64,000 nucleotides of DNA. Origin: Ariolimax columbianus. Its lineage: Eukaryota > Mollusca > Gastropoda > Stylommatophora > Arionidae. The translations under genes and the position numbers were made by a program. Location of the stretch: positions 21,986,293 to 22,050,292 of the forward strand of contig JAVGWX010000019.1 of the NCBI GenBank assembly GCA_036924085.1, read 5' to 3'. Within the stretch, counting starts at the first letter, position 1, and each line of letters starts with the position of its first letter. This document shows, piece after piece, positions 1 through 64,000 of the stretch. The notes beneath the pieces were generated by a model that worked only from the letters and a program-made list of their open reading frames with translations, had not been told where the DNA came from and did no database searches.

Positions 1-540
1 ATGGAGTGCAGTGCTGATCGGATCGATGGCGTATTTGAACAGTTCCTGTGGGATGTGATACGGGCCTACCACTCGTCCATCTCGAGTTACCGAATAGCAG
101 TTAAGACTTCAGCTACTGTAGGGGTGTGGTGTCGATATTGGTTTGCGTATCTGAGAGAGGATCCGGAGATTCAGCAGACAGATCGGAACATGTCGTTGCT
201 GGTGGGTGGTTAAGATCAGGCGTGTAGTGCTCCTTCCACCAGTTCGCTACCTCCTCGTATGACGAGCACATGAGTCGTCAGACTTATTGATGAACTCTAT
301 GCTATGTTTCTCGTTCTGCTTGCCTCCAGACCTAACGAGCCTGATAGCATAGAATGCGCGTCTGAGGTCATTAGATATGAGACAAGTTTTGACTTCGTCA
401 GCAATTTCGTTGAGAAAGCGTTCCTTGTCTGCCCTGGCCGCCGCGAGGAATTGGCCTTTCAACCGTCGTCGTTCTGCGCGGTCATTGCAAAGCTTGGCTG
501 AGTTCTTCTGGAGTATGATGTCAGACGAGGTATCGGAGAG
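1..540 (-). mobile_element. LINE relic, linker and start of reverse transcriptase
   Basis: Read on the minus strand, the stretch from about 535 down to 220 encodes the charged linker found between endonuclease and reverse transcriptase in many metazoan LINEs (RRRLKGQF, then DKERFLNEIADE, then LRRAFYAIR; open from 462 to 247). Below 220 the frame breaks, but pieces of the first RT block remain (VLTAIR, then a degraded G-P-x-x-IPxEL, then YAIDPISTALHS at the window edge). The element runs off the left end of the window and is not functional. The overlapping plus-strand frame at 1-213 is treated as a shadow. The LINE assignment is fairly firm; the clade is unknown. Confidence 0.6.
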
Positions 541-1150
541 CCATTGCTGTAATTAGCTTGGCGGCATCGCATAAATTACATCTATTGTTCATAGATGTTC
601 CTCATGTGTGATCTCTGTCTTTTCTTAACAATAAGACCATACAAATGAGAATGTGTTATCAACAAATGATTTGTCTCAGGCTATTCAGCAATCAGGAAAT
701 CTATCGAATATTTGCCTGAAGAAGAGCGTCAAAGAGAATACATTCACAATCCAATGGGATAATAGCCAGTGATTACACAAGTACAAACATAAAACAAAAT
801 ACGTCAGCAAACATTGGACACGTTTTTCAAAGGCCAAACGGAACAAGAATCCCAACAAGAAGATGATCCAGCAACAGCAGCACTAACCATACCACCCCAC
901 CCAGAAGCGATACTAGGACCCCTCATGCATTTCACTCTACACAATTCAGGGACTTGAAATGGACATTGATTATCCGTTACCATTGATCACCTTTAACGAT
1001 GATGATCAAGGTTCTCTACTACCATCCAGTGATCAGTGATCAGGAGAAAACCTCAGATACGCATCTCTTTGTACACACGCACGCACCTACGCACGCACAC
1101 ACACACACCAACCCATATATATATATATATATGGTCGTAGTCTTTGCCTT
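541..1150. other. Non-coding, AT-rich; no gene recognised
   Basis: No recognisable protein or RNA gene. A CA-rich then AT-rich simple-sequence tract lies near 1070-1132 (ACGCAC/CACACA followed by about nine AT units). The frame crossing it is a product of the repeat. Confidence 0.6.
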
Positions 1151-1154
1151 AGTC

Positions 1155-1340
1155 GACCTGTACTCTAACAGATGCCCCATATGCAGGTCCCAGTTCTATC
1201 GTGTGCTGGATGTAGCCGGGAGGATTATTATTCCTACTTTAGCGGGTGCTCGGATCAGGCAGTTTATTACCCCGCTGCGTTGGGACAAGTGCTGCCATGT
1301 TATGCCATGCCACGCAGTCGCCTCTTACGACATGCTCTCT
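1155..1340 (+). repeat. Short interspersed repeat, copy 1
   Basis: A ~180-bp stretch with a diverged copy in reverse orientation at 4040-4190. The best shared block is the run TTATTAcYCCGCTGCGTTGG followed by GACAARTGCT, with weaker matches (TGTAGCCGG, and the ATGCCCC/GGGGCAT block) in the same order. Family unknown. Confidence 0.5.
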
Positions 1341-1429
1341 TTGGAGCAGTAGTGCTATTCTTGTCTTTGTCATAAATATATATATAACCCCCTCAAATTT
1401 CCCTCCCATCTACTTTACCCCCTCTTCCA

Positions 1430-1990
1430 GACCTCTTGTCCTCAGAAACTCGCCATGCTGTCAATTCAATGTCATCTGGAAAATCCCCAGGTGAAGACGA
1501 CATCACTGCGGAGTTTACCACAGGCTACCACTTTACTAAGTCCTAGCGCAACGTTTTTCACGGACAACACATTTGCACAAGAAGTGAGACAAAGAGGATG
1601 TAGGAAACTATTACTGCCCACCCCCGCCACTTACAAACTGTTTACAAAATGCATCCTTATCAGAGTTCGCACCTCTCTCGAAGAATCGCAACTAGACAAA
1701 CAGGCAGGCTTTCGGCGTTCGTACAGGACATATTTAAACCTGTTGCCGCCTTATTGGGACAGCCCGAGATTTCGAGACGCTCTTCATATTCACTTTCATC
1801 GACTATAAAAAGGCTTTCGATTCGGTAGAACCACATTTTGTCTGGTGTTTACTATTGGAACAAGGTGTGGATCCTTATTACATCGGAATTCTTGCGAACA
1901 GTTATACGAACTGCACTACCTCGAGGGGACCACCGAAGTCCTTGTGTATGACAAAGAAAAGAAAAACATCAGTGCCTCACAGAAAGCATG
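1430..1990 (+). mobile_element. LINE relic, RTE-like reverse transcriptase fragment
   Basis: Conserved reverse transcriptase blocks appear in the right order but in shifting frames: SGKSPGEDDITAEF near 1470-1515, YKLFTKCILIRV with QAGFR near 1635-1710, then FIDYKKAFDSVEP (motif A, with the catalytic Asp of the A-x-x-x-x-D block) near 1795-1835, and LLEQGVDPYYIGIL near 1850-1890. Several frameshifts and a missing catalytic FADD region make it a dead fragment. The wording of the blocks fits the RTE/jockey-like LINEs of invertebrates. Confidence 0.7.
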
Positions 1991-2107
1991 TCGTAAGCGG
2001 TGACTAACTGTGTGACATGGCATAACACCGGTCATGGTTAGGTGGTTTGTTTAGAGCAGCATAGATAGCGCCTAACAGGATGTGGGTCTACTTTGCTCTA
2101 GTGCTTG

Positions 2108-4045
2108 AGTCTCTTCTTCTTCTTCTTCTCTGCGTTCGGTTTCGTATACTCGTTTTATGCAACCAGATGCGCTGCATCCATGAAGTGACACGTCAGTCGC
2201 AGGTAGTCAATGGTTCCCCACAGTTTGTCTTGTATGTTTCTCTCCTGGGGCCAGGTCTATTACGGGAGTCTTGGTGCAGTGGACATGTTTGCAGGATGTG
2301 TTCTGGAATCTGAGGTCCTCTCTGACATGTGCATTGTGCAGTCTGTGCTGCTTTCATTTTATGCATGTGTGCATTTAGTCTGCAATGGCCGGTTCTGAGG
2401 CGAAAAATTGTGATATTCTGTTTCCTATTCAGTCTATTGATTGGGTCCTGTGGGTATTTACTGTTTGCTCTCTCTATCCACTATTGTTTATATTTTTTTA
2501 AATGTTTGTCTTGAATTCTGGCAGTGACACTAGGTGGGTGAATTGTTCTCTCTGTCTTCCCTCCCTGGCTGGCCTGTCCGCCCATTCATTCCCAGGTATG
2601 CCGCATTGAGCTGGAATCCACTGGAGGGTGATTTTATTGTGGTCTGAGAGTTTATTTAGCTGGCATGTCAGTTCCCTTTCCATACTATTTCGTGGTTCTC
2701 TTTGTGTGGCCTGCAAAATTTACATGCAGTCACACAAAAATACTATTCTGTTATCCTTTAACCCCTTTTCATCCAAAAGTTTTCCTGCTTTAATTATTGC
2801 CTGTTGCTCTGTTCGTAGATTTGTCGAGAGCTCCCCGGCAGCACTTGCTTTTCCTATAACGGTTCCATCCTGTAGAAATATGGCGAGTCCCGCCCCTCCT
2901 TTCCTCAATGTTTCCTCTGATGATCCATCTGTGTAGACGTGCGTCCACATGGGTTGAGGATAGGCGTCTCCAATATGCTTTAGGGTTTTTTCTCTCAATG
3001 CATGATCTGATTCTTCCACCTTTCTATTGATACCTGGTATTTTCGCTTCCACCATGAAGTTGGGCTGTTGGTCTGTATTTTCATATGCTTGTATCATTTC
3101 CCATGTCGTTGGACGTTTTGATATGATGTCACTGTTCCTGGCTGTAAGGGCTTTTGATAGATGATTGAAGCTTGTTCTTTTTATGCAGTTTTTTGTTAAT
3201 TCATTGACTTTTCCCTGCATTGGATGTTTATTCATACGCTTGTATTTTTCTGTCAGGTTTAGTATTTTTCCTTCTTTGCGCTCACCGAGGATCTGGAGGC
3301 CTGCTACCGCTTCGAGTTCTCTAATTGGGGTGCTTCTCAGACCACCGGTAATAATTCTGAGTCCGGTATTTTGTGTTATGTCTAGTTTCTGTAGGTTGGT
3401 TTTTCTGTTGCATAGGCACCCATGCCGTAATCCAGTGTTGGCCGTACATATCCAGTGTAGACTTGTCTGACTGTGTTTGCGTCTGCGCCCCAATTTGTCC
3501 CTGCCAGTTTTTTCATCAGCCTTAGTCTGAGTGTGGCCTTCTTTTGAGTGCCCTCTATGTGTGGGCCCCATGTTAATCTTTTGTCATATCTCATTCCTAG
3601 GTATGTAGGATTGTTTTCTCTAGGAAGTAGGCTATTTTCTAAATATAGGTTACCTGCTCAGTCTTTGTAGAGAGCGAGAAGAGTTTTGAGAGGGTCTTGC
3701 TTTTGTTTATTGTGACACCCCATGAGTTGCCCATTTCTTTACTGCATTAATTGCTTCCTGCATTCTTGCTTTTGCCGTTCCAATGTTTTCTGCCTGGGTC
3801 CATATGGCCAGGTCATCCGCATGGACTACCTTGTGAATGTGTGGTCTGAACTGTTTTGACAGACCATTAATGAAGAGGATACACAACGTAGGGGATAGTG
3901 ATCCTCCCTGGGGAACCCCCTCATGCAGTTTGACCCTTTTGCTCCTGTGTTCTTCCAGCCTGACTCTCGCACATCGTGTGTGGAGGTAGTCTTTGATTCA
4001 GTCAAGGTGTTTGAGTCTATTAAGAAGGACTTGCACATCGGTTAA
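2108..4045 (-). mobile_element. LINE relic with RNase H and GAA-repeat tail
   Basis: On the minus strand the order is RT palm (GVPQGGS-LSPTL near 3900, then a degraded ADDLAIW near 3800), thumb/connection (open 3571-2720), RNase H, then a C-terminal zinc-type motif. RNase H shows YTDGSSEE (first Asp), the Glu-containing LRTEQQAI block, and PGNEWADR (last Asp). The final block near 2330 reads C-x-C-x6-PEHILQTCPLH. The element ends at about 2108 with GAA triplets. This layout matches I/R1/Nimb-type LINEs and is a different subfamily from family A. Frameshifts near 2720 and 3590, and in the palm, disable it. Confidence 0.8.
2720..3571 (-). CDS. LINE polyprotein fragment: RT connection plus RNase H N-half
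   Basis: A 283-residue open fragment of the LINE above. Its first ~35 residues are out of the parental frame; true homology begins at the RxQVYTGYVRP-like block in the overlapping frame (3594-3382) and continues here with TGLRIITGGLRSTPIRELE, the region just after the RT palm. RNase H starts near residue 205 with HVYTDGSS. The frame is lost before the second catalytic Asp, in CDCM. No start codon here is meaningful. Confidence 0.55.
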   Translation of the reverse strand: MGPTHRGHSKEGHTQTKADEKTGRDKLGRRRKHSQTSLHWICTANTGLRHGCLCNRKTNLQKLDITQNTGLRIITGGLRSTPIRELEAVAGLQILGERKEGKILNLTEKYKRMNKHPMQGKVNELTKNCIKRTSFNHLSKALTARNSDIISKRPTTWEMIQAYENTDQQPNFMVEAKIPGINRKVEESDHALREKTLKHIGDAYPQPMWTHVYTDGSSEETLRKGGAGLAIFLQDGTVIGKASAAGELSTNLRTEQQAIIKAGKLLDEKGLKDNRIVFLCDCM

Positions 4046-4190
4046 CCACCCTCCGGAAGCATTTGTCCCAACGCAGCGGAGTAATAAGCTGCTCAAGCCT
4101 AGTTTGCAAAGCAGGAAACCTTTCTCCGGCTACACCCTGCTCATACCAGAGCTGTGAACTGCACATGGGAAGATGCCCCTGTAGAACAAA
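4040..4190 (-). repeat. Short interspersed repeat, copy 2
   Basis: Reverse-orientation partner of the repeat at 1155-1340; the shared core covers the TCCGCTGCGTTGGGACAA block. It adjoins the 5' truncation of the preceding LINE. Confidence 0.5.
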
Positions 4191-4194
4191 CTGA

Positions 4195-4635
4195 CTGAAC
4201 TGACAAGACGTCGCCGCGCGGGTTGGGCAGTCTTCTCGTATATTAACGCGGGCCTAGATGGTTGTCATGACCCGATCTACGAGCCTCCCTTGTTAATCTC
4301 ACTGTACTCCCTGCGATGTGCTACGGTGCCGAGACACTAACAAAATCGCTAGAGTACGACGAAACGATGTTCGATTGAGCACGGTGACAGCAGTCTTGCG
4401 CCTCCGAGGTAAGGATAGACTGCCAGGAAGACCTCCAATACGTTGGTCAGACTCTTTGCTGTACGCTGCAACATTCAAGACGCTTCTAGAGGAGCACTTA
4501 ATCCCCCCCCTCCCTCCCCCACCCCTCCACTGGACTTTCATGGCCCAAGACAGGGTCCGCTGCGAGTTATAACTTCAGCTACGCTGAGGAACGGGTCATC
4601 AAGATCAAGATCAAGATATATATATAAATATATCG
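4195..4635 (+). mobile_element. LINE relic, C-terminal end with (ATCAAG)n tail
   Basis: The translation opens with RRRAGWAVF near 4210, the RT-thumb signature RRxxAxWAxF of jockey/RTE-like LINEs. It later shows GRPPIRWSDSL near 4430, the usual G-R-P-P-x-R-W terminal block. A C-rich run (4504-4530) interrupts it. The 3' end is a short tandem of ATCAAG followed by ATATATA. A second 3' end of the same family, in reverse orientation, lies at 50505-50790. Multiple frameshifts. Confidence 0.6.
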
Positions 4636-5330
4636 CAATGTTTGTCTCTTTTCCCATCAATGACAAATCCCCATAATTCTTGTGACTATTCAGATTGTGT
4701 TTTATTTTGTTACATTTGCGCAGCATGATTATTCTCATTTGACTTTAGTTGACAATTACCAATCAATTCTGGGAAGAAAGACTAACGTCTGATCAGGCAA
4801 AATTTACTGGACAAATCCCTCACCTTGACTTCCTTGTAGTTCCTACTGGAAAAGGTTTGATTTCTTGGCAGCCTGGCTAATAAGGTGGGGGATCGACGTA
4901 ATCCTCGTAGTAGTGAGCGACACGCAGATGAAGCAAAGCATGGTACAACTGCATACAAGATCCCGGTCCCCCTTTATCAGCACGTTCGGGATGTGAGGAG
5001 AGCTAATGCAACCTGCCACTTAACGTCCTTTTCAAGGCGCACAAAAGAGTAACCTACTTATTGTGTTAATTCGTTAACAAACAACAACGAATCCATTCTA
5101 CTTACCAGAAACGCGAATTTTGATTTCTTGAAACGAGGTACCACGCGTACCATAATCTGCAGTGCAAATAACACATCTTGTATTATCATCGGCTTCAGAT
5201 ACAAATTCCAAAATGTTCAAGTAGTGTGTGGTGCCCTTTAAAATTAATTAAAAGTTGTACGTATTAACTAGGATGGCAAAAAGACAAGCAAATAAGAAGA
5301 AAGACTGCTAACATTGTTAGTGTTGTGTTA
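4636..5330. other. Non-coding AT-rich stretch; nothing recognised
   Basis: No open frame with protein character, no tRNA-like fold and no tandem repeat beyond a few short runs. Confidence 0.5.
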
Positions 5331-5332
5331 CC

Positions 5333-5480
5333 TCTTCTTCTTCTTCTTCGATCAACGGATGCTATGCTTCTAGCCCGGTGAGATTCACGAAGGAGACTGT
5401 ACATTTCTGGTCTTGGACTGTCCCTCAGAGCTTTTTGAACATGGTCACTCCACCGAGCCAGACTGCTTCTCTTTGGTGTT
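5333..5480 (-). mobile_element. LINE 3' end with GAA tail
   Basis: On the minus strand a short coding stretch (LARWSDHV then SLLRESHRARS) ends in GAA triplets at about 5335-5350. A diverged copy of the same 3' end is at 56575-56710. Strongly 5'-truncated. Confidence 0.5.
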
Positions 5481-5734
5481 GTGTTACCATTGTATTATCG
5501 GACAAGAATATGTATTTTTAATGTCTGAGCACTTCTCATCAAAGTGAAATTATGTTTGCACCTTTTCTCATTTATCGTCATCATATGCCCAACCTTGTGG
5601 CGTCGTGGTGGTGAAAATAAACTCATCTCACAACTTTCTGTCCATTCTGCATTTAAAAATGTTTACGGTCTTTATTTTTCAAATCCAAGATGTCCTGCCA
5701 TTCTATATATTTAATTTGTGTCGTCATGCACCTC

Positions 5735-7440
5735 TCTTCAGTTCAGTTCAGTTCATCCCGTAACCCATCAGGTCGTTGGGGCACACATGAAGACACTTCC
5801 AAAATCCCACGCCATCCCTCTCTGTCTGTCGCCGCCTGTCGTATCTCACCGGGACGAAGGCTTGATCACTCAGTGATGTTGTCCACCCATCTCTTTTGTA
5901 GACGTCCTCGCCCTCTCTGTCCCGGTACGGAACCAAAGAGTATCGAGTTGGTAATTCCATTGGACCTCGCGACGTGCCCGCACTAGCCTATCTTTCGTCT
6001 TTTGATAGCTGTGAACAGATCTTCAAAAGGACCAATAGCGTCTTCAACTCTCTGACGTATTTCTACGTTCGTGACACGATCTTTAAATGTAACATTTAGG
6101 AGTTTTCTATAGCACCTCATTTCTATTGCATGTATTCTGCCCTGGCTATCTGCTGTAATGGTCCAGGTCTCGCAGGCATACATAAATATTGAGAGCACCA
6201 ACTAGTGCATTAGTCTAACTTTTATGCCAAAGGCGAGCCGCTTGTCTTGCCATACAGGTTTCGCTGTTGTTTGTGCTATTCTTGCAATTACCTCTGGTTT
6301 CGATCCCTCTTCACTGATCAATGATCCCAGAAGAAAGTCCGCTTGTTCTTCGGCAATGATATTCTCTGCCTGTGGTTTCAGTCTGTTAAGTTTTATTCTC
6401 AAGAGAACTTTACTTGGATGACTTATCAGACTGATTGTTCGATAGTTCTGACACATATTTAGGTTCCCTGATTTAGGCAGTGGTATAATTATTGATTTTG
6501 TCATGCTGGTGTGCCACTCTCCTGTCTGCCAAATTCTATTGCAAATGTAAGTCAGGGTATCAATTGTTGCCTCAACTCCCACTTGTAGGAGCTCTGCTGG
6601 GATATTATCCACACCTACAACCTTCCCTCTCTTCAGCCTCAGAAGGGCTTCTTATACTTCTTCCCTTGTTATCGGTTGATTTTCGTCTATCAGACTCACT
6701 TTAGGAGACATTGCATTTCTGGAGACACCTCGATCTTCATGTTTATATAGTTCCGAACAGTACTCTGTCCAGCGCTCACGAATGTCTTGAGCTTCTGTGA
6801 GACATTTCCCACTCTTGTTTTGAATCGTTGTATTTCGATTGTGTACAGGCCTTACTAAGTCCTTGACTAATGTATATGCCCCCTTGGCATTTTTTATTCC
6901 TAGATTTTGTTAGATATCTGCACACTGAGTCGTTATCCATTCCACCTTGGCCTGTTTCATCTTGGCCTTTATGTTACCATTTATCTCTCTATATTGCTGA
7001 ATCCCATCTAGTGTTTTCTTCACTCTCTTCATTTGTCGTCTGTCACATAAATCCAGTATTTCATTCGTGATCCGTGCTTTCTTCTTAATCCTCCAGCTAC
7101 CTAGAACCTCAGATGCCGTGGCAATTAGTGCCGAATTCAGGGCTTCATTTATCGTCTCAACATCTGCCTTCTCGTTAAGAACCAAGAGAGGTGCGAATCC
7201 TTCCCCCATCACCGCTCCAAAGGTCTCTACTATATCCGGGTACTTCAACTTCTCCAAGTTAAATCTCAGTCTAGTTATCTCTCTTTTCAGAATTGTCTTT
7301 AGTCTGAGATGCATGGGCATCAGCATTAAGTCGTGGTCGCTCCCTATATCGGCCCCTTGGAAACTTCTTGTCCGGGCGCTATTGACCCTAAATCTGAATG
7401 TCCTTTGGACCAGAATATATTCTATTTGACTATGAAGCGT
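5735..7440 (-). mobile_element. RTE-like LINE copy B1, internally deleted
   Basis: Minus-strand order: end of the endonuclease (GADIGSDHDL near 7330), linker (7326-6910), RT N-half (6612-6202: MDNIPAELLQ, CQNYRTISLISHPSKVLL, IIAEEQADF) and C-terminal thumb (CETWTITAD and MRCYRKLLNVTF near 6150; IGPFEDLF near 6020). The frame jumps directly from EEQADF to LLGSLISEEGSK, so RT motifs A to D, including the catalytic YADD/FADD site, are deleted in frame. The 3' end near 5735 is a short CAGTT-type tandem. The 5' end is truncated inside the endonuclease. Most of this copy from 6340 upward is repeated in inverted orientation at 10370-11476. Confidence 0.8.
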
Positions 7441-8510
7441 ATCATTTGGTCTGTGTCACGTCCACCGTCTCTCTTGCTGTTGATAATTCATGTCTACACG
7501 TTGCAATATTTCTTAATATATATGAAATTAATTATACCTATCTCATTATTTGATTTGAATTTAGTCAAATTTACAGCCTATATTTTTGTAAAATACTTTG
7601 ATTTGATGTCTTTTCTGTTTTATGTTACCTTATATTCTCACTAAGGACAATATTTGTGTTGCTGTAAATGTTATTATTTGTATCTTCACTGTCAAATTTA
7701 GAGAAACAATGTGCGAGTCTACGCTTCCGTCTAGGTCAGGTTAAATATACAGACAGCTATGGAAGTCAAGGAACGAATTAACAGAATGGAACGGGATCAT
7801 CTCAACAAACTCCTTCCGAATAATTGACATCCAAAAAGCAGAATTAAACAAAAGTTTGTACTTAGCCATGTCAAAAAAATCAAAGACAGATACCATCTCC
7901 CACAAAGAATAGTAACAGAGAGTAGTAAATATGGTACCTCAAAAAGCATTTCTTAATACACCAGAAATGCAGGCAAAATGAATAAATAATTTCAAATCCA
8001 AGTACTCCCATTTGAGCAGCTCAAAGAACTATTGATGTCTACATCAAATGAATGAATACATTTATATGCTAATGAATGTTCATTTAAAGCCACCATCAAA
8101 GCAAGTTATGGCATTCATATAAAATACCCGGATGGATCCCCTGATGAGCTGTTTGATGCTTGCGGGGTGGTTTGCTTCAAATATGAAGCTGAAGTCACTT
8201 GAAGCCGCTTTGTACCATCCAGGGATAGTTGTTGTCTTTCCTTGAAAGTCTCAAAAACACTGTTATTTTCACAGATTCAATGTTTTTCAAGCAAAAGAAG
8301 TTGCTGGTCATTGTATACCTGATCAAAACATCTCTAGACATTGACCCCCATTATCACTTCTAGAGTTGTCAAAGTAGTTCTGCAGTGGATCCATGTACAC
8401 TCAAACACACCAGGCAATGACAAGGCAGACAAACTAGAAAGGAACAGCCACACACAGCAACAACTTCAAAACAACCAAACAGCTCATAAGAACGGCAACA
8501 AAAAAAACTT
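6340..8510 (+). repeat. Left arm of ~2.2 kb inverted repeat
   Basis: This segment reappears reverse-complemented at 9284-11476 with high identity. For example, the frames at 7333-7644 (plus) and 10158-10469 (minus) are identical over 103 residues. The arm spans the end of RTE copy B1, an AT-rich stretch, and an RNase H-type LINE relic, so its ends do not coincide with the ends of one element. Confidence 0.9.
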
Positions 8511-8560
8511 AGCTGAACAGATGGGCCATGAAAAATACGGGAAGGAAGGTCTATAGACAA
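7740..8560 (+). mobile_element. LINE relic, RNase H domain
   Basis: Scattered frames read as the pre-RNase H spacer (LNKLLPNN near 7810), then RNase H pieces: IKYPDGSPDELFDACGVV near 8115, YEAEVT (Glu block) near 8185, a degraded IFTDSM block near 8265, and VVLQWIHVHSNTPGND with KADKL near 8370-8430 (terminal Asp block). The order is right for an I/Nimb-like LINE on the plus strand. The part up to 8510 is included in the inverted repeat; 8511-8560 is not. Confidence 0.6.
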
Positions 8561-8619
8561 ATGGCAACCCCCAAACCAACTCACAAGGGAAAATCAGACT
8601 GAGAACCCAGATCTCCCAT

Positions 8620-9283
8620 TTAAAAAGCACGTAAATCAATCACAACACACTCTCGAGGGCAGCTGTGTACACACTCATATGAAACCGTTGATTCTCACTT
8701 TTTGAGTGTTGAGCGCTCAACAATTTCTGGAAAATACTTCTTCCTCTGACGCCAGATAAATGGAACACTTTGTATGGTACTAGACAACAGCTGATATAAA
8801 CGTGATTAGTATATAAGGGGCATAATTGGGGAGTAAAGTTGTGGAGCAAAGCCAATGAGCACTTCTCGATGCGAGGTGACGTGGCTTTACAATCTTTTGT
8901 TCGCGCAGGAAGGGAATCGATTTTTCTTTTTAATCTTTAGGTCATATATTTTAACAACACGAATACGACATACATTTTTAATAATTTGGTGCTTGAGATA
9001 AAAAGGTGTAGGGGTTGTTTTTTGTTGGTATTCATATCGTTTAAGGCAGCAGGAACAGTACTCATATCCGTGTTTCATTGTGAAATATAGGTGTGCCACA
9101 ACGAGTTCTTTTTCCCTCAAAAACGAGTGAGCTAATTGGATTAATTATTGATCCTAGTGACCAACACAAGAGAGACCTTTTTGTTCGCGCAGGTGGTGAA
9201 TCGATTTTTTACACATCCGGTTTTCGAGCGCACGTGACGAATCGATTTATTTATTATTTGTGAGTCACATATTTTAGATTGAC
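8620..9283 (-). repeat. Interspersed repeat D, copy 1 (spacer of the inverted repeat)
   Basis: This stretch is repeated in opposite orientation at 17280-17940. Diagnostic is a motif seen three times: TTTTGTTCGCGCAGG followed by (n)GAATCGATTTTT near 8896, 9178 and, more diverged, 9225. The unit also holds a shared GTGCCACAACGAGTTCT block and a GAAGTGCTCATTG block. No coding potential. It could be a non-autonomous element or a satellite-like unit; the class is unknown. Confidence 0.6.
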
Positions 9284-10369
9284 ATTTTTTTTTTGCCGTT
9301 CTTATGAGCTGTTTGGTTGTTTTGAAGTTGTTGCTGTGTGTGGCTGTTCCTTTCTAGTTTGTCTGCCTTGTCATTGCCTGGTGTGTTTGAGTGTACATGG
9401 ATCCACTGCAGAACTACTTTGACAACTCTAGAAGTGATAATGGGGGTCAATGTCTAGAGATGTTTTGATCAGGTATACAATGACCAGCAACTTCTTTTGC
9501 TTGAAAAACATTGAATCTGGGAAAATAACAGTGTTTTTGAGACTTTCAAGGAAAGACAACAACTATCCCTGGATGGTACAAAGCGGCTTCAAGTGACTTC
9601 AGCTTCATATTTGAAGCAAACCACCCCGCAAGCATCAAACAGCTCATCAGGGGATCCATCCGGGTATTTTATATGAATGCCATACCTTGCTTTGATGGTG
9701 GCTCTAAATGAACATTCATTAGCATATAAATGTATTCATTCATTTGATGTAGACATCAATAGTTCTTTGAGCTGCTCAAATGGGAGTACTTGGATCTGAA
9801 ATTCTGATTGATTCATTCATTCATTTTGCTTGCATTTCTGGTGTTTTAAGAAATGCTTTTTGAGGTACCATATTTACTACTCTCTGTTACTATTCTTTGT
9901 GGGAGATGGTATCTGTCTTTGATTTTTTTGACATGGCTAAGTACAAACTTTTGTTTAATTCTGCTTTTTGGATGTCAATTATTCGGAAGGAGTTTGTTGA
10001 GATGATCCCGTTCCATTCTGTTAATTCGTTCCTTGACTTCCATAGCTGTCTGTATATTTAACCTGACCTAGACGGAAGCGTAGACTCGCACATTGTTTCT
10101 CTAAATTTGACAGTGAAGATACAAATAATAACATTTACAGCAACACAAATATTGTCCTTAGTGAGAATATAAGGTAACATAAAACAGAAAAGACATCAAA
10201 TCAAAGTATTTTACAAAAATATAGGCTGTAAATTTGACTAAATTCAAATCAAATAATGAGATAGGTATAATTAATTTCATATATATTAAGAAATATTGCA
10301 ACGTGTAGACATGAATTATCAACAGCAAGAGAGACGGTGGACGTGACACAGACCAAATGATACGCTTCA

Positions 10370-11476
10370 TAGTCAAATAGAATATATTCTGGTCCAAAGG
10401 ACATTCAGATTTAGGGTCAATAGCGCCCGGACAAGAAGTTTCCAAGGGGCCGATATAGGGAGCGACCACGACTTAATGCTGATGCCCATGCATCTCAGAC
10501 TAAAGACAATTCTGAAAAGAGAGATAACTAGACTGAGATTTAACTTGGAGAAGTTGAAGTACCCGGATATAGTAGAGACCTTTGGAGCGGTGATGGGGGA
10601 AGGATTCGCACCTCTCTTGGTTCTTAACGAGAAGGCAGATGTTGAGACGATAAATGAAGCCCTGAATTCGGCACTAATTGCCACGGCATCTGAGGTTCTA
10701 GGTAGCTGGAGGATTAAGAAGAAAGCACGGATCACGAATGAAATACTGGATTTATGTGACAGACGACAAATGAAGAGAGTGAAGAAAACACTAGATGGGA
10801 TTCAGCAATATAGAGAGATAAATGGTAACATAAAGGCCAAGATGAAACAGGCCAAGGTGGAATGGATAACGACTCAGTGTGCAGATATCGAACAAAATCT
10901 GGGAAGAAAAAATGCCAAGGGGGCATATACATTAGTCAAGGACTTAGTAAGGCCTGTACAAAATCGAAATACAACGATTCAAAACAAGAGTGGGAAATGT
11001 CTCACAGAAGCTCAAGACATTCGTGAGCGCTGGACAGAGTACTGTTCGGAACTATATAAACATGAAGATCGAGGTGTCTCCAGAAATGCAATGTCTCCTC
11101 AAGTGAGTCTGATAGACGAAAATCAACCGATAACAAGGGAAGAAGTATAAGAAGCCCTTCTGAGGCTGAAGAGAGGGAAGGTTGTAGGTGTGGATAATAT
11201 CCCAGCAGAGCTTCTACAAGTGGGAGTTGAGGCAACAATTGATACCGTGACTTACATCTGCAACAGAATTTGGCAGACAGGAGAGTGGCACACCAGCATG
11301 ACAAAATCAATAATTATACCACTGCCTAAATCAGGGAACTTAAATATGTGTCAGAACTATCGAACAATCAGTCTGATAAGTCATCCAAGTAAAGTTCTCT
11401 TGAGAATAATACTTAACAGACTGAAACCACAGGCAGAGAATATCATTGCCGAAGAACAAGCGGACTTTCTTCTTCT
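10370..11476 (+). mobile_element. RTE-like LINE copy B2, interrupted by LINE A1
   Basis: Plus-strand partner of B1 inside the right arm of the inverted repeat. It carries the endonuclease tail (GSDHDL near 10465), a 224-residue linker/RT start, one TAA near 11149, then MDNIPAELLQ through EEQADF. At 11476 it stops abruptly at the GAA tail of LINE A1. B1 continues here with LLGSLISEE, so A1 probably inserted at the TTCTTCT of this junction. The 3' remainder is not found beyond A1. Confidence 0.8.
10476..11150 (+). CDS. RTE-like LINE polyprotein fragment (linker and RT start)
   Basis: 224 codons, better preserved than the same segment in B1. Residues 1-20 follow directly from the endonuclease C-terminus. 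The middle is the basic linker (SWRIKKKARITNEILDLCD; MKRVKKTLDGI). The end reads ERWTEYCSELYKHED, then SLIDENQPITREEV, the block just before RT motif 1. A TAA separates it from EALLRLKRGK and the next open segment at 11190-11537. The apparent start codon is internal to the original ORF. Confidence 0.65.
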   Translation: MLMPMHLRLKTILKREITRLRFNLEKLKYPDIVETFGAVMGEGFAPLLVLNEKADVETINEALNSALIATASEVLGSWRIKKKARITNEILDLCDRRQMKRVKKTLDGIQQYREINGNIKAKMKQAKVEWITTQCADIEQNLGRKNAKGAYTLVKDLVRPVQNRNTTIQNKSGKCLTEAQDIRERWTEYCSELYKHEDRGVSRNAMSPQVSLIDENQPITREEV

Positions 11477-11719
11477 TCTTCGTACGCAGTCAGACAGTAA
11501 CCATTATTTTTTTCGAAAAAAGCGGCGGTCATCCTGAGGCTGTCGCCACTGCCATACAGCTTGTCTTGCAGTTCCACTGGTGATGGCCACATCTGCTCTC
11601 TCTGATCCTCGTATGTCGGGCAGTTCTGCAGCAGATGTTCAGCGGTCATTTTACCAGTACCGCACGGGCATTCGTCGGTACCACCTATCTTCAATTTGTT
11701 GAATAGGTGGTACCTCAGT

Positions 11720-13252
11720 CTATTGTGGCCAGTGCGAAGTCTGGTAATAGGCATCGTTTTTGGTGTAACCAGTATGGTCGGTTTCCCATTTGGTCATGTA
11801 TCTGGCTTTGATAAGCCGTTTTGACTCTTCGTACGTCATACTAGTATCCGTTTGTGGTAGTCTTGCACCTTCTTTTGCCAGTCTGTCTGCCTCCTCGTTG
11901 CCTTGGATGTTGCAGTGTGATGGGACCCATTGTACCACTAAGCTTATTGGTGCTGACTGCTGGCACAGTTTGCAGAGTGCTGCTCTTAAGTCATTAAGCT
12001 CAGTGTTTTTCTGGCTTTTTAGCGCTGTGACTACGGCGAGAGCATCTGTAAGCAGGACTATATTGCTTTCATTTTCATTGTGTGTCACCATTTCTTCCAC
12101 TGCCGCCCTCAGTGCCTCTGCCTCCGCTCTGAAATTGCTTGTGTACTTACCAGTAGCGAATGACAGTGTTATTTGTCTTCCATTTGGTAGGTTCAGAAAT
12201 GCTCCTGCCCCTCCGTTCTGTGTATTGTTTGTTACAGAACCGTCGGTGTATGCATGGGTCCAGTCCATGCGTGGGTAGCTTTTCGATATGAAGCTTAGGG
12301 TAGTATCTCTCCTTTCTTTTTCAGTCTGGCAGTTTTTGTTTCCAATACCTGGTATATTTTCTACCACCTCTGGAAATATATCCTGCCTCCAGGTAGGTTT
12401 TCGCACAGTAGTGATGGGTTTTGGTGTTGTTAGTGCGTTTATGGAATCTTCATGGATCTTTGCTTTTGCTATTTCTGCAAAGTTTCTCCGCTTTAGTTTC
12501 CCATTTCCCAAATTGTTTAGTCTCTGGTGCATTGGATGGTCAGTCAGTCTTCGGAGTTTCTCTGACTGCAGCTGGGCTCTGCAGTCTCTTCTATCGGTCA
12601 TGGATTGCAGTTTTGTAATCTTTTCAAGTTCTACAATTGGCGTTGACTTCATGCCTCCTGTTATAACTCTCATGGCTTGGTTTTGAAGTTTGCTAACTTT
12701 ATCGAAGTTCGCCTTTGCTGCTGTTGTCCATGCCGCAATGCCATACTCGAGAACTGGTCTCACTCTTCCAGTGTACAGTTTCTTTAGTATGCCTTCGTCT
12801 GCTCCCCAGCTTGTGCCAGCAAGTTTCCTCATGATTGCCATTCTTTCTCTGGCTCTCATTCGGTTTCTCTCGATCTGACTTTTCCATGTCATGCGCCGAT
12901 CAAATGTGACTCCCAGATAGGTTGGGTTGTCGTTTGGCTGCAGGAATTTGCCATTTAGACTTAATTTGGTATTTTGGGGTTTGATTGAGAGCGAAAATAT
13001 TGTACTTGTGGTTTTCTCCTCGTTTATTTTGACCAGCCATGAGTTCGCCCACTCTTCCAGCGATGTTAGGGCCTGCTGCATCCGATTTCTTGCTATGGTT
13101 AGATTCTTTTCAGAGGTCCACATAGCCAGATCGCCTACAAACATTGAGCTACGGACTCTCCTTGGTATATTCTCTGTAATGTCGTTTAAATATACCAGGA
13201 AGAGTGTGGGTGACAGTACTCTCCCTTGGGGTACTCCCTGCTCGAGTGTCAC
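11720..13252 (-). CDS. Family A LINE: RT palm, connection and RNase H
   Basis: A 510-codon open segment. It begins in the RT palm (GVPQGRVLSPTLFLVYLNDI, motif B) and reaches motif C, where the two Asp of FADD read FVGD, so polymerase activity is lost. Next come LGVTFDRRMTW and YTGRVRPVLEYGIAAW (thumb). RNase H lies at roughly residues 325-460, with YTDGSVTN, FRAEAEAL, LLTDALAV and GNEEADRLAKEG giving the D-E-D-D set. The C-terminal nine residues follow a small deletion. The true zinc end continues in the frame at 11754-11443. Confidence 0.85.
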   Translation of the reverse strand: MTLEQGVPQGRVLSPTLFLVYLNDITENIPRRVRSSMFVGDLAMWTSEKNLTIARNRMQQALTSLEEWANSWLVKINEEKTTSTIFSLSIKPQNTKLSLNGKFLQPNDNPTYLGVTFDRRMTWKSQIERNRMRARERMAIMRKLAGTSWGADEGILKKLYTGRVRPVLEYGIAAWTTAAKANFDKVSKLQNQAMRVITGGMKSTPIVELEKITKLQSMTDRRDCRAQLQSEKLRRLTDHPMHQRLNNLGNGKLKRRNFAEIAKAKIHEDSINALTTPKPITTVRKPTWRQDIFPEVVENIPGIGNKNCQTEKERRDTTLSFISKSYPRMDWTHAYTDGSVTNNTQNGGAGAFLNLPNGRQITLSFATGKYTSNFRAEAEALRAAVEEMVTHNENESNIVLLTDALAVVTALKSQKNTELNDLRAALCKLCQQSAPISLVVQWVPSHCNIQGNEEADRLAKEGARLPQTDTSMTYEESKRLIKARYMTKWETDHTGYTKNDAYYQTSHWPQ

Positions 13253-13255
13253 CTT

Positions 13256-14491
13256 TTAGCTCATCTGCCCTTGTACTTGGACTCTGGCCGTTCTTTGTTT
13301 GAGGTAGTGGTTGATCCACTTGTACATTTTCCCACAAACATCACTTCTTCTTAGCTTGACTCTAAGTCCGTCTTTCCAGACTTTTTCAAATGCCTTTTCC
13401 AAATCCACCCAAACAGCTACTGTGTGTTTCTGTGCTTGGTAGGCATCTTCTATTTCCTGGGCTATGAGGATAACCTGGTCCTCAGTGGATCTGTGCTGTC
13501 TAAAGCCGGCTTGCTGTGGAATTAGTATTCGTTTTTCTTCCAGATGCCACATCAGTCTGGTGTTTATCATACGTTCCATCAGCTTGCCGACACAGCTCTG
13601 TAGGCTGATAGGCCTGTATCCATTTGGATCTGTTTTGTCATTTCCAGTTTTTGGTACTGGTACCAGTATTGCGTCGTTCCATGCCTGGGGTACAATTCCC
13701 CTTTTCCAGCTTTGGTTGATGACCGATAGCAGTTTCCTCTTCGCTGTTTGGCCCAGCCCCATCAGCATTTCGTTTGTTATCCCGTCTTTTCCGGGAGATT
13801 TCCTTTTCTTTAATGTTCTCATAGCCTCTTCCAATTCGCGCATTGTTAATTTGGCCATAATGTGCTCTTCAGGTGCCGTATTGATGTTGTCGTGCCCCTT
13901 TAGCTCTTCGCTAATTTCTGTTTGCTTATCTGCAGGGACCTCGATGTGGTTTGCTCTGGCATAGTGATCGACAAAAGCGTTTGCGGCTTTCTTAACTGTG
14001 AGCAAGTTTTCGCCCTGCTTGATGGTAATTTGTTTGTTTGACGGGGTTTCGTCGTTCATGGCTCTGACTAGCTTCCATAGCTTGTTCCCGTCTTTGTCCA
14101 GGTTTAGGCTTTCCGCTTTGGTTTTCCAGCTTTCTCTTGCTGTTTGCTTGAGAGTGTATTTGTATTTCGCCGTGGCGGCTTTGAGGGCGATGTTTGCCTC
14201 CATAGATTGTTCTCGCTCTGCCATGTTCCTAGCATTTGTTACTGCATCTTCCGCTTTCTGCAACTCATCATTCCAGTAGGGCTTAAAGTTTTTCCTAGCT
14301 CGTCTTGGGATGGTTTCAGTGGCGGCTTGCATTATTGCCTTGCTTAGGCTTTCCACCATGGGCTTCATTCTGTTATTTCGTATGTTGATGGTTTTACACA
14401 GCCCATCTGTCCGGATTGCAAATCTGTCCCAGTCGGCTCGTTTGTAATTCCAACGTGGGAGCGGTTTTGTTTTTTGTGGGTCTACTTCCAT
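13256..14491 (-). CDS. Family A LINE: endonuclease end and RT fingers/palm
   Basis: 411 codons. It starts after the endonuclease (LPRWNYKRADWDRF) and runs through the linker (AREQSMEANIALKAAT). It then enters RT: LKKRKSPGKDGITNEMLMG, WNDAILVPVPKTG, NGYRPISLQSCVGKLMERM, QQAGFRQHRSTEDQ, and motif A VDLEKAFEKVW. The conserved sequence continues one frame over at 13252, so a single-base lesion splits the RT. The methionine is internal, not a real start. Confidence 0.8.
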   Translation of the reverse strand: MEVDPQKTKPLPRWNYKRADWDRFAIRTDGLCKTINIRNNRMKPMVESLSKAIMQAATETIPRRARKNFKPYWNDELQKAEDAVTNARNMAEREQSMEANIALKAATAKYKYTLKQTARESWKTKAESLNLDKDGNKLWKLVRAMNDETPSNKQITIKQGENLLTVKKAANAFVDHYARANHIEVPADKQTEISEELKGHDNINTAPEEHIMAKLTMRELEEAMRTLKKRKSPGKDGITNEMLMGLGQTAKRKLLSVINQSWKRGIVPQAWNDAILVPVPKTGNDKTDPNGYRPISLQSCVGKLMERMINTRLMWHLEEKRILIPQQAGFRQHRSTEDQVILIAQEIEDAYQAQKHTVAVWVDLEKAFEKVWKDGLRVKLRRSDVCGKMYKWINHYLKQRTARVQVQGQMS

Positions 14492-14680
14492 ATCGATGTC
14501 TAGCCTAATCGGCCTGTGGCCGCTTCATGCCAGTTGGTTTAGCACCTGGCGGCCTATTTTATGGTGTGTGTCCTGTGTGGATAAGGCCAAATCTGGAGTC
14601 GAGGTGGTATGCCATGTTCTTGAATAGAAGCTAGGGCTATCCTCCGGCCTATTAATTAGGGAGAGATTTGTATCTATCTC

Positions 14681-15193
14681 TCAATCTTCCACTTCGTCAC
14701 CTCTGCTGTCTGTGTCAGAGTATCCCCATCTCTCCGAATTGCTGTTGAAATATCCAACTACTATGCAGTTGGAGTCTCTGACCTCCATACTCGAGAGCGA
14801 TAGGTCTCTATTTGGTGGTCCGTACAGGTTGAAAATGCGGAGCTTCGTCTCTTGGGCCATTACGTCAACTCCTACAATTTCTGCTTGTCCGGTGTGACTG
14901 ACAGGTACCGCGCTACTCGGTATGCAGTTTCTGGTCAGTATCAGGACCCCTCCTTTGTGACCTTCTCTATCGAGACGGAAGGTCTGGTATCCTCTGATTG
15001 AGAATTTATGATTATTGTTGAGGTGCGTTTCCTGGATACATGCCACGTCAATCTTACCTTCATGCAGGAGATGTGTTAGGGAAAGTTTTTTGTTAATGAC
15101 TCCCTCCACATTCCACTGTAGTATTTTGAGGGACTTGAGTTTTTGGTCTATAAAATTTGCCCCATAGCCATGTGCCTTGACTCCACGACACAT
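14681..15193 (-). CDS. Family A LINE: AP-like endonuclease domain, N-half
   Basis: 170 codons of an exonuclease-endonuclease-phosphatase-type nuclease, which nicks target DNA in LINEs. Visible motifs: ILQWNVEGV (Asn), IQETHL (catalytic Glu), IFNLYGPPNRD, and VVGYFNSNS, where the usual GDFN Asp is Tyr, a likely inactivating change shared with A3. It ends at a TGA that replaces the Trp codon still present in A4. Confidence 0.8.
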   Translation of the reverse strand: MCRGVKAHGYGANFIDQKLKSLKILQWNVEGVINKKLSLTHLLHEGKIDVACIQETHLNNNHKFSIRGYQTFRLDREGHKGGVLILTRNCIPSSAVPVSHTGQAEIVGVDVMAQETKLRIFNLYGPPNRDLSLSSMEVRDSNCIVVGYFNSNSERWGYSDTDSRGDEVED

Positions 15194-15218
15194 GGGTGGC
15201 TAACCACCAGTAGTCAAG

Positions 15219-15745
15219 AGCGTCTGATTTTATTGGGCCTTTTAACATCTTTCATAATTTATAACTATCCCTGTCAAACAACTTTACTCTTTTTTTCATA
15301 TTTTGCAGTGTACTAAAAAGCACTAGCGACTAAGCCTGTGTAATCAAAGGACTAGTCATAGAATTAAAACAGTAACAGAACATATTTTTGTCAAAGTGAA
15401 TTTCATACAGAAAATATACACTCAAAAGATAAAACTTATAGATCGAGTTTACGCTTGTACGTTGTTTTAAACAAGTCGGTGATAGAGTGTCTGACGCACG
15501 CTTAAAAAGGATAGTACGAGCTTTATTAAATTATCAGTGAAACGATGAACTTGTTAGGTACCTTGCTTTATTATAAGCCATAACAAAAAACACGAATCAT
15601 GTAGAGGAGATGTACACTGCATGGGATGGGACATCAAAATGAATTAACTGTCCCCGCTTTACAGAAAATAAATCGACTACAGCTGATTAAAAAAAATCGA
15701 GATGGGTAAAATAAAATTAACTGGGTTCTACCGTTACAAATAGTT
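15219..15745. other. AT-rich non-coding stretch
   Basis: No gene or repeat recognised; it separates the 5' end of LINE A1 from the DNA polymerase B fragment. Confidence 0.5.
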
Positions 15746-15749
15746 TTTT

Positions 15750-16085
15750 TCCGTTTACCAAGATGCTAAATTACGTATGCTTAAATTCTATTACGATTGT
15801 CTAAATAGGTTTGTAGAAATATCCTACTTTCAATTATGCGAGACTGATACAGATAGTGTATACCTCGGCCTAACCATATATGGTCTGTGGAACGACATTA
15901 GACCTCAATTGCAACACAAATTTTATAGAGTATACTATCAATGGTTTTCAGCCGGTCTATTCGAGCATCGATCCGGGTTTATTACAACTGCGGGTAAGAC
16001 ATTCGTTGACTGTAAGAAATGCCATGACAAACGATTATACGACAACCAAACACTCAATCTGCTTAACGTAGAAATTTGGCTGTGA
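15750..16085 (+). pseudogene. DNA polymerase type B fragment (element- or virus-derived)
   Basis: About 110 codons resembling the palm of protein-primed/viral-type family B DNA polymerases (DNA_pol_B_2-like) known from large self-replicating transposons and DNA-virus relics in invertebrate genomes. Seen directly: the block AKLRML-FYYDCLNRFV in the frame beginning near 15757, the catalytic metal-binding motif with the core DTDS near residue 24, and a following cysteine pair C-K-K-C. No neighbouring capsid, integrase or protease gene is seen, and the frame ends after the first part of the palm. An old decayed fragment; the source cannot be told from this piece. Confidence 0.6.
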
Positions 16086-17275
16086 TGTAGTTGTATTTTT
16101 AAATTTTTTATTTGTCCATTTTCAGAACTGACTTCTCCTCATGGTATTACAAACTGACTTTGCACTATTCTGACACATGACCTGTGCACTCCTTGCCTTT
16201 TTTTGTCAGGAGGAACATTCAACTGAATTAACCCACTCTTGTTTTGAGTTAAACATTTGAAGTTCAGGTTAATGCTTATTTCCATTTCATGTTGAAACAC
16301 AACCTGTCATTGAACAAGAAGACTCGCTGTGTTTTACAATACGAGCCCTAAAAACCCTTGACCTTATCTACACCTAAGTCCATAATTACAAATGCACGTT
16401 CAAGAATCACATGAATCAAAAACATTATCTATAGATGTGTCCAAAAAACGTTATTTGACCGCCAGTTTTTTCAAATACTCATGATTAATACAATACCCAC
16501 CCCATCATTAAACTAAAAAACCGAAACACCTTGACAAGGTACACTAACTCCCTTTACTATATCTGCTCCTAAGACCACGTCGAAATGTACACTCAACACT
16601 CATATCAGATCAAACCGACTTTGATCCGTCTTGAAAAGTGGCCTGCGTGCTCCTTGTCTTGGTCTTCAGTAGCATCAAGCGGACTAATAAGCTCACACGT
16701 GGGATTGAAACATTTGAGGACCTAATTACGTCACATTTATTTTTCAAAATGAAGCACAACTTCCTCTGAAATAAACTCAAATCCTTATCCAAGATGACTC
16801 ACTGCTTTAGGCGATATGGGAACGAAAAATTCAATAACCTCAATCCACCAGCATCTTCATCGGCGACACTAACTCACATGACTGTAACTCCAACTGCACC
16901 TTGACCATCCATATGAAACCAAGAGATTCCAAACATATCTATCTCTGACCTCATGATCGGGACTAAAAGGAACAGCGAAAGCCCCTCACCAGCCTCGTCA
17001 TCAGCGACACCAGCTCCCTTGCCCATATCTTAGCTTGACAACATGAAACCAATTGCACCTTCAATATCCATATGAGATTAACACATTCCCAGTAGATGTA
17101 CCAATTAAAACTGAATATGCCTGTTATGTTTGTTCAATAGCACATATTTTTAATACCTAATACACCTTATACCATATACAAAAAAAACTTAATACAACAT
17201 CCACCCATTCTATATCATTTTCTGTACCTAATTAAATATTCACGTAGTTTTAGCTTTTACTCAGTGTATATCTGT
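16086..17275. other. AT-rich stretch without a recognisable gene
   Basis: Contains loosely repeated phrases (CATATGAAACCAA near 16910, ACATGAAACCAATTGCACCTT near 17040, and CACCTTGACC/CACCTTCAAT versions), suggesting diverged tandem or interspersed repeats. No protein-like frame was found. Confidence 0.45.
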
Positions 17276-17279
17276 TGTA

Positions 17280-17940
17280 AACATGAAATAACAATTTGAA
17301 GATGGGTCCTGTTCCTGTTGCATTATGTGAAATGAACACAGAAAAACAACCAGTAAACCACCCTTTACCTTTTTTTTGTCCCTACCACGAACCAAATACT
17401 TAACAGTATCTCTAAAATGTGACCAAAAAATAATTAATAAATCGATTCGTCACATGCGCTCGAAAACTGGATCTGTGAAAAATCGATTTGTCACCTGTGT
17501 GAACAAAAGGTCCTCCTTGTGTTGGTTACGAGGAGCAACAATCAAACGAATTAGCTCATTCGTATGTGAGTGAAACAGAACTCGTTGTGTCACACCTATA
17601 TTTCACTGTGATAGACCGAAATGAGTACTGTTACTTCTGCCTTATACGATATGAACTCCAAAAATACAACCCCTACCCCTTTTTGTCCCCAATACCAAAC
17701 AATTAAAAATATATGTCATACACGTGTGTTAAAATATGTGACCCAAAGATTTAAAAACAATTAATTAAAGAATTAAAAATCGATTCACTAAGTACGTGAA
17801 CAAAAGGTTGTGAAGCCACGCCAACTCGCATCCAGAAGTGCTCATTATCTTTGTCCGACAATTTTACTCTCCAATTATAGCTAAAGGGAGCCTTATATAT
17901 TATTTACTTGCAGATACCAATAAATGGCGTTGGTCGGAAG
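17280..17940 (+). repeat. Interspersed repeat D, copy 2
   Basis: Opposite-orientation copy of 8620-9283. Three AAATCGATT blocks (near 17437, 17484 and 17766) are each followed by a GTGAACAAAAGG-like or CGCTCGAAAAC phrase. The GAAGTGCTCATTATC phrase near 17837 matches the other copy. Internal similarity suggests a roughly tandem arrangement of ~300-bp sub-units. Confidence 0.6.
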
Positions 17941-18773
17941 GCCGTAAGCCCGGATGCTGGTGGATTTGTAACAACAAGAGCATCAGAACAGCTTCAAGAA
18001 GAGCCACTGAAATTCACAAACGACTTAATAATTTTGAAATTGAAGATCTTAGAGATACCTACTTAATCATAACATTACAAAGGACTTATTTGTGAACGGT
18101 CTTTTAATGTTTAGGAAGCTCACTTTATATTTCTTTAACATGTTTAGTATTTGCTGCACTGTCACATGCTGACTTTAAAGAAATTACATTTAGCTGTTTA
18201 TTGTAATTTATTTGTAAGTGCATGTCAGGTCAAGTCAGGTCATCCCGTAACCGGTGAGGTTGTTTAGGCACACATGAAGACATCCTCACAATGCCACGCC
18301 ACCCTTCTCTGTCAGATGCCATTGCCTGTGGCTCTTTTGGTCAGAGATTGGTCCATTCTTTTATATTGTCCTCCGATCTCTTTTTAGGACGGCCTCTTCG
18401 TCGTCTGCCTTTGCGCATTTCCATGAAGGATTGTATTTGCAAGACCATTTTATCTCGATAGGCGAACGTGCTAAGCGAGTTTCCTTCTTTTGACAGTTGT
18501 CAAGAGGTCTTCGAAAGGCCCTATTGCTGTTGTAATTCTAGCTCGTATTTCCCCATTTGTAACTCGACCTTTGTACGTGACGTTTAAAAGTCTTCAGAAA
18601 CATCTCATCTCCAAGGCATGTATCCTTCGTTGAAGATCAGCTGTAACTGTCCATGTTTCACACACATAGAGGAATATTGACAGGACCAGTTTACGCATTA
18701 ATCTGATTTTCGTGCATAGTGCTAACCGTTTATCTTGCGAGATTTTGTGAAGCCGTGCAAGCGCCGCCATTGT

Positions 18774-19160
18774 CTATGCTATTCTGGCCAACACCTCACA
18801 TTTATATCCTTCATCACTGACAATCGACCCTAGATATTTAAAACGGTCAACCACTTCGAGTTCCTGGCAGTTAGCTTTTATCCTGTCGTTGAAGCCCTTG
18901 GCGTTGTTGGTGATTAATTGTGTCTTTCCAGCGTTTATCTCCATACCATAGTCAAGAGCTGTTTCATCGAGTCTTCTGGCCCATTCCTGGAGTTCTGCTT
19001 CTGAACGCACCAACCCGTCGATATCATCTGTAAAACGAAGGTTGGTAATCGTTCGATCCCCTATCTTGACAGTACCAACGTGACCTCCAAGTGCCTCACT
19101 CATAAGTCCTTCAAGGAATATATTGAAAAGAGTTGGAGAGAGTGTACACCCCTGTCTCAC
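18774..19160 (-). CDS. RTE-like LINE: RT palm motifs B-D
   Basis: 128 codons: GCTLSPTLFNIFLEGLM (motif B), NLRFTDDIDGL (motif C, Thr for Ala but both Asp kept), MEINAGKTQLI (motif D) and FKYLGSIVSDEG. Continuation of the preceding segment after one frameshift. Confidence 0.7.
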   Translation of the reverse strand: MRQGCTLSPTLFNIFLEGLMSEALGGHVGTVKIGDRTITNLRFTDDIDGLVRSEAELQEWARRLDETALDYGMEINAGKTQLITNNAKGFNDRIKANCQELEVVDRFKYLGSIVSDEGYKCEVLARIA

Positions 19161-19705
19161 TTCAACTGATGTGCGAAACCAGTCCCTCGCCTCCCATTTA
19201 CAAGAACTGCGCTAGACACATTGTCATACAGGTGTTCAAGGACCGTTATAATATTTCCGTTGATATTATATATCCTCATGGTTGCCCAAAGCGCTTTATG
19301 CCATACCCTATCAAACGGCTTCTTAAAATCCACAAACACATGATACAGTGTTTGCTGCTGTTCTAGATATTTCTCGCTTAGCAGCCTTAAATTAAATATA
19401 TATTCTGTATTGCTTCTTCCCTGTCTGAACCCTGCTTGCTCCTTGGCAATGATGTTCTCTGATTGGGGTTTCAATCGGTCGAGGATTAATCTAAGCATGA
19501 TCTTGCTAGGGTGGCTGATGAGGCTTATTGTTCTGTAATTTTGGCACAGCTTTAGGTTTTCAGACTTAGGTAACGGTATAACCATTGATTTCGTCCATAA
19601 GTCCGGCCAGATTACTGTCGCCCATAGTTTGTTGCAGATGTGTGTCAGGCATTCCACCACTACCTCTCTACCTGCCTGTAAGATCTCTTCTGGTATATTG
19701 TCCAC
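19157..19705 (-). CDS. RTE-like LINE: RT fingers and motif A
   Basis: 182 codons covering RT from the IPxELLQ-type block to LVNGRRGTGF. Motif A is FVDFKKPFDRVW, with Pro where Ala is usual. The expected motif B follows in another frame (19160 onward), so a lesion at about 19160 breaks the enzyme. Confidence 0.7.
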   Translation of the reverse strand: MDNIPEEILQAGREVVVECLTHICNKLWATVIWPDLWTKSMVIPLPKSENLKLCQNYRTISLISHPSKIMLRLILDRLKPQSENIIAKEQAGFRQGRSNTEYIFNLRLLSEKYLEQQQTLYHVFVDFKKPFDRVWHKALWATMRIYNINGNIITVLEHLYDNVSSAVLVNGRRGTGFAHQLK

Positions 19706-19850
19706 GCCTTCCCTTTTCTCAAAGTCTTTACCGCTGTAGTTACCTCTTCCTTTGTTATCAGTTGGTTATCCTCTATATTTGTTGGTGTTGGGGGGATTGT
19801 TTTCTCAGGTTCGTTTCGTCCTTCATAGCTATATAGCTAGGAACAGTACA

Positions 19851-20195
19851 CTGTCCATTGTGCCAGTACGTCATTTTCCTCAATAAGTGAATAAGTTATA
19901 TTGAGTGCATGTCAACAAAACTAGTCAAACATTTAGCTATAAAGTGATTAGTGAACATATTCTAGGACTCACCCTACACCCACACTGAAAAGGACATTGA
20001 TATCTCCATCTTCTGCATTTTCTCAAATGAATTAACGCGTCAGTGTGGAGTAACATCTGGAAATCACCTCAACTCCTTCCTCAAATGCCATATTTATATA
20101 TATATACACGTCTTCAAAAATTTTCTAATTTGACATTAGCGCATCTTCTGTCACGGGCTCACTCCACAGGTTAAGATCCTCTGATCTAGGATCAT
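19851..20195. other. Non-coding stretch
   Basis: No recognisable gene; a short TATATA run lies near 20093-20106. Confidence 0.5.
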
Positions 20196-20199
20196 CAAA

Positions 20200-20390
20200 A
20201 TTCCATCTACGATCATCACCAATTCTATCTAAGATAATCCCCAATTCTATCTATGCTCATATTCAATTCCATTGAGGATAATCCTTAATCCTATCTTAGA
20301 TCATCCTCAATCCCATTGAGGATAATCCTTAATCCTATCTAAGATCATCCTAATCCCATCTAGGATCATCCTTAATTCCACCCGCTATTC
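20200..20390. repeat. Degenerate ~22-24-bp tandem repeat (GATCATCCTTAATCC-like)
   Basis: About eight diverged units of the form AGGATCATCCTTAATCCYATCT. It abuts the Ig-like exon. Confidence 0.75.
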
Positions 20391-20411
20391 TGAAATACTT
20401 GAACATTTTAC

Positions 20412-20599
20412 CGTTTTTTTTCCAGGCGTTTCAGATTTGGTAAAACGTGTTCCCTTTGGAAACCCTCCATCTTTGGTCCATTGCAATGGGAAGGTGGTTA
20501 GTACATTGGATGTATAATCCGCTGTGCAGTTAAGATTGATTACTGTACCGTTCTCATGCATTATATTTCCAAAGATCTCTGGTTTTCCCCCAATCTGAC
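20412..20599 (-). CDS. Candidate exon encoding an Ig-like domain
   Basis: On the minus strand a T-rich tract ending TTTTTCAG precedes 20599, and a GTAAAA candidate donor follows 20412, giving a 188-bp exon entered in phase 1. The product reads QIGGKPEIFGNIMHENGTVI, then LNCTADY, then LQWTKDGGFPKG. That matches the Ig pattern: Pro-x-Ile start, glycine turn, first Cys in L-x-C, invariant Trp with K-D-G. The second Cys would lie in the next exon. Likely a surface or secreted Ig-family protein. No other exon of such a gene was found nearby, so it may be a gene fragment. Sequence fit good; gene identity unknown. Confidence 0.5.
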
Positions 20600-20814
20600 C
20601 TGAAAAATTGTTTGAAAACACAAATAGTTGTAACTAAATCACAATTACATGTGGATTGGCTGTTCTGATGCAAAATTACATAAATTGAATCTATTTGCAC
20701 ATCTGTAAATCTGAGTAGTTCTAGATAATTCATTTGTTCGTGTACATTGAATAATATGGAGTACATGAGCAACTTAGTATCAATATATAGAACTAGTAAA
20801 AGCTCTATGAGAAT

Positions 20815-20950
20815 TACGAGGCGTGTTCAAATGAAGCCAGACCAAACTGCAACAAATGAACACACGTAGGATGCGCATGATGAAGTACCTTCTAATGTAA
20901 ACAGCAAATACTAACCGTCAAGTTTGCAAAATGTCATTATCCTCCGACTC
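20815..20950 (+). mobile_element. Mariner-type terminal sequence, short relic
   Basis: TACGAGGCGTGTTCAAATGA is very close to the start of the mariner relic at 51235 (TACGAGGGGCGTTCAAATCA) and begins with TA. Only ~130 bp remain, with no transposase frame. Confidence 0.45.
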
Positions 20951-20984
20951 ATAGTTTCCTCAGCAGACCGATGAAAACATGGAT

Positions 20985-22890
20985 GGTATGATGCGAAAAG
21001 ACAAAAACGATCCTAAAAACTACAGGCCTGTCAGTCTCCTGTGTGGGGAAACTGATGGAAAGACTGATAAACAAAAGACTCATCTGGTATCTTGAGACCA
21101 ACTCGCGACTCGCCTCAGCTGTGGGGAAACTGATGGAAAGACTGATAAACAAAAGACTCATCTGGTATCTTGAGACCAACTCGCGACTCGCCTCAGCTGT
21201 GGGGAAACTGATGGAAAGACTGATCAACAAAAGACTCATCTGGTATCTTGAGACCAACTCGCGACACGCCTCAGCTGTGGGGAAACTGATGGAAAGACTG
21301 ATAAACAAAAGACTCATCTGGTATCTTGAGACCAACTCGCGACTCGCCTCAACTCAAACAGGATACACGCAGCACATAAGCACAGACGACCAATTAACAT
21401 ATCTAACACGGGACATAGAAAACGCCTTTCAAGAGAAAAATAAAATTCTAGCAATGTTCTTTGATCTTTCTCGCGCCTTTGAAACTGTCTGGAGAGACGG
21501 CCTGAAGCTGAAAATTCTCAAAGCCAGACTTACCAACAACCTGTTTTCATGGATAAAGAGTTACCTCTTCCAAAGTTCTGCTAGGGTGTTAAATTGAATA
21601 ACTATACCAGCAGGTCAGTCAGACTGACAGAGGGAGTACCACAGGGAACTTTAATAGCGCCTACCCTCTTCTTGAAACGACACCACTAAGCCATTGGGCA
21701 ACAACGGCTAAAACAAGTAATGGAAAAATATGGATCTCAGAGTTACCCTTGGCGCATCGAAAAGCACTCCTATTACAGAGCCAGGGAAAACAGCAAACTT
21801 TTGAGTCCCTCGAATTAAGAAAAAAATATGTCCCTTTCTCGGAATGAACAACTTAAGAGACAAACTGATCACCCTCTACACAAGAAGTTCAAAATGAGAA
21901 CTAAAAACAAACTGTTAAGGAAAAGCTCCAACTATCTGGCCAGAGAAATCCACAGAAAACACACAGACATCCTTGAAGACGATATTGAAAAGTGCGAAGC
22001 ACTTATTCCAGAACCATGGCTTCTGAGCCAAGGCCGGTCAAAAATAGTCGTGCAGGTTGCAGGGGTAACGAAGAAAAGCGAGCAGTCAGCAAAAGTACCA
22101 TAATATCCATGTTCTGCGGAAGCTCAAGAGACAGTACCTTTGCAACTCTTGAACACACGTGTAAACAGATGGATTGGCCCCGGTGAGCGATACAAGGGGA
22201 GGCATAGCAATCTACATCGCACACACCAATGGCGACAAAGAAAATCGCTCCATACCAGCAGGAGAAACTTGTACCAATTTCAGAGCAGAAGCAACAGCTA
22301 TTCATACAACAATCCATATTCTTATCAGCCAAGACACAACTACAAAGAAAACAATTATTCTTACAGATTCCAGGAGTGCACTCCAAGCAATCTCAAACCC
22401 CAAGCAAGATATACTCTTACACGAAATAAAAAACAACATTGGATTACTGTCCCAAAAAAACTGAAGTTGTCCTACAGTGGATTCTGGCCGCTGTGGGATC
22501 CCTGGAAACGAGGAAGCAGATGAGCTCGCCAAAAGATGGAAATGGCAGCATGAAGACCCGTCATCAACAAAGCTATAAAAAAGCAAAGATACTCATCAAA
22601 CGATCATGTGAACAGAATTGAGATACCAGCGCAAAGAATGCACGACAGAAAATGACAGCATTGACCAATTTAGCAGAGATGGGCAAAGATCTTCAGACTC
22701 AGAACGGGACATTGTAGACTCAAGGTCCATCTCCCCAAAATAGGTCTCAGAGACACTGCCAAGTGTGATTGTGGAGCATCCAAGCAAACACCAGAACATA
22801 TCCTGCAAGATTTTCATATTTATAGACCAAAGAGAGACAGCCTGGCCCTGGGGAGCGACCATGCTCGACAAGCTGTGAGGGACCGGTGAA
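20985..22890 (+). mobile_element. RNase H-type LINE relic with internal 78-bp tandem
   Basis: Plus-strand blocks in order: DPKNYRPVSLL (20990-21030), GKLMERLINKRLIWYLE repeated four times (21043-21354), IENAFQ with motif A FFDLSRAFETVW (near 21455), GVPQG (near 21630), then a deletion that removes motif C. Further on: QTDHPLHKKFK (near 21855), RNase H pieces (GGIAIYIAHT near 22195, FRAEATAI near 22280, ILTDSRSALQAI near 22355, IPGNEEADELAK near 22495), and a final C-D-C-G-x4-TPEHILQ motif near 22755-22800. Family close to, but distinct from, family A. Frameshifts throughout; no GAA tail is visible at the 3' end. Confidence 0.8.
21043..21354 (+). repeat. 78-bp in-frame tandem repeat, four units, inside LINE RT
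   Basis: Units start at 21043, 21121, 21199 and 21277, each exactly 78 bp, nearly identical, encoding a 26-residue unit that begins GKLMERLINKRL. A single copy of this block is normal in the family A RT (GKLMERMINTRLMW), so the extra units arose by local duplication. Confidence 0.95.
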
Positions 22891-22967
22891 GACCTAAAAC
22901 GCAGTCTCCTTCGTTAACCGTACCGGACTAGAAGCATAGCATCAGTTGATCGATGCAGAAGAAGGTG

Positions 22968-23228
22968 AACAATTATTCTTATTAGAGCGAGAAATGATGT
23001 ACATTGGCGACGAATTATTCTTATTAGAGCGAGAAATGATGTATATTGGCGACGAATTATTCTTATTAGAGCGAGAAATGATGTACATTGGCGACGAATT
23101 ATTCTTATTAGAGCGAGAAATGATGTACATTGGCGACGCATTATTCTTATTAGAGCAAGAAATGATGTACATTGGCGACGAATTATTCGTATTAGAGCGA
23201 GAAATGATGTACATTGGCGACGAATTGC
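22968..23228. repeat. 42-bp minisatellite, about six units
   Basis: Unit GAATTATTCTTATTAGAGCG plus AGAAATGATGTACATTGGCGAC. The units differ by only a few substitutions. The length is divisible by three, so frames stay open on both strands (LFLLEREMMYIGDE repeated on plus). No flanking gene supports real coding. Confidence 0.95.
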
Positions 23229-23239
23229 AATGAGAAATG

Positions 23240-23715
23240 ATGAATGTTGACTTAATGGACCTGTATGTGAACTACAAAAGATAGTGACGCTTAAACAAGA
23301 GACAACATTCCAGATATAGACACTATTTTAAATCGAACGAAAGAAGAACAAGAAGGATGTTGGATAATGATATAAAGTAAAGGTCTTCCATTGCAGAATT
23401 ATCTTGTGTATGAAGTATTAGATACTTCATTTTTTTATGGACTGACCAGTTCTTGTTTCTATTGTCCGTACATACGTGACAATAACTCGAGTTCCAATTT
23501 ACATCAGGGTAGATCAGATCGTGTTGAGGTCAGAGCCTTAAAAAATACTACACACTCTAAATAATAGTATAAACTGGAAATTGTTCAACCTTCAAATAGA
23601 GCCAGGACACATGCTGCTGGTGGATAGGATGATTGGAAGGGTGTTATTATCAGCTGAAGCATATTTCGTCACCAAGAGGCAAACCGGATTAATGCATGTG
23701 TCATTAGTTTTCTGT
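23240..23715. other. Non-coding stretch
   Basis: No gene or repeat recognised. Confidence 0.45.
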
Positions 23716-23724
23716 GACATTTGG

Positions 23725-24086
23725 TTTGGCTGGCTTGTCTTCGTTCGTTCTCAATCTCCCGCTACCAAATCCTGAAATGGCTTATGTAGCAGAATGTAGT
23801 CCAGCGAACGGAATGCGTTGTGTCGTAGTTTATAGCTTGACTGCGATATTTGCACCTTTCGGTCCAACACATCCGACTTCAGCAAGCATTTTTTGATTAC
23901 CGGATAAGAATTCCCTCTTCGATCCCTTCTCCTTAACCAGTCTGCCCTGCTGCATCCTGTTATCCAGGATCACCACGTGGTGGTGTAGAAGGGTCTTGGT
24001 AGCTCTGGTTCGCTGACCCTGACGCTAGCAGTCAGCTATGTGTCGCTGACCACTGCAGCTCGTGCGCTGCTCAGCATCTTGATCCC
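23725..24086 (-). repeat. SINE-like repeat S, copy 1
   Basis: A ~360-bp interspersed element with a consistent length. On the minus strand it begins GGGATCAAGATGCTGAGCAG and ends near GGTAGCGGGAGATTGAGAAC followed by GAACGAAG. Internal landmarks: GAAGTCGGATGTGTTGGACC and AACTACGACACAACGCATTCC. Further copies: 29937-30285, 33768-34118, 34128-34390, 36990-37121 with 43856-44105, and 49875-50345. No clear tRNA promoter boxes; origin unknown. Confidence 0.85.
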
Positions 24087-24345
24087 TTCTGTGAAATTTG
24101 ATAGGAACATAGCGATTGTGTGGATTTGACGATTGACAACTTAAATACTGATTACCTTGTCCGTGATACTTATCATACACGTGGCATTTCATAGTCAAGG
24201 TGGCGCAAATTAATTTCCAGCGACGATTGACTAGATAGTTATTCAGCTGCTATTGGTGACAGTTTTGTGACAAGCATCTTTGGCATCATCATAAGTTGGC
24301 TAGATTATCTCCTCTGCCTCCTGTGGGTTTCAGTATATCCAAATT
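24087..24345. other. Short non-coding stretch
   Basis: Nothing recognised between the SINE-like repeat and the next LINE relic. Confidence 0.4.
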
Positions 24346-24349
24346 AATC

Positions 24350-24680
24350 ATAATGGGTCTGTCACTATGTGGGTGGCTTTGACTTTCACTCGGTGAAAAC
24401 ATTTTGTGAATATCTGGGATAGTATGTGGTGCCTAGAGTTTCCTGTGCCATATATTACAAACATAGAGATTTTTTCCAGGTCATCCAAACCTTTTGGCGG
24501 CATGCAAAGAAGCTGAATCAATTTCGCACACTTCGTTTCAGGAGGGTGATGAATGGCAAATGGCAAGACAGGGTCCCGGACACTGCTGTTTTTGACAGAG
24601 TTGGTATCCCTAGCATTGGTACCATCATGATGCAATCACAGACTCGCTGGGCGGGTCATGTGGTTCGTATGCCCGACTAA
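24350..24680 (+). mobile_element. LINE relic, RT C-terminal end
   Basis: The reading near 24545-24680 gives GKWQDRVPDTAVFDRVGIPS, then RWAGHVVRMPD. This is the usual GIRWQDRIPNTEVLxRAxxPSI...RWAGHVVRM end of a metazoan LINE different from family A. The stop directly after MPD coincides with the start of LINE A2. Confidence 0.65.
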
Positions 24681-26735
24681 ATGGAAGAGGCTATGAAAAC
24701 ATTAAAGAAAAGGAAAAACGGGATAACAAACTAAATGCTGATGGGGCTGGGCCAAACAGCGAAGAGGAAACTGCTATCGGTCCTGAACCAAAGCTGAAAA
24801 AGGGGAATTGTACCCCAGACATGGAAAGACGCAATACTGGTACCAGTACCAAAAACAGGAAAAGATAAAACAGATCCAAATGGATACAGGCCCATCAGAT
24901 TACTGAGCTGTGTCGGCAAGCTGATGGAACGGATGATAAATACCAGACTGATGTGGCATCTGGAAGAAAAACGAATACTAATTTCACAGCAAGCCGGCTT
25001 TAGACAGCACAGATCCACTGAGGACCAGGTCATTCTCATAGCCCAGGAGATAGAAGATGCCTACCAGGCACAGAAACACACAGTAGCTGTTTCGGTGGAT
25101 CTGGAAAAGGCATTTGACAAAGTCTGGAAAGACGGACTTAGAGTCAAGCTAAGAAGAAGTGATGTCTGTGGGAAAATGTACAAATGGATCAACCACTACC
25201 TTAAACAAAGAACGGCCAGAGTCCAAGTACAAGGGCAGAGGAGCAACAAGGTGACACTCGAGCAGGGAGTACCCCAAGGGGGAGTACTGTCACCCACACT
25301 CTTCCTGGTATATATAAACGATATTACAGAGAATATACCAAGAAGAGTCCATAGCTCAATGTTTGCAGACCATCTGGCTATGTGGACCTCTGAAAAGAAT
25401 CTCACCATAGCAAGAAATCGGATGCAGACGGCCCTAACATCGCTGGAAGAGTGGGCGAACTCATGGCTGGTCAAATTAAACGAGGAGAAAACCACATGCA
25501 CAATATTCTCGCTCTCATTAAAACCCCAAAATACCAAATTAAGTCTAAATGGCAAATTCCTGCAGCCAAACGACAACCCAGCCTATCTGGGAGTCACATT
25601 TGATCGGCGCATGACATGGAAAAGTCAGATTGAGAGAAACCGAATGAAAGCCAGAGAAAGAATGGCAATCATGAGGAGACTTGCTGGCACAAGCTGGGGA
25701 GCAGACGAAAGTATACTAAAGAAACTGTACACTGGAAGAGTGAGACCAGTTCTCGAGTATGGCATTGCGGCATGGACAACAGCAGCAAAGGCGAACTTTG
25801 ATAAAGTTATCCAACTTCAAAACCAAGCTATGAGAGTTTTAACAGGAGGCATGAAGTCAACGCTAATTGTAAAACTTGAAAATATTACAAAACTGCAATC
25901 CATGACCGATAGAAGAGACTGCAGAGCCCAGCTGCAGTCAGAGAAACTCCGAAGACTGAGCGACCATCCAATGCACCAGAGAGTAAACAATTTGGGAAAT
26001 GGGAAACTAAAGCGGAGAAACTTTGCAGAAATAGCCAAAACAAAGATGCACGAAGATCCCATAAACGCACTAACAACACCAAAACTCATCACTACTGTAC
26101 GAAAACCTACCTGGAGGCAGGATATATTTCCAGAGGTGGTAGAAAATATACCAGGTATTGCAAACAAAAACTGCCAGACTGAAAAAGAAAGGAGAGATAC
26201 TACCCTAAGCTTTATAACGAAAAGCTACCCAAGCATGGACTGGACCCATGCATACACCGACGGTTCTGTAACAAATTCTACACAGAACGGAGGGGCAGGA
26301 AAATTCCTGAACCTACCAAATGGCAGAAAAATAACACTGTCATTCGCTACTGGTAAGTACACAAGCAATTTCAGAGCGGAGGCAGAGGCACTGAGGGCGG
26401 CAGTGGAAGAAATGGTGACACACAGTGAAAATGAAAGCCATATAGTCCTGCTTACAGATGCTCTCGTCGTAGTCACAGCGCTAAAAAGCCAGAAAAACAC
26501 TGAGCTTAATGACTTAAGAGCAGCACTCTGCAAACTGTGCCAGCAGTCCGCACCAAAAAGGGTGGTGGTACAGTGGGTCCCATCACACTGCAACATCCAA
26601 GGCAACGAGGAGGCAGACAGACTGGCAAAAGAAGGTGCAAGACTACCACAAACAGATACTAATATGACGTACGAAGAGTCAAAACGGCTTATCAAAGCCA
26701 GGTACATGACCAAATGGGAAACCGTTGATTCTTCG
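24681..26735 (+). mobile_element. Family A LINE copy A2, truncated at both ends
   Basis: Begins within the linker before RT (MEEAMKTLKKRK, with a few bases missing at SPGKDG) and stops inside the segment between RNase H and the zinc motif, at MTKWET. There the sequence switches to GTTGATTCTTCGACTAAAC, a 19-base string also present at 49383-49401. There is no GAA tail, so the 3' end was lost after insertion. The first part (to about 24920) is out of frame with the long ORF. Confidence 0.9.
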
Positions 26736-26795
26736 ACTAAACTAGCCTCGTACAACACAAATCAAGATAAGCAGTACAGACACGGTAATGTATAG
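24924..26795 (+). CDS. Family A LINE polyprotein: RT and RNase H (longest frame here)
   Basis: 623 codons. RT: MERMINTRLMWHLEEKRILI, QAGFRQHRSTEDQ, motif A SVDLEKAFDKVW, motif B GVPQGGVLSPTLFLVYINDI, motif C FADHLAMW (second catalytic Asp changed to His, so inactive). Thumb: LGVTFDRRMTW and YTGRVRPVLEYGIAAW. RNase H at roughly residues 435-590 keeps all four acidic blocks: YTDGSVTN, FRAEAEAL, LLTDALVV and GNEEADRLAKEG. The last ~20 residues after TKWET are unrelated sequence read through the truncation. The Met start is internal. Confidence 0.85.
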   Translation: MERMINTRLMWHLEEKRILISQQAGFRQHRSTEDQVILIAQEIEDAYQAQKHTVAVSVDLEKAFDKVWKDGLRVKLRRSDVCGKMYKWINHYLKQRTARVQVQGQRSNKVTLEQGVPQGGVLSPTLFLVYINDITENIPRRVHSSMFADHLAMWTSEKNLTIARNRMQTALTSLEEWANSWLVKLNEEKTTCTIFSLSLKPQNTKLSLNGKFLQPNDNPAYLGVTFDRRMTWKSQIERNRMKARERMAIMRRLAGTSWGADESILKKLYTGRVRPVLEYGIAAWTTAAKANFDKVIQLQNQAMRVLTGGMKSTLIVKLENITKLQSMTDRRDCRAQLQSEKLRRLSDHPMHQRVNNLGNGKLKRRNFAEIAKTKMHEDPINALTTPKLITTVRKPTWRQDIFPEVVENIPGIANKNCQTEKERRDTTLSFITKSYPSMDWTHAYTDGSVTNSTQNGGAGKFLNLPNGRKITLSFATGKYTSNFRAEAEALRAAVEEMVTHSENESHIVLLTDALVVVTALKSQKNTELNDLRAALCKLCQQSAPKRVVVQWVPSHCNIQGNEEADRLAKEGARLPQTDTNMTYEESKRLIKARYMTKWETVDSSTKLASYNTNQDKQYRHGNV

Positions 26796-26799
26796 TGAG

Positions 26800-27835
26800 C
26801 AGTAATTAAAATTATATGTTCTGATAGCAAAGACACGGATTCATTCATCTATATTAATATCCTCCAGTTTATCTTGATGCAAATTGGTATATGCTTAACT
26901 GAGACTTAAAACAGGTAAGCAAGGAAGATGACTAGACTTTATAAACCTTAAATTGAAGTCCCTAACACTTAATCCCTGACAGCAGTGTTTGCTATTGAGC
27001 TATGTTAGCTTGCAATTTTTACACACCCTGTACTTATTGATTAGTCACTCCTCCTCATCATCATAGTGTGCCAAGCCGACATGTGAATTTCGTCATGAAT
27101 CTCCAGATATTTCTCACCAAAACTATATTTAACTATGTTTTGCCGCTAATCGTGTTAATACAAAGTTAAAAATCTCATTACTTTACTGTTTTTCATTCTC
27201 TTTTATATTATACCTTTGATTGTGTTCTGTGCTTCAAAATACCTTTTCTGAAATATCTCCCCCAAAACCATAGTTGGTTTATTATAGTTCATGTTACAAA
27301 CTGTTATTTAAAATTATCTCCCTCAGAAAACCATCGTTAATTCTCTCATTATCGCTCGCTCATTTGTTATATTTTACATTTACCAGTTCCTTCTCGTTTT
27401 AACTCCTCCCCTCTATGATAACCCGTCTTTCACTGCATCTATTTCCACATCCGTCTGAATGAGTAGGTACAAAATATTTACAAAAACTGAAAAACAATAC
27501 TCACATGACACTGGAAGCGCAGAGTTAAATAAGATCAAGAATTGCAACAGATATTGTATGACTGGAAGCACATAGGACCACCTCCTGTCGGTCTGCTTTC
27601 TTCTGTTTATCAGTATCGGTTTGTAGTGCACGTGTGAAGAGCAATGAGTAGAAGAGGATATTAAATTTCTTGTCTTCTTGACCCATTGGGTGACAGCGTT
27701 TGTAGCTCGCTTGACACTTTGATGACTCCTGCTCATTCTGGGACGTTTACAATTTAAGTTAGATAAGAATAAGTGAGTGAATAATTAAATCGTATGTGCT
27801 CAACATTCATTTAGAAATTGTGATTTAAATGTTGA
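26800..27835. other. AT-rich stretch without a recognisable gene
   Basis: The longest frame (27736-27413, minus) shows no known domain. No repeat relation to the rest of the window was noticed. Confidence 0.45.
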
Positions 27836-28695
<860 letters not shown>

Positions 28696-28699
28696 CAAT

Positions 28700-28940
28700 C
28701 ATATATGTAACCTAGTCGACTTTGAGCTGACTGGCTAATACTGGAATTCCACCTCGTCGGGGTTCGAAATCACGGACAGACAGAAATAATCCCGGAGTGG
28801 TTCGTTACTGGTACGACCACTCCGCCAGTTGACTCAGCTGTAAATGGGTACGTTACGTAAGAGTTGGGTAAGGTGTAGACAATAAGAAAGTGAACTGGCT
28901 ACCCCACCTTACATAGGATGCGGCTAAGTCCATGAATAGA
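28700..28940 (+). repeat. Probable tRNA-derived SINE
   Basis: A Pol III B-box-like GGGTTCGAAATC lies at 28759 with an A-box-like TGGCTAATACTGG about 35 bp upstream. Downstream come CACTCCGCCAGTTGACTCAG, TGTAAATGGGTAC and CTGGCTACCCCACCTT, which look like the tRNA-unrelated body of invertebrate SINEs. Only one copy in the window, so the boundaries are rough. Confidence 0.5.
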
Positions 28941-29155
28941 TATCTTCATCCCCGACGGCAACGATTCTCATGGGATCCACGTTTATATATATTTCTCACC
29001 TGGTAACATCAATCACAAGCTATATACGACTGCATCTCGAGCGATATCTCATATCATTGTTTAACCTCCCGCTCGTCTTTTGCATCGCATAAACTTCTAC
29101 ATTCAGTGACAGTTGCCACTCGGTAATGAGCTATCATTGTATCACTAGTATGCAC
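28941..29155. other. Short non-coding stretch
   Basis: Nothing recognised. Confidence 0.4.
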
Positions 29156-29159
29156 TAGT

Positions 29160-29710
29160 ATACAGTCAAACTGTTTACAGAATTAGTTAAACCTAGTTTG
29201 GATTACTGTGTTCAGGTAAAGACTCCGTATCCTAGAGGAGATATAAACATGCTGGAAAGAATACAACAAAGAGCGACAAAGCTGAAAGTGAGATTCCCGA
29301 ATTACAGTTATGAGGAGAGACTCAGAAAAACCGGCTTACATTGTTTGGAAAAGAGAAGAATTTGAGGTGACTTAATACCGGTTCATAAGATAATCAAAAG
29401 AAATAATAAACTAGACTATAACAAGTTCTTTTTTTTTAATACAACCACCAACAATAACAAACAAGGCCTAGCTACACATTAACTAAAGAAATGTCCAGAT
29501 TAGATATTAAGAAATTTATTTTTTAGTCAGAAAGAAGTAAATGCTTTGAATGCATTGCCACCGGAAGTAGTTGAGGCAGGGACAATTAATGCATATAAGA
29601 ATAGATTGGATGCACATGGTATTTAGAGCAAAGGAAATGTAAATGAAACTGGTTGTTAACAGACTCTGCAAATTATTACAAACCAGTATAAAAACGTTAA
29701 GTTAAGTTAT
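29160..29710 (+). mobile_element. CR1-like LINE C-terminal end and 3' UTR
   Basis: The plus-strand reading gives LVKPSLDYCVQV, MLERIQQRATKL, NYSYEERLRKTGL, then (after one stop) GDLIPVHKIIKRNNKLDYNKFF, and finally VNALNALPPEVVEA with NAYKNRLDAHG. That is the conserved CR1/L2-type RT C-terminus. The 3' end carries GTTAAGTTAAGTTA. Other copies of the family: 55140-56500 and 63340-63545. Confidence 0.8.
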
Positions 29711-29930
29711 AAATAACACGAAACCGCTAGTTCATCTTCTATAACATCCTGTTTTAAACTGATCGGCAAAATTATATGTACTAAATATGGCTGCAGCAAT
29801 AGTTCAAAGACAAGAATACACTTAGCCAAGCCATATGGAAAGTCGACCAAACGAGAGACAATTAACACTGCTTTATTACGTAGCAAGTGAACATGTTCCG
29901 CATGAGATCTGAACATAACAGATTGGCGTG
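29711..29930. other. Short stretch, nothing recognised
   Basis: No gene; lies between the CR1-like LINE and SINE-like repeat S copy 2. Confidence 0.4.
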
Positions 29931-29936
29931 GCTTCG

Positions 29937-30285
29937 TTCGTTCTCAATCTCCAACTACCAAACCCTGAAAGGGCTTAATTAGCAGAATGTAGTCCAGAGA
30001 ACGGAATGCGTTGTTTCGTAGTTCTACAGCTTGATTGCGATATTTGCACCTTTTGGTCCAACACATCCGACTTCAGCAAGCATTTTTTTGAGTAGTGGGT
30101 TAGCATTCCCTTTTCGATCCCTTCTCCTTGGCCAGTCTGCCTGCTGCAGTCTGTTATCCAGGATCACCACTTGGAAGTGTAGAAGGGTTTTGGCAGCTCT
30201 AGTTTGCTGGCCCTGACGCTAGCAGTCAGCTATGGGTCGCTGACCACTGCAGCTCATGCGCTGCTCAGCATCTTGATCCCATACC
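29937..30285 (-). repeat. SINE-like repeat S, copy 2
   Basis: Same landmarks as copy 1 (the complements of AACGCATTCC, GAAGTCGGATGTG and GGGATCAAGATGC). It ends at ATCTTGATCCC near 30280, immediately next to a LINE C-terminus on the plus strand. Confidence 0.85.
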
Positions 30286-30510
30286 AGATTGAAAGATTTT
30301 TTAAACAGACTAAATTGACTTCTTCCCCTACATATTCGTGCGGACAAGCAGTACAAACCGACGAACATATCGTAGAAGGCTGTTATATGTTCAGACATTT
30401 GCGTACTTAATAATGGCCCACGGATACGTTCCACCGTAGAAAGCTGTCTGGAAGCCTTGAAGTACTCTCTACTACAGCAATCTTTATCCAGAGAGTTGGA
30501 CCACGAACAT
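30284..30510 (+). mobile_element. RNase H-type LINE, C-terminal zinc-motif relic
   Basis: The reading RFFKQTKLTS is followed by C-G-Q-A-x5-EHIVEGCYMF near 30340-30395, then, one frame over, WPTDTFHRRKLSGSLEVL. This is the zinc-type end and tail of an I/Nimb-like LINE, as in family A (C-x-C-G-x6-AEHLLQNCP ... DKLYGS). Severely truncated. Confidence 0.55.
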
Positions 30511-30745
30511 CATTAAATAAATACCTGCTAAACATCATTGTATAAATACAAATTGAACATCATTAAATAAATACCTGCTAAACATCATTGTATAAACACA
30601 AATTGAACATCATTAAATAACTACCTGCTAAATAGCATTGTATAAATACAAATTGAACATCATTAAATAAATACCTGCTAAATATCATTGTATAAATACA
30701 AATTTAGCATCATTAAAGAATTATCTGCTAAACATCATCAATATG
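30505..30745. repeat. ~50-bp tandem repeat, about four units
   Basis: Unit AACATCATTAAATAAATACC then TGCTAAACATCATTGTATAA and ATACAAATTG. It decays rightwards into other AT-rich sequence. Confidence 0.9.
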
Positions 30746-30859
30746 GAAAACATCATTATATAAATACCAAATATATATCATTAAATGAATTTAAATGCTA
30801 AACTAAAAATCCTAATGTATTACCTGTTGAAAAGCATAACATAAAAGCAAAAACAAATC

Positions 30860-31235
30860 TTCACAGAATACCAGATAAACTAATATAAGACCAGATAAAC
30901 AGCCTAAAACAAGACCAGATGAATATCACAAAATAATACCAGATAAACATCATAATATAACACCAGATAAACTTCATAATATAATACCGGATAAACATCA
31001 CATTATAATACCAGATAAACGTCACAATATAATACCAGATTGACATCGCAATATAATACCAGATAAGCATCATAACATTATGCCAGATAAACATTATAAT
31101 ACAAGACCAGAAAAAGTCACAATATAATACCAAGTAAATATCATAATATAAGACAAGATACAAATCATAATAATATCATATAAACATCCTAATATAATAA
31201 CAGATAAAAATCATAATATAGTACCAGATAATAAT
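30860..31235. repeat. 24-bp minisatellite, left block
   Basis: About fifteen units of ACCAGATAAACATCATAATATAAT. The period of 24 keeps a spurious frame open on the minus strand with an 8-residue rhythm (FIWYYIVM). The array resumes at 32463. Confidence 0.92.
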
Positions 31236-31239
31236 AATA

Positions 31240-32462
31240 ATAATAAATAATAATGTTCGCTTAGGCGGCTGAGGCCGGTTGCGTCGGTCGGGCACATCCA
31301 TGACAAACAGCTGTCGCGTGGTTTCAGGCCTCGTCCAGGTTGGAGGAGGAGGTTGCTATTTTCTGGAGCCAAATTCTTCCGGGACGGCCTCTTCTGTGTC
31401 TTCAGTCGGTCAGAGGAAGACATTTGGCGCTGAGGAACGACTTGTATAGTATCTTGTGGGCAGGGGTTTCCTTGTCCAACCGTACACCATGACCTAAGAA
31501 AGAAACTCGGCGCTGGACAAGTGTTTCTGAGATTGGGTGGAGCCCTGTTTTAGAAGAGACCTCCTCGTTGTGGATGTAGTTATGCCATCGGATGTCCAGG
31601 ATAGGCCTCTGGTTGCGCAAGTGAAAGTTTTCCAGTCTCGACATGTCATGTTTCAGCAATGTCCCGGTTTCGGACCCGTAAAGCAGGACTGCAACCATGC
31701 AGGACTGGTAGGTGCGACATGTTTTCACAATGGAGATCTTGCCATTACTTCACACACGTTGGAGGTCGTGCAGACGCAGCTAGTATGATCCGCCTTGACA
31801 CAACGGGACCGCTGCGTCCATCGAATGATATCATGCTACAGAGATAGATGAATTTGTTGGTGCTCTCCGCAGTGTGACCTTGAGTTTCAATACCCTGGAG
31901 TGCTGTGTCGGAAAATGAGGTTCTGAACTTTGGTCTTGGCCAAGGATATAGACAGGCCTAGGGAGGGCGTTTCATTGTCTAGCATTTCCAGAGAGCGCTG
32001 CTGGGCAGATATGTCTGTACCGAACAGGGCAATGTCGTCCGCGTAAACGAGATCAGTGAAGATCGACTGAAGGATAGCCATACCCTCGTGATGCGCTCTG
32101 AGGCGGTGAAGAAGCCACTCGACTGCCCGGCAGAATGGGCCGGGGACAAGAACACATCCATGTCTGACATCCGAAGTCGTGGGGAATCTGTCAGAGTGAG
32201 CGCCACCCAATCGAATTCTGGCGCCGGTGTCCTTGAACAGGTTCAAAAGGGCGACCGGGGGGGGGGGGAGGGCTATTCCCTGGAGGGCTTTTCATAAAGC
32301 CGGCGATCGACCGAGTCGAAGACGGACTTCAAGTCCACGTAAGCAGGGTACAAAAGGCGATTGAAGGTACGGTGCAGTTCGGCGAGGAGGCGCGGAGCAA
32401 AGATAGAGTCGGTTTTAGAACGACCCGGGTTGAAGCCAGACTGTTCTGGGCGCCGTTTGTGA
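31240..32462 (-). mobile_element. LINE relic inside the 24-bp minisatellite
   Basis: Minus-strand RT pieces in order: RPEQSGFNPGRS and VDLKSVFDSVDR (motif A, near 32330), SDVRHGCVLVPGPFCRAVEW (motif B, near 32160), LVYADDIALFGTD (motif C, both Asp kept, near 32040), LGLSISLAKTKVQNL (motif D, near 31940), then YQSCMVAVLLYGSETGTLL and RRVSFLGHGVRLDKETPAH (thumb, 31720-31470). The family differs from A and B. Frames shift several times. Array sequence on both sides shows that it inserted into an existing minisatellite. Confidence 0.75.
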
Positions 32463-33005
32463 TCAAGATAAACATTCAAATATAATATCAGATAAGCATC
32501 ATAACATAATAACAGATAAACATCCTGACATAATACCATATAAACATGATAATATAATATCAGATAGCCATCCGATTATAATAACAGATAAATATCTTAA
32601 CAGAATACCAGATAAACATAATATAGTGCCATACAAACATCCTAATATAATATCAGATAAGCATCATAACATTTTAAAAGATAAACAACCTACCATAATA
32701 CCAGATGAACATCATAATATAATACCAGAAATACATCCCAACATAATACCATTAAAAACAATAATATAATACAAGAAAAACATCCGAATATAATAACAGA
32801 TAAATATCTCAACAGAATACCAGATAAACCTTCTAATATAATGCCTACTAAATATCCAAACATAATAACAGTCAAACATCCTAATATAATTCCAGTCAAA
32901 CATTATAATATAATGCCTTATAAGCATCCGAAAATAATAACAGATAAACATTCTAACATAATACCATGTAAACATCCTAATATAAGGCCTACTAAACATC
33001 CCAAT
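32463..33005. repeat. 24-bp minisatellite, right block
   Basis: Continuation of the CCAGATAAACATCxTAATATAAT array beyond the LINE, with more divergence among units. Confidence 0.9.
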
Positions 33006-33200
33006 ACCATATAAACGTCCTAATACGATTAAAATTACCCACCAAATAGTCGAATATAATTCCAGATAAACGTTCTAATACGAGTTAAATGACCCACTTA
33101 ATAGTCGAAAATAATTCCAGATAAACGTCCTAATACGAGTAAAATGACCACTAAATAGTCGAATATAATTCCAGATAAACGTCCTAAAACAATGCTAAAA
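33006..33200. repeat. ~60-66-bp higher-order repeat, three units
   Basis: Units combine TTCCAGATAAACGTCCTAAT, ACGAGTAAAATGACC and CACTAAATAGTCGAATATAA. It appears to be a higher-order derivative of the 24-bp array. Confidence 0.75.
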
Positions 33201-33399
33201 ACAATCATTATATAAATGATCGTCTGTGTCTTCTAAATCACGATGTACGTGAGTACATAGCAAATTGGTAATTTGTCTTCATACAACTCGCCCAAATGTC
33301 TACGACTGATGACAAGAATTTAAAAACTAATGGATGTCATAAATGTCAGTATTACCATCTCTGAAACAACACATGCACTGCCTGACACAGCTATCGACA

Positions 33400-33720
33400 G
33401 AACACCCATGACTGGTTATTCAGTGGATGATATACAACTGCATTAAGGAAGGCATTGAAGCTGCAGACAGACTAATAAAGTATGGCGGTACTTTCACATG
33501 AACAGATCTGGGCGTAACGTAAAATGAGGCAAAGACCATTACTAAATAGTTAAGGGGGAAATGGACTAATCAACACACACCCTTATGAAAAGAAACTAGC
33601 TTCCTTGATTTAACTAGAGAAGAGCAAGTCGTCATCTTGAGACTGAGAACTTTACATTATAGACCCAAGGGTCATCTTTACAACAATATTAGGAATGGGA
33701 CTGATGGCAGGTGAACATGT
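33400..33720 (+). mobile_element. RNase H-type LINE, C-terminal relic
   Basis: EAADRLIKYGG (end of RNase H) near 33465, EAKTITK near 33525, and LTREEQVVILRLRTLHY with HLYNNIRNGTD near 33615-33690. These correspond to the LNRREQVVVFRLRTGHN block of family A. No zinc motif or tail remains. Confidence 0.6.
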
Positions 33721-33767
33721 TGGGGTTCATTCTAACTGCTAACGTCAGAGCACGTGTCCTTCTTCTT

Positions 33768-34118
33768 CTTCTTCGTTCGTTCTCAATCTCCCACTATCAA
33801 ACTCTGAAAGGGCTTAAGTAGCATAATGTAGTCCAGAGAACGGAATCCGTTGTGTCGTAGTTTACAGTTTGGCTGCGATATTTGCACCTTTCGTTCCAAC
33901 ACATCCGACTTCAGCAAGCATTTTTTGAGTACCGGGTTAGCATTCCCTCTTCAACCCCTTCTCCTTAGCTAGTCTGCCCTGCTGCATCCTGTTATCCGGG
34001 ATCACCGCGTGGAGGTGTAGAAGGGTCTTGGCAGCTATGGTTCGCAGGCCCTGATGCTAGCAGTCAGCTATGGGTCGTTGACCACTACAGCTCATGCGCT
34101 GCTCAGCATCTTGATCCC
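33768..34118 (-). repeat. SINE-like repeat S, copy 3, with GAA tail
   Basis: Full-length copy. Unlike the others it ends in GAA triplets (plus strand TTCTTCTTCTTCGTTCG at about 33760), the same kind of tail as family A LINEs. It forms a head-to-head pair with copy 4. Confidence 0.85.
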
Positions 34119-34127
34119 GGGCACGTG

Positions 34128-34390
34128 TCAAGTAGCTGCCAAAACAATTCTTCCCCTCCACCTGGGGATCCTAGATAACAGGCTGCACCAGGCAGATTTG
34201 CTAAGGGAAAGAGGAAGGTCTAACCCGGTACACATAAATGCTGTGCTGAAGTCGGATTTGTTGAAACGAAGTGTGCAAATATCGCAGCCATGTTGTAAAC
34301 TACGACACAACGCATTCCTTTGTTTCGGACAATATCCTGCTACTTGCATTTTCAGGGCTTGGTAGTGGGAGTTTGAGATCGAACGACGAA
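34128..34390 (+). repeat. SINE-like repeat S, copy 4 (5'-truncated)
   Basis: Opposite orientation to copy 3, 10 bp away, lacking the first ~90 bp of the element. It ends near GGTAGTGGGAGTTTGAGATC, followed by a purine-rich tract. Confidence 0.8.
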
Positions 34391-34421
34391 GACAGAGAAG
34401 GAGAAAATGGAGAAGAAAAAG

Positions 34422-34424
<3 letters not shown>

Positions 34425-34467
<43 letters not shown>
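34425..34467. repeat. (GA)n microsatellite
   Basis: About 20 GA units, probably grown from the purine-rich tail of repeat S copy 4. Confidence 0.95.
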
Positions 34468-34468
<1 letters not shown>

Positions 34469-34587
34469 AATACTGGCCTTGCCAGACATATGGTCGATGG
34501 AGCTGTACGCAATTAAAAACTGCCTTACAAAAACCGTTGACAATTGCAAAAGAAACATACCTTAATGTCATAGGGCTTTTTAATATC

Positions 34588-34765
34588 GCTGGGGTAGTCG
34601 AGGGGTACTTAATATTGAGAACTACTGTTGTCGCCATGACGTATGTTGGCTAGGTTAGTACATTTTACCCCCAACAGAAAAACAATATTTGCCATTCGGT
34701 GATTCGAACCGCTGCCCTCCTTGTTGGCAGGTGGGCCTCGAAACCATTTGGCCATGCGCTCCACG
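34588..34765 (-). repeat. tRNA-derived SINE, family T1, copy 1
   Basis: On the minus strand: GGAGCGCATGGCCAAATGGT (5' end and A box), then GGCAGCGGTTCGAATCACCG (B box), about 45 bp apart as in tRNA-Leu/Ser-like heads. It then reads into GTAAAATGTACTAACC and ends near CCCCAGCGAT. A close relative lies at 55350-55555 in the same orientation. Confidence 0.75.
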
Positions 34766-34924
34766 CGAAAAGACGTAGCAGACGAATACATGTCTATAGA
34801 TGGAGCAGTACTGAGTACTTTTGTCAATAGTATGGATAAGGTCAAATATTACACCGTTCAAAAGGAAATACGTCACGGTTTGAAACAAACTATACATATA
34901 AATACCGAACTGAGATTGAGGTAA

Positions 34925-35800
34925 GAACAGCGATAATCATGTCTGCTCTGACCAAAAGGCCGCCATGGACGGACAGAGGCATCAATCTGAAATTGTCACC
35001 TCAGATTCGCAGACGACGTCACAGAGACGCCCCTAGAAACGACACAGATGATACAGATACTAGACACGGAAGGCAGGAAAGCAGGTCTAGCCATAAAATA
35101 AAAGGGAAAACAAAGGCTATGCGCAACCGTTTCGCAGGTCCCAACCCCATACTCTAGAATGGGACGCCCATAGAGGAAGCTGGTGTATAGGCCTACCTGT
35201 GAAGGCTCTTCAACATTGAGAACATAAAAACTGTGATTGCGAGAAACGAGACGGACGGGCTGGGCAGCCTTCAACGCCACCATGACAGTAACAAACGCCA
35301 CAAAAGACGCCAGACTACTAGCAGACATCTTCGACTCTGTAGTCCTACCAGAGTTCTGCTATGGTAGCGAAACCTGGTCTCTAAACCAAAGCAGCAGAGA
35401 ACCAACTGAGAACAGCACACGCATATCTTATAAGACGCGTCGTGGGCATAACTCTCAGACAACAGCGGCAAAGTGAACGACACAAAAGCAAACATCCGGA
35501 GAATGTCACACATTAAGGATGTACTACAGAACGTCAACCATTCAAAACACTGCTGGGCTGGTCATATATCCAGAAGACAAGATGAAAGATGGAGTACCCT
35601 AACCACCATGTGGTACCCACGCGACAAAAAGATACATCGGGGACAGCCCCCAACTCGCTGGCGAGATTCACTAAAACAACATAACACACACGACCGCACC
35701 ACAGACAGACCACTGTCTCACTGGACGACCCACAACACACACGACCCCCACAACAAACAGACTACTATACCACTAGACGGCACGCGCCAGCGACAGAAAT
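34925..35800 (+). mobile_element. LINE relic, RT palm end to C-terminus
   Basis: Fragments near 35000-35100 recall the ADDV...DDTDD...KKTKAMRN region after motif C (TDDTDTRHGR, KTKAMRNRFAG). Then TGWAAFNATMTVTNATKDAR near 35255 and VLPEFCYGSETWSLNQ near 35340. The last open segment reads NIRRMSHIKDVLQN, KHCWAGHISRRQDERWSTL and MWYPRDKKIHRGQPPTRWRD (35490-35670). Stop at 35800. Frameshifts and a lost palm. Confidence 0.7.
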
Positions 35801-35859
35801 AACTGGATCCTGAGTTGGGGCCTCTTTAAGGGTGACTTAGAATTTGTCACTTCCGTGTA

Positions 35860-36190
35860 ACTCTAAAGACACTTTGATTTTGACAGCGGTTCTAGAGCGA
35901 ATAATTTTGTTCAATGGAGATGAGATGTCCGCATCGAGTCCTCGCCATTTCGTATCTAGACTACGTCACCAATAAGGCAGTTCGGGACAACGCTACGAGA
36001 GAGTTCTGACAATATAAAGACCTTTGTACTGTGGTAAAAGCCCGCAAGGTCACATGGTATGGCATGTTTGAAGATCGTCTGGGTTGACCAACATGAACTT
36101 GCAAAGTGCTCTGCTTGAGAAGCGTAAGAAAAGGAGGCTGAAAGGAGATGAGAAGACATCATTAAGAAGTGGACCGGAAGCTAGAACAAA
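35860..36190 (+). mobile_element. RTE-like LINE, C-terminal relic
   Basis: The frames give MRCPHRVLAISYLDYVTNKA near 35920, KDLCTVVKARKVTWYG near 36015, and a degraded RWEDIIKKWTG near 36150. This corresponds to MRCYRKLLNVTF...IGPFEDLFTAIKRRK...WVDNI in B1. Confidence 0.6.
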
Positions 36191-36194
36191 TAGC

Positions 36195-36435
36195 CTGGCA
36201 TGAACTTTTTTTCTTCGTACACTGTCAGACGTCAACTTGTCTTTGTTCGAAGAAAGCAGCTGTCATCCTGAGGCTGTCGAGACACTGCCGTAGAGCTTGT
36301 CTAGTGTCGGCACTGATGATGGCCACATCTCCTCTCTCTGGTCCTCGTATGTCGGGCAATTTTGCAACAGATGTTCAGCGGTCATTTTCCCTGTACCACT
36401 GGTGCATTCGTCAGTGCCACCTATCTTTGGTTTAT
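36195..36435 (-). mobile_element. Family A-related LINE copy A7, 3' end only
   Basis: Minus strand: KIGGTDECTSGTGKMTAEHL, QNCPTYEDQREEMWPS, then LDKLYGS and a degraded GAA-like tail (about 36205). The first zinc-motif Cys-x-Cys reads C-T-S, so the motif is damaged. It is joined 5' to a ~280-bp stretch I do not recognise. Confidence 0.75.
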
Positions 36436-36985
36436 ATCCTGGTATAAACCATGGCAAACTGTAATTGAACACAGATGGCCATGCATAAACCGAGTGGAGT
36501 GGCGGGAACTGGTCCAACCAATTTGCAGTATTGTGCACCAATGACTTTTCAGGTTACGGGGCTGGTAGTGATGATGAAATACATCTCGAAACCAACACAT
36601 CGATATTACAAAATACAACACAACCTACATCTGTTTGACCACTGGCTGAAAACAGTGGTAAAAAAAAATTCAAATGAAAAAGAAAGTTCTGCTGAAATAG
36701 TAGTCGTCCATTAAACACGTCGTGTCAACAAGCACTAAATCAATGACGTAGAAAGTAAACAAGACAACGGATGGAGTAAAAACATGGACTAGCAAACAAC
36801 GGTTCTAAATTATGGTTAAAAGAAACCAACTAGAAAATAAAATAGGTGATTCAAATGCATGGACATATTTTAAACAATGGAGTTTATGTGTCATCATTCG
36901 AAAAATTGAATAGTTCTCCCGAGAAATGCTAACTCAGATGTAAGCGAAATAATGTACTATGGCGGATTTTCTGCCAGACGCTTTG
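36436..36985. other. Unrecognised stretch upstream of A7
   Basis: The minus-strand frame continues from A7 into 36541 (WLDQFPPLHSVYAWPSVF) without resemblance to the LINE. Possible foreign 5' sequence of a chimeric insertion, but unsupported. The rest is AT-rich. Confidence 0.35.
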
Positions 36986-36989
36986 TTGG

Positions 36990-37121
36990 CTTGGCTTCGT
37001 TCATTCTCAATATCCCACTACCAAACACTGAAAAGGCTTAAGTAGCAGAATGTAGTCTACAGAACGGAATGCGTTGTGTCGTAGTTTACAGCTTGACTGC
37101 TACATTTGCACCTTTCGGTCC
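36990..37121 (-). repeat. SINE-like repeat S, copy 5, first part
   Basis: The 3'-end half of repeat S (on its own minus strand), broken at 37121 by the LINE A3/18S insertion. The other half resumes at 43856. The last 31 bases (37091-37121) are repeated there. Confidence 0.85.
37091..37121. repeat. Target-site duplication of the A3/18S insertion, left
   Basis: GCTTGACTGCTACATTTGCA plus CCTTTCGGTCC. The right copy at 43856-43886 differs at three adjacent bases; the last 20 bases are identical. Confidence 0.75.
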
Positions 37122-37375
37122 TTCTTCTTCTTCTTCTTCGTACGCATTCAGACAGTAACCATTATTTTTTCGAAAAAAGCGGCGGTCATCCTGAGGCTGT
37201 CGACACTGCCCTAGAGCTTGTCTTGCAGTTCCACTGGTGATGGCCACATCTGCTCTCTCTGATCCTCGTATGTCGGGCAGTTCTGCCGCAGATGTTCAGC
37301 GGTCATTTTACCGGTACCGCACGGGCATTCGTCAGTACCACCTATCTTCAATTTGTTGAATAGGTGGTATCTCAG

Positions 37376-38452
37376 TCAATTGTGGCCAGTGTGAAGTCTG
37401 AAGACAACGACCTGCTCTCTTCTGTTCAACTGGTAATAGGCATCGTTTTTGGTGTAACCAGTATGTTCGGTTTCCCATTTGGTCATGTATCTGGCTTTGA
37501 TAAGCCGTTTTGACTCTTCGTACGTCATACTAGTATCTGTTTGTGGTAGTTTTGCACCGTCTTTTGCCAGTCTGTCTGCCTCCTCGTTGCCTTTGATGTT
37601 GCAGTGTGATGGGACCCACTGTACCACTACCCTTTTTTGTGCTGACTGCTGGCACAGTTTGCAGAGTGCTGCTCTTAAGTCATTAAGCCTAGTGTTTTTC
37701 TGGCTTTTTAGCGCTGTGACTACGGCGAGAGCATCTGTAAGCAGGACTATATGGCTTTCATTTTCTTTATGCGTCACCATTTCTTCCACTGCCGCCCTCA
37801 GTGCCTCGGCCTCCGCTCTGAAATTGCTTGTATACTTACCAGTAGCGAATGACAGTGTTATTTTTCTGCCATTTGGTAGGTTCAGGAATGCTCCTGCCCC
37901 TCCGTTCTGTGTAGTGTTTGTTACAGAACCGTCGGTGTATGCATGGGTCCAGTCCATGCTTGGGTAGTCTTTCGATATAAAGTTTAGGGTAGTATCTCTC
38001 CTTTCTTTTTCAGTCTGGCAGTTTTTGTTTCCAATACCTGGTATATTTTCTACCACCTCTGGGAATATATCCTGCCTCCAGGTAGGCTTTCGTACAGTAG
38101 TGAGGGGTTTTGGTGTTGTTAGTGCGTTTATGGGATCTTCGTGCATCTTTGCTTTGGCTATTTCTGCAAAGTTTCTCCGCTTTAGTTTCCCATTTCCCAA
38201 ATTGTTTAGTCTCTGGTGCATTGGATGGTTGGTCAGTCTCCGGAGTTTCTCTGACTGCAGCTGGGCTCTGCAGTCTCTTCTATCGGTCATGGATTGCAGT
38301 TTTGTAATCTTTTCGAGTTCTACAAATGGCGTTGACTTCATGCCACCTATTATAACTCTCATGGCTTGGTTTTGAAGTTTCCTAACTTTATCGAAGTTCG
38401 CCTTTGCTGCTGTTGTCCATGCCGCAATGCCAAACTCGAGAACTGGTCTCAC
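37376..38452 (-). CDS. Family A LINE A3: RT thumb and RNase H
   Basis: 358 codons. Residues 1-110 are the connection (VRKLQNQAMRVIIGGMKST). RNase H spans roughly 165-320 with YTDGSVTNTTQNGG, FRAEAEAL, LLTDALAVV and GNEEADRLAKDG, so the D-E-D-D set is complete. It then reads EHTGYTKNDAYYQLNRREQV and stops at a TGA just before the zinc motif, which follows in the same frame. Confidence 0.8.
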   Translation of the reverse strand: MRPVLEFGIAAWTTAAKANFDKVRKLQNQAMRVIIGGMKSTPFVELEKITKLQSMTDRRDCRAQLQSEKLRRLTNHPMHQRLNNLGNGKLKRRNFAEIAKAKMHEDPINALTTPKPLTTVRKPTWRQDIFPEVVENIPGIGNKNCQTEKERRDTTLNFISKDYPSMDWTHAYTDGSVTNTTQNGGAGAFLNLPNGRKITLSFATGKYTSNFRAEAEALRAAVEEMVTHKENESHIVLLTDALAVVTALKSQKNTRLNDLRAALCKLCQQSAQKRVVVQWVPSHCNIKGNEEADRLAKDGAKLPQTDTSMTYEESKRLIKARYMTKWETEHTGYTKNDAYYQLNRREQVVVFRLHTGHN

Positions 38453-40362
38453 TCTTCAAGTGAACAGTTTCTTTAGTATGCTTTCGTCTGCTCCCCAGCT
38501 TGTGCCAGCAAGTTTCCTTATGATTGCCATTCTTTCTCTGGCTCTCATTCTGTATCTCTCGATCTGACTTTTCCATGTCATGCGCCGATCAAATGTGACT
38601 CCCAGATAGTTTGGGTTGTCGTTTGGCTACATGAATTTGCCATTTAAACTTAACTTGGTATTTTGGGGTTTTATGGAAAGCGAGAATATTGTGCATGTGG
38701 TTTTCTCCTCGTTTATTTTGACCAGCCATGAGTTCGTCCACTCTTCCAGCGATGTTAGGGCCGTCTGCATCCGATTTCTTGCTATGGTGAGATTCTTTTC
38801 AGAGGTCCACATAGCCAGATCGTCTGCAAACATTGAGCTATGGACTCTTCTTGGTATAGTCTCTGTGATGTCGTTTATATACACCAGCAAGAGTGTGGGT
38901 GACAGTACTCCCCCTTGTGGTACTCCCTGCTCGAGTGTCACCTTTATGCTCATTTGCCCTTGTACTTGGACTCTGGCCGTTCTGTTTTTGAGGTAGTGGT
39001 TGATCCACTTGTACATTTTCCCACAAACATCACTTCTTCTTAGCTTGACTCTTAAGTCCATCTTTCCAGACTTTGTCAAATGCCCTTTCCGGGTCCACAG
39101 AAACCGCTACTGTGTGTTTCTGTGCCTGGTAGGCATCTTCTATTTCCTGGGCTATGAGGATGACCTGCTCTTCAGTGGATCTGTGCTGTCTAAAGCCGGC
39201 TTGCTGTGGAATTAGTATTCGTTTTTCTTCTACATGCCACATCAGTCTGGTGTTTATCATCCGTTCCATCAGCTTGCCGACACAGCTCAGTAGGCTGATA
39301 GGCCTGTATCCATTTGGATCTGTTTTGTCCTTTCTTTTTTTTGGTACTGGTACCAGTACTGCGTCTTTCCATGCCTGGGGTACAATTCCCCTTTTCCAGC
39401 TCTGGTTCAGGACCGATAGCAGCTTCCTCTTCGCCGTTTGGCCCAGCCCCATCAGCATTTCGTTTGTTATCCCATCTTTTCCGGGAGATTTCCTTTTCTT
39501 AAATGTTCTCATAGCCTCTTTCATTTCGCTCATTGTTAGTTTGGCCATCATGTGCTCTTCAGGAGCCGTACTGATGCCCCTTTTGCTCTTCACTAATGTC
39601 TGTATGCCTATCTGCAGTGACCTCGATGTGGTTTGCTCTGGCATATTGATCGACAAGAGCGTTTGCAGCTTTTTTACCAGTGAGCATTTTTTCACCCTGT
39701 TGGATGGTAATTTGTTTGTTTGACGGGGTTTCGCAATTCATGGCTCTGACTAGCTTCCATAGCTTGTTCCCTTCTTTGTCCAGGTTTAGGCTTTCCGTTT
39801 TGTTTTTCCAGCTCTCTCTTGCTGTTTGCTTGAGAGTGTATTTGTACTTCGCCGTGGCGGCTTCGAGGGCGATGTTTGCCTCCATAGATTGTTCTCGTTC
39901 TGCCATGTACCTAGCATGTGTTACTGCATCTTCCGCTTTCTGCAACTCATCATTCCAATAGGGCTTATAGTTTTTCCTAGCCCCTCTTGGGATGGTTTCA
40001 GTGGCGGCTTGCATTATTGCCTTGTTTAGGCTTTCCACCATGGGCTTCATTTTGTTGTTTCGTGTGTTTATGGTTTCACACAGCCCGTCTATCAGGATTG
40101 CAAATCTGTTCCAGTCGGCTCGTTTGTAATTCCAACGTGGGAGCGGTTTTGTTTCCTGTGGGCCTATCTCCATATCAATGTCTAGCCTGATCGGCCTGTG
40201 GTCGCTACCTGCCAGTTGCTTTAGCACCTGGCGGTCTATTTTATGGTGTATGTCCTGCGTGGAGAATGCCAAATCTGGAGTCGAGGTGGTATGCCATGTT
40301 CTAGAATAGAAACTAGGGCTATCATATGGCCTATTGATTAGAGATAGATTTGTATCTATCTC

Positions 40363-41049
40363 CTAATCTTCCACTTCGTCACCTCTGCTGTTTGTGTCAG
40401 AGTATCCCCATCTCTGCGAGTGGCTGTTGAAATATCCAACTACTATGCAGTTGGAGTCTCTGACCTCCATACTCGAGAGCGATAGGTCTCTATTTGGTGG
40501 TCCGTACAGATTGAAAATGCGGAGCTTCGTCTCTTGGGCCATTATGTCAACTCCTACAATTTCTGCTTGTCCGGTGTGACTGACAGGTACCGCGCTACTC
40601 GGTATGCAGTTTCTGGTCAGTATCAGGACCCCTCCTTTGTGACCTTCTCTATCCAGACGGAAGGTCTGGTATCCTCTGATTGAGAATTTATGATTGTTGT
40701 TGAGGTGCGTTTCCTGGATACATGCCACGTCAATCTTACCTTCATGCAGGTGATGTGTTAGGGAAAGTTTTTTGTTAATGACTCCCTCCGCATTCCACTG
40801 TAGTATTTTGAGGGTCTTGAGGTTTTGGTCAATGGAAGTTTCCCCATAGCCATGTGCCTTGACTCCACAATACATGGGTGGGTGACCACCAGTAGTCAAG
40901 GGTGGGCCCCTTCGAGGCGTGAGGCCCGGCACTCTCGCTACCTGGCGGGACTCTGCAGGATGAGCGCCATACCTTTTTCTGATAGGTTGTACTGTCATCA
41001 TTCTGCGATTTACGTTGCACTGTTTTGTTAGGCTTGTGGCCCAGTGCAT
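40363..41049 (-). CDS. Family A LINE A3: AP-like endonuclease, N-half
   Basis: 228 codons, including ~75 residues upstream of the nuclease core that hold a basic, Pro-rich stretch (MTVQPIRKRYG). Core motifs: ILQWNAEGV, IQETHL, GGVLILTRN, IFNLYGPPNRD and VVGYFNSHS (Tyr replaces Asp). It ends at TAG where A4 has Trp (EVEDWEID); the same frame then continues to 39559 with GSDHRPI (active-site His). The first Met here is a plausible original ORF start, since sequence upstream is closed by stops in both A3 and A4. Confidence 0.75.
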   Translation of the reverse strand: MHWATSLTKQCNVNRRMMTVQPIRKRYGAHPAESRQVARVPGLTPRRGPPLTTGGHPPMYCGVKAHGYGETSIDQNLKTLKILQWNAEGVINKKLSLTHHLHEGKIDVACIQETHLNNNHKFSIRGYQTFRLDREGHKGGVLILTRNCIPSSAVPVSHTGQAEIVGVDIMAQETKLRIFNLYGPPNRDLSLSSMEVRDSNCIVVGYFNSHSQRWGYSDTNSRGDEVED

Positions 41050-42028
41050 CCGATTTCAACAGGCGTTTCTGTTGGGAGGCCCTCCTTAGCCTTTGGCTGT
41101 CCACAGCCTATCTGCAAGGCAGCAGTTGTTTGTGGTCAGAGTTTTCTCTCTTATGGAAGTTGTCTTACAAGACTGACGAGTCTTCCCTTCTCGTGTCTAT
41201 AGGCTGCGGTATTGATATATGAGATGTAATATATGATATATGATATGGACTATGTACTGGTTTGCACTAACCCGGAAGAGAGGCAGTCTAGTGTGTCTGT
41301 ATCCCAGGATTGTCATGTCCTGCCAGAAATGTATCATGTGCATGTGGGCGGGGTACCTCTTTGCTCCCTTTATTTTCTCGTCATACCTTTAGTGATGGTA
41401 CGCCTAGCATTCCCCGCCACCTAGGAGGTTGACACAGTAGGCCAGATGTGTAATGTCCGCTAGTCTGCTTCTCTTCTGCGTCCATTGGTATGGCTGATAG
41501 CGTACAGAGGTAGAGATCGAGGCAGGAGTGCATTTAACCAGGGGACAAGCCTGGTAATGTCACGGAGATGTTGTTCGCCTAGTGTGCGGACAGATCTCAT
41601 GGTCATTGGTTGAGTCTCGACAGTTCACAGTGAGGTGGCTGCTCTACTGTTCTCGACACCCCGATCAGGAACTAAGTCTTATGTTGGTGGTTTCGCACCC
41701 CATCGCCGTATAAGGTGAGTATCAAGCAGCTGTCCGCCCGCTTTGATCGGCGGACGGCAGAGACCTCTTTCTGCGGCTCTACCGGATAGGGCTGGGGCGC
41801 GAGCCCCAGGTCCCGAACATGTAGGAGCCTCCCATTGCAGTGGTGCTGAGATTTTGGGCGGGATTCCGGCTTACAGGGGTTCGGCCGTAATCCCTCACAT
41901 GGTAGCCTCGCGCCATTGGCTTATCAGCCTGGTACGTGAACCAAAGTGTCTGCGGCTCCTCTCGATATGAGCTGGATTTTCGTAGCAACGCCCTGTCATT
42001 TGTAGGGTAAAACTGACCTGTCTTCAGA

Positions 42029-42421
42029 TGGTCTATTTCCAGCACCCGTTCAATATTTGACCAGACGAATTAATTGAGGGCTTCTGTTTGTCAATGACCA
42101 TGTATTTGAAATCTGCGGATTCTTCGGGGTTAAACACGATTTCCGTAGCGTTCTTTCATTAGAATGTTAGAGAGCTAACTTGTCTTCCGTGAGTCTAACA
42201 CCAGCGTAAGTTCGTTATTAGACCCAACGGTAGTGCTCTCGATTTGTCAGTCGTTCTACAGTATTGGCGTGTTCAGTCAAATTGAGCCGCAGGTTCCACT
42301 CATGGTGGTGCCCTTCCGTCAATTCCTTTAGCGAACACTAGATGCGAGACAATCAAGTTACCGAGAGGATAGCCTCAGATTTTCGAGGGTCTAATTCCAG
42401 CACCCGTTCCATATTAGACCC
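42029..42421 (-). promoter_or_regulatory. Family A leader: three stem-loop units, A3 copy
   Basis: Three related stem-loops on the minus strand at 42421-42387, 42226-42191 and 42063-42029. The first has a perfect 9-bp stem, GGGTCTAAT with ATTAGACCC, around a loop holding GAACGGGTGCTGG. The second keeps pairing through a G-T (G-U in RNA) position, and the third keeps about five pairs with the same loop. Units 1 and 2 are ~195 bp apart and each is preceded by an 18S-derived block. The role is inferred: promoter monomer or RNA structure. Confidence 0.6.
42269..42330 (-). rRNA. Second 18S rRNA-derived block in the A3 leader (62 bp)
   Basis: Minus strand TAAAGGAATTGACGGAAGGG continues through CACCACCATGAGTGGAACCT to TTTGACTGAACACG, the universally conserved 18S region around the GGAATTGACGG box. 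Sequence upstream (GATGCGAGAC-type) is not 18S, so this is an isolated block, a tandem repeat of the end of the long 18S segment. Confidence 0.85.
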
Positions 42422-42424
42422 AAC

Positions 42425-43709
42425 GAAAGTGCTCTCGGCATGTCAATCATGTCAGTGTTTGGCCGTGTTGAGTCAAATTAAGCCGCAGGCTCCACTCCTT
42501 GTGGTGCCCTTCTGTCAATTCCTTTAAGTTTCAGCTTTGCAACCATACTTCCCCCGGAACCCAAACACTTTGGTTTCCCGGAAGCTGCCCGCAGAGTCAT
42601 CGAAGCAACTCCTGCGGATCGCTAGTCGGCATCGTTTATGGTCAGAACTACGACGGTATCTGATCGTCTTCGCGCCTCTGACTTTCGTTCTTGATTAATG
42701 AAATTATTCTTGACAAATGCTTTCGCAGTAGCTCGTCTTGCGGCGATCCAAGAATTTCACCTCTAACGCCGCAATACGAATGCCCCCGTTTGTCCCTGTT
42801 AATCATTACCTCCAATTCCGAAAACCAACAAAATAGAACCGAGGTCCTATTCCCTTATTCCATGCACCATTATTCAGGCAGCCGAGGCCTGCTTTGAACA
42901 CTCTAATTTTTTCAAAGTAAACGCGCCGGCAATCCAGGACGCTCAGCGAAGAGCACCCGTGGGAGAGCGCCGGCAGACGGTAAGGCAGGAGACAACGGGC
43001 AGTGAACCGGCGCGAGTCGGACTGCCCGCCTGCGCCTGAGATCCAACTACGAGCTTTTTAACTGCAACAACTTTTAAATACGCTATTGGAGCTGGAATTA
43101 CCGCGGCTGCTGGCACCAGACTTGCCCTCCAATAGATCCTCGTTAAAGGGTTTAAAGTGTACTCATTCCAATTACGGGGCCTCGAAAGAGTCCCGTATTG
43201 TTATTTTTCGTCACTACCTCCCCATGCCGGGAGTGGGTAATTTGCGCGCCTGCTGCCTTCCTTGGATGTGGTAGCCGTTTCTCATGCTCCCTCTCCGGAA
43301 TCGAACCCTGATTCCCCGTTACCCGTTACAAACATGGTAGGCATGTCACATACCACTGATATATATATATCGATAGGGCAGACATTTGAAAGATGCGTCG
43401 CCGGCACATGAGGCAATGCGATCAGCACAAATTTATCCAGAGTCACCAGTGGGGACGCCGCAACCCCGCGAGGGGAAACGACGATTGGTTTTGAACTAAT
43501 AAAAGCGCTCTTTCCCCGAGGGTCGGAGCTTGGTAAGCATGTATTAGCTCTAGAATTGCCACAGTTATCCAAGTAGGATCTTGTCATCTAAGGAACCTCG
43601 ACTGATTTAATGAGCCATTCGCGGTTTCACCGTGAGACAGTGTAAACTTAGACATGCATGGCTTAATCTTTGAGACAAGCATATGACTACTGACAGGATC
43701 AACCAGATA
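42425..43709 (-). rRNA. 18S rRNA, 5' two-thirds (partial, pseudogene)
   Basis: Minus strand begins TATCTGGTTGATCCTGTCAG (18S 5' end) at 43709. It runs collinearly through GTGCCAGCAGCCGCGGTAAT (near 43115), the V4 region, GAGGTGAAATTCTTGGATCG (near 42760), AAAGTCAGAGG and GGAATTGACAGAAGG, to GACTCAACACGG at about 42464. A weaker resemblance (GATTGACA...GAGAGC-CTTTC) continues to about 42425, with ~15 bases missing. The last third is absent. Substitutions at normally invariant sites and an extra TATATATATA near 43362 show that it is not a working rRNA. It joins directly into the LINE A3 leader. Confidence 0.92.
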
Positions 43710-43855
43710 TCTGTCGGAGACGTACGTACAGCACACACCGGTCGGCAGAGGAAGGGTGTGTAAAAAGCCTCACTGGGACGGCTGCAGGGACCGACTGACG
43801 GGACGGACGGACGGTTGTTCCACCCGTCCCTCACTCCGTCGACCTAGCACCGCCT
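43710..43855 (-). other. Putative 5' external transcribed spacer remnant
   Basis: GC-rich non-coding sequence directly upstream of the 18S 5' end and inside the target-site duplications, so it belongs to the inserted block. Position and composition suggest pre-rRNA 5' ETS. No reference was available to confirm. Confidence 0.55.
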
Positions 43856-44105
43856 GCTTGACTACGACATTTGCACCTTTCGGTCCAACACATCCGACTT
43901 CAGCAAGCATTTTTTGAGTACCGGGTTAGCATTCCCTCTTCAACCCCTTCTCCTTAGCAGTCTTCCCTGCTGCAGCCTGTTGTCCAGGATTACCGCGTGG
44001 TGTAGAAGGGTCTTGGCAGCTTTGGTTTGCTGGCCCTGACACTAGCAGTCAGCTATGAGTTGCAGACCACTGCAGCTCATGCGCTGCTCAGCATCTCGAT
44101 TCCAG
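43856..44105 (-). repeat. SINE-like repeat S, copy 5, second part
   Basis: Resumes repeat S exactly where it stopped at 37121, after repeating the 31-bp target-site duplication (43856-43886). It ends near GCTCAGCATCTCGAT, the outer end of the element. Confidence 0.85.
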
Positions 44106-44286
44106 TTAACGACGGAAAAGACAATGAGAACAAAAAAAGTTTCTTTCTAACCGACTGGATCTACAATCAATGAGAAACTATTTTCACCAAACAGCTCAGA
44201 CATTTGTTAATCAGTTGGCATCTCTTAAAACTGTGACTTTCTTATTTGACCAGCGACGAGACAAGGGATGGGCCCTGACTGTTAAA

Positions 44287-45525
44287 ATGCCTAAAACAGC
44301 CACTAGTTCGAAGCATAAAGCCCCCAATGAAAAGTGAATTAGGTTCCGATGCTTGCTACAGAAAATAATTCTAGATGTACTTAGGGCAAGGCCAGGCTGG
44401 ATAGAGGTCACTAATGAGGGAGTCTGTGACTTCAACTAGGCAGATGTTTGGTGGATAAAGCAGTTCTTTGATCGGGCATATTTGGAGAATTAAATAAGAA
44501 TAAACCATTTCAGAAATCATTATGAGCTCACAAGGAAAAACCTGATGGTGACAAATTGTAAGCGCCATCGACGACAACTAGAACGAGACAGTGGACAAAC
44601 TGAAGCTAAAAAATGTGATTTCTTTCCTGCTACATTTGAGATTTCGTCAGAGTTCCACATTTTTGTGAATGTTCCGCAAATGGCCTGGCTCCATATGGAT
44701 CATGAAACCAATCGCAAAGTCCCAGGTAAAAGGACATTTAAGTTTAAACGCTTGAAAGATATTACGTATTGGAAACAGGGTGTTGAGTACTAGCCCTAGC
44801 TCGTATCCTCTGATGGAACTTCCCAAGCGATAGAAACATATATCGTGCAGCGCTACACCCGTACCTGATTGGTGGACGCAAGTTTGACATTAGGTGTATG
44901 TTTTAGTGACATCCTACATCTCCCCCTCCCCCCCCCCCTCCCTCAAAGTTTGGCTCGGCAGAAGTGGGTTTTCACGCTTTGCAAACAATCGTTTCTCCCT
45001 AACAAGCATTGCTGATAACTACGTCCACCTGACAAACGTTACTATACAGAAAACAGCTCCCGACTACGACTCATAGAAAGGATGTAAATGGTCCATACAA
45101 CAGCTGCGCAAGTATCTCACAGCTAATCATGGACAACAAAAGATAAATTGCCTATTCCAACAGATGACACACATTTTTGTGCTCAGTCTTCAGTCCTGTC
45201 AGTGAGTCATCATAAATGAGAAACTGCTTCGAACTGTACGGATGTGATATTCTAATTGATTGTGATCTTAAACCACGGTTGATTGAAACAATGCCTCCCC
45301 CTCGCTGACTGCCAGTAACAAAGAGGACTAAGATCTCAAGTTTGGGTTACTCAATGATGTCCTCAATGTGCTTGACCTAGAGATCAATGTGGTGACTGGC
45401 AGAGAAAATAAGGTTGGCTTGTTTGATCTTATGTGAGATGATGGTCCTCTGTTCTCAGAAGAAGTAGGCATAGACGATTTCATCAGTTCCTGAACCTCTA
45501 TGACCAACTCGAACTTAGGATCAAC
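44287..45525 (+). pseudogene. TTLL9: Processed TTLL9-like (tubulin polyglutamylase) retrocopy
   Basis: Tubulin-tyrosine-ligase-like enzymes add glutamates to axonemal tubulin. In shifting plus-strand frames the whole family order is present: MPKTATSSKHKAPN (start, 44287), DVLRARPGWIEV (44375), NHYELTRKNLMV (44515), KCDFFPATFEISSEFHIFV (44600), WIMKPIAKSQ (44695, other frame), FKRLKDITYWK (44750), YLIGGRKFDIR (44868), YVLVTSY (44896), FANNRFSLTSI and YVHLTNV with QKTAPDYD (44970-45070), NASPSLTAS (45290), and FDLM-DDGP (45423). No introns interrupt about 410 codons, so it is a retrocopy. Many stops and frameshifts make it dead. It is fused at ~45525 to LINE A5. Confidence 0.85.
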
Positions 45526-46245
45526 TGGAAAATGCTCAAGCAATTTCAGAGCTAAGGCAGACACACTGAAGGAGGCAGTAAAAGCAATGCTGACAGGCGA
45601 AAGCAATGAAAGCCAGAAAGTCCTGTTTACAGATGCCCTGATCGTAGTTACAGCATTGAAAAGCTAGAAATATACTGAACTTAAAGATTTAAGAGCAGTA
45701 CTCTGTCAACTATGCCAGCAGTCCGCACCAAAAAGAGTAGTGGTACAGTCGGTTCCATCCCACTGTAACATAAAAGGCAACGAGGAGGCAGATAGACTGA
45801 CAAAAGGAAGGTGCAAGACTACCACAACCATAGTCTAGTGTGACCTACACAGAGTTCAAAAGGTTTATTAGGGCCAGATACATGGCCAAATGGGAAATAG
45901 AACATACTTGCTTCACAAAAAATGATGCCTATTACCAGTTGAACAGAAGAGAGCAGGTCGTGGTCTTCATACTCCGCACAGGCCACAAAAGACAGAGGTA
46001 CCATCTTTTCAATAAACTGAAGATAGGTGGCACTGACGAATGCACCTGTGGTACAGGGAAAATGACCGCTGAATATCTGCTTTCAAAACTGCCCGACATA
46101 CGAGGACCAGAGAAAGCACATGTGACTATCACCAGTGGCAACACTAGACAAGCTCTATGGCAGTGTCGACAGCCTCAGGATGACAGCTGCTTTCTTCGAA
46201 CAAATCCAAGTTGACGTCTGACAGCGTACGAAGAAGAAGAAGAAC
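45526..46245 (+). mobile_element. Family A-related LINE copy A5, fused to the TTLL9 retrocopy
   Basis: Starts inside RNase H (SSNFRAKADTLKEAV, LFTDALIVVTALKS, IKGNEEADRLTK). It continues with YTEFKRFIRARYMAKWEIEH, LNRREQVVVFILRTGHK and C-T-C-G-x6-AEYL, and ends with AGCGTACGAAGAAGAAGAAG at about 46240. Upstream RNase H, RT and endonuclease are absent, replaced directly by TTLL9 sequence in the same orientation. Junction near CAACTGGAAAATGCTCAAGC (45522-45541). Stops near 45665 and 45835. Subfamily close to A6 and A7. Confidence 0.85.
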
Positions 46246-46261
46246 TTAGGCTCAGTACTTA

Positions 46262-46955
46262 CTTACTTTCCCTGTCCACGTACGATGTTATATATCTTGT
46301 ATCCAGTATTCAGCGACATGGATTGCCTTGTCATTTCCCTCCAACATGCCGCGCCTATTGCATGTTTCCTGGAGGTTGGGGCAGGTCATCAGGTGGTCTG
46401 GGTCCTGTATTGCGCCACAGTCACATGTGTCATCATCTGTGTATCCCCATCGCTTCATATTCCTCTTGCACCGTGATACACCAGTTCAGACTCTGTTCAG
46501 CGACTTCCATGTTGTGTATGGTAGATGATGTCCAGGAGCAGGTTCTTTCCGAAGTTTCATCTCTGGGGCCTGCACCAATTCGTGCCACCTCTCGATACGG
46601 CGACTTTCCGGGTTTGTATGTATGGGGTTTGTTGTGTTTAGAAAGCTATGTCTGGATTTGAGTCTTGTGTTTTGTACGTGATGTCTAAACATTGGGTGCC
46701 TTGAGTCGTGCTCTTGGTTTTCTCGTTCGATTTCTGCTGCGATGCTTCTTCGGAATTCAAGGGTGGTTGCTATGTCAATTATGGGGTATATTCTATTAAT
46801 GGGGGTGGGTTTTAAGCACCCTGATACTATCCGACGCGCCTTATTTATTGCTTTATCCCCTAGTGCATCAGACTGGCTCAGTAAATGACAGGCTTGAGAA
46901 CTTAAGGGAGATCTACCAGAATGCTGAAACATTGAAAAAGGCCTCACTCTGTTCT
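46262..46955 (-). mobile_element. Jockey-like LINE, C-terminal end
   Basis: Minus-strand 153-codon frame: ALGDKAINKARRIVSGCLKP, then TPINRIYPIIDIATTLEFRR, then HPMFRHHVQNTRLKSRHSFL. This is the RRLITGCLKPTPxxxLYxLAGIAPPxIRR region after RT in jockey/CR1-type LINEs. The end near 46480-46330 reads MKRWGYTDDDTCDCGAIQDP then DHLMTCPNLQET, a Cys/His end motif. 5'-truncated. Confidence 0.7.
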
Positions 46956-47505
46956 CATTTATAGCTGGAGTTTGTCATTGCTGGCTCGTGAATAAGTGTC
47001 TTCCCAGCATTACCAAGTCTCTAGATGAACTTATTTTTGTGGGTGAATCAAAGTATGTCGTAAAATGAAAGTAAAGAGGGTTGGGCCGGGAGCTGGCAAC
47101 TTCATCATGTAAAACGAATTGTTACAGAAACCGTCTCTGCAAGAGCATAGAGACGTGCTGTTTATACATACTTAATTTAAGTTACCAGCTGCAGAGGTGG
47201 CAATATCCTTCATTTGGAGCAAACACGAAACGATATGCAGAAGAAAGTCAAGGCAGGGAATGGAGCAGGGAATTAGTCACTCAACTCAGAAATAGAAGAC
47301 AATGAAGTAGGGAAGAAGGTTTAACGAGCTTAGTCTGTAAATTGTTAGAGTCCAAATTAAAGAAAACATGGTAATGCATTTGGACAAGTTTAATCTAATC
47401 AGAAAAAGATCGTGCTTAACAAATGTATACAAATTCATGGAGTAGGCTACTTCAATAATACTGAACTAACAAATCGACATATAAGGAAAAAATGGTCAAC
47501 CTATT
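46956..47505. other. Stretch without a recognisable gene
   Basis: No domain or repeat recognised. Confidence 0.45.
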
Positions 47506-47507
47506 TT

Positions 47508-47807
47508 ATAGTAGACCCAGTCTGTCTAAGCGAATGGTTGAGTCAGATGATTTACTGAATAGGAAGGGGAGCGATCAAATAAGGTGGCCAGGAGAGCGTA
47601 AGAAGTGAGGGAGGAATGCGTCGGATAAGCTAGTGGTGGCCAAATATGAAAACAGCCAAATTGTGATCCAGGTGGGAGATCAAAAGAAGGTGATATACGC
47701 CGTGAGGGGATGAGATTAATATAGGAGGCCACCTTATTTGACCGCTGCCCTTCACAATCAGTCAAGCATCTGGCGCAAGCGTTCGCTTAGACAGACTGGG
47801 TTTACTA
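47508..47807. mobile_element. MITE-like element with ~26-bp terminal inverted repeats
   Basis: Left end AGTAGACCCAGTCTGTCTAA GCGAA and right end TTCGCTTAGACAGACTGGGT TTACTA are inverted copies with one mismatch. A second inverted pair lies inside (AAATAAGGTGGCC at 47578 and GGCCACCTTATTT at 47727). About 300 bp, non-coding. The superfamily cannot be assigned. Confidence 0.8.
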
Positions 47808-47809
47808 TT

Positions 47810-49050
47810 AGATACGTTGACAATTTGTTCCTTATATGTTGATTTGTAAGTTCAGTATTATTGTCCCTGGTGAAGGCATATTGGTCGTAATGTAGGTTTT
47901 GTTTGTGCTCTCGTCACGGTGCGGTATCAGACCATACCCATTTTTAAATTTTGATTAAACTCAGCCTTAATCAGCTTTTACATTTTTTTTCGTGTTTTTT
48001 TTCTCCATTATATACATCCACACAGCCGCTACAGGCTCGCCTTATTTTAGCTAAAATTAAGTGCGTAGTTGCTAAATAATTTGGTATACAAGAACACCTC
48101 TGCCTCTACATGTTTTATAAATAAGGAAATTATAGAAAATAATGAAATGCAATTGTGTAAATATATAATAAAATTGCAACGAGGAAATAAGCCTGCAAGA
48201 GAATAGAACATTGGATTATTATATTGGTTTCTTAACCTGCCTGGCAGGGTGAGAGCAGTAACACCAAGTGAAACACACTGACGAAGACCCCTACCTCAAT
48301 TCTTCGTTAGGCTCCAGGAAACGGATGAGCTTAATCAGTTTGGTCATCGAGGTGGGGATAGAAAGTATGATCCCACCTGGGATGTGCTGATTTAGGAGCC
48401 TCGCATACACAATAGACAGAGGGACCCAGGTCCACCTGCCCAACTATACTTCACGCTCTATAATTTCTCCCCATCCCCCCTCCACCGCCCCCAGCCTCCA
48501 CACCACATCACAATCCCCGCCAATGTAACGTTGCCATGCGTTAAATTAACACAGCTAGAACTGTATCCAAAAACAACAACCTGTCTGGCAAGTTCACCTT
48601 AAAGATCCAGAACAACATAATTTGAATTTTAAAACTTGTTTTCCCATAAATAGTTGAAGAAAATCGATTTAATATTATTATTTAAACGATTGCGTACATA
48701 AAGCATTATATTGTTCAACTTAATATTACCTCAAATCTGTCTGTCTGAAATGGTTCCCTTTGAATTAAAAGAAAACCAACAGATGCACTGCTTTCTTAAA
48801 GATGATATGCTGTATACGATGTCATATCTACTAAACGTATTCAAGATATTCCCTATCAGTTGTCATTTTTCTGTCACTTCTTTGGCGGATTTAGATCTTT
48901 TTATTTGTGGACAGTTGTAGTCCTTTTTACATTTGGTTTTAGTAAAGATTTTACATTTTTAATATCTAATTCTTTTGGTAAATTATGCGTTTAATGAAAA
49001 CTACTTTATTTAATTAGGAGGAGAATCTTCAAAAATATCTTTAAACATAT
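47810..49050. other. AT-rich stretch without a recognisable gene
   Basis: Short frames only. A polypyrimidine/C-rich patch lies at 48466-48500. No known element recognised. Confidence 0.45.
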
Positions 49051-49054
49051 ATTT

Positions 49055-49285
49055 TCTCGAGGTAAGACGTCAGCCTCGTGAGCTGGAGGTCGTGGGTTTA
49101 AATCACAGTGGAGACCGAGATTTTTTCACCTGGATTTTCTGCTATTTCTCTGGATCTCTGGGTAGTAGGGATCGGACGCCCGTGTACAGTGTCGGGCACG
49201 TTAAAAATCCCTCGGCAATTGGAAATAAAAAAGAATAGCCCTAACAGCCGCTACCAGGGCAAAATATAAAATTATGTTTAAAACC
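49055..49285 (+). repeat. tRNA-derived SINE, family T3
   Basis: tRNA-like head: CTCGAGGTAAGACGTCAGCC (A-box region), TCGTGAGCTGGAGGTCGTGG, then GGGTTTAAATCACAGTGGAG (B box with one change). The body has GGATCGGACGCCCGTGTACA and CGGGCACGTTAAAAATCCCT, typical of invertebrate tRNA SINEs with a conserved central domain. Confidence 0.7.
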
Positions 49286-49870
49286 TACCGGATCTTTGTC
49301 GTTGCTACGAATTTGGAGAATTGTGTTGAGATTATCAAAAAATATGGAGAGCAGAGCTTTAGGGTCAAACCATGTGGAATTTAGTTGATTCTTCGACTAA
49401 ACCACAACTAACAACTTTACATATATTTTTTTCAATGGAACGTCACGTATGAGTGAATTTAAATACCTCTATAATTGACTGGTTACGAAACCAAAATGTT
49501 TGTGTTATTTGACTGGGTATAACAAAACTTGATGTCATTATAATGCATTTTGTCAAATAAATTACATTGGTATGGTCGTTTCATTTCATTTTGCATTCAA
49601 TCCCGAATCGTCTGGTACATAATATAACAATAACACCTTACTGAAGTTAAATAGATTTAAAGTAAGCAATACTGTGATGGAGCGTTGCAACACACAATGG
49701 AACGGAACGCTAAAGTGAGGGGAAGGTGAGACGTCATCGTCACCTTCCTGGCATCATTCTGTGGCATACCAATCAACCAGATCAATCTCTATGATTGTGA
49801 TCCTTCTAGGAAGCATCGAGTTTAACTACAACTAAGATCCACTTTCTTCAGTGCGCCGTGCATTAACTGC
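49286..49870. other. Stretch without a recognisable gene
   Basis: Contains GTTGATTCTTCGACTAAAC (49383), the same 19 bases seen at the 3' truncation of LINE A2. No coding signal. Confidence 0.4.
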
Positions 49871-49874
49871 AACG

Positions 49875-50345
49875 TCCAGTAACCCAAAGCTGACTACTAG
49901 CATTCAGGCCAGCGACACAGAGCTGCCAAGACCCTTCTACACCTCCCTGTGGTGTTCATGGATAACAGGCTTCAACAGGGCATACTAGCTAAGGAGAAAG
50001 GATAGAAGAAGGAAAACTAACCCGATACCCAAAAAATGCCATCATAAGTCCGGAAGTGTCAGACCAAAAAGTACAAATATCGTAGTCAAACTGTAAACGA
50101 CACAACGCATTCAGTGCTTCTGACAACATTCTGCAACTTTCAAAGAGAAGGGATCGAAGAGGGAATGCTAACCCGGTATTAAAAAAATGATTGCTGAAGT
50201 CGGATGTGTTGGACCGAAATCACAAATATCGCAGTTAAGATGTAAACTACAACACAACGTATTTCGTTCTCTGGACTATATTCTGCTACTTATGTCCATG
50301 TCAGGGTGTGGTAGAGGGAGATTGAGAACGAAAAAAGCCAAGCCA
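49875..50345 (+). repeat. SINE-like repeat S, copies 6 and 7 in tandem
   Basis: Two partial copies in the same orientation: about 49900-50140 and 50145-50345. The second starts mid-element at GAGAAGGGATCGAAGAGGGA and ends GGGAGATTGAGAACGAAAAA then GCCAAGCCAAGCC. A tandem dimer. Confidence 0.75.
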
Positions 50346-50504
50346 AGCCAATCTTAAGTAAATTTTGAAATATAAAATCGTGATCACCTAGCATTTTATT
50401 TCGTTCCCTTTGCTTTCTGAAGTGGAATAGGTTGTACTGTTTTGTGCCATACGATCCAATTTATCCATATTCACTTCAAATTTTGCAATCGGTTTTATTC
50501 CCAT

Positions 50505-50790
50505 GGAAGCACTACCTTCTTGTATATCTTGATCTTGATGACCCGTTCTTCAGCGTAGCTGCGGGTCTCAAATTCGTCTCCAGCGGTCCTGTCTGGCCAC
50601 GAAAGTCCAGTGAGTGGTAAATGCTCCTCTATAGGCATCTCGGATGCAGCGTACAGCAAAGGAGTCTGACCAACGCACTGAAAGTCTTCCCCGCGGCCTC
50701 TTCTTACCTCGAGAATACCAGATTGCTGTCGCTGTGCTCCATTGACCATCGTTTTGTCACAACATGTGACATGCCCATCTATGTTTTGTC
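50505..50790 (-). mobile_element. LINE 3' end, same family as 4195-4635
   Basis: Minus-strand frames give CVGQTPLLYAAS (cf. WSDSLLYAA at 4445), then HWTFVARQDR (cf. HWTFMAQDR), then a YAEERVIKIKIYK-like end with the ATCAAG tandem. 5'-truncated. Confidence 0.55.
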
Positions 50791-51230
50791 TTGTCTGCAT
50801 GGATTACCGAATCCTTCACCTGGGACAATCCTCTTACGTCAGAATTGTGGAAACCTTATAAACGTTGGTTCTGGAGAGTAATTCAGACCAAGCATCTCTC
50901 AAGGGAGGCCTGGGTAACTCTCAATTTGTTCACGTGTGATTTTGTTAGTGTTCACATCTCGGCACGTTCCTGCATATGAATATTTGAATGTCTGCGTTGA
51001 GAGACATGTCGCTTCTCAATTCGTTGCCCACCCACTCCACTCTCACATTTGAACATGTAAATTTATAAAACACCACTTTTTAAATAAACTATAAGCACAA
51101 ATAAACAATACAGAAAACACCTCTGAGTGTATTAGTAGAAGTGGAGTAACAGCTTAAGAGTTTTATTAAATTGGTCCACGGGCCTCGTCTTGACTATGTT
51201 AAGCATACATACAGAGCATACATATATATA
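50791..51230. other. Stretch without a recognisable gene
   Basis: Ends in a short ATATATATAT run next to the mariner relic. Confidence 0.4.
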
Positions 51231-51234
51231 TATA

Positions 51235-52065
51235 TACGAGGGGCGTTCAAATCAAACCAAGACTCTTTGCTCTAGTTCTACCTGAATGGGTTGTGGGGTG
51301 CTGGAACTACTATTTTTAGTTAGAGGCACTTGTGTGTCATATTACTGCTAGGTGGCCCACTTGCCAAGGGCCAGTCACGTGAAAGATAAGTGAAAATGGT
51401 GGACAACACTGTTAGTGCTTGCTTGGAAAAGCGTGTTGTGATGAAGTTTCTTGTGAATTATGGCGTGAAACCTACGGAAATTTACAGACGACAACTTTCA
51501 CAATTTTGGTGATGAGACACTTAGCCACTGTAAGACATTTTAATGATGTGAATGGTTTAGAGAAGGCCCTACATTTGTGAGTGATGATCCCCGGACGCAT
51601 TGTGGTTCTCAACCTACTACAGTCATTTCTGTGAATATCCAGATTGTGGAACGACTTATTCTGGACAATCGACGCATTACCTGTCGCTAAATTGCACAAG
51701 AGGCAAGTCTTTTGTCTGGGTACAGTTACATTACTATTCATGAGTAATTGCAGTTTTGGAAGTTTAGTGCAAGTTGGGTTTGATCACAAATGGTGCCCTG
51801 CTCCTGTAAGATAACTCTGGATCTCATACGGCTAAGCAAAATTATCTGCTATTTGCAGCAACTCGGCTGGGAGGTATTCCCACATCCACCTTACAGTGCC
51901 GACCTCACTCAAAGCGATTTTCACCTGTTTGAATCTCTAAACGAATTCTTTGACGGTGAGTATTTCAGCACTGATGGTGGAAGGGAAACCGGATGTCCTG
52001 GATTGGTTTTAAGCAAACAGACAAATCTTTCTGCGCTGAAGTATTTTCAATCATTACTTAAATAC
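51235..52065 (+). mobile_element. Mariner-like transposon relic
   Basis: Starts with TACGAGGGGCGTTCAAATCA, a mariner-type inverted-repeat end next to TA. The transposase reads KRVVMKFLVNYGVKPTEIYR near 51430, then GPTFVSDDPRTHCG and IQIVERLILDNRRITC near 51570-51690, then after a gap LGWEVFPHPPYSADLTQSDF and HLFESLNEFFDGEYFSTDGG near 51860-51980. The last contains the block around the third catalytic acid (PPYSPDLxPSDFHLF). A middle segment is missing, frames shift, and no right inverted repeat was found because repeat S sequence begins at about 52068. Confidence 0.85.
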
Positions 52066-52112
52066 AAGGCCCTTTTCAGGGATTGGTAGAGGAAGATTAA
52101 GAACGAACACAG
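52066..52112 (+). repeat. SINE-like repeat S, terminal fragment
   Basis: CCCTTTTCAGGGATTGGTAG followed by AGGAAGATTAAGAACGAACA, the 3' ~45 bp of repeat S, replacing the end of the mariner relic. Confidence 0.6.
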
Positions 52113-52650
52113 AATAATAAGAAAGGCGGGGAAAGATTGTAGTTAGTTTTCATAACTTAGTTACAAAATGGCAATGTGACCCAAACAAGGAAAGGATTTC
52201 GAACATTGCAGGAGAGATTGACCTATTCATGTATTCTCTATCGTTAAACAATTTCTTTCCATGAAGAATACAATCCAAACATGACAGATGATCTGCATTA
52301 TCATATTTTCAGGTCAGGGCTTTTGTAAATGAACGATTATCCATCTATGATGTAGTCCTTTGACCAAATCGACGATATACTAGTGAGTAAAAACGTTGGG
52401 TCATTGGTTTCAGTTCGTCGTCCTAGCATGAGCCAAACTCTCGCTTGCTGTAACTAAAGCATATGTACTTACGATAATAATAATTAATTGTGTGTTAGCT
52501 CACCCCAAATAAACAAACATATATTTTTAGCACCGGATTTTGGGGTAGTGACGTCGTCGAAAAGTCCACTTTTTACCTGTTGTGGGTGTGACACTTTCTA
52601 CGAGAATAGCCAAGAATTTCTGCTTTTTCCTGCTGTCTTAACAACGAATT
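52113..52650. other. Stretch without a recognisable gene
   Basis: No coding signal recognised. Confidence 0.4.
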
Positions 52651-52654
52651 TATT

Positions 52655-52756
52655 GGGTTAGGGTTAGGACTACGACTAGGGCTAGAATTAGGATCACGAT
52701 TGGAGTTATGATTTGGGTTAGGATTTGGGTTAGGGCTAGGATTAGGGTTAGCATCT
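52655..52756. repeat. Degenerate interstitial telomere-like repeat
   Basis: About fifteen TTAGGG-related hexamers (GGGTTAGGGTTAGG, GGGCTAGAATTAGG, GGATTTGGGTTAGG). TTAGGG is the common animal telomere unit. Degeneracy and TE-rich flanks indicate an interstitial relic. Confidence 0.8.
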
Positions 52757-53015
52757 GTTCTACACTTCTAACTTTATCTAAGTGTTTATTTATTTATTGA
52801 AAATAAAATTATATCGACCAGTTCTCCGCTTAGCCCGAAATAGAATGCCCCGTTACAGTCATTAGCTGTCAAATACGTTCAATAGGAACACATGGAACTC
52901 TGTTTGGGTTGAATTAAGACGCACGTACCAAATAATCCATTCATGCATTCATAACTTCATAACCGTTTATAATGCATGAAGTATCACATTTAACCCTGGC
53001 CACATAGAAAATGAT
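52757..53015. other. Short non-coding stretch
   Basis: Nothing recognised. Confidence 0.4.
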
Positions 53016-53019
53016 CCTA

Positions 53020-53315
53020 CCATCAACTCTCCAGGCGAGACCAGGTGATAATTCTCTGGCTACGCACAGGTCACAACAGACTTAGATGCCATCTGTACAA
53101 CAAGGTCAAGATTGGCACTACAGATCTTTGTGCCTGCGGCACAGCCCCCATGATGGCAGAACATATTTTGCAGTCTTGTCCACTGTATACCGACAAAAGA
53201 AGTAGTATTTGGCAACAGCCAGTGTCCTTCCACGAGAAGCTGTACGGAAACGTACAGAGCCTTGAGTTGACTGCTGCCTTCGTTATATTCATTGAAGTTG
53301 AGGTCTGAAGATGAT
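53020..53315 (+). mobile_element. RNase H-type LINE, C-terminal end with long GAA tail
   Basis: Open 53045-53308: WLRTGHNRLRCHLYNKVKIG, then C-A-C-G-x6-AEHILQSCPLY, then KLYGNVQSLELTAAF. This is an intact zinc-type terminus of an I/Nimb-like LINE, a subfamily distinct from A1-A4, with a stop codon (TGA) and a 3' GAA tail. 5'-truncated to ~300 bp. Confidence 0.8.
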
Positions 53316-53398
53316 CGAGGAAGAAGAAAAAGAAGAAGAAGAAGAAGAAGAAGAAGAAGAAAAAGAAGAAGAAAAAGAAGAAGAAGAAGAAGAAGGCA
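53312..53398. repeat. (GAA)n microsatellite expanded from a LINE tail
   Basis: About 27 GAA units with a few AAA interruptions, continuous with the LINE 3' end. The poly-Leu/Phe frames on the minus strand are artefacts. Confidence 0.97.
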
Positions 53399-53547
53399 TT
53401 TAACACCCTGGACTATCCCTAATGGTTTGAAGAATCGAATTACCAGGAACACCGTCCAATAACACAGAACCACTTCATTCAGATAAGGCCCATTTTGACG
53501 GGATCTATCACAGAACAGGTACACTCTAGCTGGCCGAAAATTATCCA

Positions 53548-53642
53548 AACACGAACGCATGCACGTATGTATGCACGCGCGTGCGCACACACACACGTAC
53601 GCACCTACCACCCCTCAACCACACACACACGCGCGCACATGT
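53548..53642. repeat. CA/GC-rich microsatellite
   Basis: Alternating purine-pyrimidine tract (GCACGCGCGTGCGCACACAC, then ACACACACACGCGCGCACATG). Confidence 0.85.
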
Positions 53643-53729
53643 ACGAGATAGCTCCAGATGGAAACATTAAAAGTGGAATACAAATTAGAAAAACAATGTC
53701 TATATATTATAACTTGTTAATATGGTTGC

Positions 53730-54270
53730 TAGGGATGTCAAGAGTGAATTATTTGAGTCCTTTCCCGTCACGAATGGAGTAGAGCATGTTTGTGGATTTG
53801 CACCGACTTTGTTCAGTATAATGTTCTACGCCATACTGACTGATGATTTCGAGACTAGGACGTACGAATCCATTCGATATTGGATTCAATTGTTTGACCT
53901 TAAGGATGCAAGCAAAATCTCCCACCATGGAAGGTCTTCGACAGTGCTCTCAATGGTAGTACAGCAACTGATTTTCAGAAAATCGCGGACAGAATATACG
54001 AAGACTGTTCACAATTTGGTTGTACCATTAACATGGAAAAAACCGAAATAATGCATCAACCAGCCTCTGTTAAAAGCTATGCGGAGACAGTTATCAAAAG
54101 TAAATGATGATAAACTGAAAGTTGTGGACATATTCATATACCTTTGTAGCACACTGTCCCAGTACGTTGTGCACATATTCACATACCATGGTAGCACACT
54201 GTCCCATTACGTTGTGCACATATTCACATACCATGGTAGCACACTGTCCCAGTACGTCCTAATTGGATGT
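53730..54270 (+). mobile_element. LINE relic, RT motif B to D, with tandem insertion
   Basis: EHVCGFAPTLFSIMFYAILT near 53783-53840 (motif B), IRYWIQLFDL near 53870, a degraded catalytic region, and KLKVVDIFIYLCSTLSQ near 54113-54160 (the LQVVDKFTYLGSTLS block after motif D). Family distinct from A and B. The STLSQ block is tandemly repeated. Confidence 0.6.
54123..54262 (+). repeat. 45-bp in-frame tandem repeat, three units, in LINE relic
   Basis: Unit GTAGCACACTGTCCCAGTAC plus GTTGTGCACATATTCACATA and CCATG, exactly 45 bp, encoding a 15-residue unit around STLSQYVVHIFTYHG. Confidence 0.93.
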
Positions 54271-54569
54271 TAGATAAACTTCAAGATCTTCAAAGCCAAC
54301 GGTACATTTGGCAAGCCAATTTTTGGCATCGAAGTTGAATTAGTCTACAGACAACGCTGAATGTCTATAGCTGCGGTGGTACCAGTGCCGCCGTCTGTGT
54401 GTATGAAACTTGGAATTATGAAGGCGTCAAGTAAATAAGGGAGGCAACTTACACATGGTCTGTCCCAGACAGGTCATCATCTGGTTTGTCAGTCCTAAAG
54501 CTGGTTGCCTGAGTATGTCTCTTCAATGAACCTTATCTTTTAAAGCCCTTTCCATTTTAGCATATGTTT

Positions 54570-55015
54570 GTACCTTAATGTCTCTGTATGCATCAGTTGT
54601 AAAGGTGAGTCTTGGTCGCCCCCTTCCTGTGTTTTTTTCCAGGGATCTTGCCATCTAGTATCTTCTGGACAAGACTTTCCTGTCTCATATTGTGTATAGC
54701 CTACTTAATCTTCGTTTCTGTATAATTTTCAATATTTGTCTTTGAGTGCCTACCTCAGTGAGAATATTGTCACTTGATCTTTTGTCAATCCAACCCACTC
54801 GTTGCGTTCTATGATAGCACCACATTTCAAAAGCTTCGACGTTTTTTTTCATTCTTCTTTGCTAGTCCAAGCTCCAGCACCATATAGTACAAGTGGCCAT
54901 ACATGAGTATGTAGTAATTAAACTTTTTCTTAGTTCTGTCTCGATATTCTTAGCGGTTAGCAATTTCTCTTTTTCTCTTGGCCTTTTATTTTGCCAATAC
55001 AATCCAGAAGGGTAA
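54570..55015 (-). mobile_element. LINE C-terminal relic
   Basis: Minus-strand reading: a MWCYHRTQRVGWIDKRSSD block near 54820, NILTEVGTQRQIL near 54760, then a degraded KILDGKIPGKKHRKG region near 54650 and RPRLTFTT near 54605. It is the W-x-R-T-x-NxxVLxRV-like thumb end of an invertebrate LINE. Frameshifted. Confidence 0.5.
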
Positions 55016-55222
55016 CGAAAATCAAATGTGAAGACATTAACAGAGCTGATATCCTAGCAAGGATAATATTCTCATGCAATCACATGTTCGGAGGCTGAGT
55101 GGCCTAAGATGCAATCACATATTCGGAGGCTAAGTGGCATAGCATGCACGCTGATAGTGGGATTCCACAATTAAAGTTGCGACAAAAGAATCGGCCGACA
55201 GTGTCTTAAAATGAAAAGAATT

Positions 55223-55312
55223 CGGGGTGACTTAATGCGGGGTGACTTAATGCGGGGTGACTTAATGCGGGGTGACTTAATGCGGGTTGACTTAATGCGG
55301 GGTGACTTAATG
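55223..55312 (+). repeat. 15-bp in-frame tandem repeat, six units, in CR1-like LINE
   Basis: Unit CGGGGTGACTTAATG, six copies, encoding RGDLM repeats. The normal family has a single RGDLI/RGDLM at this place (RRIRGDLIxxxKII). Confidence 0.95.
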
Positions 55313-55349
55313 CAGGTTTACAAGATAATCAAGAGAAAGGCTGTCATAC

Positions 55350-55555
55350 GACATGTTTCCCATTGCTGGGGTAGTCTAGGGGTTTTGAAGGCTGACGACT
55401 ACAGGCCGCTTCGCCACTGCTGTCGCCACGTCGTGTGTTGACTATGTTTGTTTATTTCACCCGAACAGAAAAACAGCATACCATAGCGGGGATTCGAACG
55501 GCTGCCCTCCTTGTCGACAGACAGGCCTCGAAACCATTCGGCCACGCGCTCCTAT
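55350..55555 (-). repeat. tRNA-derived SINE, family T1, copy 2
   Basis: Minus strand: GGAGCGCGTGGCCGAATGGT (A box), GGCAGCCGTTCGAATCCCCG (B box), tRNA-Leu/Ser-like, then a body ending GACTACCCCAGCAATGGG. More complete than the copy at 34588-34765. It sits inside the CR1-like LINE. Confidence 0.8.
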
Positions 55556-55674
55556 AACACGTTTATTCTCAAATACAACCACCTATAAGAACCTAAGGGC
55601 ATATCTATAAACTAAAGAAAGGTCCAGACAAGATATTAAGAAATATTAGTTTAGAGAGGAGTGAATATTTGGAA

Positions 55675-55932
55675 TTTTTTTTTTTTTTTTTTTTGCGTTC
55701 GCCTTATTTCTCCATTCCCCAAGGCGGTGTGCGTTGCACTGTGGTTTTTCTTTTGCGCCTGTCGGCCCAGTGTCTGCGACTTCAGCATGCATTTTATGTA
55801 AGGGTCTGCTTCCTTCTGCATTTTCTAAGGGTTTGCTTCCCTGAAGTAACGGCCGGTGCTATCATGGGGATCGAAACCAGCACCTTCGGTTTGTGAGCCG
55901 TGTCACTTAACCACTAGGCCACGCCGTCCCCT
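55675..55932 (-). repeat. tRNA-derived SINE, family T2, with poly(A) and TSD
   Basis: Minus strand: GGGACGGCGTGGCCTAGTGG then TTAAGTG (A box), GGTGCTGGTTTCGATCCCCA (B box), body, and an 18-base poly(A) (poly-T at 55676-55693 on plus). A direct repeat, AATATTTGGAAT, flanks it (about 55663-55674 and 55934-55945), marking the target-site duplication. Confidence 0.88.
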
Positions 55933-56059
55933 AATATTTGGAATGTATTACCACAGGAAGTAGTGGAGGCAATAACAATGAATGCATTTTAGAATAGATT
56001 GGATGCGCATAGCCTTTAGAGCAAGGAAATGTAAAAATAACTGGTTGTATACAGGCTCC

Positions 56060-56440
56060 CAGATACATGGCCAAATGGGAAACATAACATACTGGCTACA
56101 CAAAAAATGATTCCTATTACCAGTTGAACAGAAGAGAGCAGGTCGTGGTCTTCAGACTCCACACAGGCCACACCAGACTGAGGTACCAAATATTCAATAA
56201 ACTGAAGATAGATGGCACTGACGAATGCACTTATGGTACCGTGAAAATGACCGCTGAACATCTGCTGCAAAACTACACGACATACGAGCACCAGAGAAAG
56301 CACATGTGGCCATCACCAGTGGCGACACTAGACAAGCTCTATGGCAGTGTCGACAGCCCCAGGATGAGCACTGCTTTCTTCTAGCAAATACAGGTTGACG
56401 TTTGACAGCGTACGAAGAAGAAGAACAAGAAGAAAAAGAA
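56060..56440 (+). mobile_element. Family A-related LINE copy A6, 3' end with TSD
   Basis: Open frame from the LNRREQVVVFRLHTGHTRLR block through KIDGTDECTYGT (second zinc Cys changed to Tyr), MTAEHLLQNY and LDKLYGSVDS to the GAA tail. Flanked by GTATACAGGCTCC (56047-56059) and GTATACACGGCTCC (56441-56454), a 13-14 bp target-site duplication in the CR1-like 3' UTR. Only ~380 bp long, so strongly 5'-truncated. Confidence 0.85.
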
Positions 56441-56574
56441 GTATACACGGCTCCGAAGAGTTTTCTATACCAGCATAAAAACGTAAGTTAAGTTAAGTTA
56501 GTAAAGATAGTAAGATGTTCCTGTCTGTAGATGGGTCGTAGAAATCAACTGTCCATTTTGTGGGTAGTCTCCTG

Positions 56575-56710
56575 CCAGCTTCTTCGTCTTCGATCAACTG
56601 ATGCTGCTAGTCCACTGCTATTTAGTAAAGAAGGTTGTGTGTTTCAGGTCTTCTCCGGCTGGTACTCTCAGCTTTTCAAGCATGGTCGCTTCTCCGGATT
56701 GCCTTTATTG
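56575..56710 (-). mobile_element. LINE 3' end, same family as 5333-5480
   Basis: Shares CTTCGATCAACxGATGCT, the AGTCCACTG/AGCCCGGTG region, and TTTTxAACATGGTC-like and GCTTCTC phrases with 5333-5480 in the same orientation. Only a short LINE terminus. Confidence 0.45.
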
Positions 56711-56872
56711 TTTCACGTAACTGTCTTTTTTTTTTACAGGTAACTACTTTTACTGTTTCAGGTAACTCTTTTTATTGTTTCAGGTAACTACTTTTACTGT
56801 TTTAGGTAACTTTCTTTACTGTTTCAGGTAACTGTCTTTACTGTTCAGGTAACTGTCTTTACTGTTTTAAGT
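56705..56872 (+). repeat. 22-bp tandem repeat of TTTCAG-GTAACT
   Basis: About seven units of TGTTTCAGGTAACTxxTTTTAC with a constant 22-bp period. Each unit joins a pyrimidine-rich 3'-splice-like sequence to a 5'-splice-like GTAACT. Confidence 0.88.
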
Positions 56873-56999
56873 ATACCGGCTCAATATATTTCGTCAATTC
56901 TGATAATCTGAAGGAACTAACTTAACTGAACTGAACGTCTTTATACTGGTTTACAAGAATCTGAATATGTACACATCATCAACTCCCCACTATCATCCT

Positions 57000-57085
57000 C
57001 ATCAACACCGTCATGATCATTATCCCCATTATCATTATCACCATCATCATCATTACCATCACATCATCATCATGATCACCATCCT
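57000..57085. repeat. (CAT)n-rich microsatellite
   Basis: Imperfect ATC/CAT triplets (ATCATTATCACCATCATCAT). Confidence 0.85.
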
Positions 57086-57104
57086 AATCTAAGTAGTAGA
57101 GGTC

Positions 57105-57245
57105 CTAGTTTAGAAAGTCTGAGACCGATGTAGTAGTGGTCTCAGTTTAGAAAGTCTGAGACTCATGTATAAGTGGTCTCAATTAGAAAGTCTGAGACCC
57201 ATGTAATAGTGAACTCAGTTTAGAAAGTCTGAGACTAATGTAGAA
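57105..57245. repeat. 37-bp tandem repeat with internal hairpin, four units
   Basis: Unit GTCTGAGACCGATGTAGTAG plus TGGTCTCAGTTTAGAAA. Each junction forms GTCTCAG-TTTAGAAAGT-CTGAGAC, a perfect 7-bp inverted repeat with a 10-base loop. Confidence 0.85.
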
Positions 57246-57371
57246 GTTACTTATCTTTTGGTTTCTGAGCGTTGCATTCTGAGGGTTTTTATTTGTGGAC
57301 GCAAGTCTTGTAGAGCAACCTATCCTGGCTTTTATCATGTATTAGCCTTTAGTTTAGTTTAGTGGAAGAGT

Positions 57372-57495
57372 GAGCGTCTCTCAATGTTTGTCTCTTTAGT
57401 TTTGGAGAATCTCTGCACATGCACGAACTCCATAGCAGCGGCAATGATCCCGTTTTTATTCGTGTTTTGTGCCGTATACACTATACAGTGCGTCT
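57372..57495. repeat. ~124-bp target-site duplication of LINE A4, left
   Basis: GAGCGTCTCTCAATGTTTGT through CTATACAGTGCGTCT. The right copy at 62699-62823 differs at roughly eight positions. Confidence 0.88.
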
Positions 57496-57652
57496 TCTTC
57501 TTCTTCTTCTTACGCAGTCAGACAGTAACCATTATTTTTTCGAAAAAAGCGGCGGTCATCCTGAGGCTGACGACACTGCCATAGAGCTTGTCTTGTGGTT
57601 CCACTGATGATGGCCACATCTGCTCTCTCTGATCCTCGTATGTCTGGCACTT

Positions 57653-58327
57653 CTACAGCAGATGTTCAGCGGTCATTTTCCCGGTACCACACGGGCATTC
57701 GTCGGTTCCCCCTATCTTCAATTTGTTGAATAGGTGGTACCTCAGTCTATTGTGGCCAGTGCGAAGTCTGAAGACAACGACCTGCTCTCTTCTGTTCAAC
57801 TGGTAATAGGCATCGTTTTTGGTGTAGCCGCTATGTTCAGTTTCCCATTTGGTCATGTATCTGGCTTTGATAAGCCGTTTTGACTCTTCGTACGTCATAC
57901 TAGTATATGTTTGTGGTAGTCTTGCACCTTCTTTTGCAAGTCTGTCTGCCTCCTCGTTGCCTTGGATGTTGCAGTGTGATGGGACCCACTGTACCACTAC
58001 CCTTTTTGGTGCGGACTGCTGGCATAGTTGACAGAGTGCTGCTCTTAAGTCATTAAGCTCAGTGTTTTTCTGGCTTTTTAGTGCTGTGACTACGTCGAGA
58101 GCATCTGTAAGCAGGACTGAATGGCTTTCATTTTCTTTATGTGTCACCATTTCTTGCACTGCCGCCCTCAGTGCCTCTGCCTCCGCTCTGAAATTGCTTG
58201 TGTACTTACCAGTAGCGAATGACAGTGTTATTTTTCTGCCATTTGGTAGGTTCAGGAATGCTCCTGCCCCTCCGTTCTGTGTAGTGTTTGTTACAGAACC
58301 GTCGGTGTATGCATGAGTCCAGTCCAT
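57653..58327 (-). CDS. Family A LINE A4: RNase H and zinc terminus
   Basis: 224 codons from MDWTHAYTDGSVTN (first Asp) through FRAEAEAL, LLTDALDVV and GNEEADRLAKEG to the intact pre-terminal block LNRREQVVVFRLRTGHNRLR and C-P-C-G-x6-AEHLL. It stops one residue into the QNCP part. The best preserved example of the RNase H to zinc junction in the window. Confidence 0.82.
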   Translation of the reverse strand: MDWTHAYTDGSVTNTTQNGGAGAFLNLPNGRKITLSFATGKYTSNFRAEAEALRAAVQEMVTHKENESHSVLLTDALDVVTALKSQKNTELNDLRAALCQLCQQSAPKRVVVQWVPSHCNIQGNEEADRLAKEGARLPQTYTSMTYEESKRLIKARYMTKWETEHSGYTKNDAYYQLNRREQVVVFRLRTGHNRLRYHLFNKLKIGGTDECPCGTGKMTAEHLL

Positions 58328-58387
58328 GCTAGGGTAGTTTTTCGATATAAAGCTTAGGGTAGTATCTCTCCTTTCTTTTTCAGTCTT

Positions 58388-59254
58388 TCAGTTTTTGTTT
58401 CTAATACCTGGTATATTTTCTACCACCTCTGAAAATATATCCTGCCTCCAGGTAGGTTTTCGAACAGTAGTGATGGGCTTTGGTGTTATTAGTGCGTTTA
58501 TGGGATCTTCGTGCATCTTTGCTTTGGTTATTTCTGCAAAGTTTCTCCGCTTTAGTTTCCCATTTCCCAAATTGTTTAGTCTCTGGTGCATTGGATGGTC
58601 AGTCAGTCTTCGGAGTTTCTCTGACTGCAGCTGGGCTCTGCAGTCTCTTCTATCGGTCATGGATTGCACTTTTGTAATCTTTTCAAGTTCTACAATTGGC
58701 GTTGACTTCATGCCTCCTGTTATAACTATCATGGCTTGGTTTTGAAGTTTGCTAACTTTATCGAAGTTCGCCTTTGCTGCTGTTGTCCATGCCGCAATGC
58801 CATACTCGAGAACTGGTCTCACTCTTCCAGTGTACAGTTTCTTTAGTATGTATTCGTCTGCTCCCCAGAATGTGCCAGCAAGTTTCCTCATGATTGACAT
58901 TCTTTCTCTCGCTCTCATTCGGTTTCTCTCGATCTGACTTGTCCATGTCATGCGCCGATCAAATGTGACTCCCAGATAGCTTGGGTAGTCGTTTGGCTGC
59001 AGGAATTTGCCATTTAAAATTAATTTGGTATTTTGGGGTTTGATTGAAAGCGGGAATATTGTACATGTGGTTTTCTCCTCGTTTATTTTGACCAGCCATG
59101 AGTTTGCCCACTCTTCCAGCGATGTTAGGGCCTGCTGCATCCGATTTCTTGCTATGGTGAGATTCTTTTCAGAGGTCCACATAGCCAGATCGTCTGCAAA
59201 CATTGAGCTATGGACTCTTCTTGGTATATTCTCTGTAATGTCGTTTATATACAC
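58388..59254 (-). CDS. Family A LINE A4: RT motif C to connection
   Basis: 288 codons: YINDITENIPRRVHSSMFAD then DLAMW (intact catalytic pair), LVKINEEKTTCTIF (motif D), YLGVTFDRRMTW, YTGRVRPVLEYGIAAW, and MKSTPIVELEKITKVQSMTD. It ends at a stop before RNase H, which continues in the same domain order at 58327. Confidence 0.8.
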   Translation of the reverse strand: MYINDITENIPRRVHSSMFADDLAMWTSEKNLTIARNRMQQALTSLEEWANSWLVKINEEKTTCTIFPLSIKPQNTKLILNGKFLQPNDYPSYLGVTFDRRMTWTSQIERNRMRARERMSIMRKLAGTFWGADEYILKKLYTGRVRPVLEYGIAAWTTAAKANFDKVSKLQNQAMIVITGGMKSTPIVELEKITKVQSMTDRRDCRAQLQSEKLRRLTDHPMHQRLNNLGNGKLKRRNFAEITKAKMHEDPINALITPKPITTVRKPTWRQDIFSEVVENIPGIRNKN

Positions 59255-59409
59255 CAGAAAGAGTGTGGGTGACAGTACTCCCCCTTTGGGTACTTCCTAC
59301 TCGAGTGTCACCTTTTTTGCTCATCTGCCCTTGTACTTGGACTCTGGCGTTCTTTGTTTGAGGTAGTGGTTGATCCACTTGTACAATCTCCCACAATCTT
59401 CACTTCTCC

Positions 59410-59826
59410 TTAGCTTACTCTAAGTCCGTCTTTCCAGACTTTGTCAAATGCCTTTTCCAGGTCCACCCAAACCGCTACTGTGTGTTTCTGTGACTGGTAG
59501 GCATGTTCTATTTCCTGGGCTATGAGGATGACCTGGTCCTCAGTGGATCTGTGCTGTCTAAAGCCTGCTTGCTGTGGAATTAGTATTCGTTTTTCTTCCA
59601 GATGCCACATCAGTCTGGTGTTTATCATACGTTCCATCAGTTTGCCGACACAGCTCAGTAGACTGATAGGCCTGTATCCATTTGGATCTGTTTTTTCCTT
59701 TCCTCTCTTTGGTACTGGTACAAGTACTGCGTCTTTCCATTCCTGAGGTACAATTCCCCTTTTCCAGCTTTTTTTCAGGACCGACAGCAGTTTTCTCTTC
59801 GCTCTTTGGCCCAGCCCCATCAGCAT
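59410..59826 (-). CDS. Family A LINE A4: RT fingers and motif A
   Basis: 138 codons: LLSVLKKSWKRGIVPQEWKD, AVLVPVPKRG, NGYRPISLLSCVGKLMERMI, QQAGFRQHRSTEDQVI, and motif A WVDLEKAFDKVW. It stops at a frameshift before RLRRSDVCG. Confidence 0.75.
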   Translation of the reverse strand: MLMGLGQRAKRKLLSVLKKSWKRGIVPQEWKDAVLVPVPKRGKEKTDPNGYRPISLLSCVGKLMERMINTRLMWHLEEKRILIPQQAGFRQHRSTEDQVILIAQEIEHAYQSQKHTVAVWVDLEKAFDKVWKDGLRVS

Positions 59827-60156
59827 TTCGTTTGTTATCCCGTTTTTTTCCGGGAGATTTCCTTTTCTTTAATGTTCTCATGGCCTCTTCCATTTCACTC
59901 ATTGTTAATTTGGCCATCATATGCTCTTCTGGTGCCGTATTGATGTTGTCGTGCCCCTTTTGCTCTTCACTAATGTCTGAATGCCTATCTCCAGGGACCT
60001 CGATGTGGTTTGCTCTGGCATAGTTTTCGACAAAAGCGTTTGCGGCTTTCTTACCTGTGAGCAAGTGTTCGCCCTGCTTGATGGTAATTTGTTTGTTTGA
60101 CAGGGTTTCGTCGTTCATGGCTCAGACTAGCTTCCATAGCTTGTTCCCTTCTTTGT

Positions 60157-60846
60157 CTAGGTTGAGACTTTCAGTTTTGTTTTCCAGCTCTCTCTTGCTG
60201 TTTGGTTAAGGGTGTATTTGTATTTCGCCGTGGCGGCTTTGAGGGCGATATTTGCCTCCATAGATTGTTCTCGCTCTGCCATGTTCCTAGCATTTGTGAC
60301 TGCGTCTTCCGCTTTCTGCAACTCATCATTCCAATAGGACTTATAGTTTTTCCTAATTCCTCTTGGGATGGTTTCAGTGGCGGCTTGCATTATTGCCTTG
60401 CTTAGGCTTTCCACCATGGGCTTCATTTTGTTGTTTCGTGTGTTGATGGTTTCACACAGCCCATCTGTCAGGATTGCAAATCTGTCTCTATCGGCGCATT
60501 GGTAATTCCAACGTGGGAGCGGGTTTGTTTCCCGTGGGCCTACTTCCATATCAATGTCTAGCCTGATCGGCCTGTGGTCGCTACCTGCCAGTTGGTTTAG
60601 CACCTGGCGGTCTATTTTATGGTGTATGTCCTGTGTGGAGAAGGCCAAATCTGGAGTCGAGGTGGTATGCCATGTTCTAGAATAGAAACTAGGGCTATCC
60701 TCCGGCCTATTGATTAGGGAGAGATTTGTGTCTATCTCCCAATCTTCCACTTCGTCACCTCTGCTGTCTGTGTCCGAGTATCCCCATCTCTCCGAGTGGC
60801 TGTTGAAGTCTCCAACTACTATGCAGTTGGAGTCTTTGACTTCCAT
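60157..60846 (-). CDS. Family A LINE A4: endonuclease C-half and linker
   Basis: 229 codons: CIVVGDFNSHSERWGY (intact GDFN), GDEVEDWEIDTNLSLINRPE (Trp retained where A1 and A3 have stops), TPDLAF, and GSDHRPIRLDID (catalytic Asp-His), then the linker. The only uninterrupted catalytic C-half of the endonuclease in the window. Confidence 0.8.
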   Translation of the reverse strand: MEVKDSNCIVVGDFNSHSERWGYSDTDSRGDEVEDWEIDTNLSLINRPEDSPSFYSRTWHTTSTPDLAFSTQDIHHKIDRQVLNQLAGSDHRPIRLDIDMEVGPRETNPLPRWNYQCADRDRFAILTDGLCETINTRNNKMKPMVESLSKAIMQAATETIPRGIRKNYKSYWNDELQKAEDAVTNARNMAEREQSMEANIALKAATAKYKYTLNQTARESWKTKLKVST

Positions 60847-62360
60847 ACTCGAGAGCTTTATTTGGTGGTACGTACAGATTGAAAATGCGGAGCTTCGTCT
60901 CTTGGGCCATTATGTCAACTCCTACAATTTCTGCTTGTCCGGTGTGATTGACAGATACCGCACTACTCGGTATGCAGTTTTGGGTCAGTATCAGGACCCC
61001 TCCTTTGTGACCTTCTCTATCGAGAGGGAAGGTCTGGTATCATCTGATTGAGAATTTATGATTATTGTTGAGGTGCGTTTCCTTGATACATGCCACGTCA
61101 ATCTTACCTTCATGCAGGTTATGCGTTAGGGGAAGCTTTTTGTTAATGACTCCCTCCGCATTCCACTGTAGTATTTTGAGGGTCTTGAGATTTTGGTCAA
61201 TAGAAATGGCCCCATAGCCATGTGCCTTGACTTTACAACACATGGGTGGGTGACCACCAGTAGTCAAGGGTGGGCCCCTTCGAGGCGTGAGTCCCGGCAC
61301 TCTCGCTGCCTGGCGGGACTCCGCAGGATGATCGCCATATGTTTTTCTGATCGGTTGTACTGTCATCATACTGCGATTTACGTTGCACTTTTTCGTTAGA
61401 TTTGTGGCCCCGTGCATCCGATTTCAACAGGCGTTTCTGTAGGGATGCCCTCCTTAGCCCTTGGCTGTCCCCAGCCTATTTGCAAGGCAGCAGTTGTTTT
61501 GGATCAGAGTTGTCTCTCTTATGGAAGTTGTCTTACCAGACTAACGAGTCTTCACTACTCGTGTCTATAGGGTGCGGTGATGATATATGATATGGACTGG
61601 TTTAACCGGAAGAGAGGCAGTCCAGTGTGTCTGTATCCCAGGATCGTCACGTCCTGCCAGAACGTAGAATTTGCATGTGAGTGGGGTATCTCTTTGCTCC
61701 CTTTATTTTCTTGGCTTCTATGCAGGGATGGTACGCCTAGCATTCCCCGCCACCTGGGATGTTGACACAGTGGGGCAGGTGTGCAATGTCCGCTGGTCTG
61801 CATCTCTTCTGCGTCCATTGGTATCGCTGATAGCGTACAGAGGTAGAGATGGAAGCAGAAGTGCATTTAACCAGGGGACAAGCCTGGTAATGTCACGGAG
61901 ATGTTGTTCGCCTGGTTTGCGGGCATATCTCGTGGTCAAGGAATGAGTCTCGACAGTTCACAGTGAGGTGGCTGGTCTACTGTTTTCGACACACTGACCA
62001 AGAACTAAGTCTTATGTTGGTGGTTTCGCACCCCATCGCCATATAGGGTGAGTATCGAGCAGCTATCCGCCCGCCTTGATCAGCGGATGGAAGAGACCTC
62101 TTTCTGTGGCTTGACCTGGTAGGGTTGAGGCGCGATCCCCAGATCCCGACTATATCGAAGCCTCCCATTGCAATGGTGCTGAGATTTTGGGCGGGATTCC
62201 GGCTTACAGGCGTCCGGCTGTAATCCCTCACATGGTAGCCTCGCGCCATTGGCTTATCAGCCTGGTACGTGAACCAAAATGTCTGCCGCTCCTCTCGAGT
62301 TAGCAGGATTTCCGTAGCAACGTCCTGTCATTTGTAGGGTAAAACTGACCTGTCTTCTGA

Positions 62361-62560
62361 TGGTCTATTTCCAGCACCCGTTCACTATTTGGCCAGGACG
62401 AATTAAACGAGGGTTTTTGTTTGTCAGTTACCACGTATCAGGAACCTGCGGTTTCTGCGGGGTTGAGACACGATTTCCGTAGCGTTCTTTCATTTGAAGG
62501 TTAGAGAGTTGACCTGTCTTCCGTGGGTCTAATACAAGCACACGTTCACTATTAGACCCA
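62361..62560 (-). promoter_or_regulatory. Family A leader: stem-loop units, A4 copy
   Basis: TGGGTCTAAT with ATTAGACCCA at 62560-62524 (perfect 10-bp stem), and a second related loop (GAACGGGTGCTGG) at 62395-62361. Same order and spacing as in A3. Function inferred only. Confidence 0.6.
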
Positions 62561-62600
62561 ACGAAAGTGCTCTCGATTTGTCAGTCGTTCTACAGTATTT

Positions 62601-62664
62601 GCGTGTTGAGTCAATTTAAGCCGCAGGCTCCACTCGTGGTAGTGCTCTTCCGTCAATTCCTTTA
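62601..62664 (-). rRNA. 18S rRNA-derived block in the A4 leader (64 bp)
   Basis: TAAAGGAATTGACGGAAGAG through GAGTGGAGCCTGCGGCTTAA to GACTCAACACGC. Flanking sequence on the far side (CATTCAGTGTTTGA) is not 18S, as in the inner block of A3. Isolated from any rDNA. Confidence 0.85.
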
Positions 62665-62698
62665 TCAAACACTGAATGCAGACCAACCGAGCCACAGA

Positions 62699-62823
62699 GA
62701 GCGTCTCTCAATGTTTTTCTCTTTATTTTTGGAGAATCTCAGCACATGTACGAACTCCATAGCAAACGGCAATGATCCCGTTTCTATTCGCGTTTTGTGC
62801 CGTATACACTATACAGTGCGTCT
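62699..62823. repeat. ~125-bp target-site duplication of LINE A4, right
   Basis: Partner of 57372-57495. It continues past CAGTGCGTCT into GAAAATGATTCGCC, the original flank. Confidence 0.88.
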
Positions 62824-63335
62824 GAAAATGATTCGCCTTATATATTTGTTTTATACCTTTGATTGTTTGATTCAGAAACAGTCGACATTTGGCTATGATT
62901 TTTCAAAGTCCGTCCCTATTGTCAGTGTCAAAGGTCTTTGTTAACAAGCAGACGTATACACGTCACAAGGCCGTTTCTGTTATTTCTTCTAGGTTTGACG
63001 AGCTGCGAATATGTTGATCGTCGGGCGACCAACTTTGAAACCTCAGAAGTTGAGTCAGTTGTTGAGTCAGAAGTTGAGTCAAAAGTTGAGTCAGAAGTTG
63101 AGTCAGAAGTTGAGTCAGAAGTTTACATGCAGTTAATATTTTATCATACCTAACATTGTATTTGTCTTTTTCACTGCTACCAGGACTTGCTTACTCACTT
63201 GACCTGAATGATCTATTAAAACACTTAGGTCCTTTTCTTGAAATATACCACTATTGTCAACAGGAACATGAGCAAAGACATTCATCAGTCTTGTGGCAAC
63301 CAGAGGGGAATCTCCCTCCCTTAATCATAAAAAAT
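62824..63335. other. Stretch without a recognisable gene
   Basis: AT-rich; holds the 12-bp tandem at 63046-63122. No protein domain recognised. Confidence 0.4.
63046..63122. repeat. 12-bp tandem repeat GTTGAGTCAGAA, about six units
   Basis: Perfect or near-perfect units; spurious VESE repeats on the plus strand. Confidence 0.93.
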
Positions 63336-63339
63336 GGAA

Positions 63340-63545
63340 GTGATAGTCAAATTGTATAAAGCATTAGTTAGACCTAGATTGGGGAACTGTGTACAGGTGT
63401 GAAGTCTTTATCGATGAGGCGATATAAACATGATGGAAAGGATACAGAGAGGGGTAATACAACTGACAGCGGAATTCCACAATTATAGTTATGAGAAAAG
63501 ACTCAGAAAAACCGACCTAAATTGTCTAATAACAAAAATAATTGT
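63340..63545 (+). mobile_element. CR1-like LINE C-terminal relic
   Basis: IVKLYKALVRPRLGNCVQV, DINMMERIQR, and HNYSYEKRLRKTDLNCL match the family at 29160 and 55140. Frame interrupted by stops; both ends truncated. Confidence 0.7.
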
Positions 63546-64000
63546 TCATAGTTGGCGACAAAGACCGCCAATATCATCCTATGTCCTACTACATTCGTGA
63601 GTCTGTATAGGCACATGTGACTGATCAAGCCAATGCGAGTTTGGAAAGTTCTATGGCATGCCTCGAAAACATGATCTGTAGTCGGTATTCTCTCTGCTAT
63701 AGACTCTCATCGCAGGTCTATCATCGACTGCCTGAAGGTGGATGTCCTCGTCTATTGCAACCGTCTGTTTAACCATACTTTCCAGGTTAAATTATTTTGA
63801 GTCAGGTTTTCACAGGGAGAAATGACCCTTTGACATCACTTAAGTAACTCATTCAGATTGTCATTCAAACAACCTTGTAATAAATCAGTGCATTGTTCTG
63901 AGTGTCCATTTATAACATAAGATAGGTTTATCGTTGAATTTTAAATGTGTTCTGGGAACGAATAGTTACACTTCACATGATTGATTATATAAAGAACTTT
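63546..64000. other. Stretch without a recognisable gene
   Basis: No coding or repeat signal recognised up to the window end. Confidence 0.4.

Follow-up and report, generated by a model that had tools for sequence, protein, structure and literature searches.

A LINE inserted together with 18S rRNA and its upstream spacer, and the rRNA-derived leader at their join

In the window (the whole stretch of DNA analyzed, 64,000 nt), one LINE copy, referred to below as copy A, continues at its 5' end into 18S rRNA, which raises the question of how a LINE outside rDNA came to carry it, and from what template. The initial annotation had offered two routes, a read-through transcript of an rDNA unit with the LINE in its 18S gene, or a jump of the reverse transcriptase (RT) from the LINE's own 18S block to homologous pre-rRNA.

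The inserted unit and its target

LINE, rRNA and spacer form a single 6.7-kb unit in positions 37122-43855 of the minus strand, bounded by a 31-bp TSD whose copies are identical in 29 of 31 positions (93.5%). Read in the LINE sense (from 43855 to 37122), the unit consists of a 146-bp spacer, 18S, a partial leader monomer, the LINE leader, the coding region and (GAA)6. The target and the other copies of the host repeat are:

37091..37121, no strand: left TSD, on the LINE 3' side (31 bp, 29/31 identical to 43856-43886; six empty paralogues)
43856..43886, no strand: right TSD, on the LINE 5' side (pairs with 37091-37121)
23731..24086, no strand: host repeat copy, empty (flank alignment)
29923..30281, no strand: host repeat copy, empty (flank alignment)
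33771..34118, no strand: host repeat copy, empty (flank alignment)
34134..34386, minus strand: host repeat copy, empty, more diverged (flank alignment)
49852..50346, minus strand: two more host repeat copies, empty, diverged (flank alignment)

Once the unit is deleted together with one copy of the TSD, all six of the other host-repeat copies that were aligned run through the insertion point of the joined flanks without a gap. The diverged copies, in 34134-34386 and 49852-50346, lie in the opposite orientation, all without an insert at the site. Comparison of the two TSD copies, which differ in 2 of 31 positions, with the six paralogues assigns one change to each side, the right-hand one being also present in one diverged paralogue (1/6).

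Given the empty host-repeat copies and the TSD, LINE, 18S and spacer therefore arrived jointly, and the insertion stops where the spacer stops. This supports a single retrotransposition, outside rDNA, of a unit made up of LINE, leader, 18S and spacer. The initial annotation had described one block of minus-strand LINE with a GAA tail, leader, about 1.25 kb of 18S and spacer, interrupting a repeat and flanked by a 31-bp direct repeat, and is confirmed here. A chance origin is excluded by the match scores. Outside the elements, no rRNA match was obtained in the window at Rfam gathering scores.

The LINE and its leader

The features of the LINE part of copy A, and the complete sister copy used for comparison, are:

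37122..37139, minus strand: (GAA)6 tail of copy A (sequence)
37376..41055, minus strand: coding region of copy A, broken, with endonuclease, reverse transcriptase and RNase H (Pfam and alignment to copies B and D)
41056..41589, minus strand: 5' untranslated stretch, from the 28S-derived part to the coding region (stop-free frames)
41590..42069, minus strand: degenerate 28S 3' end in the leader of A (Rfam LSU_rRNA_eukarya)
41949..42067, minus strand: leader monomer A1b, 28S-type, without a recognisable 18S block (self-alignment to 42112-42229, 63%)
42185..42330, minus strand: leader monomer A1a, an 18S block (42268-42329) with degenerate 18S and 28S fused to it (78% to 42381-42526; also in C)
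42364..42367, minus strand: position matching the 5' end of copy C (the A/C alignment stops at 42367 = 62701; the right TSD of C starts from 62699)
57496..62698, minus strand: sister LINE copy C, complete, with an rRNA leader and without captured 18S (TSD 57372-57495 / 62699-62823; Rfam LSU)

Six further copies in the window align to parts of the LINE of copy A, namely B over 3.8 kb, C at full length, D over 2.1 kb, and E, F and G over short stretches. The identity of A is 93.6% to D, 93.1% to B and, for 37123-42367, 91% to C. GAA repeats also end copies B, C, E, F and, weakly, G, and the alignment of D stops short of the 3' end. The 3' end of copy B (11467) coincides with the outer end of an inverted duplication (6329-8506 / 9285-11473, 99% identical, arms of about 2.2 kb with 778 nt between them), which is either a recent duplication or a fold-back assembly artefact.

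The Pfam domain Exo_endo_phos (APE-type) is found in 40363-41055 of copy A and also in copy C, while RVT_1 and RNase_H are found in homologous frames of B and D, the copies scanned for these domains. The restriction-like endonuclease of R2-type LINEs was not seen, Exo_endo_phos being present in A and C instead. The APE endonuclease (A, C) together with RT and RNase H (B, D) make up the domain set of the I/Nimb group, of which this LINE is a candidate member. ORF1 is not evident in the scanned leader regions, where the longest stop-free frame has 96 aa in A and 116 aa in C, both copies being broken. Elsewhere in the window an RT-like open frame is overlapped by the tandem array 20964-21431, one of three arrays (30849-33038, 22922-23257, 20964-21431; units 24, 42 and 78 bp).

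Among the best 120 of 757 protein relatives of the LINE, 14 carry an organism name, namely 13 gastropods (Littorina, Batillaria, Elysia and Bradybaena are among those listed) and one bivalve-symbiont record, so that the host is likely molluscan or related. The protein scan of genome contigs gave two distant loci with 29% identity. Viral contigs yielded no relative in the protein scan and 0 stretches with the DNA patterns (LINE leader; 18S V4 region).

Copy C, bounded by a TSD of about 125 bp (57372-57495 / 62699-62823, 93.6% over 125 columns) as compared with 31 bp in copy A, lies in other sequence than the dispersed repeat that holds A, and neither occupies a fixed rDNA site. An rDNA-specific element in the strict definition (R1, R2, R7, R8 type) is rejected, as A is located in a dispersed repeat and C in other sequence. 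The 5' end of A is about 1.49 kb longer than that of C. Per 250-nt step, A and C differ by 9.6-15.6% in the leader (41118-42367) and by 4.4-11.2% in the coding region; the faster divergence of the leader perhaps reflects constraint on the coding region in source elements.

The initial annotation had noticed an 18S block of the LINE in the leader and missed that the leader is an old mosaic of 18S and 28S. In copies A and C alike, the leader is made up of repeated units of an ancient and degenerate 18S::28S chimera, and it reaches the 3' end of 28S. In particular, the degenerate 28S in 41590-42069 covers the peptidyl-transferase region, the sarcin-ricin loop and the 3' terminus. The LSU_rRNA_eukarya model matches the leader of A with 74.4 bits (model positions 3005-3399 of 3401), with 83.2 bits and up to position 3401 when it is taken alone, and with 49.8 bits, slightly below the gathering score, when A is searched in a wider stretch. 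In the leader of C the score is 67.5 bits (to model position 3399 of 3401), and 91.4 bits for the leader alone.

There are three monomers in A (42381-42526, 42185-42330, 41949-42067) and two in C, the innermost ones, A1b and Cb, having no recognisable 18S block. In the monomers upstream of the LSU match, the peptidyl-transferase region of 28S is fused to a piece of 18S, from about 1146 to 1261, in which the same 15 nt are missing, the extent of 28S in A1a and Ca being taken from their likeness to A1b and Cb and not from an Rfam match of their own. By Rfam, the 18S piece scores 17.5 bits in C (gathering score 50), and in the leader of A the SSU model finds nothing up to E 1, but over its first 62 nt the piece clearly matches the captured 18S. 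Against the Rfam consensus, the leader 28S mismatches at 21 of 109 strongly conserved positions in A and 18 of 109 in C (16.5-19.3%), counted over model positions from about 2940 to 3146 only, with the 28S 3' end outside the count. The leader most likely arose via earlier captures of 28S and 18S. The mouse L1 5' UTR is likewise built of tandem monomers, also variable in number, while the monomers of the LINE considered here are derived from rRNA.

The captured 18S and the join

Toward its 5' end the unit continues as follows:

42381..42463, minus strand: partial leader monomer A2, 3' of the join with 18S (degenerate 18S with the 15-nt deletion, then a 28S hairpin)
42464..42525, minus strand: 62-nt block homologous in 18S and the LINE leader, holding the join (2/62 mismatches to the Rfam consensus)
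42464..43709, minus strand: captured 18S, position 1 to about 1207 (Rfam SSU_rRNA_eukarya)
43710..43855, minus strand: spacer, 146 bp, presumed 5' external transcribed spacer (from its location next to the 18S 5' end only)

The captured rRNA lies at the 5' end of the LINE in the same sense, and has the natural 5' end of 18S with the upstream spacer contiguous to it. SSU_rRNA_eukarya matches 42555-43706 with 899.6 bits; position 1 of 18S corresponds to 43709, and the sequence is canonical as far as about 42464 (model position about 1207). The spacer, previously estimated at about 145 bp, thus measures 146 bp from 18S position 1; it is absent from the empty paralogues, and has no other significant copy in the window. 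The annotation had further held that pre-rRNA including its ETS was retrotransposed: the joint insertion stands, given the TSD and the empty sites, while the spacer is presumably the ETS, by its position directly 5' of 18S only.

At strongly conserved positions, the captured 18S mismatches in 11 of 445 (2.5%, CI 1.2-4.4), a count which covers 445 of the 1009 Rfam positions compared, omits the greater part of V4 and a second variable stretch, and may contain true species differences. The less conserved positions mismatch in 177 of 564, a figure that is uninformative on age unless compared with the 18S of the species itself. Over 2043 columns of the LINE coding region, 54 substitutions (2.64%) are private to A in comparison with B, C and D. 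The TSD rates were computed from 31 columns in copy A and 125 columns in copy C. Since the 18S mismatch, the A-private rate and the TSD difference concur, 18S was canonical at or shortly before insertion, and so is about as young as the insertion itself. It is younger than the leader 28S of A (Fisher p 5e-9), while in comparison with the leader block of A1a (4/54) the difference in age is not significant (p 0.068).

The earlier statement that 18S ends where the leader begins is correct and incomplete. Where 18S ends, the leader segment in turn resembles degenerate 18S that continues into 28S, and the join is therefore collinear. In a blastn comparison with copy C, the captured 18S has one significant match, of 63 nt (90.5%, E 2e-20; the next has E 0.8), between 1181-1243 of the 1247 captured bases taken, that is, the 3' edge at the join, and positions 38-100 of C.

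Distances within this block are 4/62 between canonical 18S and A1a, 4/62 between canonical 18S and Ca, and 7/62 between A1a and Ca, while 3' of the block the corresponding values are 15/39, 13/39 and 3/39. Canonical 18S lies near the A/C root inside the block, not just downstream. By these two sets of distances, the block was near-canonical in the A/C ancestor, next to sequence that had already degenerated; this suggests either that it had been captured or refreshed at that position before, or that it was under constraint. In the 39 positions 3' of the block, A2 differs from A1a in 15, from Ca in 14 and from canonical 18S in 13; as these positions are equidistant, the origin of A2 from the LINE rests on the 15-nt deletion, the 28S fusion and the overall identity of 78-83%.

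Origin of the chimera and related systems

The location of the join in a homologous collinear block favors a homology-guided switch to pre-rRNA during target-primed reverse transcription, and we consider this the probable origin of copy A. A LINE of the endonuclease-RT-RNase H type would have entered a dispersed repeat through target-primed reverse transcription; its RT would have copied the LINE RNA from the GAA tail toward the 5' end until it reached the leader block of about 62 nt homologous to 18S, and there would have switched to the matching place in precursor rRNA. From that point it would have continued through 18S as far as the 18S 5' end and about 146 nt of the sequence upstream, after which the 5' end would have been attached. 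We infer the switch between RNA templates during the insertion of A from the collinear join. Of the two routes named in the initial annotation, a jump from the 18S block in the leader gives the better fit, since the join is collinear with the sole significant match to C (63 nt), and read-through fits less well.

Several observations weigh against a homology-guided switch. It is the single chimera of the kind known here, and its source may be a DNA copy that already bore ETS-18S. Moreover, the downstream positions of A2 are as far from the leader monomers as from canonical 18S, the 18S piece of the leader is weak by Rfam, and the excess in age of block A1a over the captured 18S is not significant, as given above. 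The RT of R2 is reportedly known for end-to-end jumps. Neither the L1 nor the R2 precedents are presented as homology-guided in the relevant parts of their descriptions (PMC13174262, PMC3414825).

The main rival, a source resident in rDNA, seems less likely. Here a LINE inside an 18S gene, placed there by insertion or by recombination via the 18S block, would have been retrotransposed as an ETS-18S-LINE co-transcript from the rRNA promoter. The same order and orientation of parts is predicted, concerted evolution in rDNA would also keep 18S canonical (2.5%), and R2 is co-transcribed with 28S, according to part of PMC3414825. Recombination with rDNA mediated by the leader block would even yield a collinear join, but plain insertion into 18S does not predict one that coincides with internal homology of the leader. 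In addition, A and C, both complete, have no flanking rRNA at Rfam gathering scores, and C is complete without captured 18S.

It is improbable that the whole family once had ETS-18S::28S at its 5' end, lost later from C and others. The 15-nt deletion and the 28S fusion are indeed common to A2 and the leader monomers of A and C, but the divergence of 18S 1-1145 is far below that of the leader 28S (11/445 against 21/109 and 18/109) and is about that expected from the age of copy A itself. A full ancestral ETS-18S leader is rejected on this ground. Still less credible is ligation of LINE RNA to a pre-rRNA fragment before reverse transcription, which is among the mechanisms proposed for L1 chimeras (PMC13174262, in part) and would not be expected to place the join within a block of collinear homology, or later gene conversion at the DNA level, which would not place the spacer end exactly at the TSD. 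Finally, though rDNA is prone to misassembly, an assembly chimera can be dismissed, as a chimeric join would not create a 31-bp TSD that matches empty paralogues exactly at the ends of the unit.

Copy A has one TSD round the joined unit, foreign RNA 5' in the same sense, and the LINE 3' end with its tail, as chimeric LINE-ncRNA retroinsertions do. It is a larger variant of these known chimeras, unusual in comprising 18S with upstream spacer, in its size of about 1.4 kb, and in the join via homology in an rRNA-derived leader. 28S-derived SINEs, such as SINE28, also contain a part that comes from rRNA, while the element here is a LINE, which has a coding region of its own and whose leader is composed of 18S::28S monomers.

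SINEs incorporating 28S rRNA are mentioned in PMC13174262, whose main text, where 18S does not occur as a term, also describes human L1 chimeras with 28S rRNA (n=18, 50-482 nt, 83% sense) and with U6, U3 and 5S, with TSDs reported. As in copy A, the non-LINE RNA is at the LINE 5' end, mostly in sense orientation for 28S, U3 and U6, and the events are single; in contrast to these 28S pieces, copy A carries about 1.25 kb of 18S with upstream spacer, joined via a homologous leader block. In Drosophila, R2 has been lengthened by 170 bp, 80 bp and 18 nt through template jumps to U12 snRNA and tRNA (PMC3414825, in vivo jumps section); as proposed for copy A, the LINE 5' end is extended by an RT jump to another RNA, and the captured piece may join a subfamily. 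Unlike the LINE of copy A, R2 is rDNA-specific, and that section contains no homology-based rRNA capture. Tailless rRNA retrocopies made by L1, with TSDs described for tailless retropseudogenes (PMC2912911, in part), are also rRNA that was reverse transcribed and inserted, but are not joined to a LINE. Titles and abstract beginnings among the literature matches listed contain no chimera of 18S or pre-rRNA with a LINE and no LINE leader of 18S::28S monomers, and a survey of gastropod LINEs (PMC11203168) has rRNA once and 18S never in its main text.

The older rRNA pieces of the leader may help the LINE to acquire more rRNA. We tentatively regard it as possible that this family captures rRNA repeatedly, the leader acting as a homology landing pad for switches to the abundant pre-rRNA and being renewed or lengthened successively. 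The order would then be the 28S 3' end, the 18S::28S monomers, a refresh of the 18S block and finally ETS-18S in copy A; were this so, rRNA leaders could provide promoter, nucleolar or translation functions that replace ORF1-linked 5' sequence. If the homology-guided origin of copy A is true, template switching by LINE RTs could be guided by homology of the leader to the RNA that is most abundant in the cell, and rRNA could serve as material for LINE 5' ends. Copy A would then represent a natural test system for copy-choice in target-primed reverse transcription, as well as a route for the spread of rDNA fragments and for new LINE 5' ends.
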